In this document: positions 1-64,000 of the stretch, one piece after another | Layout: each line of letters begins with the position of its first letter | Numbering within the stretch: the first letter of the stretch is position 1 | Source: Ananas comosus | Taxonomy: Eukaryota > Streptophyta > Magnoliopsida > Poales > Bromeliaceae | NCBI RefSeq assembly: GCF_001540865.1 | Contig: NW_017893422.1 | Location: 1 to 64,000 of the forward strand | Direction of reading: 5' to 3' | DNA: 64,000 bases | Notes under the pieces: model-generated | What the model saw: only the letters and a program-made list of their open reading frames with translations | Databases searched by the model: none | What the model was told of the DNA's origin: nothing | Position numbers and translations under genes: made by a program

Positions 1-747
1 CTACAAAAACCTCATTCAAAACAAGAGTCTAGAGGACGGAGAAATGGGCAACAACCTCCTAGAAGCTCCAATCTAGCTCAAGGGTGAAGTATCCTCATTG
101 CATAGCTCCGAGCCAGACTTCTAGCACCAAGGAAGATATGAGGGTGATGAAGGTGCTCCAGTCACTAGTGGCTCCAAACTTCTTTTACTTCCTTTTCCTT
201 CTTTTTCTCTCTTCTTCTCTTCTCTAACAAAGGTATGGAGGGATTGTGAGGAGAGAAATGAGAAAGAGGAGAGGTTGGAAGGGTATTTAGGCATCCAAAG
301 TAACAAAATCCAGGAGGTCCCTCAAATCCAGAAAATACGTTAAGCCCGGACTGGCAGTTTTCGACCAGATGGGACCGGTGCTCTCCTAGCAGGTGACCGC
401 GTTCTCGCCCTGGCGAACGCCGAAAAAAACCAGGAAGTTCGGGAACGTCTCTCCCTGCGCATGGACCGGTCTTGCACTGCGAAGACGCTCGCGTTCGGAA
501 CTTAGGTTTCGTGCAAGGCGACTGGTAATGCTAGGCTGCGTCAACATGTACTCATGGGGGGAACCGGTCTTCCTTCCAGGGCGTCCCCGAGAAGTAAAAA
601 CTCTCAGGACTTAGTCCAAAGTTCCAGATTTTGAATTTTCGAAAGCGGATCGGGAAAATTTTACAACCCTCTCGACCAAGGTGTGGAAAAGGCTCGAAAT
701 ATATTAAACACATCGAAAATCGCAATTTGCAAAGGCAGGTGTGTTAA
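1..747 (-). repeat. Gypsy LTR fragment, minus orientation (5' half of the LTR)
   Basis: Read on the minus strand, this holds the usual first half of the LTRs in this window: a start near 747 resembling the family's TGT...ACTGGACC beginning, a degenerate ACCGGT array (about 370-590), then a CT-rich leader (about 170-255, GA-rich on the plus strand). It contains no coding region; short open frames come from low-complexity sequence. It runs off the window edge. The junction near 747 shows no clean LTR terminus, so the boundary is approximate. Confidence 0.7.
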
Positions 748-1437
748 TATGAATATATACGATGTCCAATGGGTAATCACTATGTCTCTTGTTGTATTTT
801 CATTTCATAGTTTACTAGTTTCAAGTTCCCCTTTATGACACTTTTGTTCAACGAGTCGAAGCATGATAATTATGTTCCCGAATGCATAATATGAGTCATT
901 TTAAACATAGAAGACGAGTTTTCCACTCACTAATGCGATTACTTTTCACATGCATGCAGCATATCCATAAGGCTCGACTATATATAGTGAAATTTTCATC
1001 ATACATAATGCATGCATTTTAAGTGTTCTAAAATTCACATAATTCATATTTAGCATGGATTTGCATTCAAAAATACTTTACGACAAGTATAGAAAACACG
1101 GGGGCTATTTCGCCCCGTTTTCACGAAGCGAAACCCATCGAAAATCGAAACTCTTCGTTTCGCCGAATGGAGGTGTCCACTAGTCTCCTAGCACCCTAAA
1201 GATGTAGGAACAAGAGTTACACAATCGAAACGAACATCGAGAAGCTCAATCTTAAACCATCTAAGTATAGAGGGCATAACTCACCTATAGTGATGAAATC
1301 CCTTCTCAAGCTTCCAAAGAGAGCAAGAACCCTTCCAACCTAACCTAGAGGAAGGCTCTAAACCCATTAATTAGGTCTCCAAGCCCTCAAATCAAAAATC
1401 CCCAAAATAAACCCTAAAATCCAAATCTAGGGTTTCA
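748..1437 (-). repeat. Gypsy LTR fragment, minus orientation, left half of an interrupted LTR
   Basis: Mid-LTR sequence in reverse complement, including the stretch around 1000-1140 also seen at 40516-40640. It is cut at 1437 by the solo LTR 1438-4905 and resumes at 4911. The join across the insertion reads as ordinary LTR once one copy of tttca is removed. It has no gene. Confidence 0.75.
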
Positions 1438-1590
1438 TGTAGCACACTGGACCTTTGCAAATTGCGAGGTTCGAGTGTTCGATTTGTATTCTGAACTTTT
1501 TCACACTTGGTGGAGGGCTGTCGATGGTATACCGGCCTAAAAGTTCGATCTCGAGAGTTTTCGCTGAGTCCTGAGAGTTTTTACTCTCGG

Positions 1591-1815
1591 GGACCGGTCC
1601 CTGATAGGAGAGACTGGTCCCCCAGTGAACAGTGCTGCGTAGCCGGCGAGGCAACCGGTCCCTGGCAGTCGAGACCGGTCCCCGAGCGCGTCTGCGCGGG
1701 GAGAGACCGGTCCCGCGCAGGGAGAGACCGGTTCCCGAACGTTGATTTTTCGGGGGTAGGCTGAGAGACCGGTCCCAGGTCGGGGAGACCGATCCCAGGT
1801 CGGGGAGACCGGTCC
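1591..1815 (+). repeat. ACCGGT palindrome array in LTR U3
   Basis: There are about ten copies of GGACCGGTCCC or GAGACCGGTCCC-like units. Each is centred on the perfect palindrome ACCGGT, usually GACCGGTC, spaced about 20-40 bp apart and mostly in alternating GGACC/GAGACC context. The array follows the LTR start by about 150 bp. Overlapping open frames on both strands here are by-products of the repeat and are not genes. Confidence 0.9.
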
Positions 1816-1869
1816 CTCTGGGCAAAAACTGCCCAAACCGGGCTGATGTAAATTTGAGTCTTTGACAGA

Positions 1870-3224
1870 TACCGGGACTCTGGGTGGGCATCCGACAGAC
1901 CGGCCACGGCTCGGATTACCGGGGCACCATCAGTAGTAGGGGTGGGATCCTTACTCGGACAGGGTGCCGCTAGGTGAAGCCGCGGGTTAGGGCGTGCCGC
2001 TTATACTTATCGCTACCGATAGAGGCCTCACGGCCGAACATCCCTCGCTGGGAGTGTTCGTACACGCTTACTCGTGTTACCGTTCATCAGTATACAGGAC
2101 AGTGTTCATGGTTCAGGAGTACAAATTTTGTACCTTACACAGTTCATAGTGTTGCCGGATAGGGATACAGTATACAGAGATTGTACCTTACATCGCCTAT
2201 TCATCACCGGATAGTTATACAGAAATACAACGTCAAAGTATCAAATGATCAAAGTTCACGGGGAACTACTGTGAGAACAAGAGATACGGTCTCGTACCGT
2301 TGATACAAGGTTTCGTGTATAAGGTTCAGTATTAAGAGTATTCACTACATAAAAGGTGAACGTTTATTTGTGAAAAGGGTATATGTACGTAAGATGAGTA
2401 TATCGAGATGATATATCCCTTTAAAAATATTATGTGTTCCGTACGTAAAATTCACGAGATTTTAAGTATATTTAAGGGAAATCGTATCTTTACTTAAATT
2501 TTTATAAAATGTTGTTTATCTTTCTCGTATCCCAGGTAAAGCGGGGTAAAGATGCTTCGGTTTGGGTGGCAGCAGTTGCTTTCGAAAGCAAACGGTGCTG
2601 CTTCCGCAGGTGGTGTGAGGATCATGGGATTTCCATACTTTTGTTCACAGTAGATCAGCTTTGCTTACTGCGATTCAAGTTAGTAATTGGTTGAGTTCGA
2701 TCCCAACCCTTTTTGAGTGGAGTTCACTTTTTGGGAGAGAATTAGAAGTTTACCTTCCATCCCTAGAAGGTTAGATTGGATATATTTCCAAGGTTTGGGT
2801 AGTTTTTCCAAAGTTTCGGGGGTTTAGTTTTTCGGGGTTTAGATTGGGATCTTAGGGTTAGATCCCAAAGTAGATCATTTTGGATTTTTTTGTACATAGT
2901 TCACCCCTAATGTACGATGGTTGGAGTTCTCCTCGAAGTTAGGTTCGAGTTTTGGTTCATCCCAACTTCAAACTAGGAGGTGTTTCGAGGTTGGCGTTCG
3001 AGCTTCGGTGGTTCCACTCTTTTACCCCTTCTTCTACTACGAGGTTTCGGAGGTTCGTTCGAGGAAGAGGAGAAGAAGAAGAAGAAGAAGAAGAAGAAGA
3101 GGGAGAGAAGAAGAGAGAGATCTTATCCACCCTTCCCTTCTTTACTCCTCTCTTCTCCCACTTTACCGGTTTATCCGGTAACCGGTTTATCCGGTAATTT
3201 TCGTTGTTTTAGGTGAATCCAGGA
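1870..3224. other. String-reversed (not complemented) LTR block
   Basis: Read right to left without complementing, this block is ordinary plus-strand gypsy LTR. From 3224 backwards it gives the short pre-leader tract, the CT/GA-rich leader, the A/T-rich middle and the conserved segment near 2000-2100. For example, 2041-2060 reversed equals 38284-38303 exactly. Read as written or as reverse complement it matches only the other backward block. Reversing it in place makes the LTR continuous with 1438-1869. It ends at the N run. The lysine/arginine-rich open frames near 2921-3216 come from a GAA-like tract inside this block. Confidence 0.9.
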
Positions 3225-3244
3225 NNNNNNNNNNNNNNNNNNNN
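3225..3244. other. Assembly gap (20 N)
   Basis: A run of 20 N separates the string-reversed LTR block from a minus-strand LTR fragment. The sequence on the two sides is not continuous in any LTR copy of this window, so the gap hides an unknown amount of sequence. Confidence 0.95.
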
Positions 3245-4400
3245 ATATATAACATATGCATTTTAAGCATTCTAAAAATCATAATAAATACATTTAGTAT
3301 GAACATGCATGCTTTTTCAATTTACGGAACATATATAACCATATATGAGAATTTCTCATATATAGGCTAGGTCAAACCCACCGAACCGTCGCGTAGGGTC
3401 TCGATTCGCCGAACAAAATTGTCCCCGAGTCTCAAAATACCCTAAAAGGATTGAGCGAAAAGATACAAGGGCATTACGATCAACTATAAGATCAAACTTT
3501 AACAAATTTAGCAAAAGGGCTAAAACTCAACCAACGAGTGGAAAATCTCTCTCAAGCTCCAAAAGAGAGCTAAATCCCTTCCAATCCAAGCCCAAGGAAG
3601 GTTCTAAACCAACTAATTTAGGTCCAAAAGCCCTAGATCAAAAATGCCCAAATATGAGCCCTAAAACCTCATCTAGGGTTTCATCTCAAAGAAACCTCCA
3701 AAATTCAAATCTAGAGGAAAAGATCTAGTCACTTACCTCTAGGAAGCTTCAAACCAAGCTCAAAGTCCTCAAACTTCAAGGATCAACCCTCAACCAAGCA
3801 TAAACCCAAGCTCCAATGGTGGGAAAAGCCTCCAACACCCAAAAGAAGCAAAAAGAGAGGCTTTAATCTCTCTAAATCCAAATAAAACCAAAGGAATCAA
3901 AGGGTAGAGTGTGGAGGGCTCCCTTACCTCTTCTCTTGCTGGTCCCAAGCTCAGGAGAAGTCCCAAGGGCGTGGGGACACATATAGAGAGCCACAAATGC
4001 AAATACACCCCTGCAGTTCAAACTGCACAAAATCAGCCTCCTTGTACCGGTACACGGGCTCTTATACCGGTACAAGGTCCACGAAATCCAAACCCGAGGC
4101 TCGGGTCGCTGGGCTCTGCGGCTCTGTACCGGTACAAGCTCCGATGGCTGTACCGGTACAACCATCAACCTTGTACCGGTACAAGCACAACCTTGTATCG
4201 GTACAAGCCTGCCAGAACTCAATCCGAGAGTAGCCAAATCCCCTTTTTTTTTGGATTTTGGTGCAAGGCTTTGTACCACAAATCTCGGGACACGTGCCAT
4301 TGGTCGGAACACAGTCAACGACCCACCAGAAAGTCTGGAAAGGCTCAGAACACGGCCAATCACTCGAACCTCGCAATTTGCAAAGGTCCAGTGTGTTACA
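3245..4400 (-). mobile_element. Gypsy LTR, minus orientation, truncated by the gap
   Basis: The reverse complement matches the first half of the LTR at 29970-32558, including the segment around 30900-31060. Its LTR start is at 4400 (minus TGTAACACACTGG). The plus-strand host LTR resumes immediately with acatc, the expected position of a target duplication, but the left copy is lost in the gap. It carries a GTACCGGTAC array. It has no coding region. Confidence 0.82.
4042..4207 (-). repeat. GTACCGGTAC palindrome array
   Basis: Seven copies of TGTACCGGTACA-like units, some degenerate, are spaced 15-40 bp apart between the LTR start and the CT-rich leader. The core GTACCGGTAC is a perfect 10-bp palindrome. 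The position equals that of the ACCGGT arrays in related LTRs. Confidence 0.9.
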
Positions 4401-4460
4401 ACATCTTTTGTAGCTTTGGGCTTCGTGGTGCATTCACTGAAGTCAGTAATTGCCCACTGG

Positions 4461-4480
4461 GAACTATTTTTTAATAGTTC
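4461..4480 (+). promoter_or_regulatory. Conserved LTR hairpin GAACTAT...ATAGTTC
   Basis: An inverted repeat GAACTAT with a short T/A loop and ATAGTTC follows CCCACTGG and precedes CTCAC, about 425 bp before the LTR 3' end. The same arrangement recurs at 21663-21681 (minus), 24788-24806, 32111-32129, 45387-45406, 46524-46544 and 54950-54968 (minus). Loop sequence and stem length vary while pairing is kept. Its function is unknown; RNA structure near the transcript end is one possibility. Confidence 0.75.
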
Positions 4481-4910
4481 TCACGTCCTGTTTTATGGTT
4501 TACTTTTCAGAGCCTTCGGCACCGGCGGAGGCACGGGATTGCGGCAAGGGGATCGCTTAGCTAGCTAGCGAGGAGCGGTACTTTGCCTAGGTGGTTTACT
4601 CTTTCTTTTTGTAGTAGAGAGAGAGTGAGAGGTTTTTGTATCCATGTATAGAGACCACCTATGTATCTACCTATAGCACTTGTATCTGGGATTTCCTTGT
4701 ATCACTTTATGTTTTATTTAGTGGGTTTACAGTTTTATCCTTATCCCTTGTTGTAGCATTTAGACATTTATTATGCTCTGATACTCCTAGATTTCTGTTA
4801 TTATTGCTTTTATTATTGTTGTTTTTAGACGCCTTATATGTTTTAGACGTATGGCGGGTCTGGGCACGTGCTGGGCAGGCTTCCGCTGGGTCCCGGGGCG
4901 TGACATTTCA

Positions 4911-5650
4911 TCTCCCAAAATCTACCAAAAATAGGTCTAGAGGGGAGAAATAAGCAACTAACCTCAAGAGAAGATCCAAACCAAGCTTCAAATGCTCTAG
5001 GGTTGTACATTGATGCTCTACCGAGCTCCTAGCCCAAGCCCCAAGCCTCCAAAGGTGAGCAAAAAGGAGAGGAAGATGCTCCAAGCCTCAAGATCTTGCT
5101 CTCCTCCAACTTCTTCTTCTTCTTCTCCTCCTTCTTCTCTCTCTAGAAGTGTAAGGAGGGTGAGAACTGAGAGAGTGAGAGGGTGGAAATGGCCTTAAGG
5201 CCCTTAGAAGCAACAAAATCCATATAAGCCCCTCAAAGAATTACCCTGTGCACTGTCCGGTCTGGGCAGTTTTCACGCTGAGGGACCGGTCTCCCCGACA
5301 CCTGGGACCGGTCTCTCAATTCGTCCCGCAAAACCAACGTTCGGGAACCGGTCTCTCCCCGCCAGGGACCGATCTCTCGGACCCTTCAGGCAAAACACGC
5401 GTTCGGGAACCGGTCTCTCCCAGCCAGGGACCGGTTGCCTCAAGCCCTGCCGCAGCACTATTCTGAGGGGACCGGTCTCTCATATCAGGGACCAGTCCCC
5501 GAGAGCGAAAACTCTAAGGACTTGCCAAAACTCTAGAGATCGAACTTTTAGGCCAGAATACCATCTGCAGCCTTCCACCAAGTGTGGAAAAGTTCGGAGT
5601 ACACATCAAACACTCGAACCTCACAATTTGCAAAGGTCCAGTGTGCTACA
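4911..5650 (-). repeat. Gypsy LTR fragment, minus orientation, right half (LTR start at 5650)
   Basis: This continues the LTR interrupted at 1437. On the minus strand it runs from the LTR start (TGTAGCACACTGG, ending at 5650) through an ACCGGT array and the CT-rich leader (GA-rich here at about 5060-5190). It lies against the minus-strand pol pseudogene, cutting it within the integrase region. Confidence 0.82.
5281..5505 (-). repeat. ACCGGT palindrome array in LTR U3
   Basis: About eight GGGACCGGTCTC-type units, a slightly different sub-type from 1591-1815. The array is at the standard position between the LTR start (5650, minus) and the CT-rich leader. Confidence 0.88.
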
Positions 5651-5655
5651 ATATA

Positions 5656-7277
5656 CGACCTCGAACGGTGCCATCCCAATACTAGCTTGATAACTGTTAT
5701 TGTAGGCGAACTCGGCCATCCTCAAATAGTTTGCCCAACTACCCTTGTAGTCAATGACACACGCCCGCAACATATCCTCCAGAATCTGTATAGTCCTCTC
5801 TGACTGTCCATCTGTCTGAGGATGAAACGCGATGCTGAAATCGAGCAGTATGCCAAGTGCTTCTTGCAGGTTCTTCCAAAAGTGCGAAGTAAAATGGGGG
5901 TCTCGATTTGACACGATCGACTTTGGAACCCCGTGCAACCTCACAACTTCATCCAAGTATACATGCGCCAACTTGTCGCCCGACCAGATGGTGTGAATCG
6001 GTAGAAAGTGTGCTGACTTGGTCATACGATCCACAATCACCCAGATCGCGTCGTGGCCACCCGTCGAACGGGGCAATCCGACCACGAACTCCATAGCTAT
6101 ATTCTCCCAATTCCAAATGGGAATAGGTAAACTTTGGAGCTTTCCCGCTGGAAATCGACACTTAGCCTTTACTTGCTGGCATACAAGGCACTGCGCTACA
6201 TAGTGCCCAATATCAGCTTTCATGCCCGGCCACCAGTACTGCATCTTCAGGTCACGGTACATCTTGGTGGTGCCCGGGTGAATGCTATAAGGAGTCCGAT
6301 GTGCTTCTTGCAATATTAACTTCCGGACCTCCTATTTCTCCGGTACGCACCATCGGTTTCGAAACCGAAGCGCACCCTCAGCATCTACACTGAAATCACC
6401 GCCGTGTTCACTCTCGATGTCTCGCCGCACCTTTTGGAGATTGGGGTCTGCAGATTGCAAACTCTTAATCTGCTCTAACAAGGTCGGTTGGACAACGAGA
6501 GCCGAAAGTATAGACGGGATTTCCAGAGCTACCACCTCGAGATCCAATCGCTCCATCTCTTTCCACAGCGGCTCCTGATGTGTGACCAACATAGCAAGAT
6601 TTTCCACTGACTTCCTGCTAAGCGCGTCGGCCACCACGTTTGCCTTTCCGGGGTAGTATAGGATTGTCATATCGAAATCCTTTAGCAATTCCAACCACCG
6701 CCGCTGTCGCATATTGAGCTCCTTTTGTGTGAATAGGTACTTTAGACTCTTGTGGTCCGTGTATATCTCGCAACGCGTGCCATACAAGTAGTGCCTCCAC
6801 AGCTTGAGAGCAAACACTACCGCAGCCAACTCTAAATCGTGGATAGGGTAATTCTTCTGATAGCTCTTCAGCTGACGGGACGCATAAGCGATCACCTTCC
6901 CGCCTTGCATCAGCACACACCGTAAGCCCAAATGCGACGCGTCGCTATACACCATAAAGTCTTCGTCTTGCAGCGATAAGGCGAGTACCGGAGTCGAAGT
7001 CAATCTATCCTTCAACTCTTGAAAACTCCAGTCGCACTCATCACTCCAAATGAACTTGGTGCCTTTCCGAGTCAGACGGGTAAGTGGACCCATGATCTTC
7101 GAGAATCCCTCCACGAACCGTCTATAATAACCCGCTAAACCCACGAAACTTCGAACTTCCGTGACGTTAGTCGGGCGAGGCCAATCTTTGATCGCCTCCA
7201 CTTTCCTCGGGTCAACAGATACTCCACCCTCGGAAATAACATGCCGAAGAAACGCAACCTCTTGGTGCCAAAAGTCG
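5656..7277 (-). pseudogene. Gypsy pol, C-terminal part (RT end, RNase H, integrase), disrupted
   Basis: This is the 3' part of a Ty3/gypsy polyprotein. In order on the minus strand it holds the end of reverse transcriptase (REVAF-like segment changed to [19 protein letters not shown]), RNase H ([21 protein letters not shown]), the linker, the integrase zinc region (HRT...H...CLVCQQ) and the catalytic core (FVVGLPRSTGGHDAIW, SNRDPHFTSHFW, FHPQTDGQSERT). An in-frame TAG at 6332-6334 separates RNase H from integrase. It is cut at 7277 by a solo LTR and at 5655 by another LTR. The 5' part continues at 18489-19106. The chromodomain end is missing. It is non-functional. Confidence 0.93.
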
Positions 7278-7588
7278 TGTAATACACCGAAAATTTGGAA
7301 AATAAATATCAAACTTTAGTCAAATTGACCAAAGTGCGAGGATGGTACACTTCGGAGAGTCCGAAGGTGTTAAAATGATCAAAAGTGCGTTATGGAAGGT
7401 TTTCGAGAGCTAGAGAATCAAAAATCTGCAAACTGCAGTTTTTGAGCTCTCAGGGACCGGTCCCTAGTGGGAGAGACCGGTCCCCGAACGCGTGAGAAAT
7501 GAGAAAGGCCGAAAATTGGCTAAGTCCGAGAAAACCAGCTCTCGGGAACCGGTCCCAGCGGGGAGAAACCGGTCCCCGAGAGACCGGT

Positions 7589-9236
7589 TGTCACGCCCCG
7601 GATTACACAATTCCCAGGCATATCGACAAATCCGCCGTATACAAAGAATTTTCCTTGTATACGAAGCGTATCGGTAACTGAAAATATACAATACTACAAC
7701 CAGTAGTATAGAGATGTAAAGAAACCAAACAGGTAGAATAAAACAAGTCTCACATATATACAAAAAAACGCTATACAAAGGTACTCGCTCCAGCGAGTTA
7801 TAACAACTGTATGTACATGAACTCAACAAAATAAACCGAAACTACCTGCAGTGGTGGATCCTCTATCTCAGCAACTTGTCGGGTAGGGCTCTAACTCGCG
7901 ACGCCCTTGCCTCGATCAACCTCGGAAGGCGCAGCAACTGAAACCGGTGGCTCTGCAAAACAGTGGTAACAACTGGGTGTGAGAACTACTGTAAAAACAA
8001 GTAGTCCTCAGTGGGTACCGCCCTCAACATCATCGGCCTACCCACTAAGACTACAGTCAGAAATAAACTAGTAGTTAAAGCTGGAAAGAAATCTACAGCT
8101 ACCTGCCACTACACTATCCAACTGTAGTAACTGTCAAATCTGACCCAATCTCAATAGGGACTGTGAACACACCCGTCCCGGGGACTGTGAACGCACCCGT
8201 CCCGCCTGTCTAAGCCACGCTACCTCCACGCAAAACAGTCCGTGGATAGAAAAACTAGTCAGTGACATCAACGCGAAAGCACAAAGCCAAACTCCGGAGC
8301 GGCAACTCGTGGGCGTGACCCAACCGCCTGATCATAAAGTAAACTATGTCGAAAAAATATAAAATTTTATTTCTAGAAACTTTAAATACCCTAGATCAGT
8401 TTTAATGGTGTGGATCGTTGATTTGAACGCCCTAAGATAGAAAACCAACACTATAGTACCGGAGCTCGGTACTATAGATAGTATAGTAGCCTAGATCTAT
8501 ATATATACACACAAATATCCCAAATTTTGAACTGGGGTGCACTTCAAGGTACACTTGAGAAATCCCACGTACGCACCAAGAAGTTGCACTCCTGCAACGG
8601 ATAACAAACATAGGAGTGTCTCTATCGATCCCTATATATGAATGCGATTCCACACCGATATAGTTTTTGCTTTTCTTTCTTTTCTTTTCCTTTTTATTCC
8701 TTTTTCGGGGATAAATAATAGTTGTAATTTTGCACACAACACAGCACAATATAACGTCCCACCATGCATTTACGATGTCGTTCAACAAACCTTTCCAAGA
8801 TACAAAACGGGATATATGTAGGAATTAAAGCAGATAGAAATCATATCTGGAAATCAAACCTAAATTAAAATTTGGTTAATTAAGAAGAAGCAGCTAGATA
8901 AAAACAGATAAGATTTAAGCATGGAAACGTATGCCATTGATTAATTAATTAGCAAATAGTAATATGATGATACATATGATATATTAGGCGGCCGCCTAGC
9001 GCAACTTAGCAGAGAGGATCTCAAAGAAGTCGGGGTACTGAACGATGTCCTCCAGCAGTCCCTGCGGAACCATGGGGAAGTTATCCGGCCCGTCTGCCGA
9101 GGTATCGACGTCGAACGTCTCGACCTCCGATTTGAGAGAGACCAGACCGCGGCGATCGCCATGTTCGATCGTCATCATCTCATCGGCATGAAACTTTCCG
9201 GCGGCGTCGATNTATATATATATATAAGATACTACA
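7589..9236 (-). mobile_element. LTR-like insertion, minus orientation, with a foreign segment and N
   Basis: It starts TGTCACGCCCCGGATT and ends ACTACA, with ccggt at 7584-7588 and 9237-9241. The first 750 bp resemble the 3' half of a gypsy LTR in reverse complement, including a GAACTACT...AGTAGTCC hairpin near 8000. The segment from about 8340 to 9211 does not resemble any LTR in the window and carries a host-like coding scrap ending at an N (9212). A (TA)n tract follows. The outer ends are sound; the middle may be an assembly patch. Confidence 0.7.
8996..9211 (-). pseudogene. Host-like coding fragment, C-terminal 71 codons, unrecognised
   Basis: On the minus strand, one frame is open from the N at 9212 to a TAG at 8996-8998. 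It encodes a 71-residue acidic tail ending in LLEDIVQYPDFFEILSAKLR. Codons are strongly G/C-ending, unlike the surrounding LTR DNA, as in many monocot nuclear genes. I do not recognise the family. The downstream stretch 8340-8990 is A/T-rich and could be its 3' flank. It has no start codon in reach and borders an N, so it is either a captured exon end or a mis-joined contig piece. Confidence 0.45.
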
Positions 9237-11703
9237 CCGGTCCCAAGTCGAGGAGACCGGTCCCCGAGCCCGAAATCTGCCCAGTTTGAGCAGTTTAATA
9301 AGATAAAAGCTGAGGGGCTTAACTACAATTTTGCAACCCATAGAGTGAAATAGCAGGAGAGATGAGATATTTCTCTCATTCTTACCCTCTCACACTCTCT
9401 CATCTCTTTTTCTCTCTCTAGAAGACAAAGAAAAGAAGAAAGGAAAGGAAAGAAAGAGGAGAAGGAGGAGAAAGAAAGGAAAAGAAAGGCAAGGAAGGTG
9501 GAGAAGAAGCCATTGGAGTGAAGCTATCTCCTCTTCTTCCCCTTTTGAGCAAGCTTAGAGGTAAGCCTTGCCCCTTTTCATGGTAAATCCCAAACTAGGG
9601 TTTGGATTAAGCTTAGAATTGGATTTTATAGAACCTTTTGAGCCTTTGAAGCTTTCTTTTGCTTCTTATAGAGATCAACACCATGGGTGGTGTGTGTGTG
9701 ATGAAGTTTAGAGGTGATCTTCACCCCTCTCATGGTAGAATCCAAACTAGGGTTTGATTGAACTAAGGATGGTTTTAATGGACTTCTTAGAGTAGAATGA
9801 AGCTTATTTTGCTTTCCAATGAGATCAAACCCTAGGTTTGATATGTGCTATTGAGCTAGGGCACCCAAATTGGGGCTTTTGCTTGTGAGGGTTCCAAAGT
9901 GAAATTGACCCTCTAGAAACCTAATTGGGGGTATTTCCGACGCGTTGGTGTGCTCGGAATAACATTACGAAAAGTCTATAAAAAGTTATGGGCAAAATGG
10001 CCTAAGTTGGCTTCGTTTTGCCGCAGGTGAAGAACAAGGAGTCTAAAAATCCCAAGAAAATCGTCAGAGCACCTTTGAGAACCTACGAGGTGGGTGGTGC
10101 TATCCAAACGCGTTGAACTTCCTTCTATGCCTAATGTGTTATTCAATTGAGCATATATTATATATATTGTTGCATGCATTATAGGGTAAATGTGATGAGA
10201 GTAATGTGATGTTGCATATTGTGAGTACAATTTGCCTAATGAGATGCTTGAGAACTCCTATGAATGTTTAACCCTATGTATGCATGAGATAAAATGTGAG
10301 CACCAAAGTGAGGCAAAAGAACAGAGTTACACAATGAGACATAGGTCGAGTGGCATTCGATAATGTAAAGTAAAGTGACACTAGAGTTAGCGTGAGGCAA
10401 AGAATCAATGTGATGTAAAAAGTAATGACAATGACTAAAGTAAATGTAATGTGGGGCATAAAGAATATGCAAAGAGTGAAGAACATGATTGTTAGAGATA
10501 GCCAAAAGTAAAGAAATGTAAAGAACTATGATTGCTAGAGTAGCAACATAAAGTGATGAAAAGAACACTAGAGTTTGTGTAATGACATGATTGAACTCAT
10601 AATCCTTAGAGTTAAGGATTCGATCATACTTACTATGAGTTCCGTGCTCGAGGGCGGTCGCTCCCCCTCGGGCGATGCGCTCCGGAGTTTTTGTATCACG
10701 GGTTGGATTAAACCCGAAGGACGGTCTTACCAGGAGGAAGCTGAGGGCCCGCTATGATGGACTTAATGTGAAGTAAGTTAATATGGCGAAACCCCTGGGT
10801 TAGCCGTGAGATCAAAGAACAAAGAATAAAGAACAAAGAACAAAGAGTAAAGAGAAAGAACAAAGAACTTGCATAATCTGCATGAGTTTTATGTTGAGCA
10901 TACTTCTTGCTTTATTGTTCAGGCATATTAGCATCATATTATAGATTGGTTACTATATTCAGCTTATCCTTTCTATTATGCATGAGTTAGTCCTAGTGGG
11001 AAAGTCGGTGATGTTCGGGCCGAACCCACTGGGAACTTTGTTGTTGTCACGCCCCGAGCTCCGCCTATTTGGTCGGATTCGGGCTCGTCGACAGACCGCC
11101 GAACGGACAGAGCCTCCCCTGTACGTTCTAGGCGTCAACAATCTAAACAATGCAATACAAGAGGTTCCAAACAGGAACTATAGCAAGTATGTAGATTGCA
11201 TATGTATCGAAAACATAAAGTGCAAACTATGCTATTACAAGCATTCATCTCAGAGATTCTTTTACATTTACAATATTTTACATTTACAAAACCACATATG
11301 CTTTTAAGTTAATACGAAACTTATACAAATTACTACAATTTTGTTTCTTTCCATTTGAACTCTGAACTTGACCTCTTCAGGGTGTTGCTATCTCAGTCTC
11401 AGTAGTGGGGCGCTATCTACGAAGCTACGCCCTGTCCTCGCGCCGCCGTGCCGCTCGCGTGTAACCTGTACCCCCAAAACAATACGGGGGTGAAAACTAT
11501 ATAAATATAGTTCCCAGTGGGTACGGCCACCCAAGAGAAGAGCTCGACCCACCAGGTCCAAAGGAGGCAACAGTAGGTTAGTTCAACAATAGATAGATAG
11601 ATATTTAACGATACGATAAATAAAACCATACCTTGCCCCGCTGCTATGCAATATGCATTACCTGTAATTCATGTAAGTAGATTACTTGATTCTACTTTAT
11701 ACC

Positions 11704-12018
11704 TGTCACGCCCCGGGACCCAGCGGAAGCCTGCCCGGCACGAGTCCAGACCCGCCATACGTCTAAAACATATAAGGCGTCTACTAACAACAATAATAAA
11801 AGCAAATAACAAAAGACATCTAGAAGTATCAGAGCATAGTAAGTGTCTAAATGCTACAACAAGGGATAAGGATAAAACAGTGAGTTCACTAAATAAGACA
11901 TAAAGTAAATACAATAGGAAATCCCAAATACAAGTACTAAAGGTAAGTACATAGGTGGTCTCTACTCATGGATACAAATCTTTCACTCTCCCAACTACAA
12001 AAGAAAGAGCAAACCACA
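11704..12018 (-). repeat. 3' end of a gypsy LTR, minus orientation, correctly written part
   Basis: The reverse complement matches the last 315 bp of the LTRs ending at 4905 and 46967, including the GCGTGACA terminus. It stops at 'aaaccac' (12012-12018). The very next LTR bases are found, string-reversed, at the far end of the block, at 16017. So this piece and 12019-16017 belong to one element. Confidence 0.88.
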
Positions 12019-14445
12019 GCACGACTAAACAGGCGATAGTGGACCCGCTCCAAGTTCTTGAATGACAACTGATGATGGAAAGGAGTCTCACATTTCTCTG
12101 TCTACCTTTCCCTAGACTCTTTGAACTCCGTCCCCCTGTCCTGTCACCGTCTCATGCTCGCTCTCAAAAGGGCTAATGACGTGACGCAAGGAAAACATCA
12201 AGCTCTACTACTCCTGTTCCGAGCATAGAAACTCCACCCAAACGCCGGACGCTAAAAGTCTAACCAGGTCCGCAGTTTGGAGAGGTGAATGGCCCTACAT
12301 CACTTGGCCCGGAACTAGCAGCTCTTTCCCCGTCTCTATTACTTCCTTTCCCTACAACACCTAGCTTCGTTTCCTTTCTCCGGTCGTCAGCTCTCGTCAC
12401 CAGTCGTTAGGAAGTCTTCCGGTGGTTTCATAGGCTCCCCGGTCAGTCCAGTCAGCTCCCCAGCTCCAAGAAGTCGTGGGGCACCTCGTGGGCTCGCAGC
12501 AGCTGGCGGCGCAACACAATAGACACCACCCGGAGTGCATGGCGGTGTCACAGGTATCGCACCCCCGTCCACGAAAGAAACGCCGGTCCTCCCGGTGAAA
12601 GCAAGTCTCACGGGCTCTCCAAGAAACGGACGTGGGAGCAGTCGCTGACGTGGACGTAGAAGTCGAGGCTCGGTCCCCTGGGGCTGTCGTGGGATAGTCA
12701 GATCCGCTGGTAGTCCTGTCGCCGTCAGCCTCTCAAGCGTCGTCCCAAGCTCACCCGCCTACATACGGCGGGTCTGGCTCCCGCGGCGTCGTCGTGTCCT
12801 CCAGCATCGTCCATAATAAAACTAAGTACTATAAGCACAAGCACGTAATAAACTATGACCACGAAGCGTAAGAAAATAACTAGCCGTCAAACGGCTCAAC
12901 GTATCGTAAAGAAATCGTGGATGAAACGTAGACCCTGCTCATCAACATGGACTGGTATGGGATCTACAAGCACTCAAAACGGGAGCGACGGGTCAATCCC
13001 ATCCGCTGACCTAGTACGGTCACCTAAATGACCGTGATGTGTTTGATCCACTCAAACTACATCATAACCCATACCTAACCAACTGTGTCATAATACGGTG
13101 GTATCTAACGTGCTTGTCTTGCCACTGGAAAGCCCTTGGCCCAGTCGTCCTCAAACAAATATTTCCCACGGTCTCAAGTAACAAGCGTTACTGGTAATCG
13201 AGAAGCGCTCGTGCTGTCAACTAAGCCTCCCCAACACATCGGATGAACCGATCGTAAAGATACTCACTGCCTTTTTGGCAGTTCTAACTACTATAAGGTC
13301 AACACGCTCTTAAGCCCCTACACAAAGGTCGACTCAACGGCCCGTACGGTGGACTATCCCTTCACCTCAAACACTAACTAGAACAGGGACCCTGTTGAGG
13401 ATAAAGATTTCGTGGGATATCTTACCGTGGGCGACTCAATTTTCTCGACTTCCGTGTTAATGTTCTAGAAAATCTGTTTCCTAAATAAGCTGGCTCACAT
13501 AGCGGAACCCCCCGTGGCCACAATAAACAGTTCTTCTTTCTACCTAGAGAAGCTAACACGCACCTAATAGCTCTTTAGTTGTTTCAGTGTTAGTTCTTGT
13601 TTATAGGCAACGGGTCTTAACTACTGAATAAGCTAGTTGACGTTCCTAGCTTTCATATGAGGTTTTAGCTAAACGTTAGCCCGATAGTAGTCGAGTTCTA
13701 ATTCGGACTTCTACATAGATTCTGACGAAAATCTTGTGCCATACCCGTAATACTTAAATGTCAGTACGGAAAACCTAACTGATTACGCGGTCGTCGGAAA
13801 TACCTAAATTACTTGGCACAGAAATTCGGGATAAACCTATCTAAGCATCATCACAAATAACTGCTATAGAACTAGATAAGAGCTTCACTGTTTCTCGTAC
13901 TTCTGGTAAACTCTCACCACAACGTTCATGAAGCTCTTTTCCTTGACAAACGGTTCAATTTCTTTACGCTTAAAACCGAAGCTCTTCACCGTAAAGACCC
14001 GGTACACTAAAGTCTTTGACCCTATCGACACCTAGGTGTCTTCTAACTTCGCTAATTTCTAACCGGATCCGGCTGGTCACAGTGTCTCTAAGCCTCAAAG
14101 GAACCAAACCGCCCTATGATGGCTTCTAAACATCTCCCTAAACGTTTCTACAGATGAGGAGAGTGAGCTGAGTGTGTATTTCCTCGATTCAAAGACACCT
14201 TGCTTCGGACACTTTCTTCGAAAGTTCTTGACTTCCTTGCTAACTGATGGCGGGGTTAAGACCGTGACGGACAATGACCTCACCTGATACACTAAATGTC
14301 GCTACGCAGCAACTTACCGAATCCCACACAAGATTACGTCTTACCGGTCCACTAACGAATACGTAGTGCGGTTAATTTCCTAATACTTTTCTTGATGGGA
14401 TGTGTACTAGACCTCAATCGTCGCCACCATAAACGGAATTTCGAA
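12019..14445. other. String-complemented gag-protease-RT-RNase H block (invisible to six-frame search)
   Basis: Complementing each base in place and reading left to right gives a Tekay-like polyprotein that starts inside gag. In order: the gag core (TVAEYEREFSRLLHCVPF near 12095-12190), two CCHC zinc knuckles (12520-12625), protease with DTG at 12852-12860, reverse transcriptase with FIDD near 13850-13868, and RNase H (near 14280-14440). I noticed one in-frame stop in the zinc-knuckle region. No true strand of the DNA as written encodes this, so the listed strand is neutral. It fuses to LTR sequence near 14440-14450 at a short shared tract. The cause is inferred to be an assembly error. Confidence 0.93.
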
Positions 14446-16017
14446 ACACCTCCTAGTTTGAAGTTGGGATGAACCAAAACTCGAACCTAACCCCGAAGAG
14501 AACTCCAACCATCGAACATTAGGGGTAAACAATGTACGAAAGGATCCAAAATGATCTACTTTGGGATCTAAAACCCTAAATCCCAAATAAAACCCCCAAA
14601 AACCTAAACTCCCGAAATCTTGGTTTAACTACCCAAATCTTGGAAACAAATCCAATCTAACCTTCCTGAGATTGAGGGTAAACCTCTAGCACTCTCGGAA
14701 GAAGCGTTAGCCATTCAAAAGAGGTTGGGATCGAACTCCTCGAATTACTAACTCGATAAACGAGAAGCAAAGCAAACCCACTAGGATAAAAACTACAAAG
14801 ATCCCATGATCCCTCGAACACCTATGGAAGCAAGCCGCTTTGCTTCTTCAACTAAAACCACCCAAACTGAAGTACCTTTACCCCGTTTTACCGGGGATAC
14901 AGAAGATTTGAAAACATTTTATAAAAACTTACGTTTAAGTACGATTTATACTGAGTACCCTTAAAATCTTGTGAATTATACGTACGGAGTATATAGCATT
15001 TTAAACATGAGGTATATCATCTCGATATACACATCTAACGTACGTAACACCTATCATGAACCAAAATGTTCAACTCTTGTATAGAGGTACAATCTCAACT
15101 CACTGAAATTCGCAGTACTTGTGTAATTACAGTACGAACCTTGAGTAACTTGGTTTCACAGTAGTTCCCCGTGAACTTTGATCATTTGATAATTTGACGT
15201 TGGATCCCTGTACAACTATCCGGTGATATATAGACGATGTAAGGTACAATCTCTGTACTACTATATCTCTATCCGGTAACTCTACGAACTGTATAAGGTA
15301 CAAAAATCTGTACTCCTGAACCATGAACTCTGTCTAGTAACGAACGAACGGTAAACACGAGTAAGCGTGTACGAACACTCCCAGCGAGGGATGTTCGGCC
15401 GTGAGGCCTCTATCGGTAGCACTGTGTACGAGCGGCACGCCCTAACCCGCGGCTTCACCTAACGGCACCCCCTCCGAGTAAGGATCTCACCCCTACAACT
15501 GATGGTGCCCCGGTAATCCGTGCCGCGTCCGGTCTGTCGGAAGCCCACCCAGAATATACTAACCCTGAATCACTGTCTTGCATGATACACTTGAAATTTT
15601 GATAATTTCATCTGAACCTGATCTTATCATTTGTTACCGTAGAAATGATAAAGACGTAACTCCTGTAGCCTAACCAACGTAAAGATACGACTACGTACAG
15701 TATGTGTAGGTACATGTAAGTACTATAGCACGAAGTAATGAACACGTTTAATATGATTCATCTTTAAGATACAATATCACTCAATGTAAAATGAATGGAC
15801 AGCGAAATGATGTAACAATCAGTGACTGGAGAAAAACATCGAAACCCGGAACACCACGTAAGTGACTTCAGTCATTAACGGGTGACCTTTGATAAAAATT
15901 ATCAAGAGTGCGGGGACAAAATACCAAATGAAAAGTCTCGGAAGCCGTGGCCGCCTCCGTGCCCTAGCGCCGTTCCCCTAGCGAATCGATCGATCGCTCC
16001 TCGCCAAGAAACGGATC
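14446..16017. other. String-complemented gypsy LTR (leader to near 3' end)
   Basis: This continues the block above. Complemented in place it reads as LTR from the post-leader region to 'tgcctag' near the LTR 3' end. For example, 15861-15880 complemented equals 4434-4453 exactly. The stretch 14446-15545 is the true reverse complement of the other backward block (1870-2990), as expected if both carry the same error. Reversing 12019-16017 as a string would put this LTR directly after 12018 in the correct minus orientation. Confidence 0.92.
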
Positions 16018-16129
16018 NATTCACTTCCTTCATGGCATACCGGGAGAGGAGAACCGTTGATCCCGTTGAATCACTACCGGGAGAGGAGAACCGTCAATCT
16101 CGTAGTTAAGATTCTATTTCTGCCATCAT
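16018..16129. other. Single N followed by an unassigned segment with a short direct repeat
   Basis: The N at 16018 ends the backward block. The next 110 bp hold two copies of an 18-bp unit, taccgggagaggagaacc, about 40 bp apart, and match no other LTR here in any of the four readings I tried. LTR sequence of the 42169-45857 family resumes near 16130. Confidence 0.5.
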
Positions 16130-18488
16130 ACCAATCCTAGGGATTCCGGAATCCATTTTCACAACTTAAGGGTTTACTCTTTTACCCTATGTCGACGACC
16201 TTTCTAGGTCTATTCTATTCACTTTCTAGTGGTCCTATTGCCACTATGATTCACAACTTAGTTTACTTTTACTAAGTGGTTCTTTACATCATAACCTAGG
16301 TTCACTTACACTAGGTTTTATATACTTTCTCCTAGATCTCAACTCTAGGTTTACATACCCGACCTAGGTCCAATGACACTAGGTTAATGTCCGACCTATG
16401 TTCAATAACACTAGGCTTATTTCATGTCCAACCTATGTTTAATAGCACTAGGTTCATGCCACTCGAGCTATTCAATGTCCAACCTAGGTTTAATAACTCT
16501 AGGTTCAGCCACTCGATCTATTCAATGTCTTAGTTCTCCACGCCTAGGTTTATAATTTGCACATTTTCATTTACCTCGTTACCGTTTAGATTTCTACTCA
16601 ATTGGAGTTGTCGATTTATACCCAATACTTAGGGATTTCACGTGAGGTTTACAGATTATATACTTATTTCCATCGAGGTTTCTAATCATTATCGACGTTC
16701 ATATAGCTTGAACTATAATATATTCATTTTCACATATGTTTGGGCACATGCCTCAAATATTCGCTTTTAAGTGTCGACAATAGCATCTAGGTTCACATTT
16801 CATATTCAATTTACATGCCCTTGGCTTTTACAGGTTTAACATGATATTTACAAGTTCAACATTTATATATCATGAACATATGAATTTAGAATAACTATGG
16901 CTTTCCCGTTCATATATATATTCATTCTCATGTCTCTCGCGTTCATTTTCATATATGTTTAGCCCTTTTTGCAACTAGCACCCACAAGTCACGCATTCAT
17001 ATGTCTCTAGCATGTTTGTCGCACCTAAATAATCATACAAGATTATCACTATAGTCATGTACATATTCTATCGATAAGCAACTTATATAACTCATGCTTT
17101 CAGTTCAATAATCATATTCATGAACTATCGCTACACATATATGCGTCAATTGAATTCATACTTTACTTTGGCATGGAAGTGACCTAATCACTTCGGTAAG
17201 CACAACCCACCTTTCTTTGATGCCGGAATGGGAGAAATTCGCTTCGAGTACTTTTCCAACAGCCGCGACCCGCGCTCGTGACTATTGTAGTCGAAAATGC
17301 TCTTTTGGCGATATCTTCGCGTAGGCTCGTCGGATTGCCAAACCGACTTCGCCAGCAAGTTTCTTTTACCCCCAATTAGGTTTGTACGCGGTCAATTTCA
17401 CTTTAGGGCTTCTATTCTGCAAAAGTGCATTATCGGGGTCAATTTTTATAGAAGCTCGTTTCAATGCAATTTCACAATTCACTAGAGTAATTCAACTCTT
17501 TTTAGCCCAAGAATCTCAAAAATAATTAATGAAATCTGCCCAAAGACATCGATTCCATTTTTCTCTCTATTTCATTTCCTTTCTTTCATTTTTTCTTCTC
17601 TTTCTTTCTTTCTTTCTTTCCTGCAGATTTCTTCCTTTTTCCACTACCACTTCGCACCGAACACTTCAAAACCTTTTGAAAACACACCCTTGGCTTTTCC
17701 GAAACTTCACAATTGATTCGGAGATTCCACAATTTATCCTTACGCCTTACTTTAATTCTTTTAATCAAAGTTAGCGTCGGAAATCTGAAAATTCTTTTTA
17801 CATTTCGTTTCGCGCCCAATTTGCACCGAAACACTTATTTATCTCCGAAATTCATTCCAACGCATCACGAATCACTCGAGAATGATGTCCAACTAGCTCA
17901 ATCCTCACTTTGATCCTCTAGGTCAAAGTTGACATCGCAACTCCAAGTTTCCATATGTTACAGTTGTAGTTCTCACCCCACTATTCCACAGAGCCGGGAC
18001 CGAGCAAGCCGGCGAGCGACCGCGGTAAAGGTATCGTACCATAGTCAGAGGCCACCAGAGTTGGGTTATTACATTTTGTTAATAGTTTACCCTTTTATCA
18101 TCTTTTGTATTTGATGATTTAAGATGTTGATGTATAAAGCAAAGAAAGAAAAGAATGTAATGTTTATTTTGAGCCAATGTGATGTAAAAAGAAACAATGC
18201 AAGCAATGTAAAGAATCATGAATATACAACTTGGATGAAATGGATGCATGTATGTGATCAAAAGTTGAATCATAATACCTGTGTAGATGTTTAGTTCCCT
18301 TTCTTTCACTCATGGCTATTGCTTACCCTCGTGTAAGCCGTTTGTGTATATTTCCGCTAGTGCACTTCTTTTTGAGAATGTACATGTGATGAAACTTGGG
18401 CGGACAGGGGAAACTCTGTCCGTTCGGCGTCTGTTGGACGTGCTCGGGCCGGCCCAAATTGGTATCGGTCCCGGGGCGTGACAAGTCG

Positions 18489-19106
18489 CAGTTCTTAAAC
18501 TTAGCATACAGCTTCTCCTCTCCAAGGACTTGAAGCACGATTCTCAGATGCTCGGCATGTTCCTCGTCGCTACGAGAGTAGACCAAGATGTCGTCTATGA
18601 AGACCACGACAAATCGGTCCAAGTACTCCTTGAAGACACGGTTCATTAAATCCATGAACGCTGCCGGGGCGTTAGTGAGCCCAAATGGCATGACCGTGAA
18701 TTCATAGTGTCCATACCGCGTGCGAAATGCGGTCTTTTGCACATCTTCCGGCTTGATCTTAAGTTGATGATAACCGGGCTGTAGATCAATCTTTGAATAA
18801 ACCCGAGATCCTTGCAAATGATCAAATAAATCATCGATCCTGGGCAACGGGTACTTATTGTTGATCATGACCTTGTTCAACTCGCGATAATCTACGCAAA
18901 GTCGAAACGATCCGTCCTTCTTTCGCACGAATAAAATCGGGGCTCCCCACAGCGATACACTCGGCCGTATAAATCCCTTATCGAGGAGATCTATCAATTG
19001 AGCCTGCAGCTCCTTTAGTTCCGCCGGCACCATCCAATACGAAGCCTTCGAGATAGGCACGGTTCCTGGAACCAAATCTATCATGAACTCGTTCTTCCGG
19101 TTCCAA
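18489..19106 (-). pseudogene. Gypsy pol, N-terminal RT part, continuing the pseudogene 5656-7277
   Basis: Minus-strand reverse transcriptase from just before the IDLVPGT motif through [16 protein letters not shown], the [16 protein letters not shown] motif and the catalytic [15 protein letters not shown] to AKFKNCD, where the solo LTR 7278-18483 interrupts. The frame and the agtcg duplication join it to 5656-7277. At 19085-19106 the frame shifts, and the gene is cut at 19107 by another LTR, so protease and gag are missing. It is non-functional. Confidence 0.93.
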
Positions 19107-19675
19107 TGTCAAAATTGACACTTCCGAGAACCTGGATCCGAATAATTATCTCGAGATAATTGTTTGTTTGTGTTACCTTGTGTTTGCTGCCAAGACATCC
19201 AAATCGGTGTGTTTTGTGGCAGCGGGTGACTCGTGACACGAGTCGGTAAGTTTCAAGACACTTAGTGGGCCTCGACAGCGTCCCGGTGTGATTTTCGAGA
19301 CTTCCGGCGAGTTACGATAATCGATTTTGGAAAACCGATTTTGGGGATTCGTGTGGGGTTGTGAGTCATGTATTCTGGATTTGTGGGTTAGTTACTGACT
19401 CGGTGGATCTTCTTAGGTCCGGTAAACTCCTTGCTTACCCAGTGTTCCGACGCGACAGTGACAGGTGGGTGCTTCGAGTTGGTAGTCGGTGAGATCGTTT
19501 CACTTTCCTCTGTTCTTTCATACCAGTATCGTAGTCTCTACATGTCGGTTATGTTTGGTTATCATTTGTTCATCTATACTTTGTTGATTGCATGATTATA
19601 GTTGTGGATAGACATGTAGAGCATGCTTGCATATATATTGTATCTCTGTGGACCTTGGGTCCAGGCAACACATCG
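19107..19675 (+). repeat. LTR fragment, 5' part, of a distinct family
   Basis: It starts with a perfect inverted repeat TGTCAAAATTGACA at its terminus and has no ACCGGT array. It interrupts the minus-strand pol at 19106 and is itself cut at 19676. It has only an LTR-like beginning, so the family is uncertain. It has no coding sequence. Confidence 0.6.
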
Positions 19676-21187
19676 TGTAACATATAACTTCCCAGTAAAT
19701 CATGCCGAGTTTCGTCGAAATATGCAGAACGCGGAGTGGAACAAGTTGGTATAGGTTCTAAGTGCATTGGAACCTATATAGTGTAAAGGGACCCGAGAGA
19801 GTGAAATTGCAAAATCTGGCAAAGTCCTAGATTTTGGGCTCTCGAGGACCGGTCCCTGAAGGAGAGACCGGTCCCCGTACGCGTAGCAACGGGGCAGGGT
19901 GAAAAAATCAGCTAAGTCCTGGAATTGGGGTCTACGGGAACCAGTTCCTGAGTGAGAGACCGGTCTCCAGGGTCCAGTCCCTAAAGGAGAGACCGGTCCC
20001 CCATTGCGCAGTCGGCCAAAAAAAATGTGAAATTTCGCTAAGTCCCTGGGAGCAGACCTACGGGGACCGGTCCCTGCGGGGAGAGATCGGTCCCCGCATG
20101 CGAAAATTGCCCAGGATGGGCTGATTGGAAAAATGAAAAGTTGAGGGGCTAAGGTGCAAAGTGACATGAGTGGGGTCTATAGAGGTGGGGGCTTGGATTG
20201 GGGCTCTCATTTCTCAACCCTAACCCTAAAACCTTTCCCTCTCTCTCTCTAAAACCCTCTTTCTCTCTCTCCTTCTCTCTAGATCTTGAGCAAATGGAGG
20301 GGATTTGGAGGAGCAAGCTTGGAAAAAAAGCTCTCCAAGGTGAAGGTTAGCTTGTGAAGAGCTTTTAGAGGAAAGCTTTGAACCCTAGGTGAGTTTTTGA
20401 GGATTTCTAGGGTTTTCAAGTTAGGGCTTTGGTTTAATTCCTCCTAGCATGTATCTAGGAGGTGATTTGGGGGAATTCCTCCATGAATTGGCAGGCTAAG
20501 GGCTTGAATGAGGAAGATGACAAAGTATAGGGACCCAAAATTGGGGTTTTGTAATTATGAGATCGAAGCTTGGGATTGATCTCATTCTAACCTAATTGGT
20601 AGGTCAACGAACGCATTGGTACGTTCGGTTCGGCAATACGACGAGCGTGCACGAAGTTATTGAAGAAATAAGCTGAATTGGTACAAATCGCCGCAGCTCG
20701 CGACGAAAGCGTCTAAAATTCACGAAAATTGGACCACGACATCCTAGTAGTACTAAAAGGTGGGGGGTGCTGTCCGGAAACACCGGATCTCTTTCTATGT
20801 CTATGTCACTTTATTTGAGCATCTTGTATCATTGCATTCTTGCATATAGGGTAGCTTGTTATGTGTGCTTAATTGAATTGCATTTAGATGCTAAAGGAAC
20901 ATGTGAATGATGACGCACCATGAGGACTTGTAGGTGAGAACCCTATGTGCATGTGAATGCGAGAAAAGACTTGGACAATAGTAAATAAGGGTGACATTGA
21001 CATTAGTGACCAGATTGGCATCGAGAATGTAAATGACTAAACAAGGTTTAGCTTATCATGGCATCAGGACCATTGTGGCTTTGTGCATTGAGACAGGTTT
21101 GGCAAGATTTTCTCAAAATGAGGATTGGATCGTACTCACACTACACTAGCTTTGGCTTGAGGAAGGTAGCTCCTCCTCAAGCGGTGT
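19676..21187 (+). repeat. Gypsy LTR, plus orientation, left part (continues 41670-41877)
   Basis: It starts TGTAACATATAACTTCCC and is related to the LTR at 62400. It has an ACCGGT array, a CT-rich leader at 20235-20282, and A/T-rich sequence. It is interrupted at 21187 by the solo LTR 21188-41664. It resumes at 41670 and is cut again at 41878. Confidence 0.83.
19846..20098 (+). repeat. ACCGGT palindrome array in LTR U3
   Basis: About eight units of the GGACCGGTCCCTGAAGGAGAG type, two of them decayed (ggaaccagttcc, gggtccagtccc). The same position and spacing are seen in the other LTRs. Confidence 0.88.
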
Positions 21188-21513
21188 TGTCACGCCCCGG
21201 GACCCAGCGGAAGCCCGCCCGGCACGTGCCCAGACCCGCCATACGTCTAGAACGTATAAGGCGTCTAAAAACAACAATAATAATAGCAATAATAAAAGAC
21301 ATCTAGGAGTATCAGAGCATAATAAGTGTCTAAATGCTACCACAAGGGATAAGGATAAAACTGTAAATCCACTAAATAAACATAAGGTAAGTACAATAGA
21401 AAATCCTAGATACAAGTGCTAAAAGTAGGTACATAGGTGGTCTCTATACATGGGTACCAAAACCTCTCACTCTCTCAACTACAAAAGAAAGAGTAAACCA
21501 CCTAGGCGAAGAA

Positions 21514-21613
21514 CCGCTCCTCGCTAGCTAGCTAAGCGATCCCCTTGCCGCGATCCCGTGCCTCCGCTCCTCGCTAGCTAGCTAAGCGATCCCCTTGCCG
21601 CGATCCCGTGCCT
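21514..21613 (-). repeat. 50-bp tandem duplication in the LTR
   Basis: Two identical 50-bp units (21514-21563 and 21564-21613) contain CTAGCTAGCTAAGCG. Other copies of this LTR have one unit. It is a local slippage or replication duplication. Confidence 0.92.
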
Positions 21614-22754
21614 CCGCCGGTGTCGAAGGCTCTGAAAAGTAAACCATAAAACAGGGGCGTGAGAACTATTAAAAATAGTTCCCAGTGGGCAATTACTGAC
21701 TTCAGTGAACTGCGCCACAAGGCCCAAAAGCTACAAGAAGAGGTCAGTGACTAACGATGTAACAATAAAAAGGTAAGTAAACGTAACTTACTATAACATA
21801 GAGTCTCCACTTAGCATGATTTGCATAAGTAATAAAGCAACTATATCATGAATGTACATGGATGTGTTGACATGCATAAGCGTAGGAATGCAACCAATCC
21901 AATGTTCTCAATGCAAAATAGTAAAGATGTCATTGTTTACTATTCTAATCCAATTCCACTTTAATAGTTTTAAAGTTCACATAGCACGTTCTATCACCAA
22001 GTCCCAATCATATAAGACCCACCCGAAGGCTGTCTGGCCTGCGCCGTGCCTAATGGCCCCGTGGTAGTCAACATCCCCACTCTAGGAATGAGCCTCCCCC
22101 ACAGCGATCCACTTCGGCGCCCAATCCCGCACGGCGAGCATGTGTCGCGATGGCTATCTCCGGAGTGCCGGCTTGTAGGGAGCGACCCTCACAAACATGT
22201 GCGAATGAGCACAAATGGCAAGCAAGCAATGATCCGTCTCAAGAACCAAGTCCTCATGTCTAACAACATGGAATATATCAAGTATCTCAATGGCCTATCT
22301 CTATGTCATCATGTCTCTAACATGGAATGTAGCAGATATATAGTGGCCTATCAACATGTCTCTACGTTGCAGTTTAATAGTTTACTAGTTTCAAGTGCCC
22401 CTTAATGACACTTTTGTTCAACGAGTTCCAAGCATAGCATTAATATGTTCATGATGCATAATTCACTCAACTCTAGCATGGAGACATGTTCTCAACTTGC
22501 GAAACCAAGCACTATCCACAATGCATGCAATCTACACATATAGCTCTACTATATGGAGTACAAATTTTATGATATATAAAGTGTAAGGAAGTGAATTCTC
22601 GAAATACGAGGATTGTACTTCATCCAGGATCGACTAATTGTCGAAAGTATACCCTTTGTGGGAGTTGAGAATGTCTAAAGCACAAAAGTGCGTTGGGGTT
22701 GAGTCCGCGAGAGCAAATGAGGCAAACTGCATCATTGGGCTGATGTTGCTCTCG

Positions 22755-23037
22755 GGGACCGGTCTCTGCAGGTGAGAGACCGGTTCCCCTGGCTGGGCGT
22801 AGCGGGGTTGCGTGATGCAACCGGTCCCTGGCAGGGAGAGACCGGTTCCCGAACGTGGTCCCAGCGAGAAGTGCCAAAAATTTGGCTAAGTCCTAAAAAT
22901 CGAGCTCTCGGGGACCGGTCTCTCAGGCGAAGACCGGTCTCCCGAGGACCGGTCTCCCGGGGAGAGACTGGTTCCCGAACGCGTGCGCCCGAGGGAAGCT
23001 CTCGGGGACCGGTCCCAGGTCGGTGAGACCGGTCCCT
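22755..23037 (+). repeat. ACCGGT palindrome array, element A 5' LTR
   Basis: About nine units, several as closely paired GGACCGGTCTC...GAGACCGGTTCC. The array ends about 55 bp upstream of the TATA-like motif at 23091-23100, which fits an upstream activating or transcription-factor-binding array. Confidence 0.9.
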
Positions 23038-24160
23038 CCGCGCGAAAACTGCCCAGTAAGGGCAGTGCACAGGGGTGAAAATTGAGGGGTTTATATGCAA
23101 AATGGCCTTTATTTGTGTGGGCTGAGCTCTCTCTCTCCCTCACACTCTCCCATTTCACTCTCTCTCACTCTCATTTCTCTCTTGCTCTTTCTCTCTCTAG
23201 AAAGGAAAGAAGGAGAAGAAGAAGAAGAAGGAGAGGAAGGGAAAGAAGAGGAGGATAAGGAAGGAGAAGAAGAAGGAGATCAAGAGGAAGGCTTTGAACA
23301 CCTCCATCTCCCTCTCCTCTTCCCATTGGTGTAGCTTTAGAGGTAAGCTACTAAACCCTAGCTTTGTAAACTTAGAGTTTTTGGGTTTTATGCTTTAGAA
23401 TGGGTCAAATGAACCATAAGCAAGCTTCTAAATAGATCAATCCCAAGAATCTAGGGATTTATTGGGTGGTTTGCTATAGGTGCAAACCTAGGGCTCCAAA
23501 ATGGGGTTTTTGTAAAAGTATGAGATTGATCTCATTTGAAGTCTTGGAAACCCTATTGATAGGTCCCAAAACGCGGGGGCGAAGTCGATTTCGGCATTCG
23601 GCGAACCGACGTGAGGTTCTCGGCAAAATCGGGCCGGGCAAGTGTTGATTCGGGCGAGGAAGGCTAAAGCCTTTTCGTAGAGCTCGCCGAGAGAAGGATT
23701 TTCCGAAGCCTCTACATCGATTAAAGGTGGGGGGTGTCATCCGAAACTTTCGAACTCCTTTCTATGTCTTAGATTGCATTTAATCTCATCTCTTCATGTG
23801 CATTGTAGGATTGCATAGTAGTTCCATTCCTTATGCTTTCTAATTGATAACCTAGTGTACTTGGAACGCTTGGTGATTTAGATAGGTGAGGATTGGGTCG
23901 AGACGTGAATCCTATGGTGCGAAAGAAAAGAGATGAACCCGATGGGGGTATTGATGACATAGGAAGTAGTGGATAGTGTTAAAGAACACGAGTGGCATCC
24001 GAATGATAAATGATGACGAGTGGCATTAATGTAGTGTAAATAACACTAGAGGTCGATGGACCTAGGGATAGGTGGATCCCCTAGAAAATGCCTTATGAAC
24101 AATGAATTTAGAATACTAAATAGCATTGTATGAATGTCAGGAACCGATGATTCCACGATA

Positions 24161-24301
24161 GTTGTTGACCCTAGTATAGGGCGTCCTCACTTGGAGAGGA
24201 TTCGATTGGGTTATTGACTCTAGTTGTAGAGCCTCCTCACTTGGAGAGGATTGGATTGGGTGTTGACCCTGGCTATAGTGTATCCTCACGTGGAGAGGAT
24301 A
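24161..24301 (+). repeat. 50-bp tandem repeat in element A LTR
   Basis: Nearly three units built on 'tgaccctag...cctcacttggagaggatt'. The third is diverged. This is a non-coding LTR-internal minisatellite. Confidence 0.8.
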
Positions 24302-25266
24302 GATCTAGCTCACAGTCTGCGTTTAGGGTGGCATAGCCATCCAATCCCCACATGGAGGGGATTGTCGTCGAGTACTCCGGAGTGTCGTGCGACTAGGACC
24401 ATTTGGAGGTCCGGACCACATGGAGGTCCGTAGACGGTCCCGGGCTTGGGTGCACTTGGAGCTCCCTCCCCACTTTGGGATTTGAAGGTGAGTCATGGGC
24501 GAGCCCTAGGGCCTCGCCACAGATTGGGTAAATGAAAAAGGTTAAAGGTTTATTCATGTCATTGAACATTGCTATTCGAACATGGATCGAAATTGTTAGC
24601 ATGGTAGCGAACCTTTATTATATGATGCATGCATTCATATTTATGATTATGGGCATAGTAGCATAGTTTTTCTACTACTGCATTTACAGCTTTCAGATAC
24701 ATATCTATCTATCAATCTATCTGTTGTTACTTGTGCCCACTTGGACCTAGTGGGGAGATCGGCAGAGTCGGTGGCCGAGCCTACTGGGAACTATGGAAGA
24801 TAGTTCTCACCCCACTCTATTTCCAGTGGTAGGTTCAGGGCTGCAGAGAGAGGACCGCGGCAAAGGCATCGCGCCCGATCAGTGAGGCCGTGGTAGGATA
24901 GTAGCTTTCCTTTTGCATCTAGCACCCCTATGTATTGAGAGAGATTCATGTAGGTGAGGTTGGAGAGCTATGTATTTTGAAGATCCACTGATGTAAAGAA
25001 TGCAACTATTGTAATAGTTAGTAAAGTACTCTCTTTATTTCACTCGTATATCTTGTGGATTACTTGCTCTTCTTGTTGTTGGCACTGTTTGTGCCCTCGT
25101 TGAATGTGTATGTTTAGAGTTTAAAGTCCTAGGTAAATTCTTGTACACATTCCTGTTGTGGAGCCTTGGGCGGGCAGGGGAGGTGCTGTCCGTTCGGCGG
25201 TCTGTCGCCGCGGCCGAACCGTGCCAAATTGGTAGTGGTTTCGGGGCGGGGCGTGACAGTCTTTTG

Positions 25267-25278
25267 TGGTATCAGAGC
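25267..25278 (+). other. Element A primer-binding site
   Basis: TGGTATCAGAGC, complementary to the 3' end of plant initiator-Met tRNA, 8 bp after the LTR end. It primes minus-strand cDNA synthesis. Confidence 0.95.
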
Positions 25279-25623
25279 AATAAGAGCAAGTAAAGAGAGT
25301 TTAGGATGACCTAGGAGACCCTAGGTTGGTAAACCTTAAGGTTATAGGTGCGTGAGCGGAACGTGAACCTATAGCGATGGCGGAAGTTAATTCGATTGGG
25401 TCGAAGTTGGTATAGGTCTCTAGTTGTGATTAGAGACGGATTCGAGTTGTATGAGTTCTTAACTTGAGGTGGTTGTGTCGGCGGCCGACGACATGATACC
25501 AAGAGCCTAGGACGAGTACGCTTGTGTGCTTCCGCCCGATTTTGTTGCTGAGTCGTCGTGTGTCGTGATTCCGACGAGGAAGTTGGTTAAAGTGATTAAC
25601 CAAGTGGTTGCGTTTCAGGAGCT

Positions 25624-27120
25624 ATGGCACCGAAGAGACGCCCAAGTACGAGATCCACTCCGGCACCGCCACCCGAGGTGCCCGAGCAGACGGAGCCGAG
25701 CATGATGGATCGGCTGCAGGCACAAGTGACCGCGTTGACTAACATGGTGCAGCGCCAGGAGACCCGATTCGAGAGGCTCCAGGAGCTTATGGAGCGACAG
25801 CTCGCGGCAGCGCCCGCGACAGTGGCTGAGGGCGGTGGTCCGCCCGCGCCCTCGACCCGTGTACCCGAGGTGGCAGAGGGTGAGGGTATAGCGGCGGTTC
25901 CGGTGACGGCACGCCCACCGCCAGCGATCGCACCATAGGCGGCATCGGGATCGGCTACACCCGATGTGTCGGCCGAAGATGTGGAAGGAGAGCGCGCGTT
26001 GGCGGCTCTTATCAAGTTCAACAAGTTCTCTCCGCCAACTTTTGAGGGCGAGAAGGTGGAACCGGAGATGGTCGAGTCTTGGATCGACTCGATGGAAACC
26101 CTCTTCGACGACTTGCGTACCCTGGAGAGGGACAAGGTGTACCTCGCCACCCATTGCTTGGAGAAGGCGGCGAAGATTTGGTTGAAGCGTGTTAAGCGGG
26201 ATCGACTTCCCGGCCTTCCGCCGATGTTGTGGGAGGAATTTAAGCGGGAGATGTTCGCCAACTATTTCCCCGATACACTGAAGCGGAAGCTCAAGGAGAA
26301 ATTCCGCAAGTTGGAGCAAGGGGACCGCTCAGTGGCGGAGTATGAACAAGAATTCTCCTACATCATAGATTGTGTTCCGGATGTTGTCAAGGATGACCGG
26401 GACCGGGCCGAGTGGTTCTTGCGAGGACTTCGGCCGGGAATCTACAAGGCCGTGCAAATACTTAAGCTTACGACCTTTGCTGAGGTCTTTGATCGAGCAT
26501 TATGGGCGGAGCACGGAGACGCCCACGTTCGGGAGAAGCGTGAGCTTTTGGCGAAGTCCAAGGACAAGGGCAAGAAACGCCAAGGCGGCGGTAATTCGGG
26601 TGGTCAGACACGTTACAAGAAACCCCCGAAGTATGCGCGCACTCAACAGAAGAGCGGTGGAGTGCGGCGATGCATGATATGCGGCGGAGACCACCCGGTC
26701 TCGCGCTGTGAACAAGGCCGGGGCAAGTGCTACAAATGTGGGCAGCCGGGACACTTTATTCGAGATTGCCCGGGAGGAGGAGCCTCACCTGCCCCTTCAA
26801 TTGCATCGGCGCCGGCGATTCCGACCCACTATGGAGGAGCCCCACCGGCGGCTGCGACGACTAGACGCGCAATGACGTCGCGTCAACCCGATGCGGCGCG
26901 ATCAGCCCCAAGCGGACGGGTATTCGCCGCTCAGGTCCAAGCTGAGGAACCTGCAGAGGCGGAGGAGCATCGCCTTGTGGCAGGTATCGTTTTAATTAAC
27001 GGAGTTCGCTCCAGGGCTTTATTTGATACAGAAGCCACGCATTCATTCATAAGTAGATCATTCGCACGCATGCATGGCATACATATAGAAGCGAGTGATA
27101 AGTGGCGAGTAGAGGGCCCT
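25624..27120 (+). pseudogene. Element A gag, zinc knuckles and start of protease
   Basis: The start ATG is at 25624 (M-A-P-K-R-R). The N-terminus is proline/alanine-rich with a short coiled-coil-like stretch (MMDRLQAQVTALTNMVQRQE). The retrotransposon gag core follows (ALAALIKFNKFSPPTFEGEK to SYIIDCVPDVV), then a basic linker and two CCHC knuckles (CMICGGDHPVSRC, CYKCGQPGHFIRDC). Protease begins with VAGIVLINGVRSRALFDTE, where the usual catalytic DTG reads DTE. An in-frame TAG at 25936-25938 (probably from CAG) breaks gag, and a frameshift near 27090-27120 breaks protease. Gag would form the virus-like particle. Confidence 0.92.
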
Positions 27121-29969
27121 GGGTCGACATCAATACCTACACGGAGTGCGCCTCGTGTCCGATACAAATAGGCAATTGGGTTATGCCTATTCGGACGCTA
27201 GAACTCCAGAAACTTGAGGCGTACGACGTCATATTGGGCATGGACTGGCTCTCGAAATATCACGCCACGATTGACTGCAAGAGCAGGGTGATCACATTCC
27301 GTGAGCCAGGACAGGAAGAGTTTACCTATCGAGCTTGCCAGAGCTCGTGCTTCATCGCGGCGGTGTCGGCGACAAGAGCGAGAAAGTTGGTGAGCAACGG
27401 TTGAGCGGCGTTCTTGGCGACCGTAGTAGAAGTGGATCGAGTAGCTCCAACATTAGAGGAGTTATTGGTGGTGCGGGAGTTCCCGGATGTGTTTCCTGCG
27501 GAGTTGCCGGGGATACCACCGGATCGGGAGATCGAGTTCGTCATAGACTTGGTTCCCGGCACCGCACCGATCTCGAAGGCTCCGTACCGCATGGCGCCGG
27601 CGGAATTAAAGGAGTTAAGGAGTCAACTGCAAGACCTCCTCGACAAGCAATTTATCCGGCCAAGTGTATCACCGTGGGGAGCCCCAGTGTTATTTGTACG
27701 GAAGAAGGACGGATCGTTCCGACTCTGCGTGGACTATCGAGAATTGAACAGAGTCACGATCAAGAATAAGTACCCACTACCCCGAATCGATGACCTGTTC
27801 GATCAGTTGCAAGGGTCGTGTGTGTACTCGAAGATAGACTTACAATCTGGCTACCACCAATTGAAGATCAAGCCGGAGGATGTGCAAAAGACTGCGTTTC
27901 GCACGCGGTATGGACATTATGAATTCACGGTCATGCCATTTGGGCTCACAAATGCCCCAGCGGCATTTATGGATTTGATGAACCGTGTCTTCAGGAAGTT
28001 CTTGGATCGATTTGTCGTGGTCTTCATAGACGACATATTGGTCTATTCTCGTAGCGACGAGGAACATGCCGAGCATTTGAGAATAGTGCTTCAAGTCCTC
28101 CGGGAGGAGAAGCTATATGCTAAGTTGAAGAAGTGTGACTTTTGGCTCCGAGAAGTCGCATTTCTAGGGTATGTAATTTCCGCGGGTGGAGTTTCAGTAG
28201 ACCCAAGGAAAGTTGAGGCAATCAAGGATTGGCCGCGCCCGACGAATGTCACGGAGGTTCGAAGCTTCGTGGGCTTAGCGGGCTACTATAGGCGGTTTGT
28301 GGAAGGCTTTTCAAAGATAGTGATTCCACTTACTCGTCTGACCCAGAAAGGCACCAAGTTTGTTTGGAGCGAAGAGTGCGACCGGAGTTTCCAAGAATTG
28401 AAGCAAAGATTGACATCAACCCCGGTGCTCGCTCTACCGGTGCAGGGCGAAGACTTTGTGGTCTACAGCGATGCCTCCTATCTTGGATTGGGGTGTGTGT
28501 TGATGCAACACGGGAAGGTGATTGCCTACGCATCCCGTCAGCTGAAGAGCTATGAAAAGAACTACCCCATCCACGATTTGGAGCTAGCGGCGGTGATTTT
28601 CGCCTTGAAGCTGTGGAGGCACTATTTATATGGTGCCCACTGTGAGATCTATACCGACCACAAGAGCTTAAAGTACTTGTTTACCCAGAAGGAGCTCAAT
28701 ATGCGTCAGCGGCGGTGGTTGGAGCTGTTAAAGGATTATGATGTTGATATTCTCTACCACCCCGGGAAGGCAAATGTGGTCGCGGACGCGCTGAGTAGGA
28801 AGTCAGCGAAGAACCTCGCATTTGACGTTACCCAGCAAGCACCCTTATGGCTGGATATGGAACGACTAGACCTCGAAGTGGTTGCTCCCGAGGTCCCGAC
28901 ACAGTTAATGGCACTCGTTATCCAACCGACCTTGTTGGAGAGGATTAAAGATCTGCAACCCGCAGACCCAGAGCTCCAAAAGGTGCGGCGAAACATCGAG
29001 GAAGGGCGTGGCGGCGATTTCAGTATAAACGCCGATGGTGCGCTTCAGTTTAGAAACCGATGGTGTGTGCCGAAAGATGGAGAGCTTCGCGAATTGATTC
29101 TATAAGAAGCACACAGATCTCCGTATGCTGATCACTCGGGCGGCACCAAAATGTATCGAGGATTGAAAATGCATTACTGGTGGCCGGGAATGAAGGGTGA
29201 AATTGGGCGCTTTGTGGCGAAGTGCTTAACGTGCCAGCAAGTAAAAGCAGAGCGTCGGTTCCCAGCGGAAAAACTTCAAAGCCTACCAATCCCCGTTTGG
29301 AAATGGGAGGATATCTCGATGGATTTCGTGGTCGGCTTGCCTCGCTCAACGGGCGGCCACGATGCCATTTGGGTAATTGTGGACCGATTGACGAAGTCGG
29401 CTCATTTCTTGCCGATCCACACCACGTGGTCGGGTGACAAGTTAGCGCAGGTATACCTTGACGAGATAGTGAGACTGCATGGGGTGCCGAAATCGATCGT
29501 ATCGGATCGTGACCCCCGGTTCACTTCACACTTTTGGAAGAGCCTGCAGGGAGCCCTTGGCACACGGCTCGACTTTAGCACCGCATTTCATCCTCAGACC
29601 GATGGGCAAACGGAGAGAACCATTCAAACTCTGGAGGATATGTTGCGAGCGTGTGTCATCGACTATAAGGGAAGTTGGTGTGACCACCTACCCATGGCCG
29701 AGTTCGCCTACAACAACAGCTACCATGCTAGTGTGGAGATGGCACCGTTCGAGGCTCTTTATGGGCGGAGGTGTCAGTCTCCTATACACTGGAGCGATGT
29801 TGGCGAGCGAGCGGAGTTCGGCCCGGATGTGTTGCGGGAAGCGGAGGAGAAAGTCTGTCTTGCTCGCAAGAGATTGCTCACGGCGCAGTCCAAACAGCAA
29901 AGTTATGCAGATAGGCGCCGTCGAGATATAGAATTCGCGGTGGGTGACCATGTATTCCTGAAGGTTTCA
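27102..29969 (+). pseudogene. Element A pol: protease end, RT, RNase H, integrase (interrupted)
   Basis: One frame from the second half of protease (DVILGMDWL) through RT ([31 protein letters not shown]), RNase H ([27 protein letters not shown]) and integrase. Integrase has the HHCC region near 29106-29250 (KCLTCQQ) and the catalytic core with FVVGLPRSTGGHDAIW, SDRDPRFTSHFW and FHPQTDGQTERT. It ends at the GDHVFLKVS motif where element B inserts (29970). In-frame stops lie at 27402-27404 (TGA in place of a Cys codon) and 29103-29105 (TAA in place of a Gln codon). Catalytic residues look intact otherwise. The chromodomain end is missing. Confidence 0.95.
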
Positions 29970-32558
29970 TGTAACACACTGGACCTTTGCAAATTGCGAG
30001 GTTCGAGTGTTTGGATGTATTTCGAGCTTTTCCACACTTGGTGGAGGGTTGTAGAGTGTTTTCCGACCTAAAAAGTTCGAAAACCTGAGTCCTGAGAGTT
30101 TTTACTCTTGGGGACCGGTCCCTGATATGAGAGACCGATCCCCCCAGTGAACAGTGTGCGCAGCCGGCAAGGCAACCGGTCCCGCGCAGGGAGAGACCGG
30201 TTCCCGAACGCTGGTTTTTCGGGTTCGCAGCGAGAGACCGGTCCCTCTGGGCGAAAACTGCCCAGACCGGGCTGTGGTAATATTGGATTTTTGGAGGGCC
30301 TAGATGGATTTTGTTACAAGAGAAGGCTTATATGGCCACTTCTCCTTCTCCCCTTCCTTACTTCACCATTTCTCTTGCTTCTAGAGAGAGAGAGAGAGGG
30401 AGAGAGTGGGAGAGGAAGGAGAAGAAGGGCTTGTAGAGGACTTGGAGCTTCACCTCCACCCTATCTTCTCCCTTTTGGTGGATTGGAGCTTACGTTTGGA
30501 GCTTGGTGGTGGACCAAACTTCAACCTTGGGCATTTTGAGCTTGGATTGAAGCTTCCAAAGGGTTAGTGACATGTTTCCTCCTTTAGATTCTTATTTTGG
30601 TGATTTTTGGGAGATGAAACCCTAGTTTTGGGACTTAGGGTTTATTTTGGGCTTTTTGAACCTAGGGCTTTTAAGGCTTGATTGGTTGGTTTAGAACCTT
30701 CCTTGGGCTTGGATTGGAAGGGTTCTAGCTCTCTTTTGGAGCTTTGGAAGAGATTTCTTCTCTTGAGGTGAGTTTTGGCCATTTTTGCTTCTAGGTTAAT
30801 GTTTGATCTTATGGATGGTCGTAATGCCCTCGTATCTCTTCGCTGATCACTTTTAGGGTATTTTAAGACTCGGGGACAACTTTGTTCGGCGAAGCGAGAC
30901 CCTACGCGATGGTTCGGTGGGTTTGACCTAGCCTACATACGAGAAATTCTCATATATAGTTATATATGTTCCGTAAATTGAAAAAGCATGCATGTTCACA
31001 CTAAATGTATTTATTATGATTTTTAGAATGCTTAAAATGCATATGTTATATATAGTGAAATTTTGGACCTCTATGTAGTAGAGAGTCGCTTGGGAGATCC
31101 TTGGTTGCATTTAGCATTCTATACGAGATTTGGTTTTATGTTTCTATAGTGTAAATGAGTTCGAATTCATGCATTTAAACTTAAGTTTACTCGACATGAA
31201 AGATGATAAAATTGCCATATAAAGGTATCGAGCTAGAATGTATGTGAACTAGCGAGCTAATGTCATCAAGCGGCATTAAGCTCGGGGCATGTGTGAACCT
31301 AGTGGATAGGGCCATTGAGGGACATGGGATGCACGTTGGATATCAAATTGCCTAAGTGTCATCAAGGGGCACTAGGCGTAGCAAAAGCTGAAAATTCACA
31401 TTATGCCTTAAACTAGATCTTCGGGATGCTAGTGACTATACCATGTTAGAGACATGAGGATTGGATACTTGAGACTTGGACTTTGCTTGCTTGCCATTTG
31501 TGCTCATTCGCACATACTTGTGAGGGTCGCTCCCTACAAGCCGGCACTCCGGAGTTAGCCTACGCGACTTATGTACGCTCGTGCCGTATTGAGAAGCCTA
31601 CGGGGTCGAGTGGGACAGACACATTCCATGTGTAGGAATGTCGGGCTACCACAGGCACTTAGGCGGCACAAGCTGGACTACCTTGGGTGGGTCCCTAATT
31701 GGAAATGGAAATCGACACGGTTTGAGAATAAACAATCACTACTAGATAGGTTTAGTAGTTGGATTATATTTACATGCATATAACATAGGGTTGAGACTTG
31801 TAGCATACCTGACAGTTACCTATTTCATCACAGTATACTTTGTTGCCACGTAGAGCTTATACATCATGTTTGAATAAAGGGTTGTAACAGTAAACTACTG
31901 CCATTGGTTACTTTTCCTTATGATAGAATAGATGTACAACATTTTGACATCGTGCTTATGAGGGATATAGTGGTATAGCATTTTACTTATGTACTCTCTT
32001 TCAGCAGTTTATTTACATGCTCTTTTTTATTGCTTATTGCTATTAGCATTACTTACCCTTATTTTTGGGGCCTAGTGGAGCAGGAGCTGAGGTCAGTAAT
32101 TGCCCACTGGGAACTATAAATTATAGTTCTCACGCCCTCTTTTCTCGATGTTTTTCAGAGCCTTCCGCGCAGGGTGAGGCCGGGGATCGCGGGAAGGGAG
32201 TTGCTTCGAGCTAGCTTCCTTCGAGGACGATTTGCTAGGTGGTCTACCTCTCGTTGTATTTTATTTTGGAGAGGTTGAGGGTTTTACCAGTGTACTAGAG
32301 ACCACCATTTTTGTACTAGAGACAGTTATTGTACTACTTATGATTTCTTTTATTGTCTAGCCTTACTCTTTTCACTTTGGTGTAGATGTTAGAACTTTAC
32401 TCGCTCTGATATCATTAGTTGCTAGTTATTTCACTTCTTCTACTTGTTCTATTACTTGCTTTTACTTCCGCTTTTATTGTAGACGCGTTATATGTGTAGA
32501 CATATGGCGGGTCTGGGCACGCTACCGGGAGGGCCTCCGCCGGTCCCGGGGCGTGACA
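29970..32558 (+). repeat. Element B 5' LTR
   Basis: 2589 bp, TGTAACACACTGG... to ...GGGGCGTGACA. It has an ACCGGT array (30113-30246), a TATA-like ttatatgg (30329-30336), a CT-rich leader then GA-rich tract (30337-30430), long A/T-rich middle sequence and the hairpin at 32111-32129. It has no coding content. Confidence 0.93.
30113..30246 (+). repeat. ACCGGT palindrome array, element B LTR
   Basis: A shorter array of about five units than in element A, ending about 85 bp before the TATA-like motif. Confidence 0.88.
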
Positions 32559-32567
32559 GATTAATTT

Positions 32568-32579
32568 CGGTATCAGAGC
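32568..32579 (+). other. Element B primer-binding site (one mismatch)
   Basis: CGGTATCAGAGC, differing from the standard TGGTATCAGAGC at the first base, 9 bp after the LTR. It still fits initiator-Met tRNA over 11 bases. Confidence 0.9.
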
Positions 32580-32895
32580 CTAGGGTTGATCTTAAGGACC
32601 TAGGCGAACCTTTAGGCCGGTTGGACTATAGGAATTAGCTGTGAGAGACGGTGTCTAATTGACTTGTGAGCGAAAGTATTTCGATTGGGTTTATGTACAA
32701 CTCTAAAAAGTTAGAGTTTGATCGGAAGTGTATGGCTTCTAACTCGCGGAGGGTTACGTTGGCGGCGCGACAACATAACATCGGGAGTTAGTAGTGGAGA
32801 ACACTTCCTTACTTTCGCATGATTGGGGTTTTATTCTATTTGAGCGGGATGCGATAGCGTGGGTTTATTAACTTGCACTTTTTATGCTTGTAGTG

Positions 32896-34044
32896 ATGAT
32901 CCGGTTACAGACGCCCCAGTCTACCGGGGCGGATGATGCGGCACATCCCAGGAGGTCGAGACCTCCGCTACCTTCCGATCCAGTGACGGTCCGTGACCTG
33001 AGGGCCCAGCATGCCAGTCCTCACTGATCTGTTGGCAGCAGCAGACAGCAGCGGCGCGCAGCGACAGCTGAGGTGGCTCAGCGGCAGGGAGGCGCGGATG
33101 AAGCATCTTGAGGACCTCCACTTCATAGCAGAAAGCTCTTCGAGGGAGACCCAGGGCCCCACCGGCCAGCACCGTGGTGGACGTCGCACCGAGGGCGCAG
33201 TCCCGGCGGCGCCCGCAGTTCTTCCCGTGCGGCAGCCACCGCACCTGGAGGAGGTGGCTGCGGCACTACCTGTTCAGAGACCGGTGACAGGGGCAGGCAT
33301 TCTCCGTGATGGCTGAGGGAGCTGAGCGGGGATCGCTTATGGAGCCCTCGGTGAGTTTAGGAGGTGCAACCCGAGAACGTTTGATGGCGAGAACGTCGAC
33401 ACTGGATTGTTGAGAAGTGGTTGCCGCACATGGAGAAGCTGTTTCGAGACAACTTTTGTGGAGGAGCGGGACAAGAGTTTGGCTCACCACTCCACTTTCT
33501 GGACGGCCGAGGCTATCGCTGGTGGTTGGATATCCAGGACAACCCCAACACCGACTAGGCAGCTCGATTACTTGGACTAGGTTCAAGAGCCTTCTCTGGC
33601 GCCCAACCTTTCCTACCAGCGTCAAGAGGAAGATGGAGCCAGGATTGCGCAGCTTCGCCATGATGAGCGGTCAATGCTGTAAGCGAGAGGGAGTTCTCCC
33701 GATACTACACTGTGTACCGTTTGTTGTGAGGGATGACGAGACAAGGCCCGCATCTTGAGCAGCGGTTTGCGGCTTCTATCTTCCGGTTGGTGCAGCTTCC
33801 CAACCTCCACAGACCTACCGAGAGGTTGTGGAATCGAGCTTTGATTTGTGGAGGCAGGAGCGCGGAATCTGCAGGAGCGTCGCGAGAGCTTGGAGAAAGG
33901 GAAAGGCAAGAGGCCCGCGGCTGAGGTGCGAGTCAGACGCACTCCGGAGCGCCCGCGAGGCATCCCAGGAGCAGGAGCCAGTCGCGAGGACGCGGCCAGT
34001 CTACCCAGCGAGGAGGACCCGACCGTCGCCAGGCCCCCCGCTGC
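32896..34044 (+). pseudogene. Element B gag, multiply frameshifted
   Basis: Aligned by eye to element C gag (47309-48577), this region keeps the start (ATG at 32896) and the whole order: the N-terminal Ser/Glu-rich part, the gag core and the basic linker before the zinc knuckles. Small insertions and deletions switch the reading frame many times, so no frame stays open beyond about 150 codons. This contrasts with the open pol right after it and the young LTRs. Either the gag decayed fast, the element relies on gag from relatives, or the consensus sequence is poor here. Confidence 0.85.
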
Positions 34045-37000
34045 GTGATCTGTGGCGGTCCTCATTACCCGCGGCAGTGTTCACGCAGCCGGGGCAGGTG
34101 CTTCTTGTGTGGCCAGGAGGGCCACTTCCAGTCGGACTGCCCGAGGAGCCCATTGCCAGCGCCATCTTCGGCATCTGCACCAGCATCGCTAGGTCCCAGC
34201 CAGGGGACATCTTCTGCGCATCACCAGGCAGGACGGCCGCCAGTTCTGCGACAGGCGGAGGGGTCACGACAGGCCCCAAGCGGGCGCATGTACGCGGCCC
34301 AGACTGAGAAGGCGGCGGCAGCCGAGAATGTGGTCGCAGGTATCATTTTACTTCATGGTATTCGAGTTAGAGCTTTGTTTGATACCGGTGCATCGCATTC
34401 ATTCATTGATCGGCTGTTTGCCGAGCTGCATGGCATCCCACTTGTATCCTTGTTGCATCCGGGACGAGTTACTGTACCTGATCACTCTTTGGATATTCGA
34501 GAGTTTTGCCCCAGTTGCCCTGTTCGGGTTGGAGATTGGATCATGCCCGTGGACTTGTTAGCGTTGCATAAACTTGGAGAGTTTGATGTAGTGTTGGGCA
34601 TGGACTGGTTGACTAAGTACTACGCCAGTATCGAATGCAAAGATCGAACGGTGATTTTTAGAGAGCCAGGGCAGGCGGAGGTTGTGTACCGAGAATGCCA
34701 GAGTTCGCTGTTTGCGATGACGATTAGCTCCTCGCGAGCTAGGCAGCTGATTAGTAGAGGCTGCGTAGCCTACTTGGCTACTGTTGTGTTGCGGGGTGTA
34801 GATGACGCCCCTAGGATTGAGGATATTCCCGTAGTGCGGGAGTTTGGAGATGTGTTTCCAGCGGAGCTACCAGGTATGCCACCTGATAGGGAGATTGAGT
34901 TTGTGGTAGATCTCATTCCCGGGACTACTCCGATCTCAAAGGCGCCCTATAGAATGGCACCAGCAGAACTGAAGGAGCTGAAGGCACAGTTGCAGGATCT
35001 TCTGGACAAGGGTTTTGTGCGACCAAGTGTGTCACCTTGGGGAGCACCGGTCTTATTTGTCAAGAAGAATGATGGATCACTTCGCCTCTGTGTGGATTAT
35101 CGTGAACTTAACAAAGTCACGATCAAGAACAAGTATCCATTGCCGAGGATTGATGATCTATTTGATCAACTCCAGGGATCTTGTGTATATTCCAAGATTG
35201 ACTTGCAGTCGGGATATCACCAGTTGAGAATCAGACCTGAGGATGTGTCGAAGACGGCTTTTAGAACACGGTATGGACATTATGAATTCACCGTTATGCC
35301 GTTTGGGCTTACTAATGCCCCGGCAGCTTTTATGGATCTGATGAACCGTGTTTTCAAGCCTTATTTAGATAGTTTCGTTGTAGTGTTTATCGACGACATC
35401 TTAGTGTATTCCCGGAGTGACGCGGATCACGAGGAACACTTGAGACTTGTACTTCAAGTGCTTCGGGAAAAGAAGCTCTATGCCAAGTTGAAAAAGTGTG
35501 AATTTTGGCTTAGAGAGGTGGCGTTTTTGGGCCATGTGATTTCAGGATCAGGCATAGCCGTGGACCCGAGGAAAATTGAAGCTATCAAGGATTGGCCGAG
35601 GCCGACGAGCGTGACCGAGATACGGAGCTTCATTGGTTTGGCCGGCTACTACCGACGGTTTGTCGAGGGATTTGCTAAGTTATCTACTCCCCTCACAAGA
35701 CTCACGCATAAGGGCACCAAGTTTATTTGGAACGATGCGTGTGAAAGGAGCTTCCAAGAGTTGAAGCAGCGATTGACGACTGCCCCGATCCTTACCTTGC
35801 CGACTACTGGAGCAGGGTATGTGATTTATAGTGATGCTTCCTTTAATGGATTGGGCTGTGTTTTGATGCAGGACGGGAAAGTGATCGCGTATGCATCTCG
35901 CCAATTGAAGGATTATGAAAGGAATTATCCCACTCACGACTTGGAGTTGGCGGCCGTAGTCTTTGCATTGAAGCTATGGCGCCATTACCTCTATGGCGAG
36001 CGATGCGAAGTATATACGGATCACAAGAGCTTAAAATATCTTTTCACTCAGAAGGAGCTGAACTTGAGGCAGCGCAGATGGTTGGAGCTACTCAAGGATT
36101 ATGACTTGACTATACTTTACCACCCGGGCAAGGCTAACGTGGTGGCGGACGCGCTAAGTCGGAAATCGACTGAGAACTTAGCGATGCTTGTGGTTACTCA
36201 ACCGCCGTTGATCGAGCAGATGAAGCGGTTGGAGTTGGAGCTGGTGGCTCCTGATACACCTTTGAGACTGATGACACTGGTGGTGCAACCTACGCTTTTG
36301 GAAAGGATTAAAGAAAAGCAAGCTTCCGACTCGGAGCTGCAAAAGATTCGAGCTAAGATGGTTGATGGTTGCACCGGTGACTTCACTTTAGACGGTGATG
36401 GATTGATGCGTTTCCGCGGACGACTTTGTGTACCGGCGGACTTGGGCATTAAAGAGGACATTCTTCAAGAGGCACACCGAGCACCGTATGCTATACATCC
36501 GGGAGGCACCAAGATGTATAAGGATTTGAAACTACTTTATTGGTGGCCCGGGATGAAAAAGGATGTTGGTGAGTTTCTTGCCAGATGTTTGACTTGCCAA
36601 CAGGTGAAGGCGGAGCACCGAGTTCCTGCGGGAAAATTGCAAAGCCTGCCGATTCCAGTGTGGAAGTGGGAGAAGATCACCATGGATTTCGTGATGGGAT
36701 TGCCTCGCTCACAGGCTGGGCACGACGCAATTTGGGTGATTGTGGATAGATTGACGAAATCGGCGCATTTCATACCTATTCATACTACTTGGACTGGTAA
36801 GAGACTCGCACAGATTTATTTGGATGAGATTGTGCGATTGCACGGGGTACCTACTTCTATAGTATCGGATCGAGACCCACGTTTTGTATCCCACTTTTGG
36901 AAGAGCTTACAGGACGCTCTGGGTACGCGTTTGGACTTCAGTACAGCTTTCCACCCCCCGAGTGACGGGCAGTCGGAGCGTACGATACAGACTCTTGAGG

Positions 37001-37475
37001 ATATGCTTCGAGCCTGCGTGATCGACTTCCAGGGAGGATGGTCGCAGCATCTACCGATGGCCGAGTTTGCTTATAACAACAGTTATCAAGCAAGCATCAA
37101 GATGGCACCATTCGAGGCACTCTATGGACGGAAGTGTAGGTCGCCGCTTCATTGGAGTGAAGTTGGCGAGAGATTGGCCTTAGGCCCAGATGTGCTCCAG
37201 GAAGCAGAGGACAAGGTTCGTATTGCTCGGGAGCGATTGTTGACAGCCCAGAGTAGGCAGAGGAGTTATGCTGATCGGCGTCGACGAGACTTGGAGTTTC
37301 ATATTGGAGACCATGTGTTCTTAAAAGTCTCGCCGACCAAAGGAATTAGAAGATATGGAATCCGCGGTAAGTTGAGCCCCTGATACATTGGACCGTTTGA
37401 GGTTTTGGAACGGATAGGCCCGGTAGTGTATCGACTCGCTCTACCGCCAAACCTATCGGGTGTACACAATGTGTT
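34045..37475 (+). pseudogene. Element B pol: zinc knuckles to integrase, one late stop
   Basis: The longest open frame of the window: 1112 codons from 34045 to a TGA at 37381-37383. Order: CCHC knuckles ([14 protein letters not shown]), protease ([20 protein letters not shown]), RT ([32 protein letters not shown]), RNase H ([27 protein letters not shown]), integrase zinc region and core ([40 protein letters not shown]), and the GPY-type C-terminal module. The TGA replaces the codon that is CGA or AGG in relatives (RxIGP motif). After it the frame continues to the N gap, where the chromodomain would lie. Catalytic residues appear intact. Confidence 0.93.
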
Positions 37476-38055
37476 NNNNNNNNNNNNNNNNNNNNNNNNN
37501 NNNNNNNNNNNNNNNNNNNNNNNNNNNNNNNNNNNNNNNNNNNNNNNNNNNNNNNNNNNNNNNNNNNNNNNNNNNNNNNNNNNNNNNNNNNNNNNNNNNN
37601 NNNNNNNNNNNNNNNNNNNNNNNNNNNNNNNNNNNNNNNNNNNNNNNNNNNNNNNNNNNNNNNNNNNNNNNNNNNNNNNNNNNNNNNNNNNNNNNNNNNN
37701 NNNNNNNNNNNNNNNNNNNNNNNNNNNNNNNNNNNNNNNNNNNNNNNNNNNNNNNNNNNNNNNNNNNNNNNNNNNNNNNNNNNNNNNNNNNNNNNNNNNN
37801 NNNNNNNNNNNNNNNNNNNNNNNNNNNNNNNNNNNNNNNNNNNNNNNNNNNNNNNNNNNNNNNNNNNNNNNNNNNNNNNNNNNNNNNNNNNNNNNNNNNN
37901 NNNNNNNNNNNNNNNNNNNNNNNNNNNNNNNNNNNNNNNNNNNNNNNNNNNNNNNNNNNNNNNNNNNNNNNNNNNNNNNNNNNNNNNNNNNNNNNNNNNN
38001 NNNNNNNNNNNNNNNNNNNNNNNNNNNNNNNNNNNNNNNNNNNNNNNNNNNNNNN
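37476..38055. other. Assembly gap (580 N)
   Basis: This hides the end of B's pol, its PPT and about the first 1.3 kb of its 3' LTR. From the 5' LTR and element C, the missing sequence should be near 2 kb, so the N length is not a real size estimate. Open frames made of X here are meaningless. Confidence 0.95.
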
Positions 38056-38597
38056 CATGTGTGAACCTAGTGGATAGGGCCATTGAGGGACATGGGATGC
38101 ACGTTGGATATCAAATTGCCTAAGTGTCATCAAGGGGCACTAGGCGTAGCAAAAGCTGAAAATTCACATTATGCCTTAAACTAGATCTTCGGGATGCTAG
38201 TGACTATACCATGTTAGAGACATGAGGATTGGATACTTGAGACTTGGACTTTGCTTGCTTGCCATTTGTGCTCATTCGCACATGCTTGTGAGGGTCGCTC
38301 CCTACAAGCCGGCACTCCGGAGTTAGCCTACGCGACTTATGTACGCTCGTGCGGTATTGAGAAGCCTACGGGGTCGAGTGGGACAGACACATTCCATGTG
38401 TAGGAATGTCGAGCTACCACAGGCACTTAGGCGGCACAAGCTGGACTACCTTGGGTGGGTCCCTAATTGGAAATGGAAATCGACACGGTTTGAGAATGAA
38501 CAATCACTACTAGATAGGTTTAGTAGTTGGATTACATTTACATGCATATAACATAGGGTTGAGACTTGTAGCATACCTGACAGTTACCTATTTCTAT
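38056..38597 (+). repeat. Element B 3' LTR, middle part
   Basis: Matches 31289-31828 with five substitutions. It is cut at 38597 by the copia LTR. The remaining part of the LTR is not present in the window. Confidence 0.92.
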
Positions 38598-39179
38598 TGG
38601 CCTAGTGGCCCTAATCGTCTATTAGATTTTGATGATAACAAATAATCACGATTATTGGACTAATCTTTTTATCTTGAGTCTTGTGTTTTAGATCTCTCTA
38701 TCTTCAAAAATGATTCAAGATGGGCAATATTCTAGCACCAAGCTTCACCTCTTGAAGCTGTGTTTGCTTCTTTTGTCAAATAGACAAACTCACTCTCTCC
38801 ATTCTTAATTTGATTAATATTATGCTTATGATTAGAGTGAGAAACTTTGAGTTAAGTTTAAACTATTCATCTTATCACCTTTTAGATCACTTAAACAAAT
38901 TTCTAAATTTATGATTAGGTGAAAAGGACTTTTAAATATTCAAAAATTGCTCAAATTCTGTGTTCTGTAAAGTTGCAATTTCTGGACCCTGTTCTAGGCG
39001 CCCGAAAGTGGATCCGAATCTTTTGAAACCTTTTGGATCCTGCCTGTTTGCTGTTCGGGTGATCCAGAAACACCAAGAATATTTGACTTGACAGGTTGCG
39101 AAAACAGGCGGCGCGAAATCTGGACGCCCAGATTTTATGGAAGTAGCGGCGCACGCAATCTGGGCTGTCTGGCAAGAAA

Positions 39180-39545
39180 GTCAGCACGACTTTCTGGGCG
39201 CCCACAACTTTTGACGGCGCGAATCCAGAAAAACGGCGCATGTCAGAAAAGTTGCCCCTCGAGATCTGGGCGCCCACAACTTTCTGACGGCCCAAATCCA
39301 GAGGAAGCGGGGCCTGTCAGAAAAGCTGTTCCTCGTGTTCTGTGCGCCCACAACTTTTGACGGCCCAGAACTTACGAAGTCAAGAAAAGCTGCGCGTGTC
39401 AGAAAAGCTGTTCCTCGAGATCTGGGCGCCCACAAATTTTTGACGGCCCAAACATACAAAGTCAAGAAAAGCGGCGCACGTGGTCTGACAGGCAGCTGGC
39501 GTGCACAAACTTCTGGGCGCCCGAAAACAGTTTTAGGGCGCCCGA
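39180..39545 (+). repeat. Tandem repeat with GGGCGCCC palindromes in the copia LTR
   Basis: About four diverged units of roughly 70-80 bp, each with CTGGGCGCCCACAACTTTTGACGGC and GTCAGAAAAGCTG. Two further GGGCGCCC sites follow at about 39515 and 39536. The array ends about 35 bp before the TATA box at 39574, the same layout as the gypsy palindrome arrays. Confidence 0.85.
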
Positions 39546-39573
39546 AAGTACAACTGACAGATCTGTCCGAGGC

Positions 39574-39581
39574 TATAAATA
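39574..39581 (+). promoter_or_regulatory. TATA box of the copia LTR
   Basis: TATAAATA in ggctataaatag, within U3 and about 35 bp after the last GGGCGCCC. Transcription would start around 39605-39615, leaving an R-U5 of about 390 bp before the PBS. Confidence 0.8.
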
Positions 39582-40014
39582 GATGGTATTGAGGCCTCAC
39601 TCTGCAGCAACTTGATAGTTCATTTGAGCATAAAAACATCAGTGATCTTAATACTCTTAGCTCTCAATTCTCTCTCTAAACTTGAGTGAAACTTGTAGTG
39701 AGATTTAATCTTGTAAAAAGAGAGAAAAGCAAAGTCTTGAAGCTTGAAAAAGAAGGTGTTGGTGTGAAGGCTTGGTGCTTGCCCGCAAAAGCATCATCTA
39801 GTGGAGATCCAACATTCTCGAGTGTTGAGAAGTTGGCGGGGACGTAGGCAAAGTGCCGAACCTCGAAACAAATTGATCCTGTGCTTTTCGAGTTTGCATT
39901 TCCTTAAACTTCTCTCTTTTATTTGCATCGGGTTTTTAATTGGTTTGATTATTTGGATTTTTATTTTAGAAACCTAATTCACCCCCCTCTTAGGTTGTCA
40001 TTTCGATCCTCAAT

Positions 40015-40026
40015 TGGTATCAGAGC
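40015..40026 (+). other. Copia primer-binding site
   Basis: TGGTATCAGAGC, 14 bp after the LTR end, again initiator-Met tRNA. It is shared by copia and gypsy elements of plants. Confidence 0.93.
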
Positions 40027-40063
40027 GAGGTCTCACATTATTTAGATTAAAATCTAAGTGAGA

Positions 40064-40286
40064 ATGGCATCCACGGGAAAGAATATCGAAGGACAATCTA
40101 TTGTTCGGCCACCATTTTTTGATGGGACCGATTATCCTTTTTGGAAGATTAGAATGAAGATATTCTTTCAATCTCTAGATTTTGATATTTGGGATATAAT
40201 CGAAATTGGTTATATCGCTCCATCAAAATCAAGAGCGGAATGGAATGAAGCCGAAAAATTTCGTTTTCAATTAAATGCTAAAGCTA
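40064..40286 (+). CDS. Copia gag, N-terminal 74 codons (partial)
   Basis: ATG at 40064, MASTGKN..., then PPFFDGTDYPFWKIRMKIFF, the DUF4219/UBN2-type N-terminus of Ty1/copia gag. This W-K-x-R-M pattern after a conserved FDG.NY motif is typical of the family. The frame is open to the N at 40287. Codons past the N belong to element A's LTR and not to this protein. It would form the virus-like particle. It is incomplete because the assembly jumps at the N. Confidence 0.88.
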
Positions 40287-40287
40287 N
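40287..40287. other. Single N marking a large mis-join
   Basis: Left of the N is copia gag; right of it is the last 223 bp of element A's 3' LTR. The rest of the copia element, the end of B's 3' LTR, the end of A's pol and the start of A's 3' LTR should lie between. One N therefore replaces many kilobases. Confidence 0.9.
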
Positions 40288-40510
40288 TATTTCACTCGTA
40301 TATCTTGTGGATTACTTGCTCTTCTTGTTGTTGGCACTGTTTGTGCCCTCGTTGAATGTGTATGTTTAGAGTTTAAAGTCCTGGGTAAATTCTTGTACAC
40401 ATTCTTGTTGTGGAGCATTGGGCGGGCAGGGGAGGTGCTGTCCGTTCGGCGGTCTGTCACCGCGGCCGAACCGTGCCAAATTGGTAGTGGTTTCGGGGCG
40501 GGGCGTGACA
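40288..40510 (+). repeat. Element A 3' LTR, terminal 223 bp
   Basis: Matches 25036-25258 with about four substitutions and ends GCGTGACA. It is followed by taaag (40511-40515), the partner of the duplication at 22577-22581. Confidence 0.95.
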
Positions 40511-41310
40511 TAAAGCATGCATGTTCAGTGTTCTAAAATTCACATAAATCATATTTAACATGAATTTACATTCAAAAATACTTTACAAAAAGTTTAGAAG
40601 GCATAGGGGCCATTTTGTCCTATTTTCATGAAGTCAAACCCACCGATGACAACGAAACCCCTCGGTTGCTCCAACGAGGGTGTCCTCTAGTCTCCTAGCA
40701 CCCTAAGGATGTAGGAACAAGTGTCAAACAAGGCTTACGAACAAGGCTAAGCTCAAACATTAAGCTTCTCTAGCTAGGTTGGAGAAAACTCACCGAAAGC
40801 TAAAGAATCTCTCTCGATCTCCAAAAGGGAATTAGATTCCTTCAAATCCAACCTAAATCAAAGTTCTAAACCAATCAATTTGGTTCCAAAGCCCTCAAAT
40901 CAAAAATTCCCATTTTTTAACCCTAATATGCCAAATCTAGGGTTTGATCTAGTAGAAGCTACCAAAACTTAATCCAAAGAAAAGATTAGGCTTACTAACC
41001 TCACAAAAAGCTCAAAACCAAGCTCCAAGTTCCCTAGGGTTGAAGGTTGATCTCCAAAGAAGCTCCAACCAAGATCTCAAGCTTCTTCAATGGTGGAAAA
41101 CCCACAAAAGCAAGAAAGAGTGGAGAAAAGAGATCAAAACCCACAAAGAAAACCATCAAAAATGGAGAAGAATCTAAAGGGGAGAAGTTCTCACCTATTC
41201 TCCACTGGTCTAGGGCTCAAAAGAGCTCACAAGGGGGCTGGGGTGTGCTTAAATAGAGGTTGCAACAATTGCAAAAACACCCCCCACGAAACAGCCCAGA
41301 ATCTGCATTG

Positions 41311-41466
41311 TGTACCGGTACACGGGAAAGTGTACCGGTACACCTCCTGCGAAACTGCCCAACCCGAGCCTCGGGTTGGCAGAAAATCTATTGTGTACCG
41401 GTACAACCATCAAGGCGTACCCGTACAAAATCTGTACCGGTACAACCATCAAGGCTGTACCGGTAC
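41311..41466 (-). repeat. GTACCGGTAC palindrome array
   Basis: Six TGTACCGGTACA units, one decayed (gtacccgtac), within the right half of the minus-strand solo LTR. The neighbouring GAGCCTCGGGTT segment also recurs beside the arrays at 4042, 52374 and 56831. Confidence 0.9.
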
Positions 41467-41669
41467 ACAGCCTGGCTGAGGCTAATCCGAGAGTACTCCA
41501 ACAATCCAACCTTTTGGAATTTTGGTACAGGTTTAAACCCTCAATTCTCGGGATGCGAGCCATAGGTCGGAACACTGTCTACGACCCTTCAGAAAGTCTG
41601 AAATAGCTCGGCACACAGATCAAACACTCGAACCTCGCGATTTGCAGAGGTCCAGTGTGCTACAGGTGT

Positions 41670-41877
41670 ACTCCGGAGTGTAGACACCACGGAGAGCGGC
41701 CCCGTCATTTGTTCCCTCGGGTGGTAGTGCTAGTAGCCTCCCCCGATAGACGGGAATTGTGGTTTGTGAGATTCGGGGTGAACCAGGAGTACCTCGGGAT
41801 GATTGGGTAAAGGCCAATAGAAAAAAAAATGAATAACAAAGGACATACATGCATTAGATTCATGTATTGAATATCTA
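41670..41877 (+). repeat. Right part of the plus-strand LTR begun at 19676
   Basis: After the ggtgt duplication the outer sequence resumes with actccggagtgtagac, a conserved LTR middle segment. It is cut at 41878 by element D's LTR. Confidence 0.7.
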
Positions 41878-43983
41878 TGTAAGGAAGTAAATTCTCGAAA
41901 TACGAGAGTTGGGCTTCGGTTAGAATCGACTGATTGTCGACTTGGTGTGCTTCGGAAAAGCCGAAGGCATCAAAATGGCCAAGGGTACATTGTTGGGGGT
42001 TTTCGAGAGTTAAAGAATCAAAAATCTGCATACTGCAGCTTTTGAGCTCTCGGGGACCGGTCCCTGATGGGAAAGACCGGTCCCCGAACGCGAAGAATCT
42101 CAGAGATGGGAAAAATCGGCTAAGTCCCAGAAGAGCCGGCTCTCAGGAACCAGTCCCTGCGGGGAGAGTGTAATATATGGAATCTTGGAGTTGCGATGTC
42201 AACTTTGATCTGGGGGATCAAAGAGAGGCTTGAGTTAGTTGGACATCATCCCCGAGTGATTTTGAATGCGTGGGAATGAATTCCGAAAATAAATAAGTGT
42301 TTCGGCACAAATTGGGCGCGAAACGACTTCGAAGGAAAATTGTTGGACTATGAGGTTTCTGTTGATTAAAGTGAGCAAAATAATATAAAATTAAGTGTGA
42401 ATAAAAATGGGGTGAGATACTATTTTTATTAGACTTAAGAGTGTAAAATATAAGTTTGGAATGACTCGTGTTGAAATCGGAGCGAAAACAGAATATTTAG
42501 AATTTTCTGTAAAGAACGGGGCTGATATTTTAGCAGAAAATGAACAGTGTCAGAAAATTATGAAAATTGGAGAATATGTCAGAATTATTTTTATGAGGCT
42601 AGATTTAAAGTTTCATGTTATTCTGACACCCGGAAGATAGAAAATAAAATCCGACTGTTATCTACTAGAGATAACAGTTCGGTAGAGCATTCGGTGACCA
42701 AAAATGGTCGGAACTGAAAGATTAAAATTTTTTTAGTTCTTGTTATATTAAATTGAGTCTGACTGTCAAATTTGAGCTCAAACGGATATTCAGAGGGTTC
42801 AGGCGAAAAGTATCAGATTCTGAATTGAGATCATATTTAATTAAGGCTATTGTAAAGGGTTTATATGCAATTGTTTAGAGCTTATCCATAAAACCCAACC
42901 CTCCACTAGCTACCTGCGTACAGGAAGCTTCTCTCACCCTCTTTTTTTTTTATCTTCTTCTCCTTCTCTCTCTAGAGGACTTGGGTTGAGAGCTTTGGGA
43001 GGGGAATTAAAAGAGAAGTTGAATGGAAACTTGGTGGAATTGGAGAAGATGTAGCTCCAGCCCATGAGGAGCTCAAGTGGCCATGAGTCAAAGTGGGTTA
43101 TCTTGTAATTTCTGGTTGGGGCTTGATGTAAATCTCCTTTAGTACTTGTTTTTGAGGTTCTTATGTGGTTTTCTTGATTGGTTGAGCTTGTAGCTGCCAT
43201 GAAAATCATAGAAAAAGCTTTATGTATCATGTGTGAAGGTTGGCAGATGGGAAGTAGCTTGCTGAAATTTGACAACCTGAGGTAAGGTTGTTATATTCTC
43301 TTGATTAGGATATGTTATTTACCCTAATAAGGATTAAGCTATGGATTCTTAATTGCTAAAGTTAGTAGTTACCATGAGAAACCTAGAGAAAGCCTAGAAT
43401 AGGCCTATACACATTGTGTATAAGAACCTGGCAGGGAAAAGAAAAAAAAATGATGAGTAAATTATAATTCCTGATTAAGGTTGATGAATATACCTTAAAG
43501 TAATTAGTTTTGGAGTAGTAGAGTTCTTGAACTCTAAAACTTTTTAAAAGTTAGAGTTTATGTTATTATGAAAAGGAACTTGGAGAAACCATGTGACAGT
43601 ACATATGAACTTTGGTTAAAAGAGTTATCACGTAAATTTGGGTTAGGGTTTGATATAAAATCCTCTAAACTAATTTGTTTGAAGTTCTTTGGTTGTTAGA
43701 GTTGGTGATACTCTATAGGTTCTTATAGAACCTGTATAGGAAAATTTGTATAGTAATAGGTTAATTGGAACCTAAGCTCGATAATGCACTTTTGTAGGAT
43801 TGAGGTTCTCGCTTGGAAATGATCGTGTATAAACCTAATTGGGGGTAAAGCGAACGCGTTGGTGAAGTCGGTTCAGCAATCCGTCGAGCCTACGCGAAGA
43901 TATCGCCAAAAGGACGTTTTCGGCATCAATTGTCGCGAGCGCGGATCGCGATTCTTGGGAGAGTGCGGGAAGTGGATTTCTCG

Positions 43984-44214
43984 CGTTCCGGTATCAAGTA
44001 AAGGTGGGTTGTGCTTTACCGAAGCGATTAGGTCGCTTCCATGCCAAAGTAATTTATGGTTTTTATTGATGCATATATTTATAGTGGTAGGTTATGAANC
44101 GTTCCGGTATCAAGTAAAGGTGGGTTGTGCTTTACCGAAGCGATTAGGTCGCTTCCATGCCAAAGTAATTTATGGTTTTTATTGATGCATATATTTATAG
44201 TGGTAGGTTATGAA
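43984..44214 (+). other. Exact 115-bp duplication around a single N
   Basis: 43984-44098 and 44100-44214 appear identical and are separated by one N at 44099. It looks like two overlapping contig ends placed side by side without merging, so the LTR is really about 3.57 kb. Confidence 0.92.
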
Positions 44215-44777
44215 TGATGAAATGAAAGCATGAATTGTGATATAGTAGCTAAGTTACCTACCATTGGAATATGCATATGAATATATTGATGATCATATTG
44301 AATGACATATGAATACTGACCTATTATGAACATGCTAGATACATATGAAATAAGTATGAGTCGATAACTCTAGTTGATTAGAAATCTCGACGGTGACAAA
44401 ATAAATGAAAACGTGTAAACTATGATCCTAGGCGTGGATAACTAGGATAATATATAGATTAAGTGGCATGAACCTAGTATTATTAAACATAGGTTGGACA
44501 TGAACCTAGTGTCATTGGATATAGGTCAAGTAAGTAAACCTAGAGTCGAGATCTAGGTGAAATGACATAGAACCTAGCAAGTGAACCTAGGTTATGATGT
44601 ATAGTGAGACTTAGTGTATCTGAACTAAGTTGTGGATTTTAGTGGTATAATGACCACTAGGAAATGATTGATTTAGACCTAGGAAGGTCGACAATATAGG
44701 GTAAGTGTTAAACCCTCAAGTTGTGGAAACAGATTCCGGAATCCCAAGACCTGTGACGACCTTGGTGTCAAGGCTAG

Positions 44778-45000
44778 GGCGTGTGCGACGATTTCGCCGC
44801 CGAGGTTGATACCAATGGAGGATTGGGTGTGTGCGCAGAGTTCACCACTCGGAGGCTTGAACCATTGTTCGGCGTGTGCAACGATTTCGCCGCCAGATGG
44901 TTAAGCCAGCTTGTGAATTATGCCGCTAGAGATTGACTTGAACCATTGTTCGGCGTGTGCGACGATTTCGCCGCCATATGGTTAAGTCAATGAGTGCGGT
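44778..45000 (+). repeat. Interspersed direct repeat GCGTGTGCGACGATTTCGCCGCC
   Basis: Three good copies (near 44779, 44872 and 44952) and one diverged copy (near 44828), each followed by a 'ggttaagcca'-type tail. The same unit occurs in another LTR at 61690-61910. Only scattered matching sequence is open, so it is non-coding. Confidence 0.82.
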
Positions 45001-46404
45001 GCCAGTGCGCGGTAGCCCGCAAATGATTGACTCGAGGCCGAGTCGGGCGGCTAGCTTGGTTAAGGCGGTAGAAGCCTTAAAAGCTAAAGATAAATAGCAA
45101 GAGCTAAGGAAGTGGAATCCTTAGTAGCAAGGGGACTCGAATTGTGAACCTAAGGTAGTAGAAACCTTAGAGCTAAACGACATGAGCTATGATTAGCAGA
45201 ATTGAATGTAGAATCAATAGATCTACTTGTTACATAGTTGCATAATTTGCATATTGCATATCGTGAGGCATACATGTTTTAATATCTAGATAAATTATTT
45301 GTTATTATTTGTTGGACTAACATGTTACAGTGCATCCTTTGGACCTGGTGGGTCGAGCTCTTCCCTTGGGTGGCTGTACCCACTGGGAACTATATTTATA
45401 TAGTTCTCACCCCCGTGTTGTTTTTGGGGGTACAGGTTCGTACGTGAGCGGCGCGGCGGCACGAGGATAGGGCGTAGCTCCATAGATAGCGCCCTACCAC
45501 TGAGACCGAGATAGCAATACCCTGAAGAGGTCTAGCTCAGTTCAGATTAAAAGAATCAAATTTGTAGTAAATTGTATAAGTTGTAATTTGTAAAAAGGCT
45601 TATGTAATAACTTAAAGGTATTTGTGATATTGTAAATTGTAATAAATCTCTGAGATGAATGCATGTAATAGCATAGTTAGCATTTTATGTTTTTGATACT
45701 TATGCAATCTATATGCTTGCTACTGTTCCTGGTTGGAACCTCGCGTATTGCATTGTTTAGATTGTGACGCCTAGAACGTACAGGAAAAGCTCTGTCCATT
45801 CGGCGGTCTGCCGGCGTGCCCGAATCCGACCAAATAGGCGGAGCTCGGGGGGTAACAGAGAGACCGGTCCCCGAGAGACCGGTTCTATCAGGAGGGACCA
45901 GTTGTTCCATGCGAAAGCTCCGCTGAGCTGCGGGAGAGCTCTCTGGGACCGGCCCCATGCTCGAGAGACCGGTCCCCGTAGCCCGAAATTTTCCAGGTTG
46001 GGCTGTGTCATGTTGGTAAAGTTGAGGGGTTTTTATGTAATTGTAGCATGAGTTGGGGCTATATGAGGGTGAGCTCTCTCTCTCTTTCTTATTTCTCTCC
46101 CAACCTCAACCCTAACTCCCTCTCTCTCTCTATACTCTCTTCCTCTCTCTCTAGAAGGTGAAGAAGAGAATGGTTTTGGTAGAGAATCAAGCTGGGAGAA
46201 GGATTTTCATCTTCTTCTTCTTCCTCTACACCTTGGAGCTAACTTTTGGAGGTGTTTAAACGCGTAGGCGAAGGCGGTTCGACGATTCGTCGAGTGGGTG
46301 CAAAGTTACGGACAAAAAGGACCTTCCGAGCTTCGTTTCTACCTAGGAGGTCGAGACGACGTCGTAAAATCGGCGAACTTCATTCCTAGAGTTGTGACAA
46401 CGCC

Positions 46405-46967
46405 ATGTTGTAGTAAGTTACATCTTCACTTACCTTTCGCTTTTTTTACTTTTATAGTCACTGACATCTTTTGTAGCTTTGGGCCTCGTGGTGCATTCAC
46501 TGAAGTCAGTAATTGCCCACTGGGAACTATTTTTTTTATAGTTCTCACGCCCCTGTTTTGTGGTTTACTTTTCAGAGCCTTTGGCACCTGCGGAGGCACG
46601 GGATCGCGGCAAGGGGATCGCTTAGCTAGCTAACGAGGAGCGGTACTTTGCCTAGGTGGTTTACTCTTTCTTTTGTAGTTGAGAGAGTGAGAGGTTTTTG
46701 TATCCATGTATAGAGACCACCTATGTATCTACGTATAGCACTTGTATCTGGGATTTCCTTGTATCACTTTATGTTTTATTTAGTGGATGTACAGTTTTAT
46801 CCTTATCCCTTGTTGTAGCATTTAGATATTTATTATGCTCTGATACTCCTAGATGTCTATTGTTATTGCTTTTATTATTGTTGTTTTTAGACGCCTTATA
46901 TGTTTTAGACGTATGGCGGGTTTGGGCACGTGCCGCGCGGGCTTCCGCTGGGTCCCGGGGCGTGACA
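46405..46967 (+). repeat. Element C 5' LTR, 3' end only
   Basis: The last 563 bp of an LTR ending GGGGCGTGACA, with the hairpin at 46524-46544. The first 2 kb of the LTR is missing. It abuts element D's truncated LTR at 46404/46405 with no duplication or terminus. Confidence 0.88.
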
Positions 46968-46975
46968 GATTAATT

Positions 46976-46987
46976 TGGTATCAGAGC
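46976..46987 (+). other. Element C primer-binding site
   Basis: TGGTATCAGAGC, 8 bp after the LTR end. Confidence 0.95.
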
Positions 46988-47308
46988 GTAGGGTTGAGTC
47001 TTAGGGGACCTAGCAAACCTTAGGCCGGTTGGACTATAGGAATTAGACTCGTGAGAGACGGGGTCTATTCGACTTGTAAGCGAAAGTATCTTGATTGGGT
47101 ATCTTGGATAACTCTAGAAAGTGGAGTTAAATCGAAGTGTTTGACTTCTAACTTCGCGGAGCGTTACGTTGGCGGCCGACAACGTAACATCGGGAGTTAG
47201 TAGCGAAGAACACTTCTTTACTTTCGCATGATTTGGGGTTTGTCTTTTGAGCGGGGATGCGATAGTGTGAGTATTTCTAACTTGCGCTTTTATGATGTTG
47301 TAGTGACG

Positions 47309-48577
47309 ATGCCGATTACTCGCTCCCAATCTGCCGGGGCGGACAATGCGGCAAATTTTGAGGAGGTCGAGACCTCCGCTACCTCCGGATCCAGCGAGGT
47401 CCGTGAGTTGAGGGGCCAGCTTGCGGCCCTCACTGATTTGGTCACTCAGCAGGCGGAGGCGGCCCGACAGCAGACTGAGGCGGCGCGCCGGCAGGAGGCG
47501 CGGATGAAGCGTCTGGAGGACTTGCTCCTACAGCAGGCGACAGCTTCTAGGGAGACTCAGGCCCCTACACCACCAGCACCAGTTGTGGACGTTGCACCGA
47601 GAGCGCCGTCCCCCGCGCCCAGTTCTTCGCGTGCGGCGCCTGCGGCCGCACCCCCGGAGAAGGTTTTGGTAGCACCGCCTGTGCAGAGGCCCCCGGTTGG
47701 AGCAGCTTTCCCTACCTTGGTTGAGGGGGCGGAGCGAGATAGACTGATGGAGCACCTCAATGAGTTCAGGAGGTGCAGCCCCCGAGTCTTCGACGGCGAG
47801 AAAGTCGACCACTGGATCGTGGAGAAGTGGTTGATGCATATGGAGAAGCTCTTCCGCGACACCTTCGTGGAGGAGATGGACAGAGTTTGGCTCGCCACTC
47901 ACCACTTGGACGGCGAGGCCTACCGCTGGTGGTTGGATTTTCAGGAGCACCCCAGCACTGACTTGGCATCTATCACCTGGACGAGGTTCAAGGAGCTTCT
48001 TCTGGCGCACTATTTCCCGACAAGCGTCAAGAGGAAGATGGAGCAGGATTTGCGCAGCTTGCGCCAGGGTGACAGGACCGTAGCCGAGTACGAGAGGGAG
48101 TTTTCTCGGCTTCTGCATTGCGTGCCCTTCGTCGTGCGGGATGACGAGGACAAGGCCCGCATCTTCGAGCGAGGGTTGCGACCGGCGATTTTCTGGTTTG
48201 TGCAATCCTCTAACCTCCAAACCTACCGGGAGGTGGTGGATCGCGCGCTCATCGTGGAGAGCGGCGCAGCAGAGGTCCAGGAGCAGCGAGAGGCTAGGGA
48301 CAAGGGTAAGGCCAAGAGGCCTGCGGCTGAGGGTGCGAGCCAGGCGCACTCTAGGAGGCCGCAGAAGCATCCGAGGAGCCAGCACCGTGGACGCGGCTCA
48401 GCAGCACAGCGAGGAGGATCTGATCGGCGCCGGCCTTCCCCGTGTGTGATCTGCGGTGGTCCCCATTACCCACCGCAGTGTCCACAGCGGGCGGGTAGGT
48501 GCTTCCAGTGTGGCCAGGAGGGCCACGTCCGTACCGAGTGCCCGAGATGTTCTTCACCGGCACCGTCGACTGCATAG
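47309..48577 (+). CDS. Element C gag (open, 422 codons)
   Basis: I chose the ATG at 47309 because the sister gag starts there (VTMPITRSQS context). The in-frame upstream extension is leader sequence. Order: an acidic and glutamine-rich N-terminus with a coiled-coil-like region (QLAALTDLVTQQAEAARQQ), a Pro/Ala linker, the retrotransposon gag core (DFQEHPSTDLASITWTRFKE to FSRLLHCVPFVVRDDEDKA), a basic linker and two CCHC knuckles ([27 protein letters not shown]). It ends at a TAG (48575-48577). In relatives gag and pol form one frame, so the stop and the frameshift just after it are damage. It is the best-preserved gag of the window. Confidence 0.93.
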   Translation: MPITRSQSAGADNAANFEEVETSATSGSSEVRELRGQLAALTDLVTQQAEAARQQTEAARRQEARMKRLEDLLLQQATASRETQAPTPPAPVVDVAPRAPSPAPSSSRAAPAAAPPEKVLVAPPVQRPPVGAAFPTLVEGAERDRLMEHLNEFRRCSPRVFDGEKVDHWIVEKWLMHMEKLFRDTFVEEMDRVWLATHHLDGEAYRWWLDFQEHPSTDLASITWTRFKELLLAHYFPTSVKRKMEQDLRSLRQGDRTVAEYEREFSRLLHCVPFVVRDDEDKARIFERGLRPAIFWFVQSSNLQTYREVVDRALIVESGAAEVQEQREARDKGKAKRPAAEGASQAHSRRPQKHPRSQHRGRGSAAQRGGSDRRRPSPCVICGGPHYPPQCPQRAGRCFQCGQEGHVRTECPRCSSPAPSTA

Positions 48578-48599
48578 GCACCGGCTCTACCAGCCGGTG

Positions 48600-51500
48600 C
48601 CAGGGGACTTCATTGGCACAGTATCAGCCTGGGCGGCCACCCGTCCAGCGCCAGAGCGAGGGATCTCGACAGGCCCCGAGTGGGCACATGTACGCCGCTC
48701 AGACCGAGGAGGCGGCAGCAGCCGAGGATGTGGTTGCAGGTATCATTTTACTTGATGGCATTAGAGTTCGTGCTTTATTTGATACCGGTGCATCGCATTC
48801 ATTCATAGATCAGCTGTTTGCCAAGTTGCATGGCATCCCGTTGGTTTCTTTGTTGCATACGGGACACGTTGTACCCGACCATATTTTGGATATTAGAGAG
48901 TATAGCCCCAGTTGCCCTGTTCGGGTAGGAAATTGGATTATGGCTGTAGATTTGCTAGCTTTGCGCAAGCTGGGGGATTTTGACGTGGTCTTGGGCATGG
49001 ATTGGTTGACCAAGTATTATGCTACGATTGATTGTAAGAATCGCACGGTTACTTTTAGAGAACCGGGACAGACCGAGGTGGTATTTCGTGGATGCCGGAG
49101 TTCGCTGTTTGCAATGACGATCAGCTCATCTCGAGCTAGGCAGCTGATTAGCAGAGGTTGCGTAGCCTATTTGGCTAGTGTTGTGCTGAGGGACGAGGAT
49201 GACACCCCTAGGATCGAGGATATCCCAGTGGTACGAAAGTTCCAGGATGTGTTTCCAGCTGAGCTACCGGGTATGCCTCCTGATAGGGAGATTGAGTTTG
49301 TGGTAGATCTCGTCCCTGGGACTACCCCAATATCAAAGGCACCTTATAGGATGGCATCGGCAGAGCTGAGGGAGCTGAGGGCACAGCTGCAGGATTTGTT
49401 GGACAAAGGCTTCATTCGACCGAGCGTTTCACCATAGGGAGCACCCGTTTTGTTCGTCAAGAAAAAGGACGGATCACTTCGCCTTTGCGTGGATTATTGT
49501 GAACTTAATAAGGTCACGATCAAGAACAAGTATCCGTTGCCGAGGATCGACGACTTGTTTGATCAGCTTCAGGGATCATGTGTGTATTCTAAGATTTACT
49601 TGCAGTCGGGATACCACCAGTTGAAGATCAAACCCGAGGATGTATCGAAGACGGCTTTTAGAACACGGTATGGACATTACGAGTTCACAGTTATGCCGTT
49701 CGGGCTTACTAATGCCCCGGCAGCTTTTATGGACCTAATGAACCATGTTTTCAAGCCTTATCTAGACAGGTTCGTCGTGGTGTTCATCGACGACATTTTG
49801 GTCTACTCTCGAAGTGATGCAGATCACGAGGAGCATTTGAGGATTGTACTCCAAGTACTTCGGGAAAAGGAGCTTTATGCCAAGTTGAAGAAATGTGAAT
49901 TTTTGCTTCGAGAGGTAGCTTTCCTTTGACACTTGATTTCGGGATCGGGTATAGCCGTGGATCCCAAGAAGATTGAAGCAATCAAGGATTGGCCGAGACC
50001 GACGAGCGTCACGGAGATACGAAGCTTCCTTGGATTGGCCGGTTACTACCGGAGATTTGTAGAGGGGTTTGCTAAACTGTCTACTCCCCTCACGAGGCTC
50101 ACGCACAAAGGAGTCAAGTTCATTTGGAATGACGCGTGCGAGCGAAGCTTCCAAGAGTTGAAGCAGAGATTGACGACCGCCCCGATCTTGACCCTACCAG
50201 TAGCTGGAGCAGGGTATGTGGTTTATAGTGATGCTTCACTTAATGGATTGGGCTGTGTATTGATGCAGGATGGCAAGGTGATCGCGTATGCTTCTCGCCA
50301 ACTAAAGGAATATGAGAAGAACTACCCAACGCATGATTTGGAGTTGGCGGCCGTAGTGTTCGCATTGAAGCTATGGCGCCACTATCTTTATGGCGAGCGG
50401 TGTGAAGTATACACGGATCACAAGAGCTTAAAGTACCTATTTACTCAGAAGGAGTTGAACTTGAGGCAGCGCAGATGGTTGGAGCTACTCAAGGATTATG
50501 ATCTGACGATTCTTTACCACCCGGGCAAGGCTAACGTGGTGATAGATGCGCTAAGTAGGAAATCGATGGAAAACTTAGCGATGCATGTTGTGACTCAACC
50601 GCAGTTGATCGAGCAGATGAAGCGGTTGGAGTTGGAGGTGGTGACTCCTGACACACCCTTGAGATTGATGACTTTGGTAGTGCAACCTACTCTTTTGGAT
50701 AGAATTAAAGAAAAGCAAGCTTCCGATGTAGAGTTGCAAAAGATTCGAGGTATGATGGTTGATGGTTGCACCGGCGACTTCCTTTTGGACGATCAGGGAT
50801 TGATGCGTTTCCGTGGGCGGATTTGTATACCCGCGGATTCGGGGATTAAAGAAGATATTCTTCAAGAAGCGGAGCGCCGTATGCTATACATCTGGGAGGC
50901 ACCAAGATGTACAAGGATCTAAAGTTGCTTTATTGGTGGCCCGGGATGAAAAAGGATGTTGGTGAGTTTATTGCTAGATGTCTAACTTGCCAACAGGTGA
51001 AGGCTGAGCACCGAGTTCCCGCGGGAAAACTTCAGAGTTTGCCTATTCCCGTGTGGAAATGGGAGAAGATCACCATGGACTTTGTGACAGGATTGCCTCG
51101 CTCTCAGGCCGGGCATGATGCTATTTGGGTGATCGTGGATAGGTTGACGAAGTCGGCGCACTTCATACCTATTCATATGACTTGGACCGGGGAGAAGCTC
51201 GCACAAGTGTACCTCGATCAGATTGTACGACTTCATGGAGTACCTACATCGATAGTATCAGATCAGGACACCCGATTTGTGTCTCACTTTTGGAGGAGTC
51301 TACAGGACGCCCTAGGCACTTGTTTGGACTTCAGTACTGCTTTCCACCCGCAGAGTGATGGGCAGTCAGAGTGCACTATTCAGACCTTAGAGGATATGCT
51401 CCGAGCTTGTGTGATAGACTTCCAGGGAGGATGGTCGCAACATCTACCTATGGCGTAGTTTGCTTATAACAACAGTTATCAAGCAAGCATCAAGATGGCG

Positions 51501-52124
51501 CCCTTCGAAGCACTTTATGGACGGAAGTATAGATCGCCACTTCATTGGAGTGAAGTCGGCGAGAGATTGGCTTTAGGCCCTGGTGTGCTCCAGGAAGCTG
51601 AGAACCCTTAGTTCGAATTGCTCGGGAGCGACTTTTGACGGCGCAGAGTAGACAGAGGAGCTACGCTGATCGACGGCGGCGAGACTTAGAGTTCCAAGTT
51701 GGAGACCATGTATTCTTGAAGGTCTCGCCGACTAGAGGAATCAAGAGATTCGGGATTCGGGGAAAGCTGAGCCCGAGGTTTATTGGACCGTATGAGATCT
51801 TAAAGTGTAGGTCCGGTAGCGTATCGACTTGCTCTACCGCCGAACCTATCGGGCATGCACAACGTCTTTCATGTATCGGTCCTTCGGAAGTACATTCATG
51901 ATCCAGCTCATGTTTTGAAAGCTGTACCAGTGGAGCTGCGCGAGGATTTGAGCTTCGATGAGCAACCAGTGAAGATTTTGGCTCGCGAGGTGAAGAAGCT
52001 ACGGAATCGGGATATTCCGTATGTGAAGGTCCTTTGGAGCAACCACGGGGAGCGAGAGGCCACGTGGGAGCCAGAGAGAGCGCTGCAGGAGCGTTATCCC
52101 CATCTTTTTCAGATGGAGCCTTGA
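48600..52124 (+). pseudogene. Element C pol: protease to chromodomain, multiply broken
   Basis: Protease ([11 protein letters not shown]), RT ([32 protein letters not shown]), RNase H ([15 protein letters not shown]), integrase ([34 protein letters not shown]), the GPY module and a C-terminal chromodomain (YVKVLWSNHGEREATWEPE, about 52000-52100). Breaks: TAG at 49435-49437 (Trp codon in relatives), TGA at 49927-49929, a 4-base deletion near 50870, TAG at 51456-51458, and frameshifts near 51605 and 51810. The DDE pattern is also altered (SDQDTRF for SDRDPRF). The chromodomain places it among chromoviruses, probably Tekay. Confidence 0.94.
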
Positions 52125-52142
52125 GGTATGCTTTTGCTTTCA

Positions 52143-52160
52143 AGTTTCGCGGACGAAACT
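52143..52160 (+). promoter_or_regulatory. Hairpin AGTTTCG-CGGA-CGAAACT before the PPT
   Basis: A perfect 7-bp stem with a 4-base loop between the pol stop and the polypurine tract. The same motif with loop AGGA is at 53562-53577 in element D. Similar TTCGNGGACGAA motifs are known upstream of the PPT in plant gypsy elements. The role is unclear. Confidence 0.8.
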
Positions 52161-52167
52161 CATTTTT

Positions 52168-52179
52168 AGGAGGGGTGAA
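52168..52179 (+). other. Element C polypurine tract
   Basis: AGGAGGGGTGAA directly before the 3' LTR start TGTGACGCACTGG at 52180. It primes plus-strand cDNA. Confidence 0.88.
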
Positions 52180-52514
52180 TGTGACGCACTGGACCTCGCA
52201 AATTGTGGGGTTCGAGTGATTGACTGTGTTCTGAACTCTTCCAGACTTTCTGGTGGGTCGTTGACAGTATTCCGACTTATGGTTCGAGTCCCGAGAATTG
52301 TGGTTTAAAGCCTTGCACCAAAGCCCAAAATGATTGGACCTTGGTCAGCTCTCGGGTAGCCTGCAGCAGAGCTTGTACCGGAACAAGGTTGGTCTTGTAC
52401 CGGTACAAGGTTGATGGTTGTACCGGTACAGCCATCGGGCTTGTACCGGTACAGAGCCGCAAACCCAGCAACCCGAGCCTCGGGTTTGCAATTTCGTCGG
52501 CCTTGTACCGGATG
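52180..52514 (+). repeat. Element C 3' LTR, first 335 bp only
   Basis: It starts TGTGACGCACTGGACC, runs into a GTACCGGTAC array and stops abruptly at 52514, where pol sequence of another element begins. The remaining 2 kb or more is absent. The loss mirrors that of the 5' LTR. Confidence 0.88.
52374..52514 (+). repeat. GTACCGGTAC palindrome array (truncated)
   Basis: Five TTGTACCGGTACA-like units, cut by the junction at 52514. Confidence 0.88.
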
Positions 52515-53518
52515 CAATATCTGGGTGATTGTGGATCATTTGACGAAGTCGTCACACTTTCTGCCGATCCACACGACTTGGGCAGGTGATAGGCTAGCGC
52601 AGGTATACCTTGATGATATTGTGAGGTTGCACGGGGTGCCAAAGTCGATCGTATCGGATCGAGACCCCTGGTTTACTTCGCATTTCTGGAAGAGCCTGCA
52701 AGAAGCGTTGGGCACACGGCTTGATTTCAGCATCGCTTTTCATCCTCAAACAGATGGACAGTCAGAGAGGACTATACAGATTCTGGAGGATATGTTGCGG
52801 GCGTGTGTCAATGATTTCAGGGGCAGTTGTAGTAATCACTTGCCGATGGCCGAGTTCGCCTACAACAACAGTTATCAGGCTAGCATAGGGATGGCACCGT
52901 TCGAACCTCTTTACAGACGGAAGTGCCGATCACCTATTCATTGGAGTGAGGTAGGCGAGCGTGCGGTTCTAGGCCCCGATGTTTTGTGAGAGGCGGAGGA
53001 GAAAGTCCGCCTTGCTCGCCAAAGATTGCTCACGGCGCAATCTAGGCATAGGAGTTATGCTAATAAGCACCGTAGAGATTTCGAATTCGTAGTGGGCGAC
53101 CGCGTCTTCTTGAAGGTGTCACCCATGAGAGGTGTGAGGCAATTCAGAGTGCGGGAAAAGTTGAGTCCCCGATATATTGGGCCATACGAGGTGTTGGAGC
53201 GGATTGGTGCGGTGGCTTATCGGCTCGCATTGCCGCCGAAGCTTGCCGATGTTCACAATGTCTTCCATGTCTCCAACCTCCGTAAGTATATCCACGATCC
53301 CGAGCATGTATTATCATATGAACAGCAAAAATTGCGCGAGGATATAAGCTATGAGGAGTTTCCGGCGTTGATTATTGCTTGAGAAGTGTGGAAGTTGCGA
53401 AATCGCGAAATTTCCTACGTCAAGGTTCGGTGGACTAACCATAACGATCGCGAAGCTATGTAGGAGGGAACTTGAGGACGCGATGAAAGCGCAGCACCCT
53501 CATCTTTTTGAGGCATGA
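52515..53518 (+). pseudogene. Element D pol, C-terminal part: integrase core to chromodomain
   Basis: It begins inside the integrase catalytic core at the AIW motif without any start. It continues through SDRDPWFTSHFW, FHPQTDGQSERT, the GPY module (RYIGPYEVLERIG) and a degraded chromodomain ending in HPHLFEA. In-frame TGA codons lie at 52987-52989 and 53380-53382 (both at Arg positions), and a TAG at 53461-53463 breaks the chromodomain. It is followed by the PPT and its own 3' LTR. Everything upstream (gag to RNase H) is missing and element C stands in its place. Confidence 0.93.
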
Positions 53519-53561
53519 GTAAGGTATGAATTAAGTTCGAGTTTAATTAAGAATTGAGTTC

Positions 53562-53577
53562 GTTTCGAGGACGAAAC
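53562..53577 (+). promoter_or_regulatory. Hairpin GTTTCG-AGGA-CGAAAC before the PPT
   Basis: A 6-bp perfect stem, 10 bases before the PPT. It is the counterpart of 52143-52160. Confidence 0.8.
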
Positions 53578-53587
53578 TCTTTTAAAT

Positions 53588-53597
53588 GTGGGGAGGA
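53588..53597 (+). other. Element D polypurine tract
   Basis: GTGGGGAGGA immediately before the LTR start TGTAAGAAAG at 53598. Confidence 0.88.
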
Positions 53598-54516
53598 TGT
53601 AAGAAAGTAAATTCTCGAAATACGAGAATTGGGCTTCGGTTAGAATCGACTGATTGTCGACTTAGTGTGCTTCGGAAAAGCCGAAGGCATCAAAATGGCC
53701 AAGGGTGCATTGTTGGGGGTTTTCGAGAGCTAAAGAATCAAAAATCTGCATACTGCAGCTTTTGAGCTCTCGGGGACCGGTCCCTGATGGGAAAGACCGA
53801 TCCCCGAACGCGAAGAATCTCAGAGATGGGAAAAATCGGCTAAGTCCCAGAAAAATCAGCTCTCGGGAACCAGTCCCTGCGGGAAGAGACCGGTCCTCGA
53901 GAGACCGATCCCATCAGGAGGGACCGGTTGTTCCATGCGAGAGCTTCGCTGAGCTGCAGGAGAGCTCTCTGGGACCGGTCCCATGCTCAAGAGACCGGTC
54001 CCCGTAGCCCGATATTTCCCAGGTTGGGCTGTGTCATGTTGGTAAAGTTGAGGGATTTTTATGTAATTGTAGCAGGAGTTGGGGCTATATGAGGGTGAGC
54101 TCTCTCTCTCTTTCTTATTTCTCTCCCAACCTCAACCCTAACTCCATCTCTCTCTCTATACTCTCTTCCTTTCTCTCTAGAAGGTGAAGAAGAGAAGGGT
54201 TTTGGTGGAGAATCAAGCTGGGAGAAGGATTTTCATCTTCTTCTTCTTCCTCTACACCTTGGAGCTAGCTTTTGGAGGTGTTTAAACGCATAGGCGAAGG
54301 CGGTTCGACGATTCGTCGAGCGGGTGCAAAGTTACGGACAAAAAGGACCTTCCGAGCTTCGTTTCCGCCTAGGAGGCCGAGATGACGTCGTAAAATCGGC
54401 GAACTTCATTCCTAGAGTTGTGACAACGCCAGAAGGTGGGTGGTGTCATCCCGAAGCAACAGGGCTCCTCTTTATGTCTTAGAGCATTTTAAATCTTGCA
54501 TCTCTTGCATATATGC

Positions 54517-57183
54517 TGTCACGCCCCGGGACCGGCGGAGGCCCTCCCGGTAGCGTGCCCAGACCGGCCATATGTCTACACATATAAGGCGTCTACAATA
54601 AAAGCGGAAGTAAAAGCGAGTAATAGAACAAATAGAAGGAGTGAAATAACAAGCAACTAATGATATCAGAGCGAGTAAAGTTCTAACATCTACATCAAAG
54701 TAGAGAAGTAAAGCTAGACAATAAAAGAAATCATAAGTAGTACAATATCTGTCACTAGTACAAAAATGGTGGTCTCTAGTACACTGGTAAAACCCTCAAC
54801 CTCTCGCAAAATAAAAAAAGACATCGAGAGGTAGACCACCTAGCAACTCGTCCTCGAAGGAAGCTAGCTCGAAGCCACTCCCTTCCCGCGATCCCTGGCC
54901 TTACCCTGCGTGGAAGGCTCTGAAAAACATCGAGAAAAAGAGAGCGTGAGAACTATAATTTATAGTTCCCAGTGGGCAATTACTGACCTCAGCTCAATGC
55001 ACCACTAGGCCCCAAAAGAAAAGGGTAAGTAACGACATATAGTAATATGGAACAAATAGCGGGCACGAAAACTGCTGAAGGAAAGCATGAATGAAATGCT
55101 ATACTACTATGTCTCCAATAAGCATGGTGTCATGGTGATGTACCTCTACGCTATCATAGGGTAATATATCCGATGCATATTAATATGTCTCAACATAATA
55201 AATAAGTAAACCTCACAATGCAATATGTCAATGTATAAGGGTAAACTCTATCCAAACAACCGAGTATACTACGATGCAATAATGAAACCGGCAAGTATAC
55301 TAAATGTACCAATGCTAAAACATAAGCGTGTCCAAGTAATCCAACTACTAATCCTATCTAGTAGTGATTGTTCATATTCAACACCGTGTCGATTTCCATT
55401 TCCAATTTAAGGACCTACCCAAGGTAGTCCAGCTTGTGCCGCCTAAGTGCCTGTGGTAGCCCAACATCCCTACTATTGGGATGTGTCTGTCCCACTCGAC
55501 CCCGTAGGCTTCTCAATACCGCACGAGCGAACGTAGTCGCGTAGGCTAACTCCGGAGTGCCGGCTTGTAGGGAGCGACCCTCACAAGCATGTGCGAATGA
55601 GCACAAATGGCAAGCAAGCAAAGTCCAAGTCTCAAGTATCCAATCCTCATGTCTCTAACATGGTATAGTTACTAGCATCCCGAAGATCTAGTTCAAGTTA
55701 TAAGTGAAGTCCCAACACACACTTGCTTAGTGCCTCTTCATGACACTTAAGCTCCACAACTAATCATGTTCCAATTAAGACATTAACATTAATGCTCACT
55801 ATGCCCCGGGCCCCAATGCCTCTTTGTGACATCGGCCCAATCTCACATATCCTCTAAGTCCCTAAGCCTCTCTAGGCTTCCAAAAATCCCTAATGTCACA
55901 TCTGGTATAAAGTTTGAATGCATGAAAGCAAGGTTCGTTTTCGTAATAGGGATTGTAATTTCAAGTCTCAACTAGAATGCTAGGTCACACATGCATGCTC
56001 TCTACTATATAGAGGTCCCAAAATTTACTATACATAACCTATGCATGTTAAGCATTCTAAAATTCATAATAAATACATTTAACATGAAAATGCAAGAATT
56101 TCAACTTTACGAAGCATTTAACACAAAATATGAGCATTTCTCATATTGTATGCTAGGCCAAACCCACCGAACGTTGCGAAGCTCTTCGTTTCGCCGAACC
56201 AAGTTGTCCCCGAGTCTCAAAATATCCTAAAAGTATTGAGCGACAAGATACACGGGCATTACGATCATCACATAATATCAAACTTTAACAAATTTAGCAA
56301 AAGGGCTAAAACTCACTTAAGGTGTGGAAAATCTCTCTCAAGCTCCAAAAGAGAGCTAAGTCCCTTCCAAACCAAGCCCAAGGAAGGTTCTAATCCAACC
56401 TATTTAGCCCCAAAAGCCCTAGATTCAAAATACCCAAAAATAAGCCCTAAGTCTCAAAACTAGGGTTTCATCTCAAAATCCTCAATAAAACTCAAATCTA
56501 GAGGAAAGAACATGATGCTTACCTCTTAGAAGCTTCAAATCAAGCTCTAAACTCTCCAAGTCCAAGGATCTTCCCTCAACTTTGCTCCAAACCCAAGCTC
56601 CAAGCCTAAACAATGGTGGAAATGCCTCCAACAAGCAAAAGAGAAGCTTTAATCTCTTTAAATCCCACCAAAAACCAAAGAAATCCAAAGGAGAATCAAG
56701 GAGAGCTCCCTTACCTCTATCCCTGCTGTGGCAAACTCAGGAGAAAGCCCTAAGGGCGTGGGGGTACTAATAGAGATGCCACAAATGCGAAAAACCCCCT
56801 GCAGTTCGAACTGCTCAGATTCTGCCAAAGTGTACCGGTACACGGGAAAGTGTACCGGTACACATCCTACGAAAATGCAAACCCGAGGCTCGGGTTCGCA
56901 ATCTGCCACAAGTGTACCGGTACAACCATCAAGGGCGTACCGGTACAAAGTGTGTACCGGTACAGCCATCAAGAGTGTACCGGTACACCTTGTGCAGAGT
57001 GCAATCCGAGGGTAGCCTATGTCCAACTCTTTAGTGACCATAGCGCTACGCAAAATACTACAATCCTCGGGATGCGAGCCATAGGTCGGAACACTGTCAA
57101 CGACCCACCAGAAAGTCTGGAAAAACTCGGGACACTGTCCAAACACTCGAACCTCGCAATTTGCAAAGGTCCAGTGCGTCACA
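54517..57183 (-). mobile_element. Solo gypsy LTR, minus orientation, 2667 bp
   Basis: In reverse complement it starts TGTGACGCACTGG (57183) and ends GGGGCGTGACA (54517). The duplication tatgc lies at 54512-54516 and 57184-57188. It is the cleanest solo LTR of the window and belongs to the element B/C family. It has a GTACCGGTAC array at 56831-56988 and the hairpin GAACTATA...TATAGTTC at 54950-54968. It has no internal coding sequence. Confidence 0.96.
56831..56988 (-). repeat. GTACCGGTAC palindrome array
   Basis: Six GTGTACCGGTACA units, nearly all perfect, inside the solo LTR. Confidence 0.92.
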
Positions 57184-58020
57184 TATGCATTGTAGGATAA
57201 ATGTGCATTTTCATTTCCTTATACTTTCCTAAATGATATCATAGTGTGAGTTGAATGCTTGATATAGCGAATAGATAAGGATTGGGTCGAGACATTCAAT
57301 CCTATAGTGTTGAGATAAGAGATGGACTCGATAGTTGACAAAAAACAAACGAGTGGCATGAAAACAACAATGACAACAGAACGAGTGGCATAAAACTGTT
57401 GTTTTGCAGGCATTGTATTAGTAGTTGCATTAGATGGTTTGATATCTATCTTTATTGAAATACATATGCCTGAAATAGACCTAGTGGCCGAATCGGCGCG
57501 GTCGGCGGCCGAACCCACTCACAACTTCGTTCTAGTTCTCATTACCACTAACCGTGTAGATCCGTGCGCGAGCGGGGCGGCGGAGGATCGAGGCAAGAGT
57601 ATCGCGCTGTAGATAGCGGCCTCGGAGTTTATAGGCATACCCTATATTTTGGTGTATTCAACTTTTGTACGTTGAACTAGTAAGGATAAATGATGTAATT
57701 CATATATTTTGGGTTAAAGCCAATGTGATGTAAATGAATGGATAGAATGAATGTAAATGTAACAGTTTACTTGTGTTTGATTCAAAGGTAATCAAATAAC
57801 ATGTATGTGGATAAATGTTTAGTTAGTATCGATGCTTTCACGTGTATGTTGTTGTTTGCCCTCGTGCAAACCTTGTATATCTTGCAATTTCTTTCTTGAC
57901 TTGCTTGTAATATACATGTTGGTTGAGCCTTGGGCGGACAGGGGAGGTGCTGTCCGTTCAGCGTCTGTTACGTGCTCGAATCCGACCAAATTGGCGGAGC
58001 TCGAGGCGTGACAGATAGTG

Positions 58021-58032
58021 TGGTATCAGAGC
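58021..58032 (+). other. Second primer-binding site after element D's LTR
   Basis: TGGTATCAGAGC, 7 bp after the LTR end at 58013. With the PPT at 53588 it shows that one LTR serves two internal regions. Confidence 0.94.
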
Positions 58033-58349
58033 GATGTGAAAGCAAAAGTCTAGGATGGACTTAGGGACCTTAGGATTGGAAACCTTAGGAACTTAGGACA
58101 CGTATGACGTGGACTTGGAGATGCGAAGGCTATGAATTGGGTTATGATGGAACTTCTCTAAACGGAAATAGAGATGGATTCAAGGGAATGTTTGTTTTTT
58201 TTTAAGGGATTATGTGGGGTGGACGACTACATAATGCCGAGAGTAGAAAATGAACATACCTGATTGCTTTCGTATGATTGGGTAGTTGTTTGGAACGTGT
58301 GAGGTCGCGGATGTCAAGTACTAACGCGTGTGCTACATTTCAGGAACAG

Positions 58350-59234
58350 ATGTCCCAGAGACGTTATACGCGTCGATCCGTTTCGGCACTACCTGATGAG
58401 GTGCCCGAGCAAGTTGGATCCGTTGAAGTCCAAGAGTTGCGGGCCCAAGCAGCAGCTTTGACTGGGGCTATGCGACAGCAGGGGGAGCAGATAGGACGGC
58501 TCCATGAGTTGGTGGCTCGACAGGCGGTGGCGGCTGCACCTGTACCTCAGGACCCGCCTGCAACTGTAGCACCTACTCCGGTGGCGGCGGCACCGGTGAT
58601 GGCTATTCCTTCGACGGCTTCGGGTTCTTCGGCTCCTATCCCGAAGGCACTTGAGGCCGAGCAGGAGCAGTCGTTGGCGGTGTTGACGGCCTTCAAGCGG
58701 TTTAATCCTCCGACCTTTTTGGGTGATGTGAAGGACCCATGGTTGATGGAGTCGTGGCTTTCCGCGATGGAGGCGCTGTTCAAGGATATTTACACCCTCG
58801 AGAAGGATAAGGTTCATCTGGCGGCTCACTGTTTAGAGGGGCCGGCTCGATCATAGTGGACGCGAGTAAAGAATGGTCGGTCTTTAGACCCGGCTACTAT
58901 GACTTGGGAGACGTTCCGGGAAATCCTATTAATGGAATACTTCCCCAAAAGAGACAAGTGGAAGATCAAGGAGGACTTTCGTAAGTTGAGACAAGGAAAC
59001 CGATCGGTGCGAGAGTACGAAAGGGAGTGCTCGCACATGGTTGATTGCGTTCCGGGCTTGGTTCATGGAGACCGGGACCGAGCGGAGGTCTTTGAGCGCG
59101 AGTTGCGGCCGAAAATATTTAAGACTATTCATGCGCTCCGGCTAAAGGCCTACGAGGAGGTGCTTGATCGCGCATTATGAGTAGAGCGCAGCAACGCCAT
59201 TGTGCGCAAGGAACGCGAGGCGTTTGAAAGGGGC
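58350..59234 (+). pseudogene. Gag of the second internal region of element D
   Basis: ATG at 58350 (MSQRRYTRRS). The N-terminus has a coiled-coil-like stretch (VEVQELRAQAAALTGAMRQQ), then a Pro/Ala/Thr linker and the gag core (AVLTAFKRFNPPTFLGD; REYERECSHMVDCVPGLVHGDRDRAEVFERELRP). In-frame stops are at 58854-58856 (TAG) and 59178-59180 (TGA), both at Trp positions of related gags. It is cut at 59235 by an LTR insertion, before the zinc knuckles. It is related to element A gag. Confidence 0.92.
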
Positions 59235-59624
59235 TGTAACCCCCGAGGTTTCGAAAGAAATTATCGAACTTTAGCTAAAATGACTAAAGTATGCGAAGAA
59301 GATGGATGGACAAGTCCCAATTAACATTCCATCACTGTTGGAAGGCTAAAAGTAAGCTCTAAAAGAGTTGGAAGGGTTTCGGCATCGAATGGCGCGAAGT
59401 TGTGAGATATCGAATTTCAACGATATTGGCTAACTTTGGCCAAATGGACCAAAGTGGGCGACTGAACGGTTGGGACAAGTTCCATTCGGTATTCCAACAA
59501 GTTTGGAAGAGTAAAAATGAGTTCCAAAGGTGTTGGAATGGTTTTGACATCGATCGGCGCGAAGTAGAGCCGAAACGAAGTGAAAACAACATTCTGGAGC
59601 TCTCGGGTTTAAGGCTGCCAGGCC

Positions 59625-59870
59625 TTGTACCGGAACAAGGGGGCTTACGGGTTTAAGGCTGCCAGGCCTTGTACCGGAACAAGGGGGCTTGTACGGGTAC
59701 AAGCACTGCGCAATCGAGAAACCGAGCTCTCGGTTTGGGGGGCTGCCAGGCCTTGTACCGGAACAAGGGGGCTTGTACGGGTACAAGCACTGCGCAACCG
59801 AGAAACCGAGCCTCGAGTTGGGCTGTCTGCCAGGCCTTGTACCGGTACAAGGAACCCTGTACCGATACAA
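59625..59870 (+). repeat. Decayed GTACCGGTAC array with tandem duplications
   Basis: CTTGTACCGGAACAAG and CTTGTACGGGTACAAG units alternate. A 40-bp unit is duplicated near 59605-59685, and a ~96-bp unit near 59650-59840 is repeated. The longer palindrome CTTGTACCGGTACAAG is seen once intact near the end. Confidence 0.87.
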
Positions 59871-61689
59871 AGGACCCAGAATAGCAGATCAGTTTGGAAA
59901 AATAGAAAAACTGAGGGGCCTTTTGGGATATTGTTACAATACATGTGAGAGGGTATTAGAGAGGGCTTTTTCACTCTCTCTCTCTCTCCCTCAGCCCCCT
60001 CCCTCTCCCTCTGTTCGTGTGAAGCAGGGAAGAAGAAAGAAAGAAAGAAAAGAGAGAAAAGAGAAAGAGAAGAAGAAAAAGAGAAGAAGAAGTTGGAGAA
60101 GATGGAGAAGAAGATCTAGAAGGAGATCTTCATCCTCTCCTTCATCTTCCTTGGGCCATTGGAGCTCTTTTAGAGGTAAGCTCTAACCCTAAAATGGCAT
60201 TTCTAGGGTTTAGGGTTTTTGGTTGCTTTTGAGTGGTTCAAATGGAACCCATTTGAGTTGGAGAAGATGGTTCTAGCTCATATTGAAGCTTTGAACCATG
60301 GATTGCACCATTGATGCAAACCTAGGGTTAGGGTTTGGGTTTTGAACCCTAGATCTTGATTTTTGATCTCCCTACAAGTTTTAGAACCTTGTAGAAACCA
60401 ACAACACATGAAATCCATGTTGTTCTTCGTAGTGCTCTAATGGTGGAATCCTAGGGTTTGTTCTAAACGCCCTAAGGATGATTCTAATGAGATGGAAACA
60501 AGTTTAGAGAGCTTCTTGGGTGGTTCTAGGCTTAATTATACTTAGCTATGAGATTAGTCCCGAGAAATTTGATTATGACATTGTTAGGGCACCAAAATTG
60601 GGGCTTTTGCATCCGGGTGTTTCTAAGGCAAATTGGCCTTGTAGAAACCTAATTGGGGACCTAACGAACGTGTTGGTGCGCTCGGTTCGGCAATCCGACG
60701 AGCGTACGCGAAGTTATTGACGAAATGGTCGGTTTTGGTACAGATAGCCGCAGCACGCGGAATAAAGGTCTAAAAATCATGAGATCGGAACTGGAGCACC
60801 TTGGAGTCAAGGAATAAACTCCGGAAAAGACGGATCACGGTTCGGAGGTCGTTTGGAAGTCGCGCAAGAGTTCGGGCCAAACCGGGCAACGGTTGCCGCG
60901 GGAGGCCGATTGTAAGTGACTACAAGCAATCGGAGCGCGTGTTAAGGTGGGTTGGTTTACCGAAGCGACTAGGTCGCCCTTATGTCTAATTATTAGACTT
61001 TCATGTTGATGCGTGATGATAATCGGCATAGTTGATGCTAAGTAGAAATGCATAATATGATGTAGATGCTAAAGTAGATGCATATAAAAGATTATATGTA
61101 CGCATGTAAACTAGATGGATGCATGTAAACGTAATGCATAGAATGAAATGCATATTGATGATATAAGTTAAAATGAGATTAAATGTGCATGAGAACTAGG
61201 TTGATAACCCTAGAATGATTAAAGTAAATGCTGCTATGCTAAAGTATAAATGATAAGCATGATATAAGAATGGTAAATGCAAGTGCATATTAAGAATGCT
61301 AAGGAACATATATAGGTGGACATGAATAAACCTATAGATCGAGTGGTATTTAACCTAGAGTTTTGAACGTAGGTTAAATAAGAATGATGCTAAGCCTAAT
61401 GTACAGAACATAGGTTGTGAAATGAAAGCTGCTTAACCTAGAGTCAAGTGAACCTAGGTTGGAAAAGAATGATGATCCTAGTGTAATAAATCTAGGCTAA
61501 GAATGTGAAAGCAATAAACCTAAAGTAATAACTTAGGTTGTGTAAAGGATGATGAACCTAGAGTCAATTGGACCTAGGAGATAAAGGCTTAGACCTAGAG
61601 AGGTCAGTTCCATAGGGTTAAGACCAACCCTTGGTTAATGTGATATGGATTCCGGAATCCCAAAGCTTGCTGATGCACCCAAAGTGGTG

Positions 61690-61910
61690 TGGGGTGTGTG
61701 CGACGATTTCGCTGCCCAGGGGCTAGAGAACCATTGTCGTGGCGTGTGTGCGACGATTTCGCTGCCGAATGGTTAGCCAGTTTGTGGATCCTACCGCCTG
61801 TTGACTGAACCACTGTCGTGGCGTGTGTGCGACGATTTCGCCGCCGGGTGACTAAGTCATTGAACCTAGGCCGTTGTTGGGTGAGGTGCGATTCGTTCGC
61901 CGCCAGACGG
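61690..61910 (+). repeat. Interspersed direct repeat GTGTGCGACGATTTCGCTGCC
   Basis: Three copies near 61697, 61743 and 61822 and a shorter one near 61885, separated by 'atggttagcc'-like spacers. It is homologous to 44778-45000 in another LTR family. Confidence 0.83.
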
Positions 61911-62572
61911 CTAGGACAGGAGTACGGTGAGCTGTTGCCAGCTGAGGTGCATGTGAGAGTTCCTTCACCTCGAGCTAGACAGTGCGCGGACTATCCGCGA
62001 TTGATTGACTCAATACCGAGTCGGGTGGCTTGTTGACTAAGGTAAAGTGACCTTAGAGTAGAATGCCAAAAGCTAAGATATAGCATGGTTCAAGAATGTT
62101 AAGAGTAAAGAATAGCTAAGGAACAAAGAATGACTAAAGAATAATGAATAGCTAAAGAAAGGAATAGCTAAGAGCTAAAAGTAAGCATAAAATGACAAAG
62201 AGTAAAGAATGATTAAGAACATAAGTAGTGTTAAAGTAACCTACTTCCATGATTCCAGGTATTGCATATTGCATTTTGTGAGGCATGACATGTATTTCAA
62301 TTGAATATATATATCTGTTGTATATTGTTCATCTAACATATTGCAGTGCCTCGTTAGACCTGTTGGCTGAGCTTGTTCTCTTGGGTGGCTAAACCCACTT
62401 GTAACACTCCACATCCCTCGTAAATCGTGCCGAGTTCCGTCAAAACGAACGGAACACGGAATTGAACGAGTTAAAGTGGACCCTAAGTGCATTGGAGTTC
62501 ATAAACGGAGCAAAAAGGGACCCGGAGAGCAAATTTGGAAATCTGGCTAAGTCCCAGATTTTGAGCTCTCGG

Positions 62573-62797
62573 GGACCGGTCCCTGAAGGAGAGACCGGTC
62601 CCCGTGCGCGTAGCCTGCCAGGAAATCCTGAGGCATCCGGTCCCTGGTGGTGAGACCGGTCCTCGGGAGACCGGTCCCTGACAGGCAGACCGGTCCCTCG
62701 CTGCGCAACGGCCGAAAAACTCGAAAATTTGGCTAAGTCCTGGAAAACCCCCGTTCGGGAACCGGTCCCTGGTCGGGGAGACCGGTCCCCGAAGGCG
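62573..62797 (+). repeat. ACCGGT palindrome array
   Basis: About eight GGACCGGTCCC or GAGACCGGTCC units. The array ends about 70 bp before the TATA box. Confidence 0.9.
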
Positions 62798-62865
62798 AAA
62801 AGTGCCCAGTCTGGGCAGTTCAAGTGGAAACAAGTAGAGGGGCTTAAGTGCAATTGTTACCACAC

Positions 62866-62872
62866 TATATAT
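62866..62872 (+). promoter_or_regulatory. TATA box of the LTR promoter
   Basis: TATATAT in cactatatatggccc, between the palindrome array and the CT-rich leader. It is the clearest gypsy TATA box of the window. Start of transcription is expected near 62895-62905 in the CT tract. Confidence 0.7.
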
Positions 62873-64000
62873 GGCCCAACCCCTCTCTCCCACAGCCATT
62901 TCTCTCCTCCTCTCTCATTTTCTCTCTTTCTCTCTCTAGAACTCCTCTAGAACTTGGAGAAGAAGAAGAAGAGCTTGGAGAAGAAGGTGGATTTGGAGGC
63001 TTTGGAGGTTCTAGGAGCTCTCCAACAAGAAGAATCTTGGTGGAGCTTGGACTAGAGGTAAGTTTTGTAAGGTTTTCCTCTAGGGTTTGGATTTTGGTTA
63101 AGAGATTTGGAGCTTTGTGCTCCTTAGAGGTTTTAGAAGCTCTTTTGAGCCATGAACACCATGGAACCCATGAGAGCTCAAGGTGCTCTCATGGTGAATC
63201 CTTGGAGATGATGTTTGGAGCCCTAGGGTTGGTACCAAAGGTCTAGAAACCTTATTAGGATGCTTCTTAGATGATCCTATGCTATTCTTTGCGTAGGGTT
63301 GGGATCGATTTATGGGAAAACCCTAAATGGCAAGATTAGGGCTTGAATTTGGGGTTTTTGCCCTAGGATTTTTCGGGGACAAATTGACCCCGTAGAAACC
63401 CAATTGGGGGTGCCCAAAACACGTTGGACAACTTCGTTTAATATTTCGAAAATGTTAGAGTATAGTTCATGTACAAAAAGGCCTAATATGGCACTATTTG
63501 ATTATAGGGCGCGGAATCGGCTTTCGTATAGTGCGGGGGCCTTAATATTCTACACCCACACGACTCATAGAGGTGGGGGGTGCACGCCGGAATCGTTGGA
63601 TTCCCCTCTATGTCTGTTTCTCTATTTTTGAGCATATATATATATACCCATTCATGCATAGTAGGGTAGCTACATGTGGAACTTGGTTTGACTTCATTTT
63701 TATGCTTCTAACGTAGTTGAACATAGAGAATGATAGAACCAAAACGGACATGTGTGATTGGACCCTCGAGATGTGTGAATGTAAGAATGGACTTGGACAT
63801 TAGAAAACAAGGGTGTCATTGACATAGAAACAAGAATTGCATTGAGAGATGACCGTTGAAAATAGTTTGACCCATAGTGACATGGTCGAAGATAAGGCCT
63901 TGAAAGTGGCAAAAATAAATAGGTAGAGACCTATCGTGATATTGGCATTGTGACTAGTGGCTATGAATCCTCAAGTTGAGGATTAGATCGACACTCACCT

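Follow-up and report, generated by a model that had tools for sequence, protein, structure and literature searches.

Reversed, non-complemented retrotransposon sequence beside assembly gaps in a pineapple contig

Two segments written in reversed letter order

The window, the whole stretch of Ananas comosus DNA analysed here (64,000 nucleotides), contains a 4,000-base segment at 12018-16017 for which, among the readings tested, a Ty3/gypsy retrotransposon appears only when the letters are reversed without complementing. A second stretch of the same kind, absent from the original prediction, occupies 1865-3224. The features of the two loci are given below, where the in-place complement denotes the string obtained by complementing each base in its own position.

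11704-12017, minus strand: LTR part in normal writing, belonging to the left contig and running on into the reversed string at 16017
12018-16017, no strand assigned: segment 1, 4,000 bases in reversed order without complementing, sense order 16017 down to 12018
12019-12555, in-place complement: gag core (Retrotrans_gag PF03732, E 1.1e-14)
12559-14478, in-place complement: 640 stop-free codons, pieces of which carry zf-CCHC, RVP_2, RVT_1 and RT_RNaseH_2
14441-14453, located from reversed-string matches: end of the pol homology and start of sequence like that beyond the integrase of relatives
14990-16017, reversed string: 3' and LTR part of the element, 91-98% identical to 21502-22577
16018, no strand assigned: single N that immediately follows segment 1 and is read as the mark of a gap left unclosed
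1865-3224, no strand assigned: segment 2, 1,360 bases, reversed and non-complemented, with the left edge placed from one homologue to within 1-2 bases
3225-3244, no strand assigned: 20 N in a row, immediately following segment 2

The whole window was cut into 500-base pieces, each of which was reversed without complementing and compared with the window. Pieces from segment 1 found close partners: reversed 15001-15500 matched 22068-22566 at 94.6% (E 0.0), reversed 15501-16000 matched 21569-22067 at 92.0% (E 0.0) and reversed 13501-14000 matched 35032-35531 at 80.6% (E 3.8e-133), with identities of 72-81% to gypsy elements at 34-36 kb and 48-50 kb. The reversed string also found partners in two LTR copies, starting at 4590 and 46655, within the stretches originally named for this comparison, and the in-place complement of 15861-15880 is identical to 4434-4453, exactly as first noted. 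At E<=1e-6 there were 93 reversed matches, and in every one of them a single partner fell in segment 1 or 2 (15-base tolerance): the subject alone in 47 cases, the query alone in 46, and both or neither in none. The reversed reading is therefore confined to segments 1 and 2.

As a control, both segments were masked out of the target and their 11 pieces were compared with the rest of the window at the same threshold. None of the 11 matched as written, whereas all 11 matched when reversed (48 hits). Together with the lack of protein hits to the four 1-kb blocks of segment 1 as written, this agrees with the original prediction that ordinary searches miss the segment. Compared with each other as written, the two segments give an opposite-strand alignment of 1,128 bases with 80.5% identity (E 0.0), the result expected of strings flipped alike. 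The 194 14-mers that segment 1 as written shares, as reverse complement, with the rest of the window were considered as counter-evidence and rejected, since their source is segment 2, itself reversed.

The left border of segment 1 was located by scoring junctions at 12016, 12017 and 12018 against homologous LTR copies. The LTR part to the left (11703/11704-12017) matches 21188-21501, 46656-46968 and 4591-4905, and in these copies the reversed string begins at 21502, 46655 and 4590, such that the homologues cross the junction at 21501/21502, 46656/46655 and 4591/4590. The best junction was 12017|12018 in all three copies, with scores of 197.5, 197.5 and 186.5 for the reversed string versus 97.0, 97.0 and 85.5 for the string as written. 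All three copies thus show the reversed string continuing the minus-strand LTR that breaks off at the left edge, as originally proposed; the proposed start of the segment, 12019, shifts to 12018, which gives a length of 4,000 bases followed by the N at 16018. For segment 2 the best junction score (one homologue) falls at 1864|1865, and the segment ends at 3224 before the 20 N.

The right-hand ends behave differently from the left. Between the distal ends of the reversed strings and their right flanks the only similarity found was a 22-base match at segment 2, and 16019-16136 matched none of the LTR stretches with which it was compared. One LTR spans the left junction of segment 1; the remainder of the element, with any target-site duplication or second LTR, would fall in the gap.

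Composition follows the same pattern. The dinucleotide values for CG and GC are 1.06 and 0.72 in segment 1 and 1.00 and 0.51 in segment 2, versus 0.86 and 0.98 elsewhere in the window; segment 1 also shows a lower sum of TG and CA and a higher sum of GT and AC. In single 1-kb blocks the CG/GC comparison is noisier, and the blocks at 7001 and 19001 also have CG above GC. A fifth-order Markov model was applied to 630 windows of 400 bases. It favoured the reversed reading in every window lying in segment 1 (36 of 36) or segment 2 (10 of 10), and in 23 of the 568 that touch neither; a further 16 straddle a segment edge. Because these windows overlap and the training set contains homologues, the preference counts as support and is no separate proof.

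A similar leaning is shown by the Markov scan for the stretch 7601-8001. We do not count it as a third reversed segment: it has no reversed match, and it follows an LTR-end motif, TGTCACGCCCC, in forward order at 7589. This motif occurs 11 times in the window in normal order and never in its reversed form.

The element encoded in segment 1

The in-place complement of segment 1 contains five stop-free stretches of at least 100 codons (179, 156, 154, 640 and 101), compared with two in the string as written (111 and 123) and two in the reverse (129 and 102). Four of its pieces carry, in gypsy order, gag (PF03732), protease (PF08284), reverse transcriptase (PF00078) and RNase H (PF17919), and Pfam thereby confirms the domain order read from the letters in the original prediction. 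Within the 640-codon stretch the E values are 1.3e-5 for zf-CCHC, 2.7e-30 for RVP_2, 2.4e-38 for RVT_1 and 3.7e-26 for RT_RNaseH_2. The two frames of segment 1 as written contained no Pfam families.

Individual motifs were close to where they had been placed. The protease DTG is present, one base further on than the 12852-12860 first given (12853-12861), and FIDD, expected at about 13850-13868, lies at 13855-13866. Where CCHC knuckles in the plural had been described, a single canonical one is found, at 12571. The LTR said to follow the coding part corresponds to the reversed 14990-16017 listed above.

A translated comparison, in which 14 protein pieces from normally written open reading frames of the window were set against 1-kb blocks, found no hit in the four blocks of segment 1 as written, whereas after in-place complementing these blocks yielded 5, 6, 5 and 0 hits. 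As a control, 53 further 1-kb blocks were complemented in place, a set leaving out 1-4000, 11001-12000, 16001-17000 and 63001-64000, and none of them gave a hit. The gypsy protein matches expected of the in-place complement were accordingly found, both as Pfam domains and as hits to these pieces. Segment 2 matched none of the 14 pieces, either as written or as its in-place complement.

The order gag, CCHC, aspartic protease, reverse transcriptase, RNase H and then LTR is that of a plant Ty3/gypsy LTR retrotransposon. The element differs from this model in one respect overlooked in the original prediction: no integrase was detected in segment 1, whereas one is present in three relatives elsewhere in the window. 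Two integrase pieces from the relatives gave no hit in the in-place complement; in the relatives themselves Integrase_H2C2 is above its cut-off in three of three, and rve is below its own. Reversed 14029-14453 matches 28197-28619 and reversed 14441-14498 matches 30500-30556, such that RNase H joins sequence of post-integrase type at 14441-14453, where the two homologies overlap by about 13 bases. Because no integrase was detected and the pol homology stops near 14453 and resumes past the integrase of the relatives, the element would be a defective copy or a mis-join, and we claim nothing more for it.

The underlying element is an ordinary LTR retrotransposon of Ananas, of the Ty3/gypsy type. 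Of the 85 gag relatives found, 83 are named as Ananas comosus, mostly var. bracteatus. When the reverse transcriptase piece (260 residues, in-place complement) was compared with public proteins, the top full-length identity was 83% and the best named plant was Drosera capensis at 79%, with a few hits bearing bacterial names (all among the best 120 of 8,000 scored).

Short tandem arrays of TGTACCGGTACA-like units occur elsewhere in the window, at 4149-4208, 52371-52430, 56911-56987 and 59604-59877.

Origin of the reversed strings

Two of the six N runs in the window, at 16018 and 3225-3244, have a reversed segment directly on their left side. No reversed match was seen to the left of the single Ns at 9212 and 40287, and the reversed matches near other N runs are the normally written partners of segments 1 and 2. 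The runs at 44099 and 37476-38055 were judged from the window-wide scans, which are blind to a reversed stretch of ordinary composition that has no relative in the window. With two of six N runs carrying a reversed segment, either not every gap was affected or the other gaps were never extended.

Several of these N runs have features of their own. The lone N at 44099 lies between identical contig ends of 115 bases (43984-44214), an unmerged overlap that resembles a tandem duplication. The lone N at 9212 truncates a minus-strand frame of 71 codons (8999-9211) that has no Pfam match and gives the impression of a host gene end. An unbroken gypsy pol frame of 1,112 codons (34045-37383), with integrase domains in its last part (36145-37380), comes to an end near the gap of 580 N at 37476-38055.

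The reversed order is almost certainly an artefact in which sequence from a gap-extension step was written back in the wrong letter order, and it requires no DNA process. A gap-filling fault had been put forward as the best reading of segment 1, and it is strengthened by the second segment in the same window, by the N runs at both right ends and by the left junctions across which the reversed strings continue. We infer a software step with one-sided extension and a strand slip. The extension would be one-sided because the reversed strings continue the left contig, no connection to the right contig was detected and N remain there. Such a step would start at the edge of the left contig and read on to the right, 4,000 bases into one gap and about 1,360 into the other. 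Most probably the program stored this extension as its opposite strand, then complemented it and omitted the reversal; the unfilled remainder of each gap would have been kept as N (1 and 20). A software limit is suggested by the first length being a round 4,000 bases.

The extension need not derive from this locus. Identity to the three LTR copies is 90% in the left flank and 96-98% at the start of the reversed string; relative to the copy at 4.5 kb there are 29 mismatches in 310 bases in the left flank versus 6 in 184 in the reversed start (Fisher p 0.011). The extension may thus come from another repeat copy, although the copies themselves are also slightly closer to one another on that side (96-97%, versus 94-96% on the left). 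Consequently, even the re-reversed sequence may be wrong for the locus.

The same slip could alternatively have happened during contig or scaffold building, with a whole piece stored reversed and then joined. Lone N joins do exist in the window without a detected reversed piece, and the exact 115-base overlap at 44099 indicates that some joins came from the placing of contigs. However, both reversed strings continue the left contig without break or overlap, and a length of 4,000 bases fits an extension limit better than a contig, which makes this course of events unlikely, if still the most serious competitor. It is very improbable that the reversal was introduced later, in database or window preparation rather than by the assembler: exactly 4,000 bases is a plausible size for a hand-made edit, but the second segment has 1,360 bases and both segments end exactly at N runs, a coincidence that an arbitrary edit would hardly produce twice.

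Neither biology nor chance offers a credible account. That the plant genuinely carries DNA in parallel-reversed order has nothing in its favour beyond the string itself; both segments adjoin assembly gaps, 640 codons are open in a reading absent from either strand as written, and we know of no route of replication, recombination or repair that gives opposite letter order without complementing. We regard it as vanishingly improbable. Mirrored similarity arising by chance or from low complexity may explain the weak match of reversed 3041-3085 to 62958-63007 (50 bases). As an explanation of the segments it has a negligible prospect, given E values down to 0.0 over 500-base pieces, protein hits in none of the 53 control blocks and no reversed match lying wholly outside the two segments. 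The gap-extension artefact accordingly remains our reading.

The artefact is related to, and distinct from, faults and structures of known kinds. It resembles the inversion and relocation misassemblies of gap-filled repeats in being a local wrong orientation beside a gap, within a repeat and made by software. An ordinary inversion, however, is a reverse complement and is visible to BLAST and six-frame searches, whereas the segments described here are reversed only and searches with them as written come back empty. Mirror repeats and parallel-stranded DNA also involve letters read in the opposite direction; they occur as short motifs or structures in otherwise normal DNA, in contrast to the kilobases of reversed coding sequence found here.

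Consequences for the assembly

No account of a reversed, non-complemented sequence fault was found among the matches listed from open-licence PubMed Central texts (titles and starts of abstracts). A term search of PMC10815858 gave no occurrence of reverse, complement, orientation or inverted, and PMC8774480 names the pineapple assemblies MD2 v1 and v2, F153 v3 and v7, and CB5. A 22-base 16S motif, searched in reversed form, gave no match in a collection of genome contigs that is prokaryotic and hence uninformative on plant assemblies; the forward motif, used as a positive control, was found in at least 115 stretches.

In summary, we find no biological feature here beyond an ordinary retrotransposon. 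The affected bases amount to 5,360 of the 64,000 in the window (8%). The original prediction that any gene call inside the reversed string is void holds for 12018-16017, and it extends to gene and repeat calls in 1865-3224.

Looking forward, BLAST-type and six-frame searches miss reversed sequence, as seen for both segments, and repeat maskers and read mappers should miss it too. Reversed stretches would silently depress repeat and gene counts and could seed databases with spurious gene calls. Their extent can be gauged by a cheap scan that combines the CG/GC swap, BLAST with reversed queries and position beside N runs. A systematic, undescribed gap-extension fault, which would have left very many kilobase-long reversed strings across this assembly and others from the same program, is a real prospect to which we give slightly less than even weight; if it exists, repeat and gene sequence would have been lost to homology searches.
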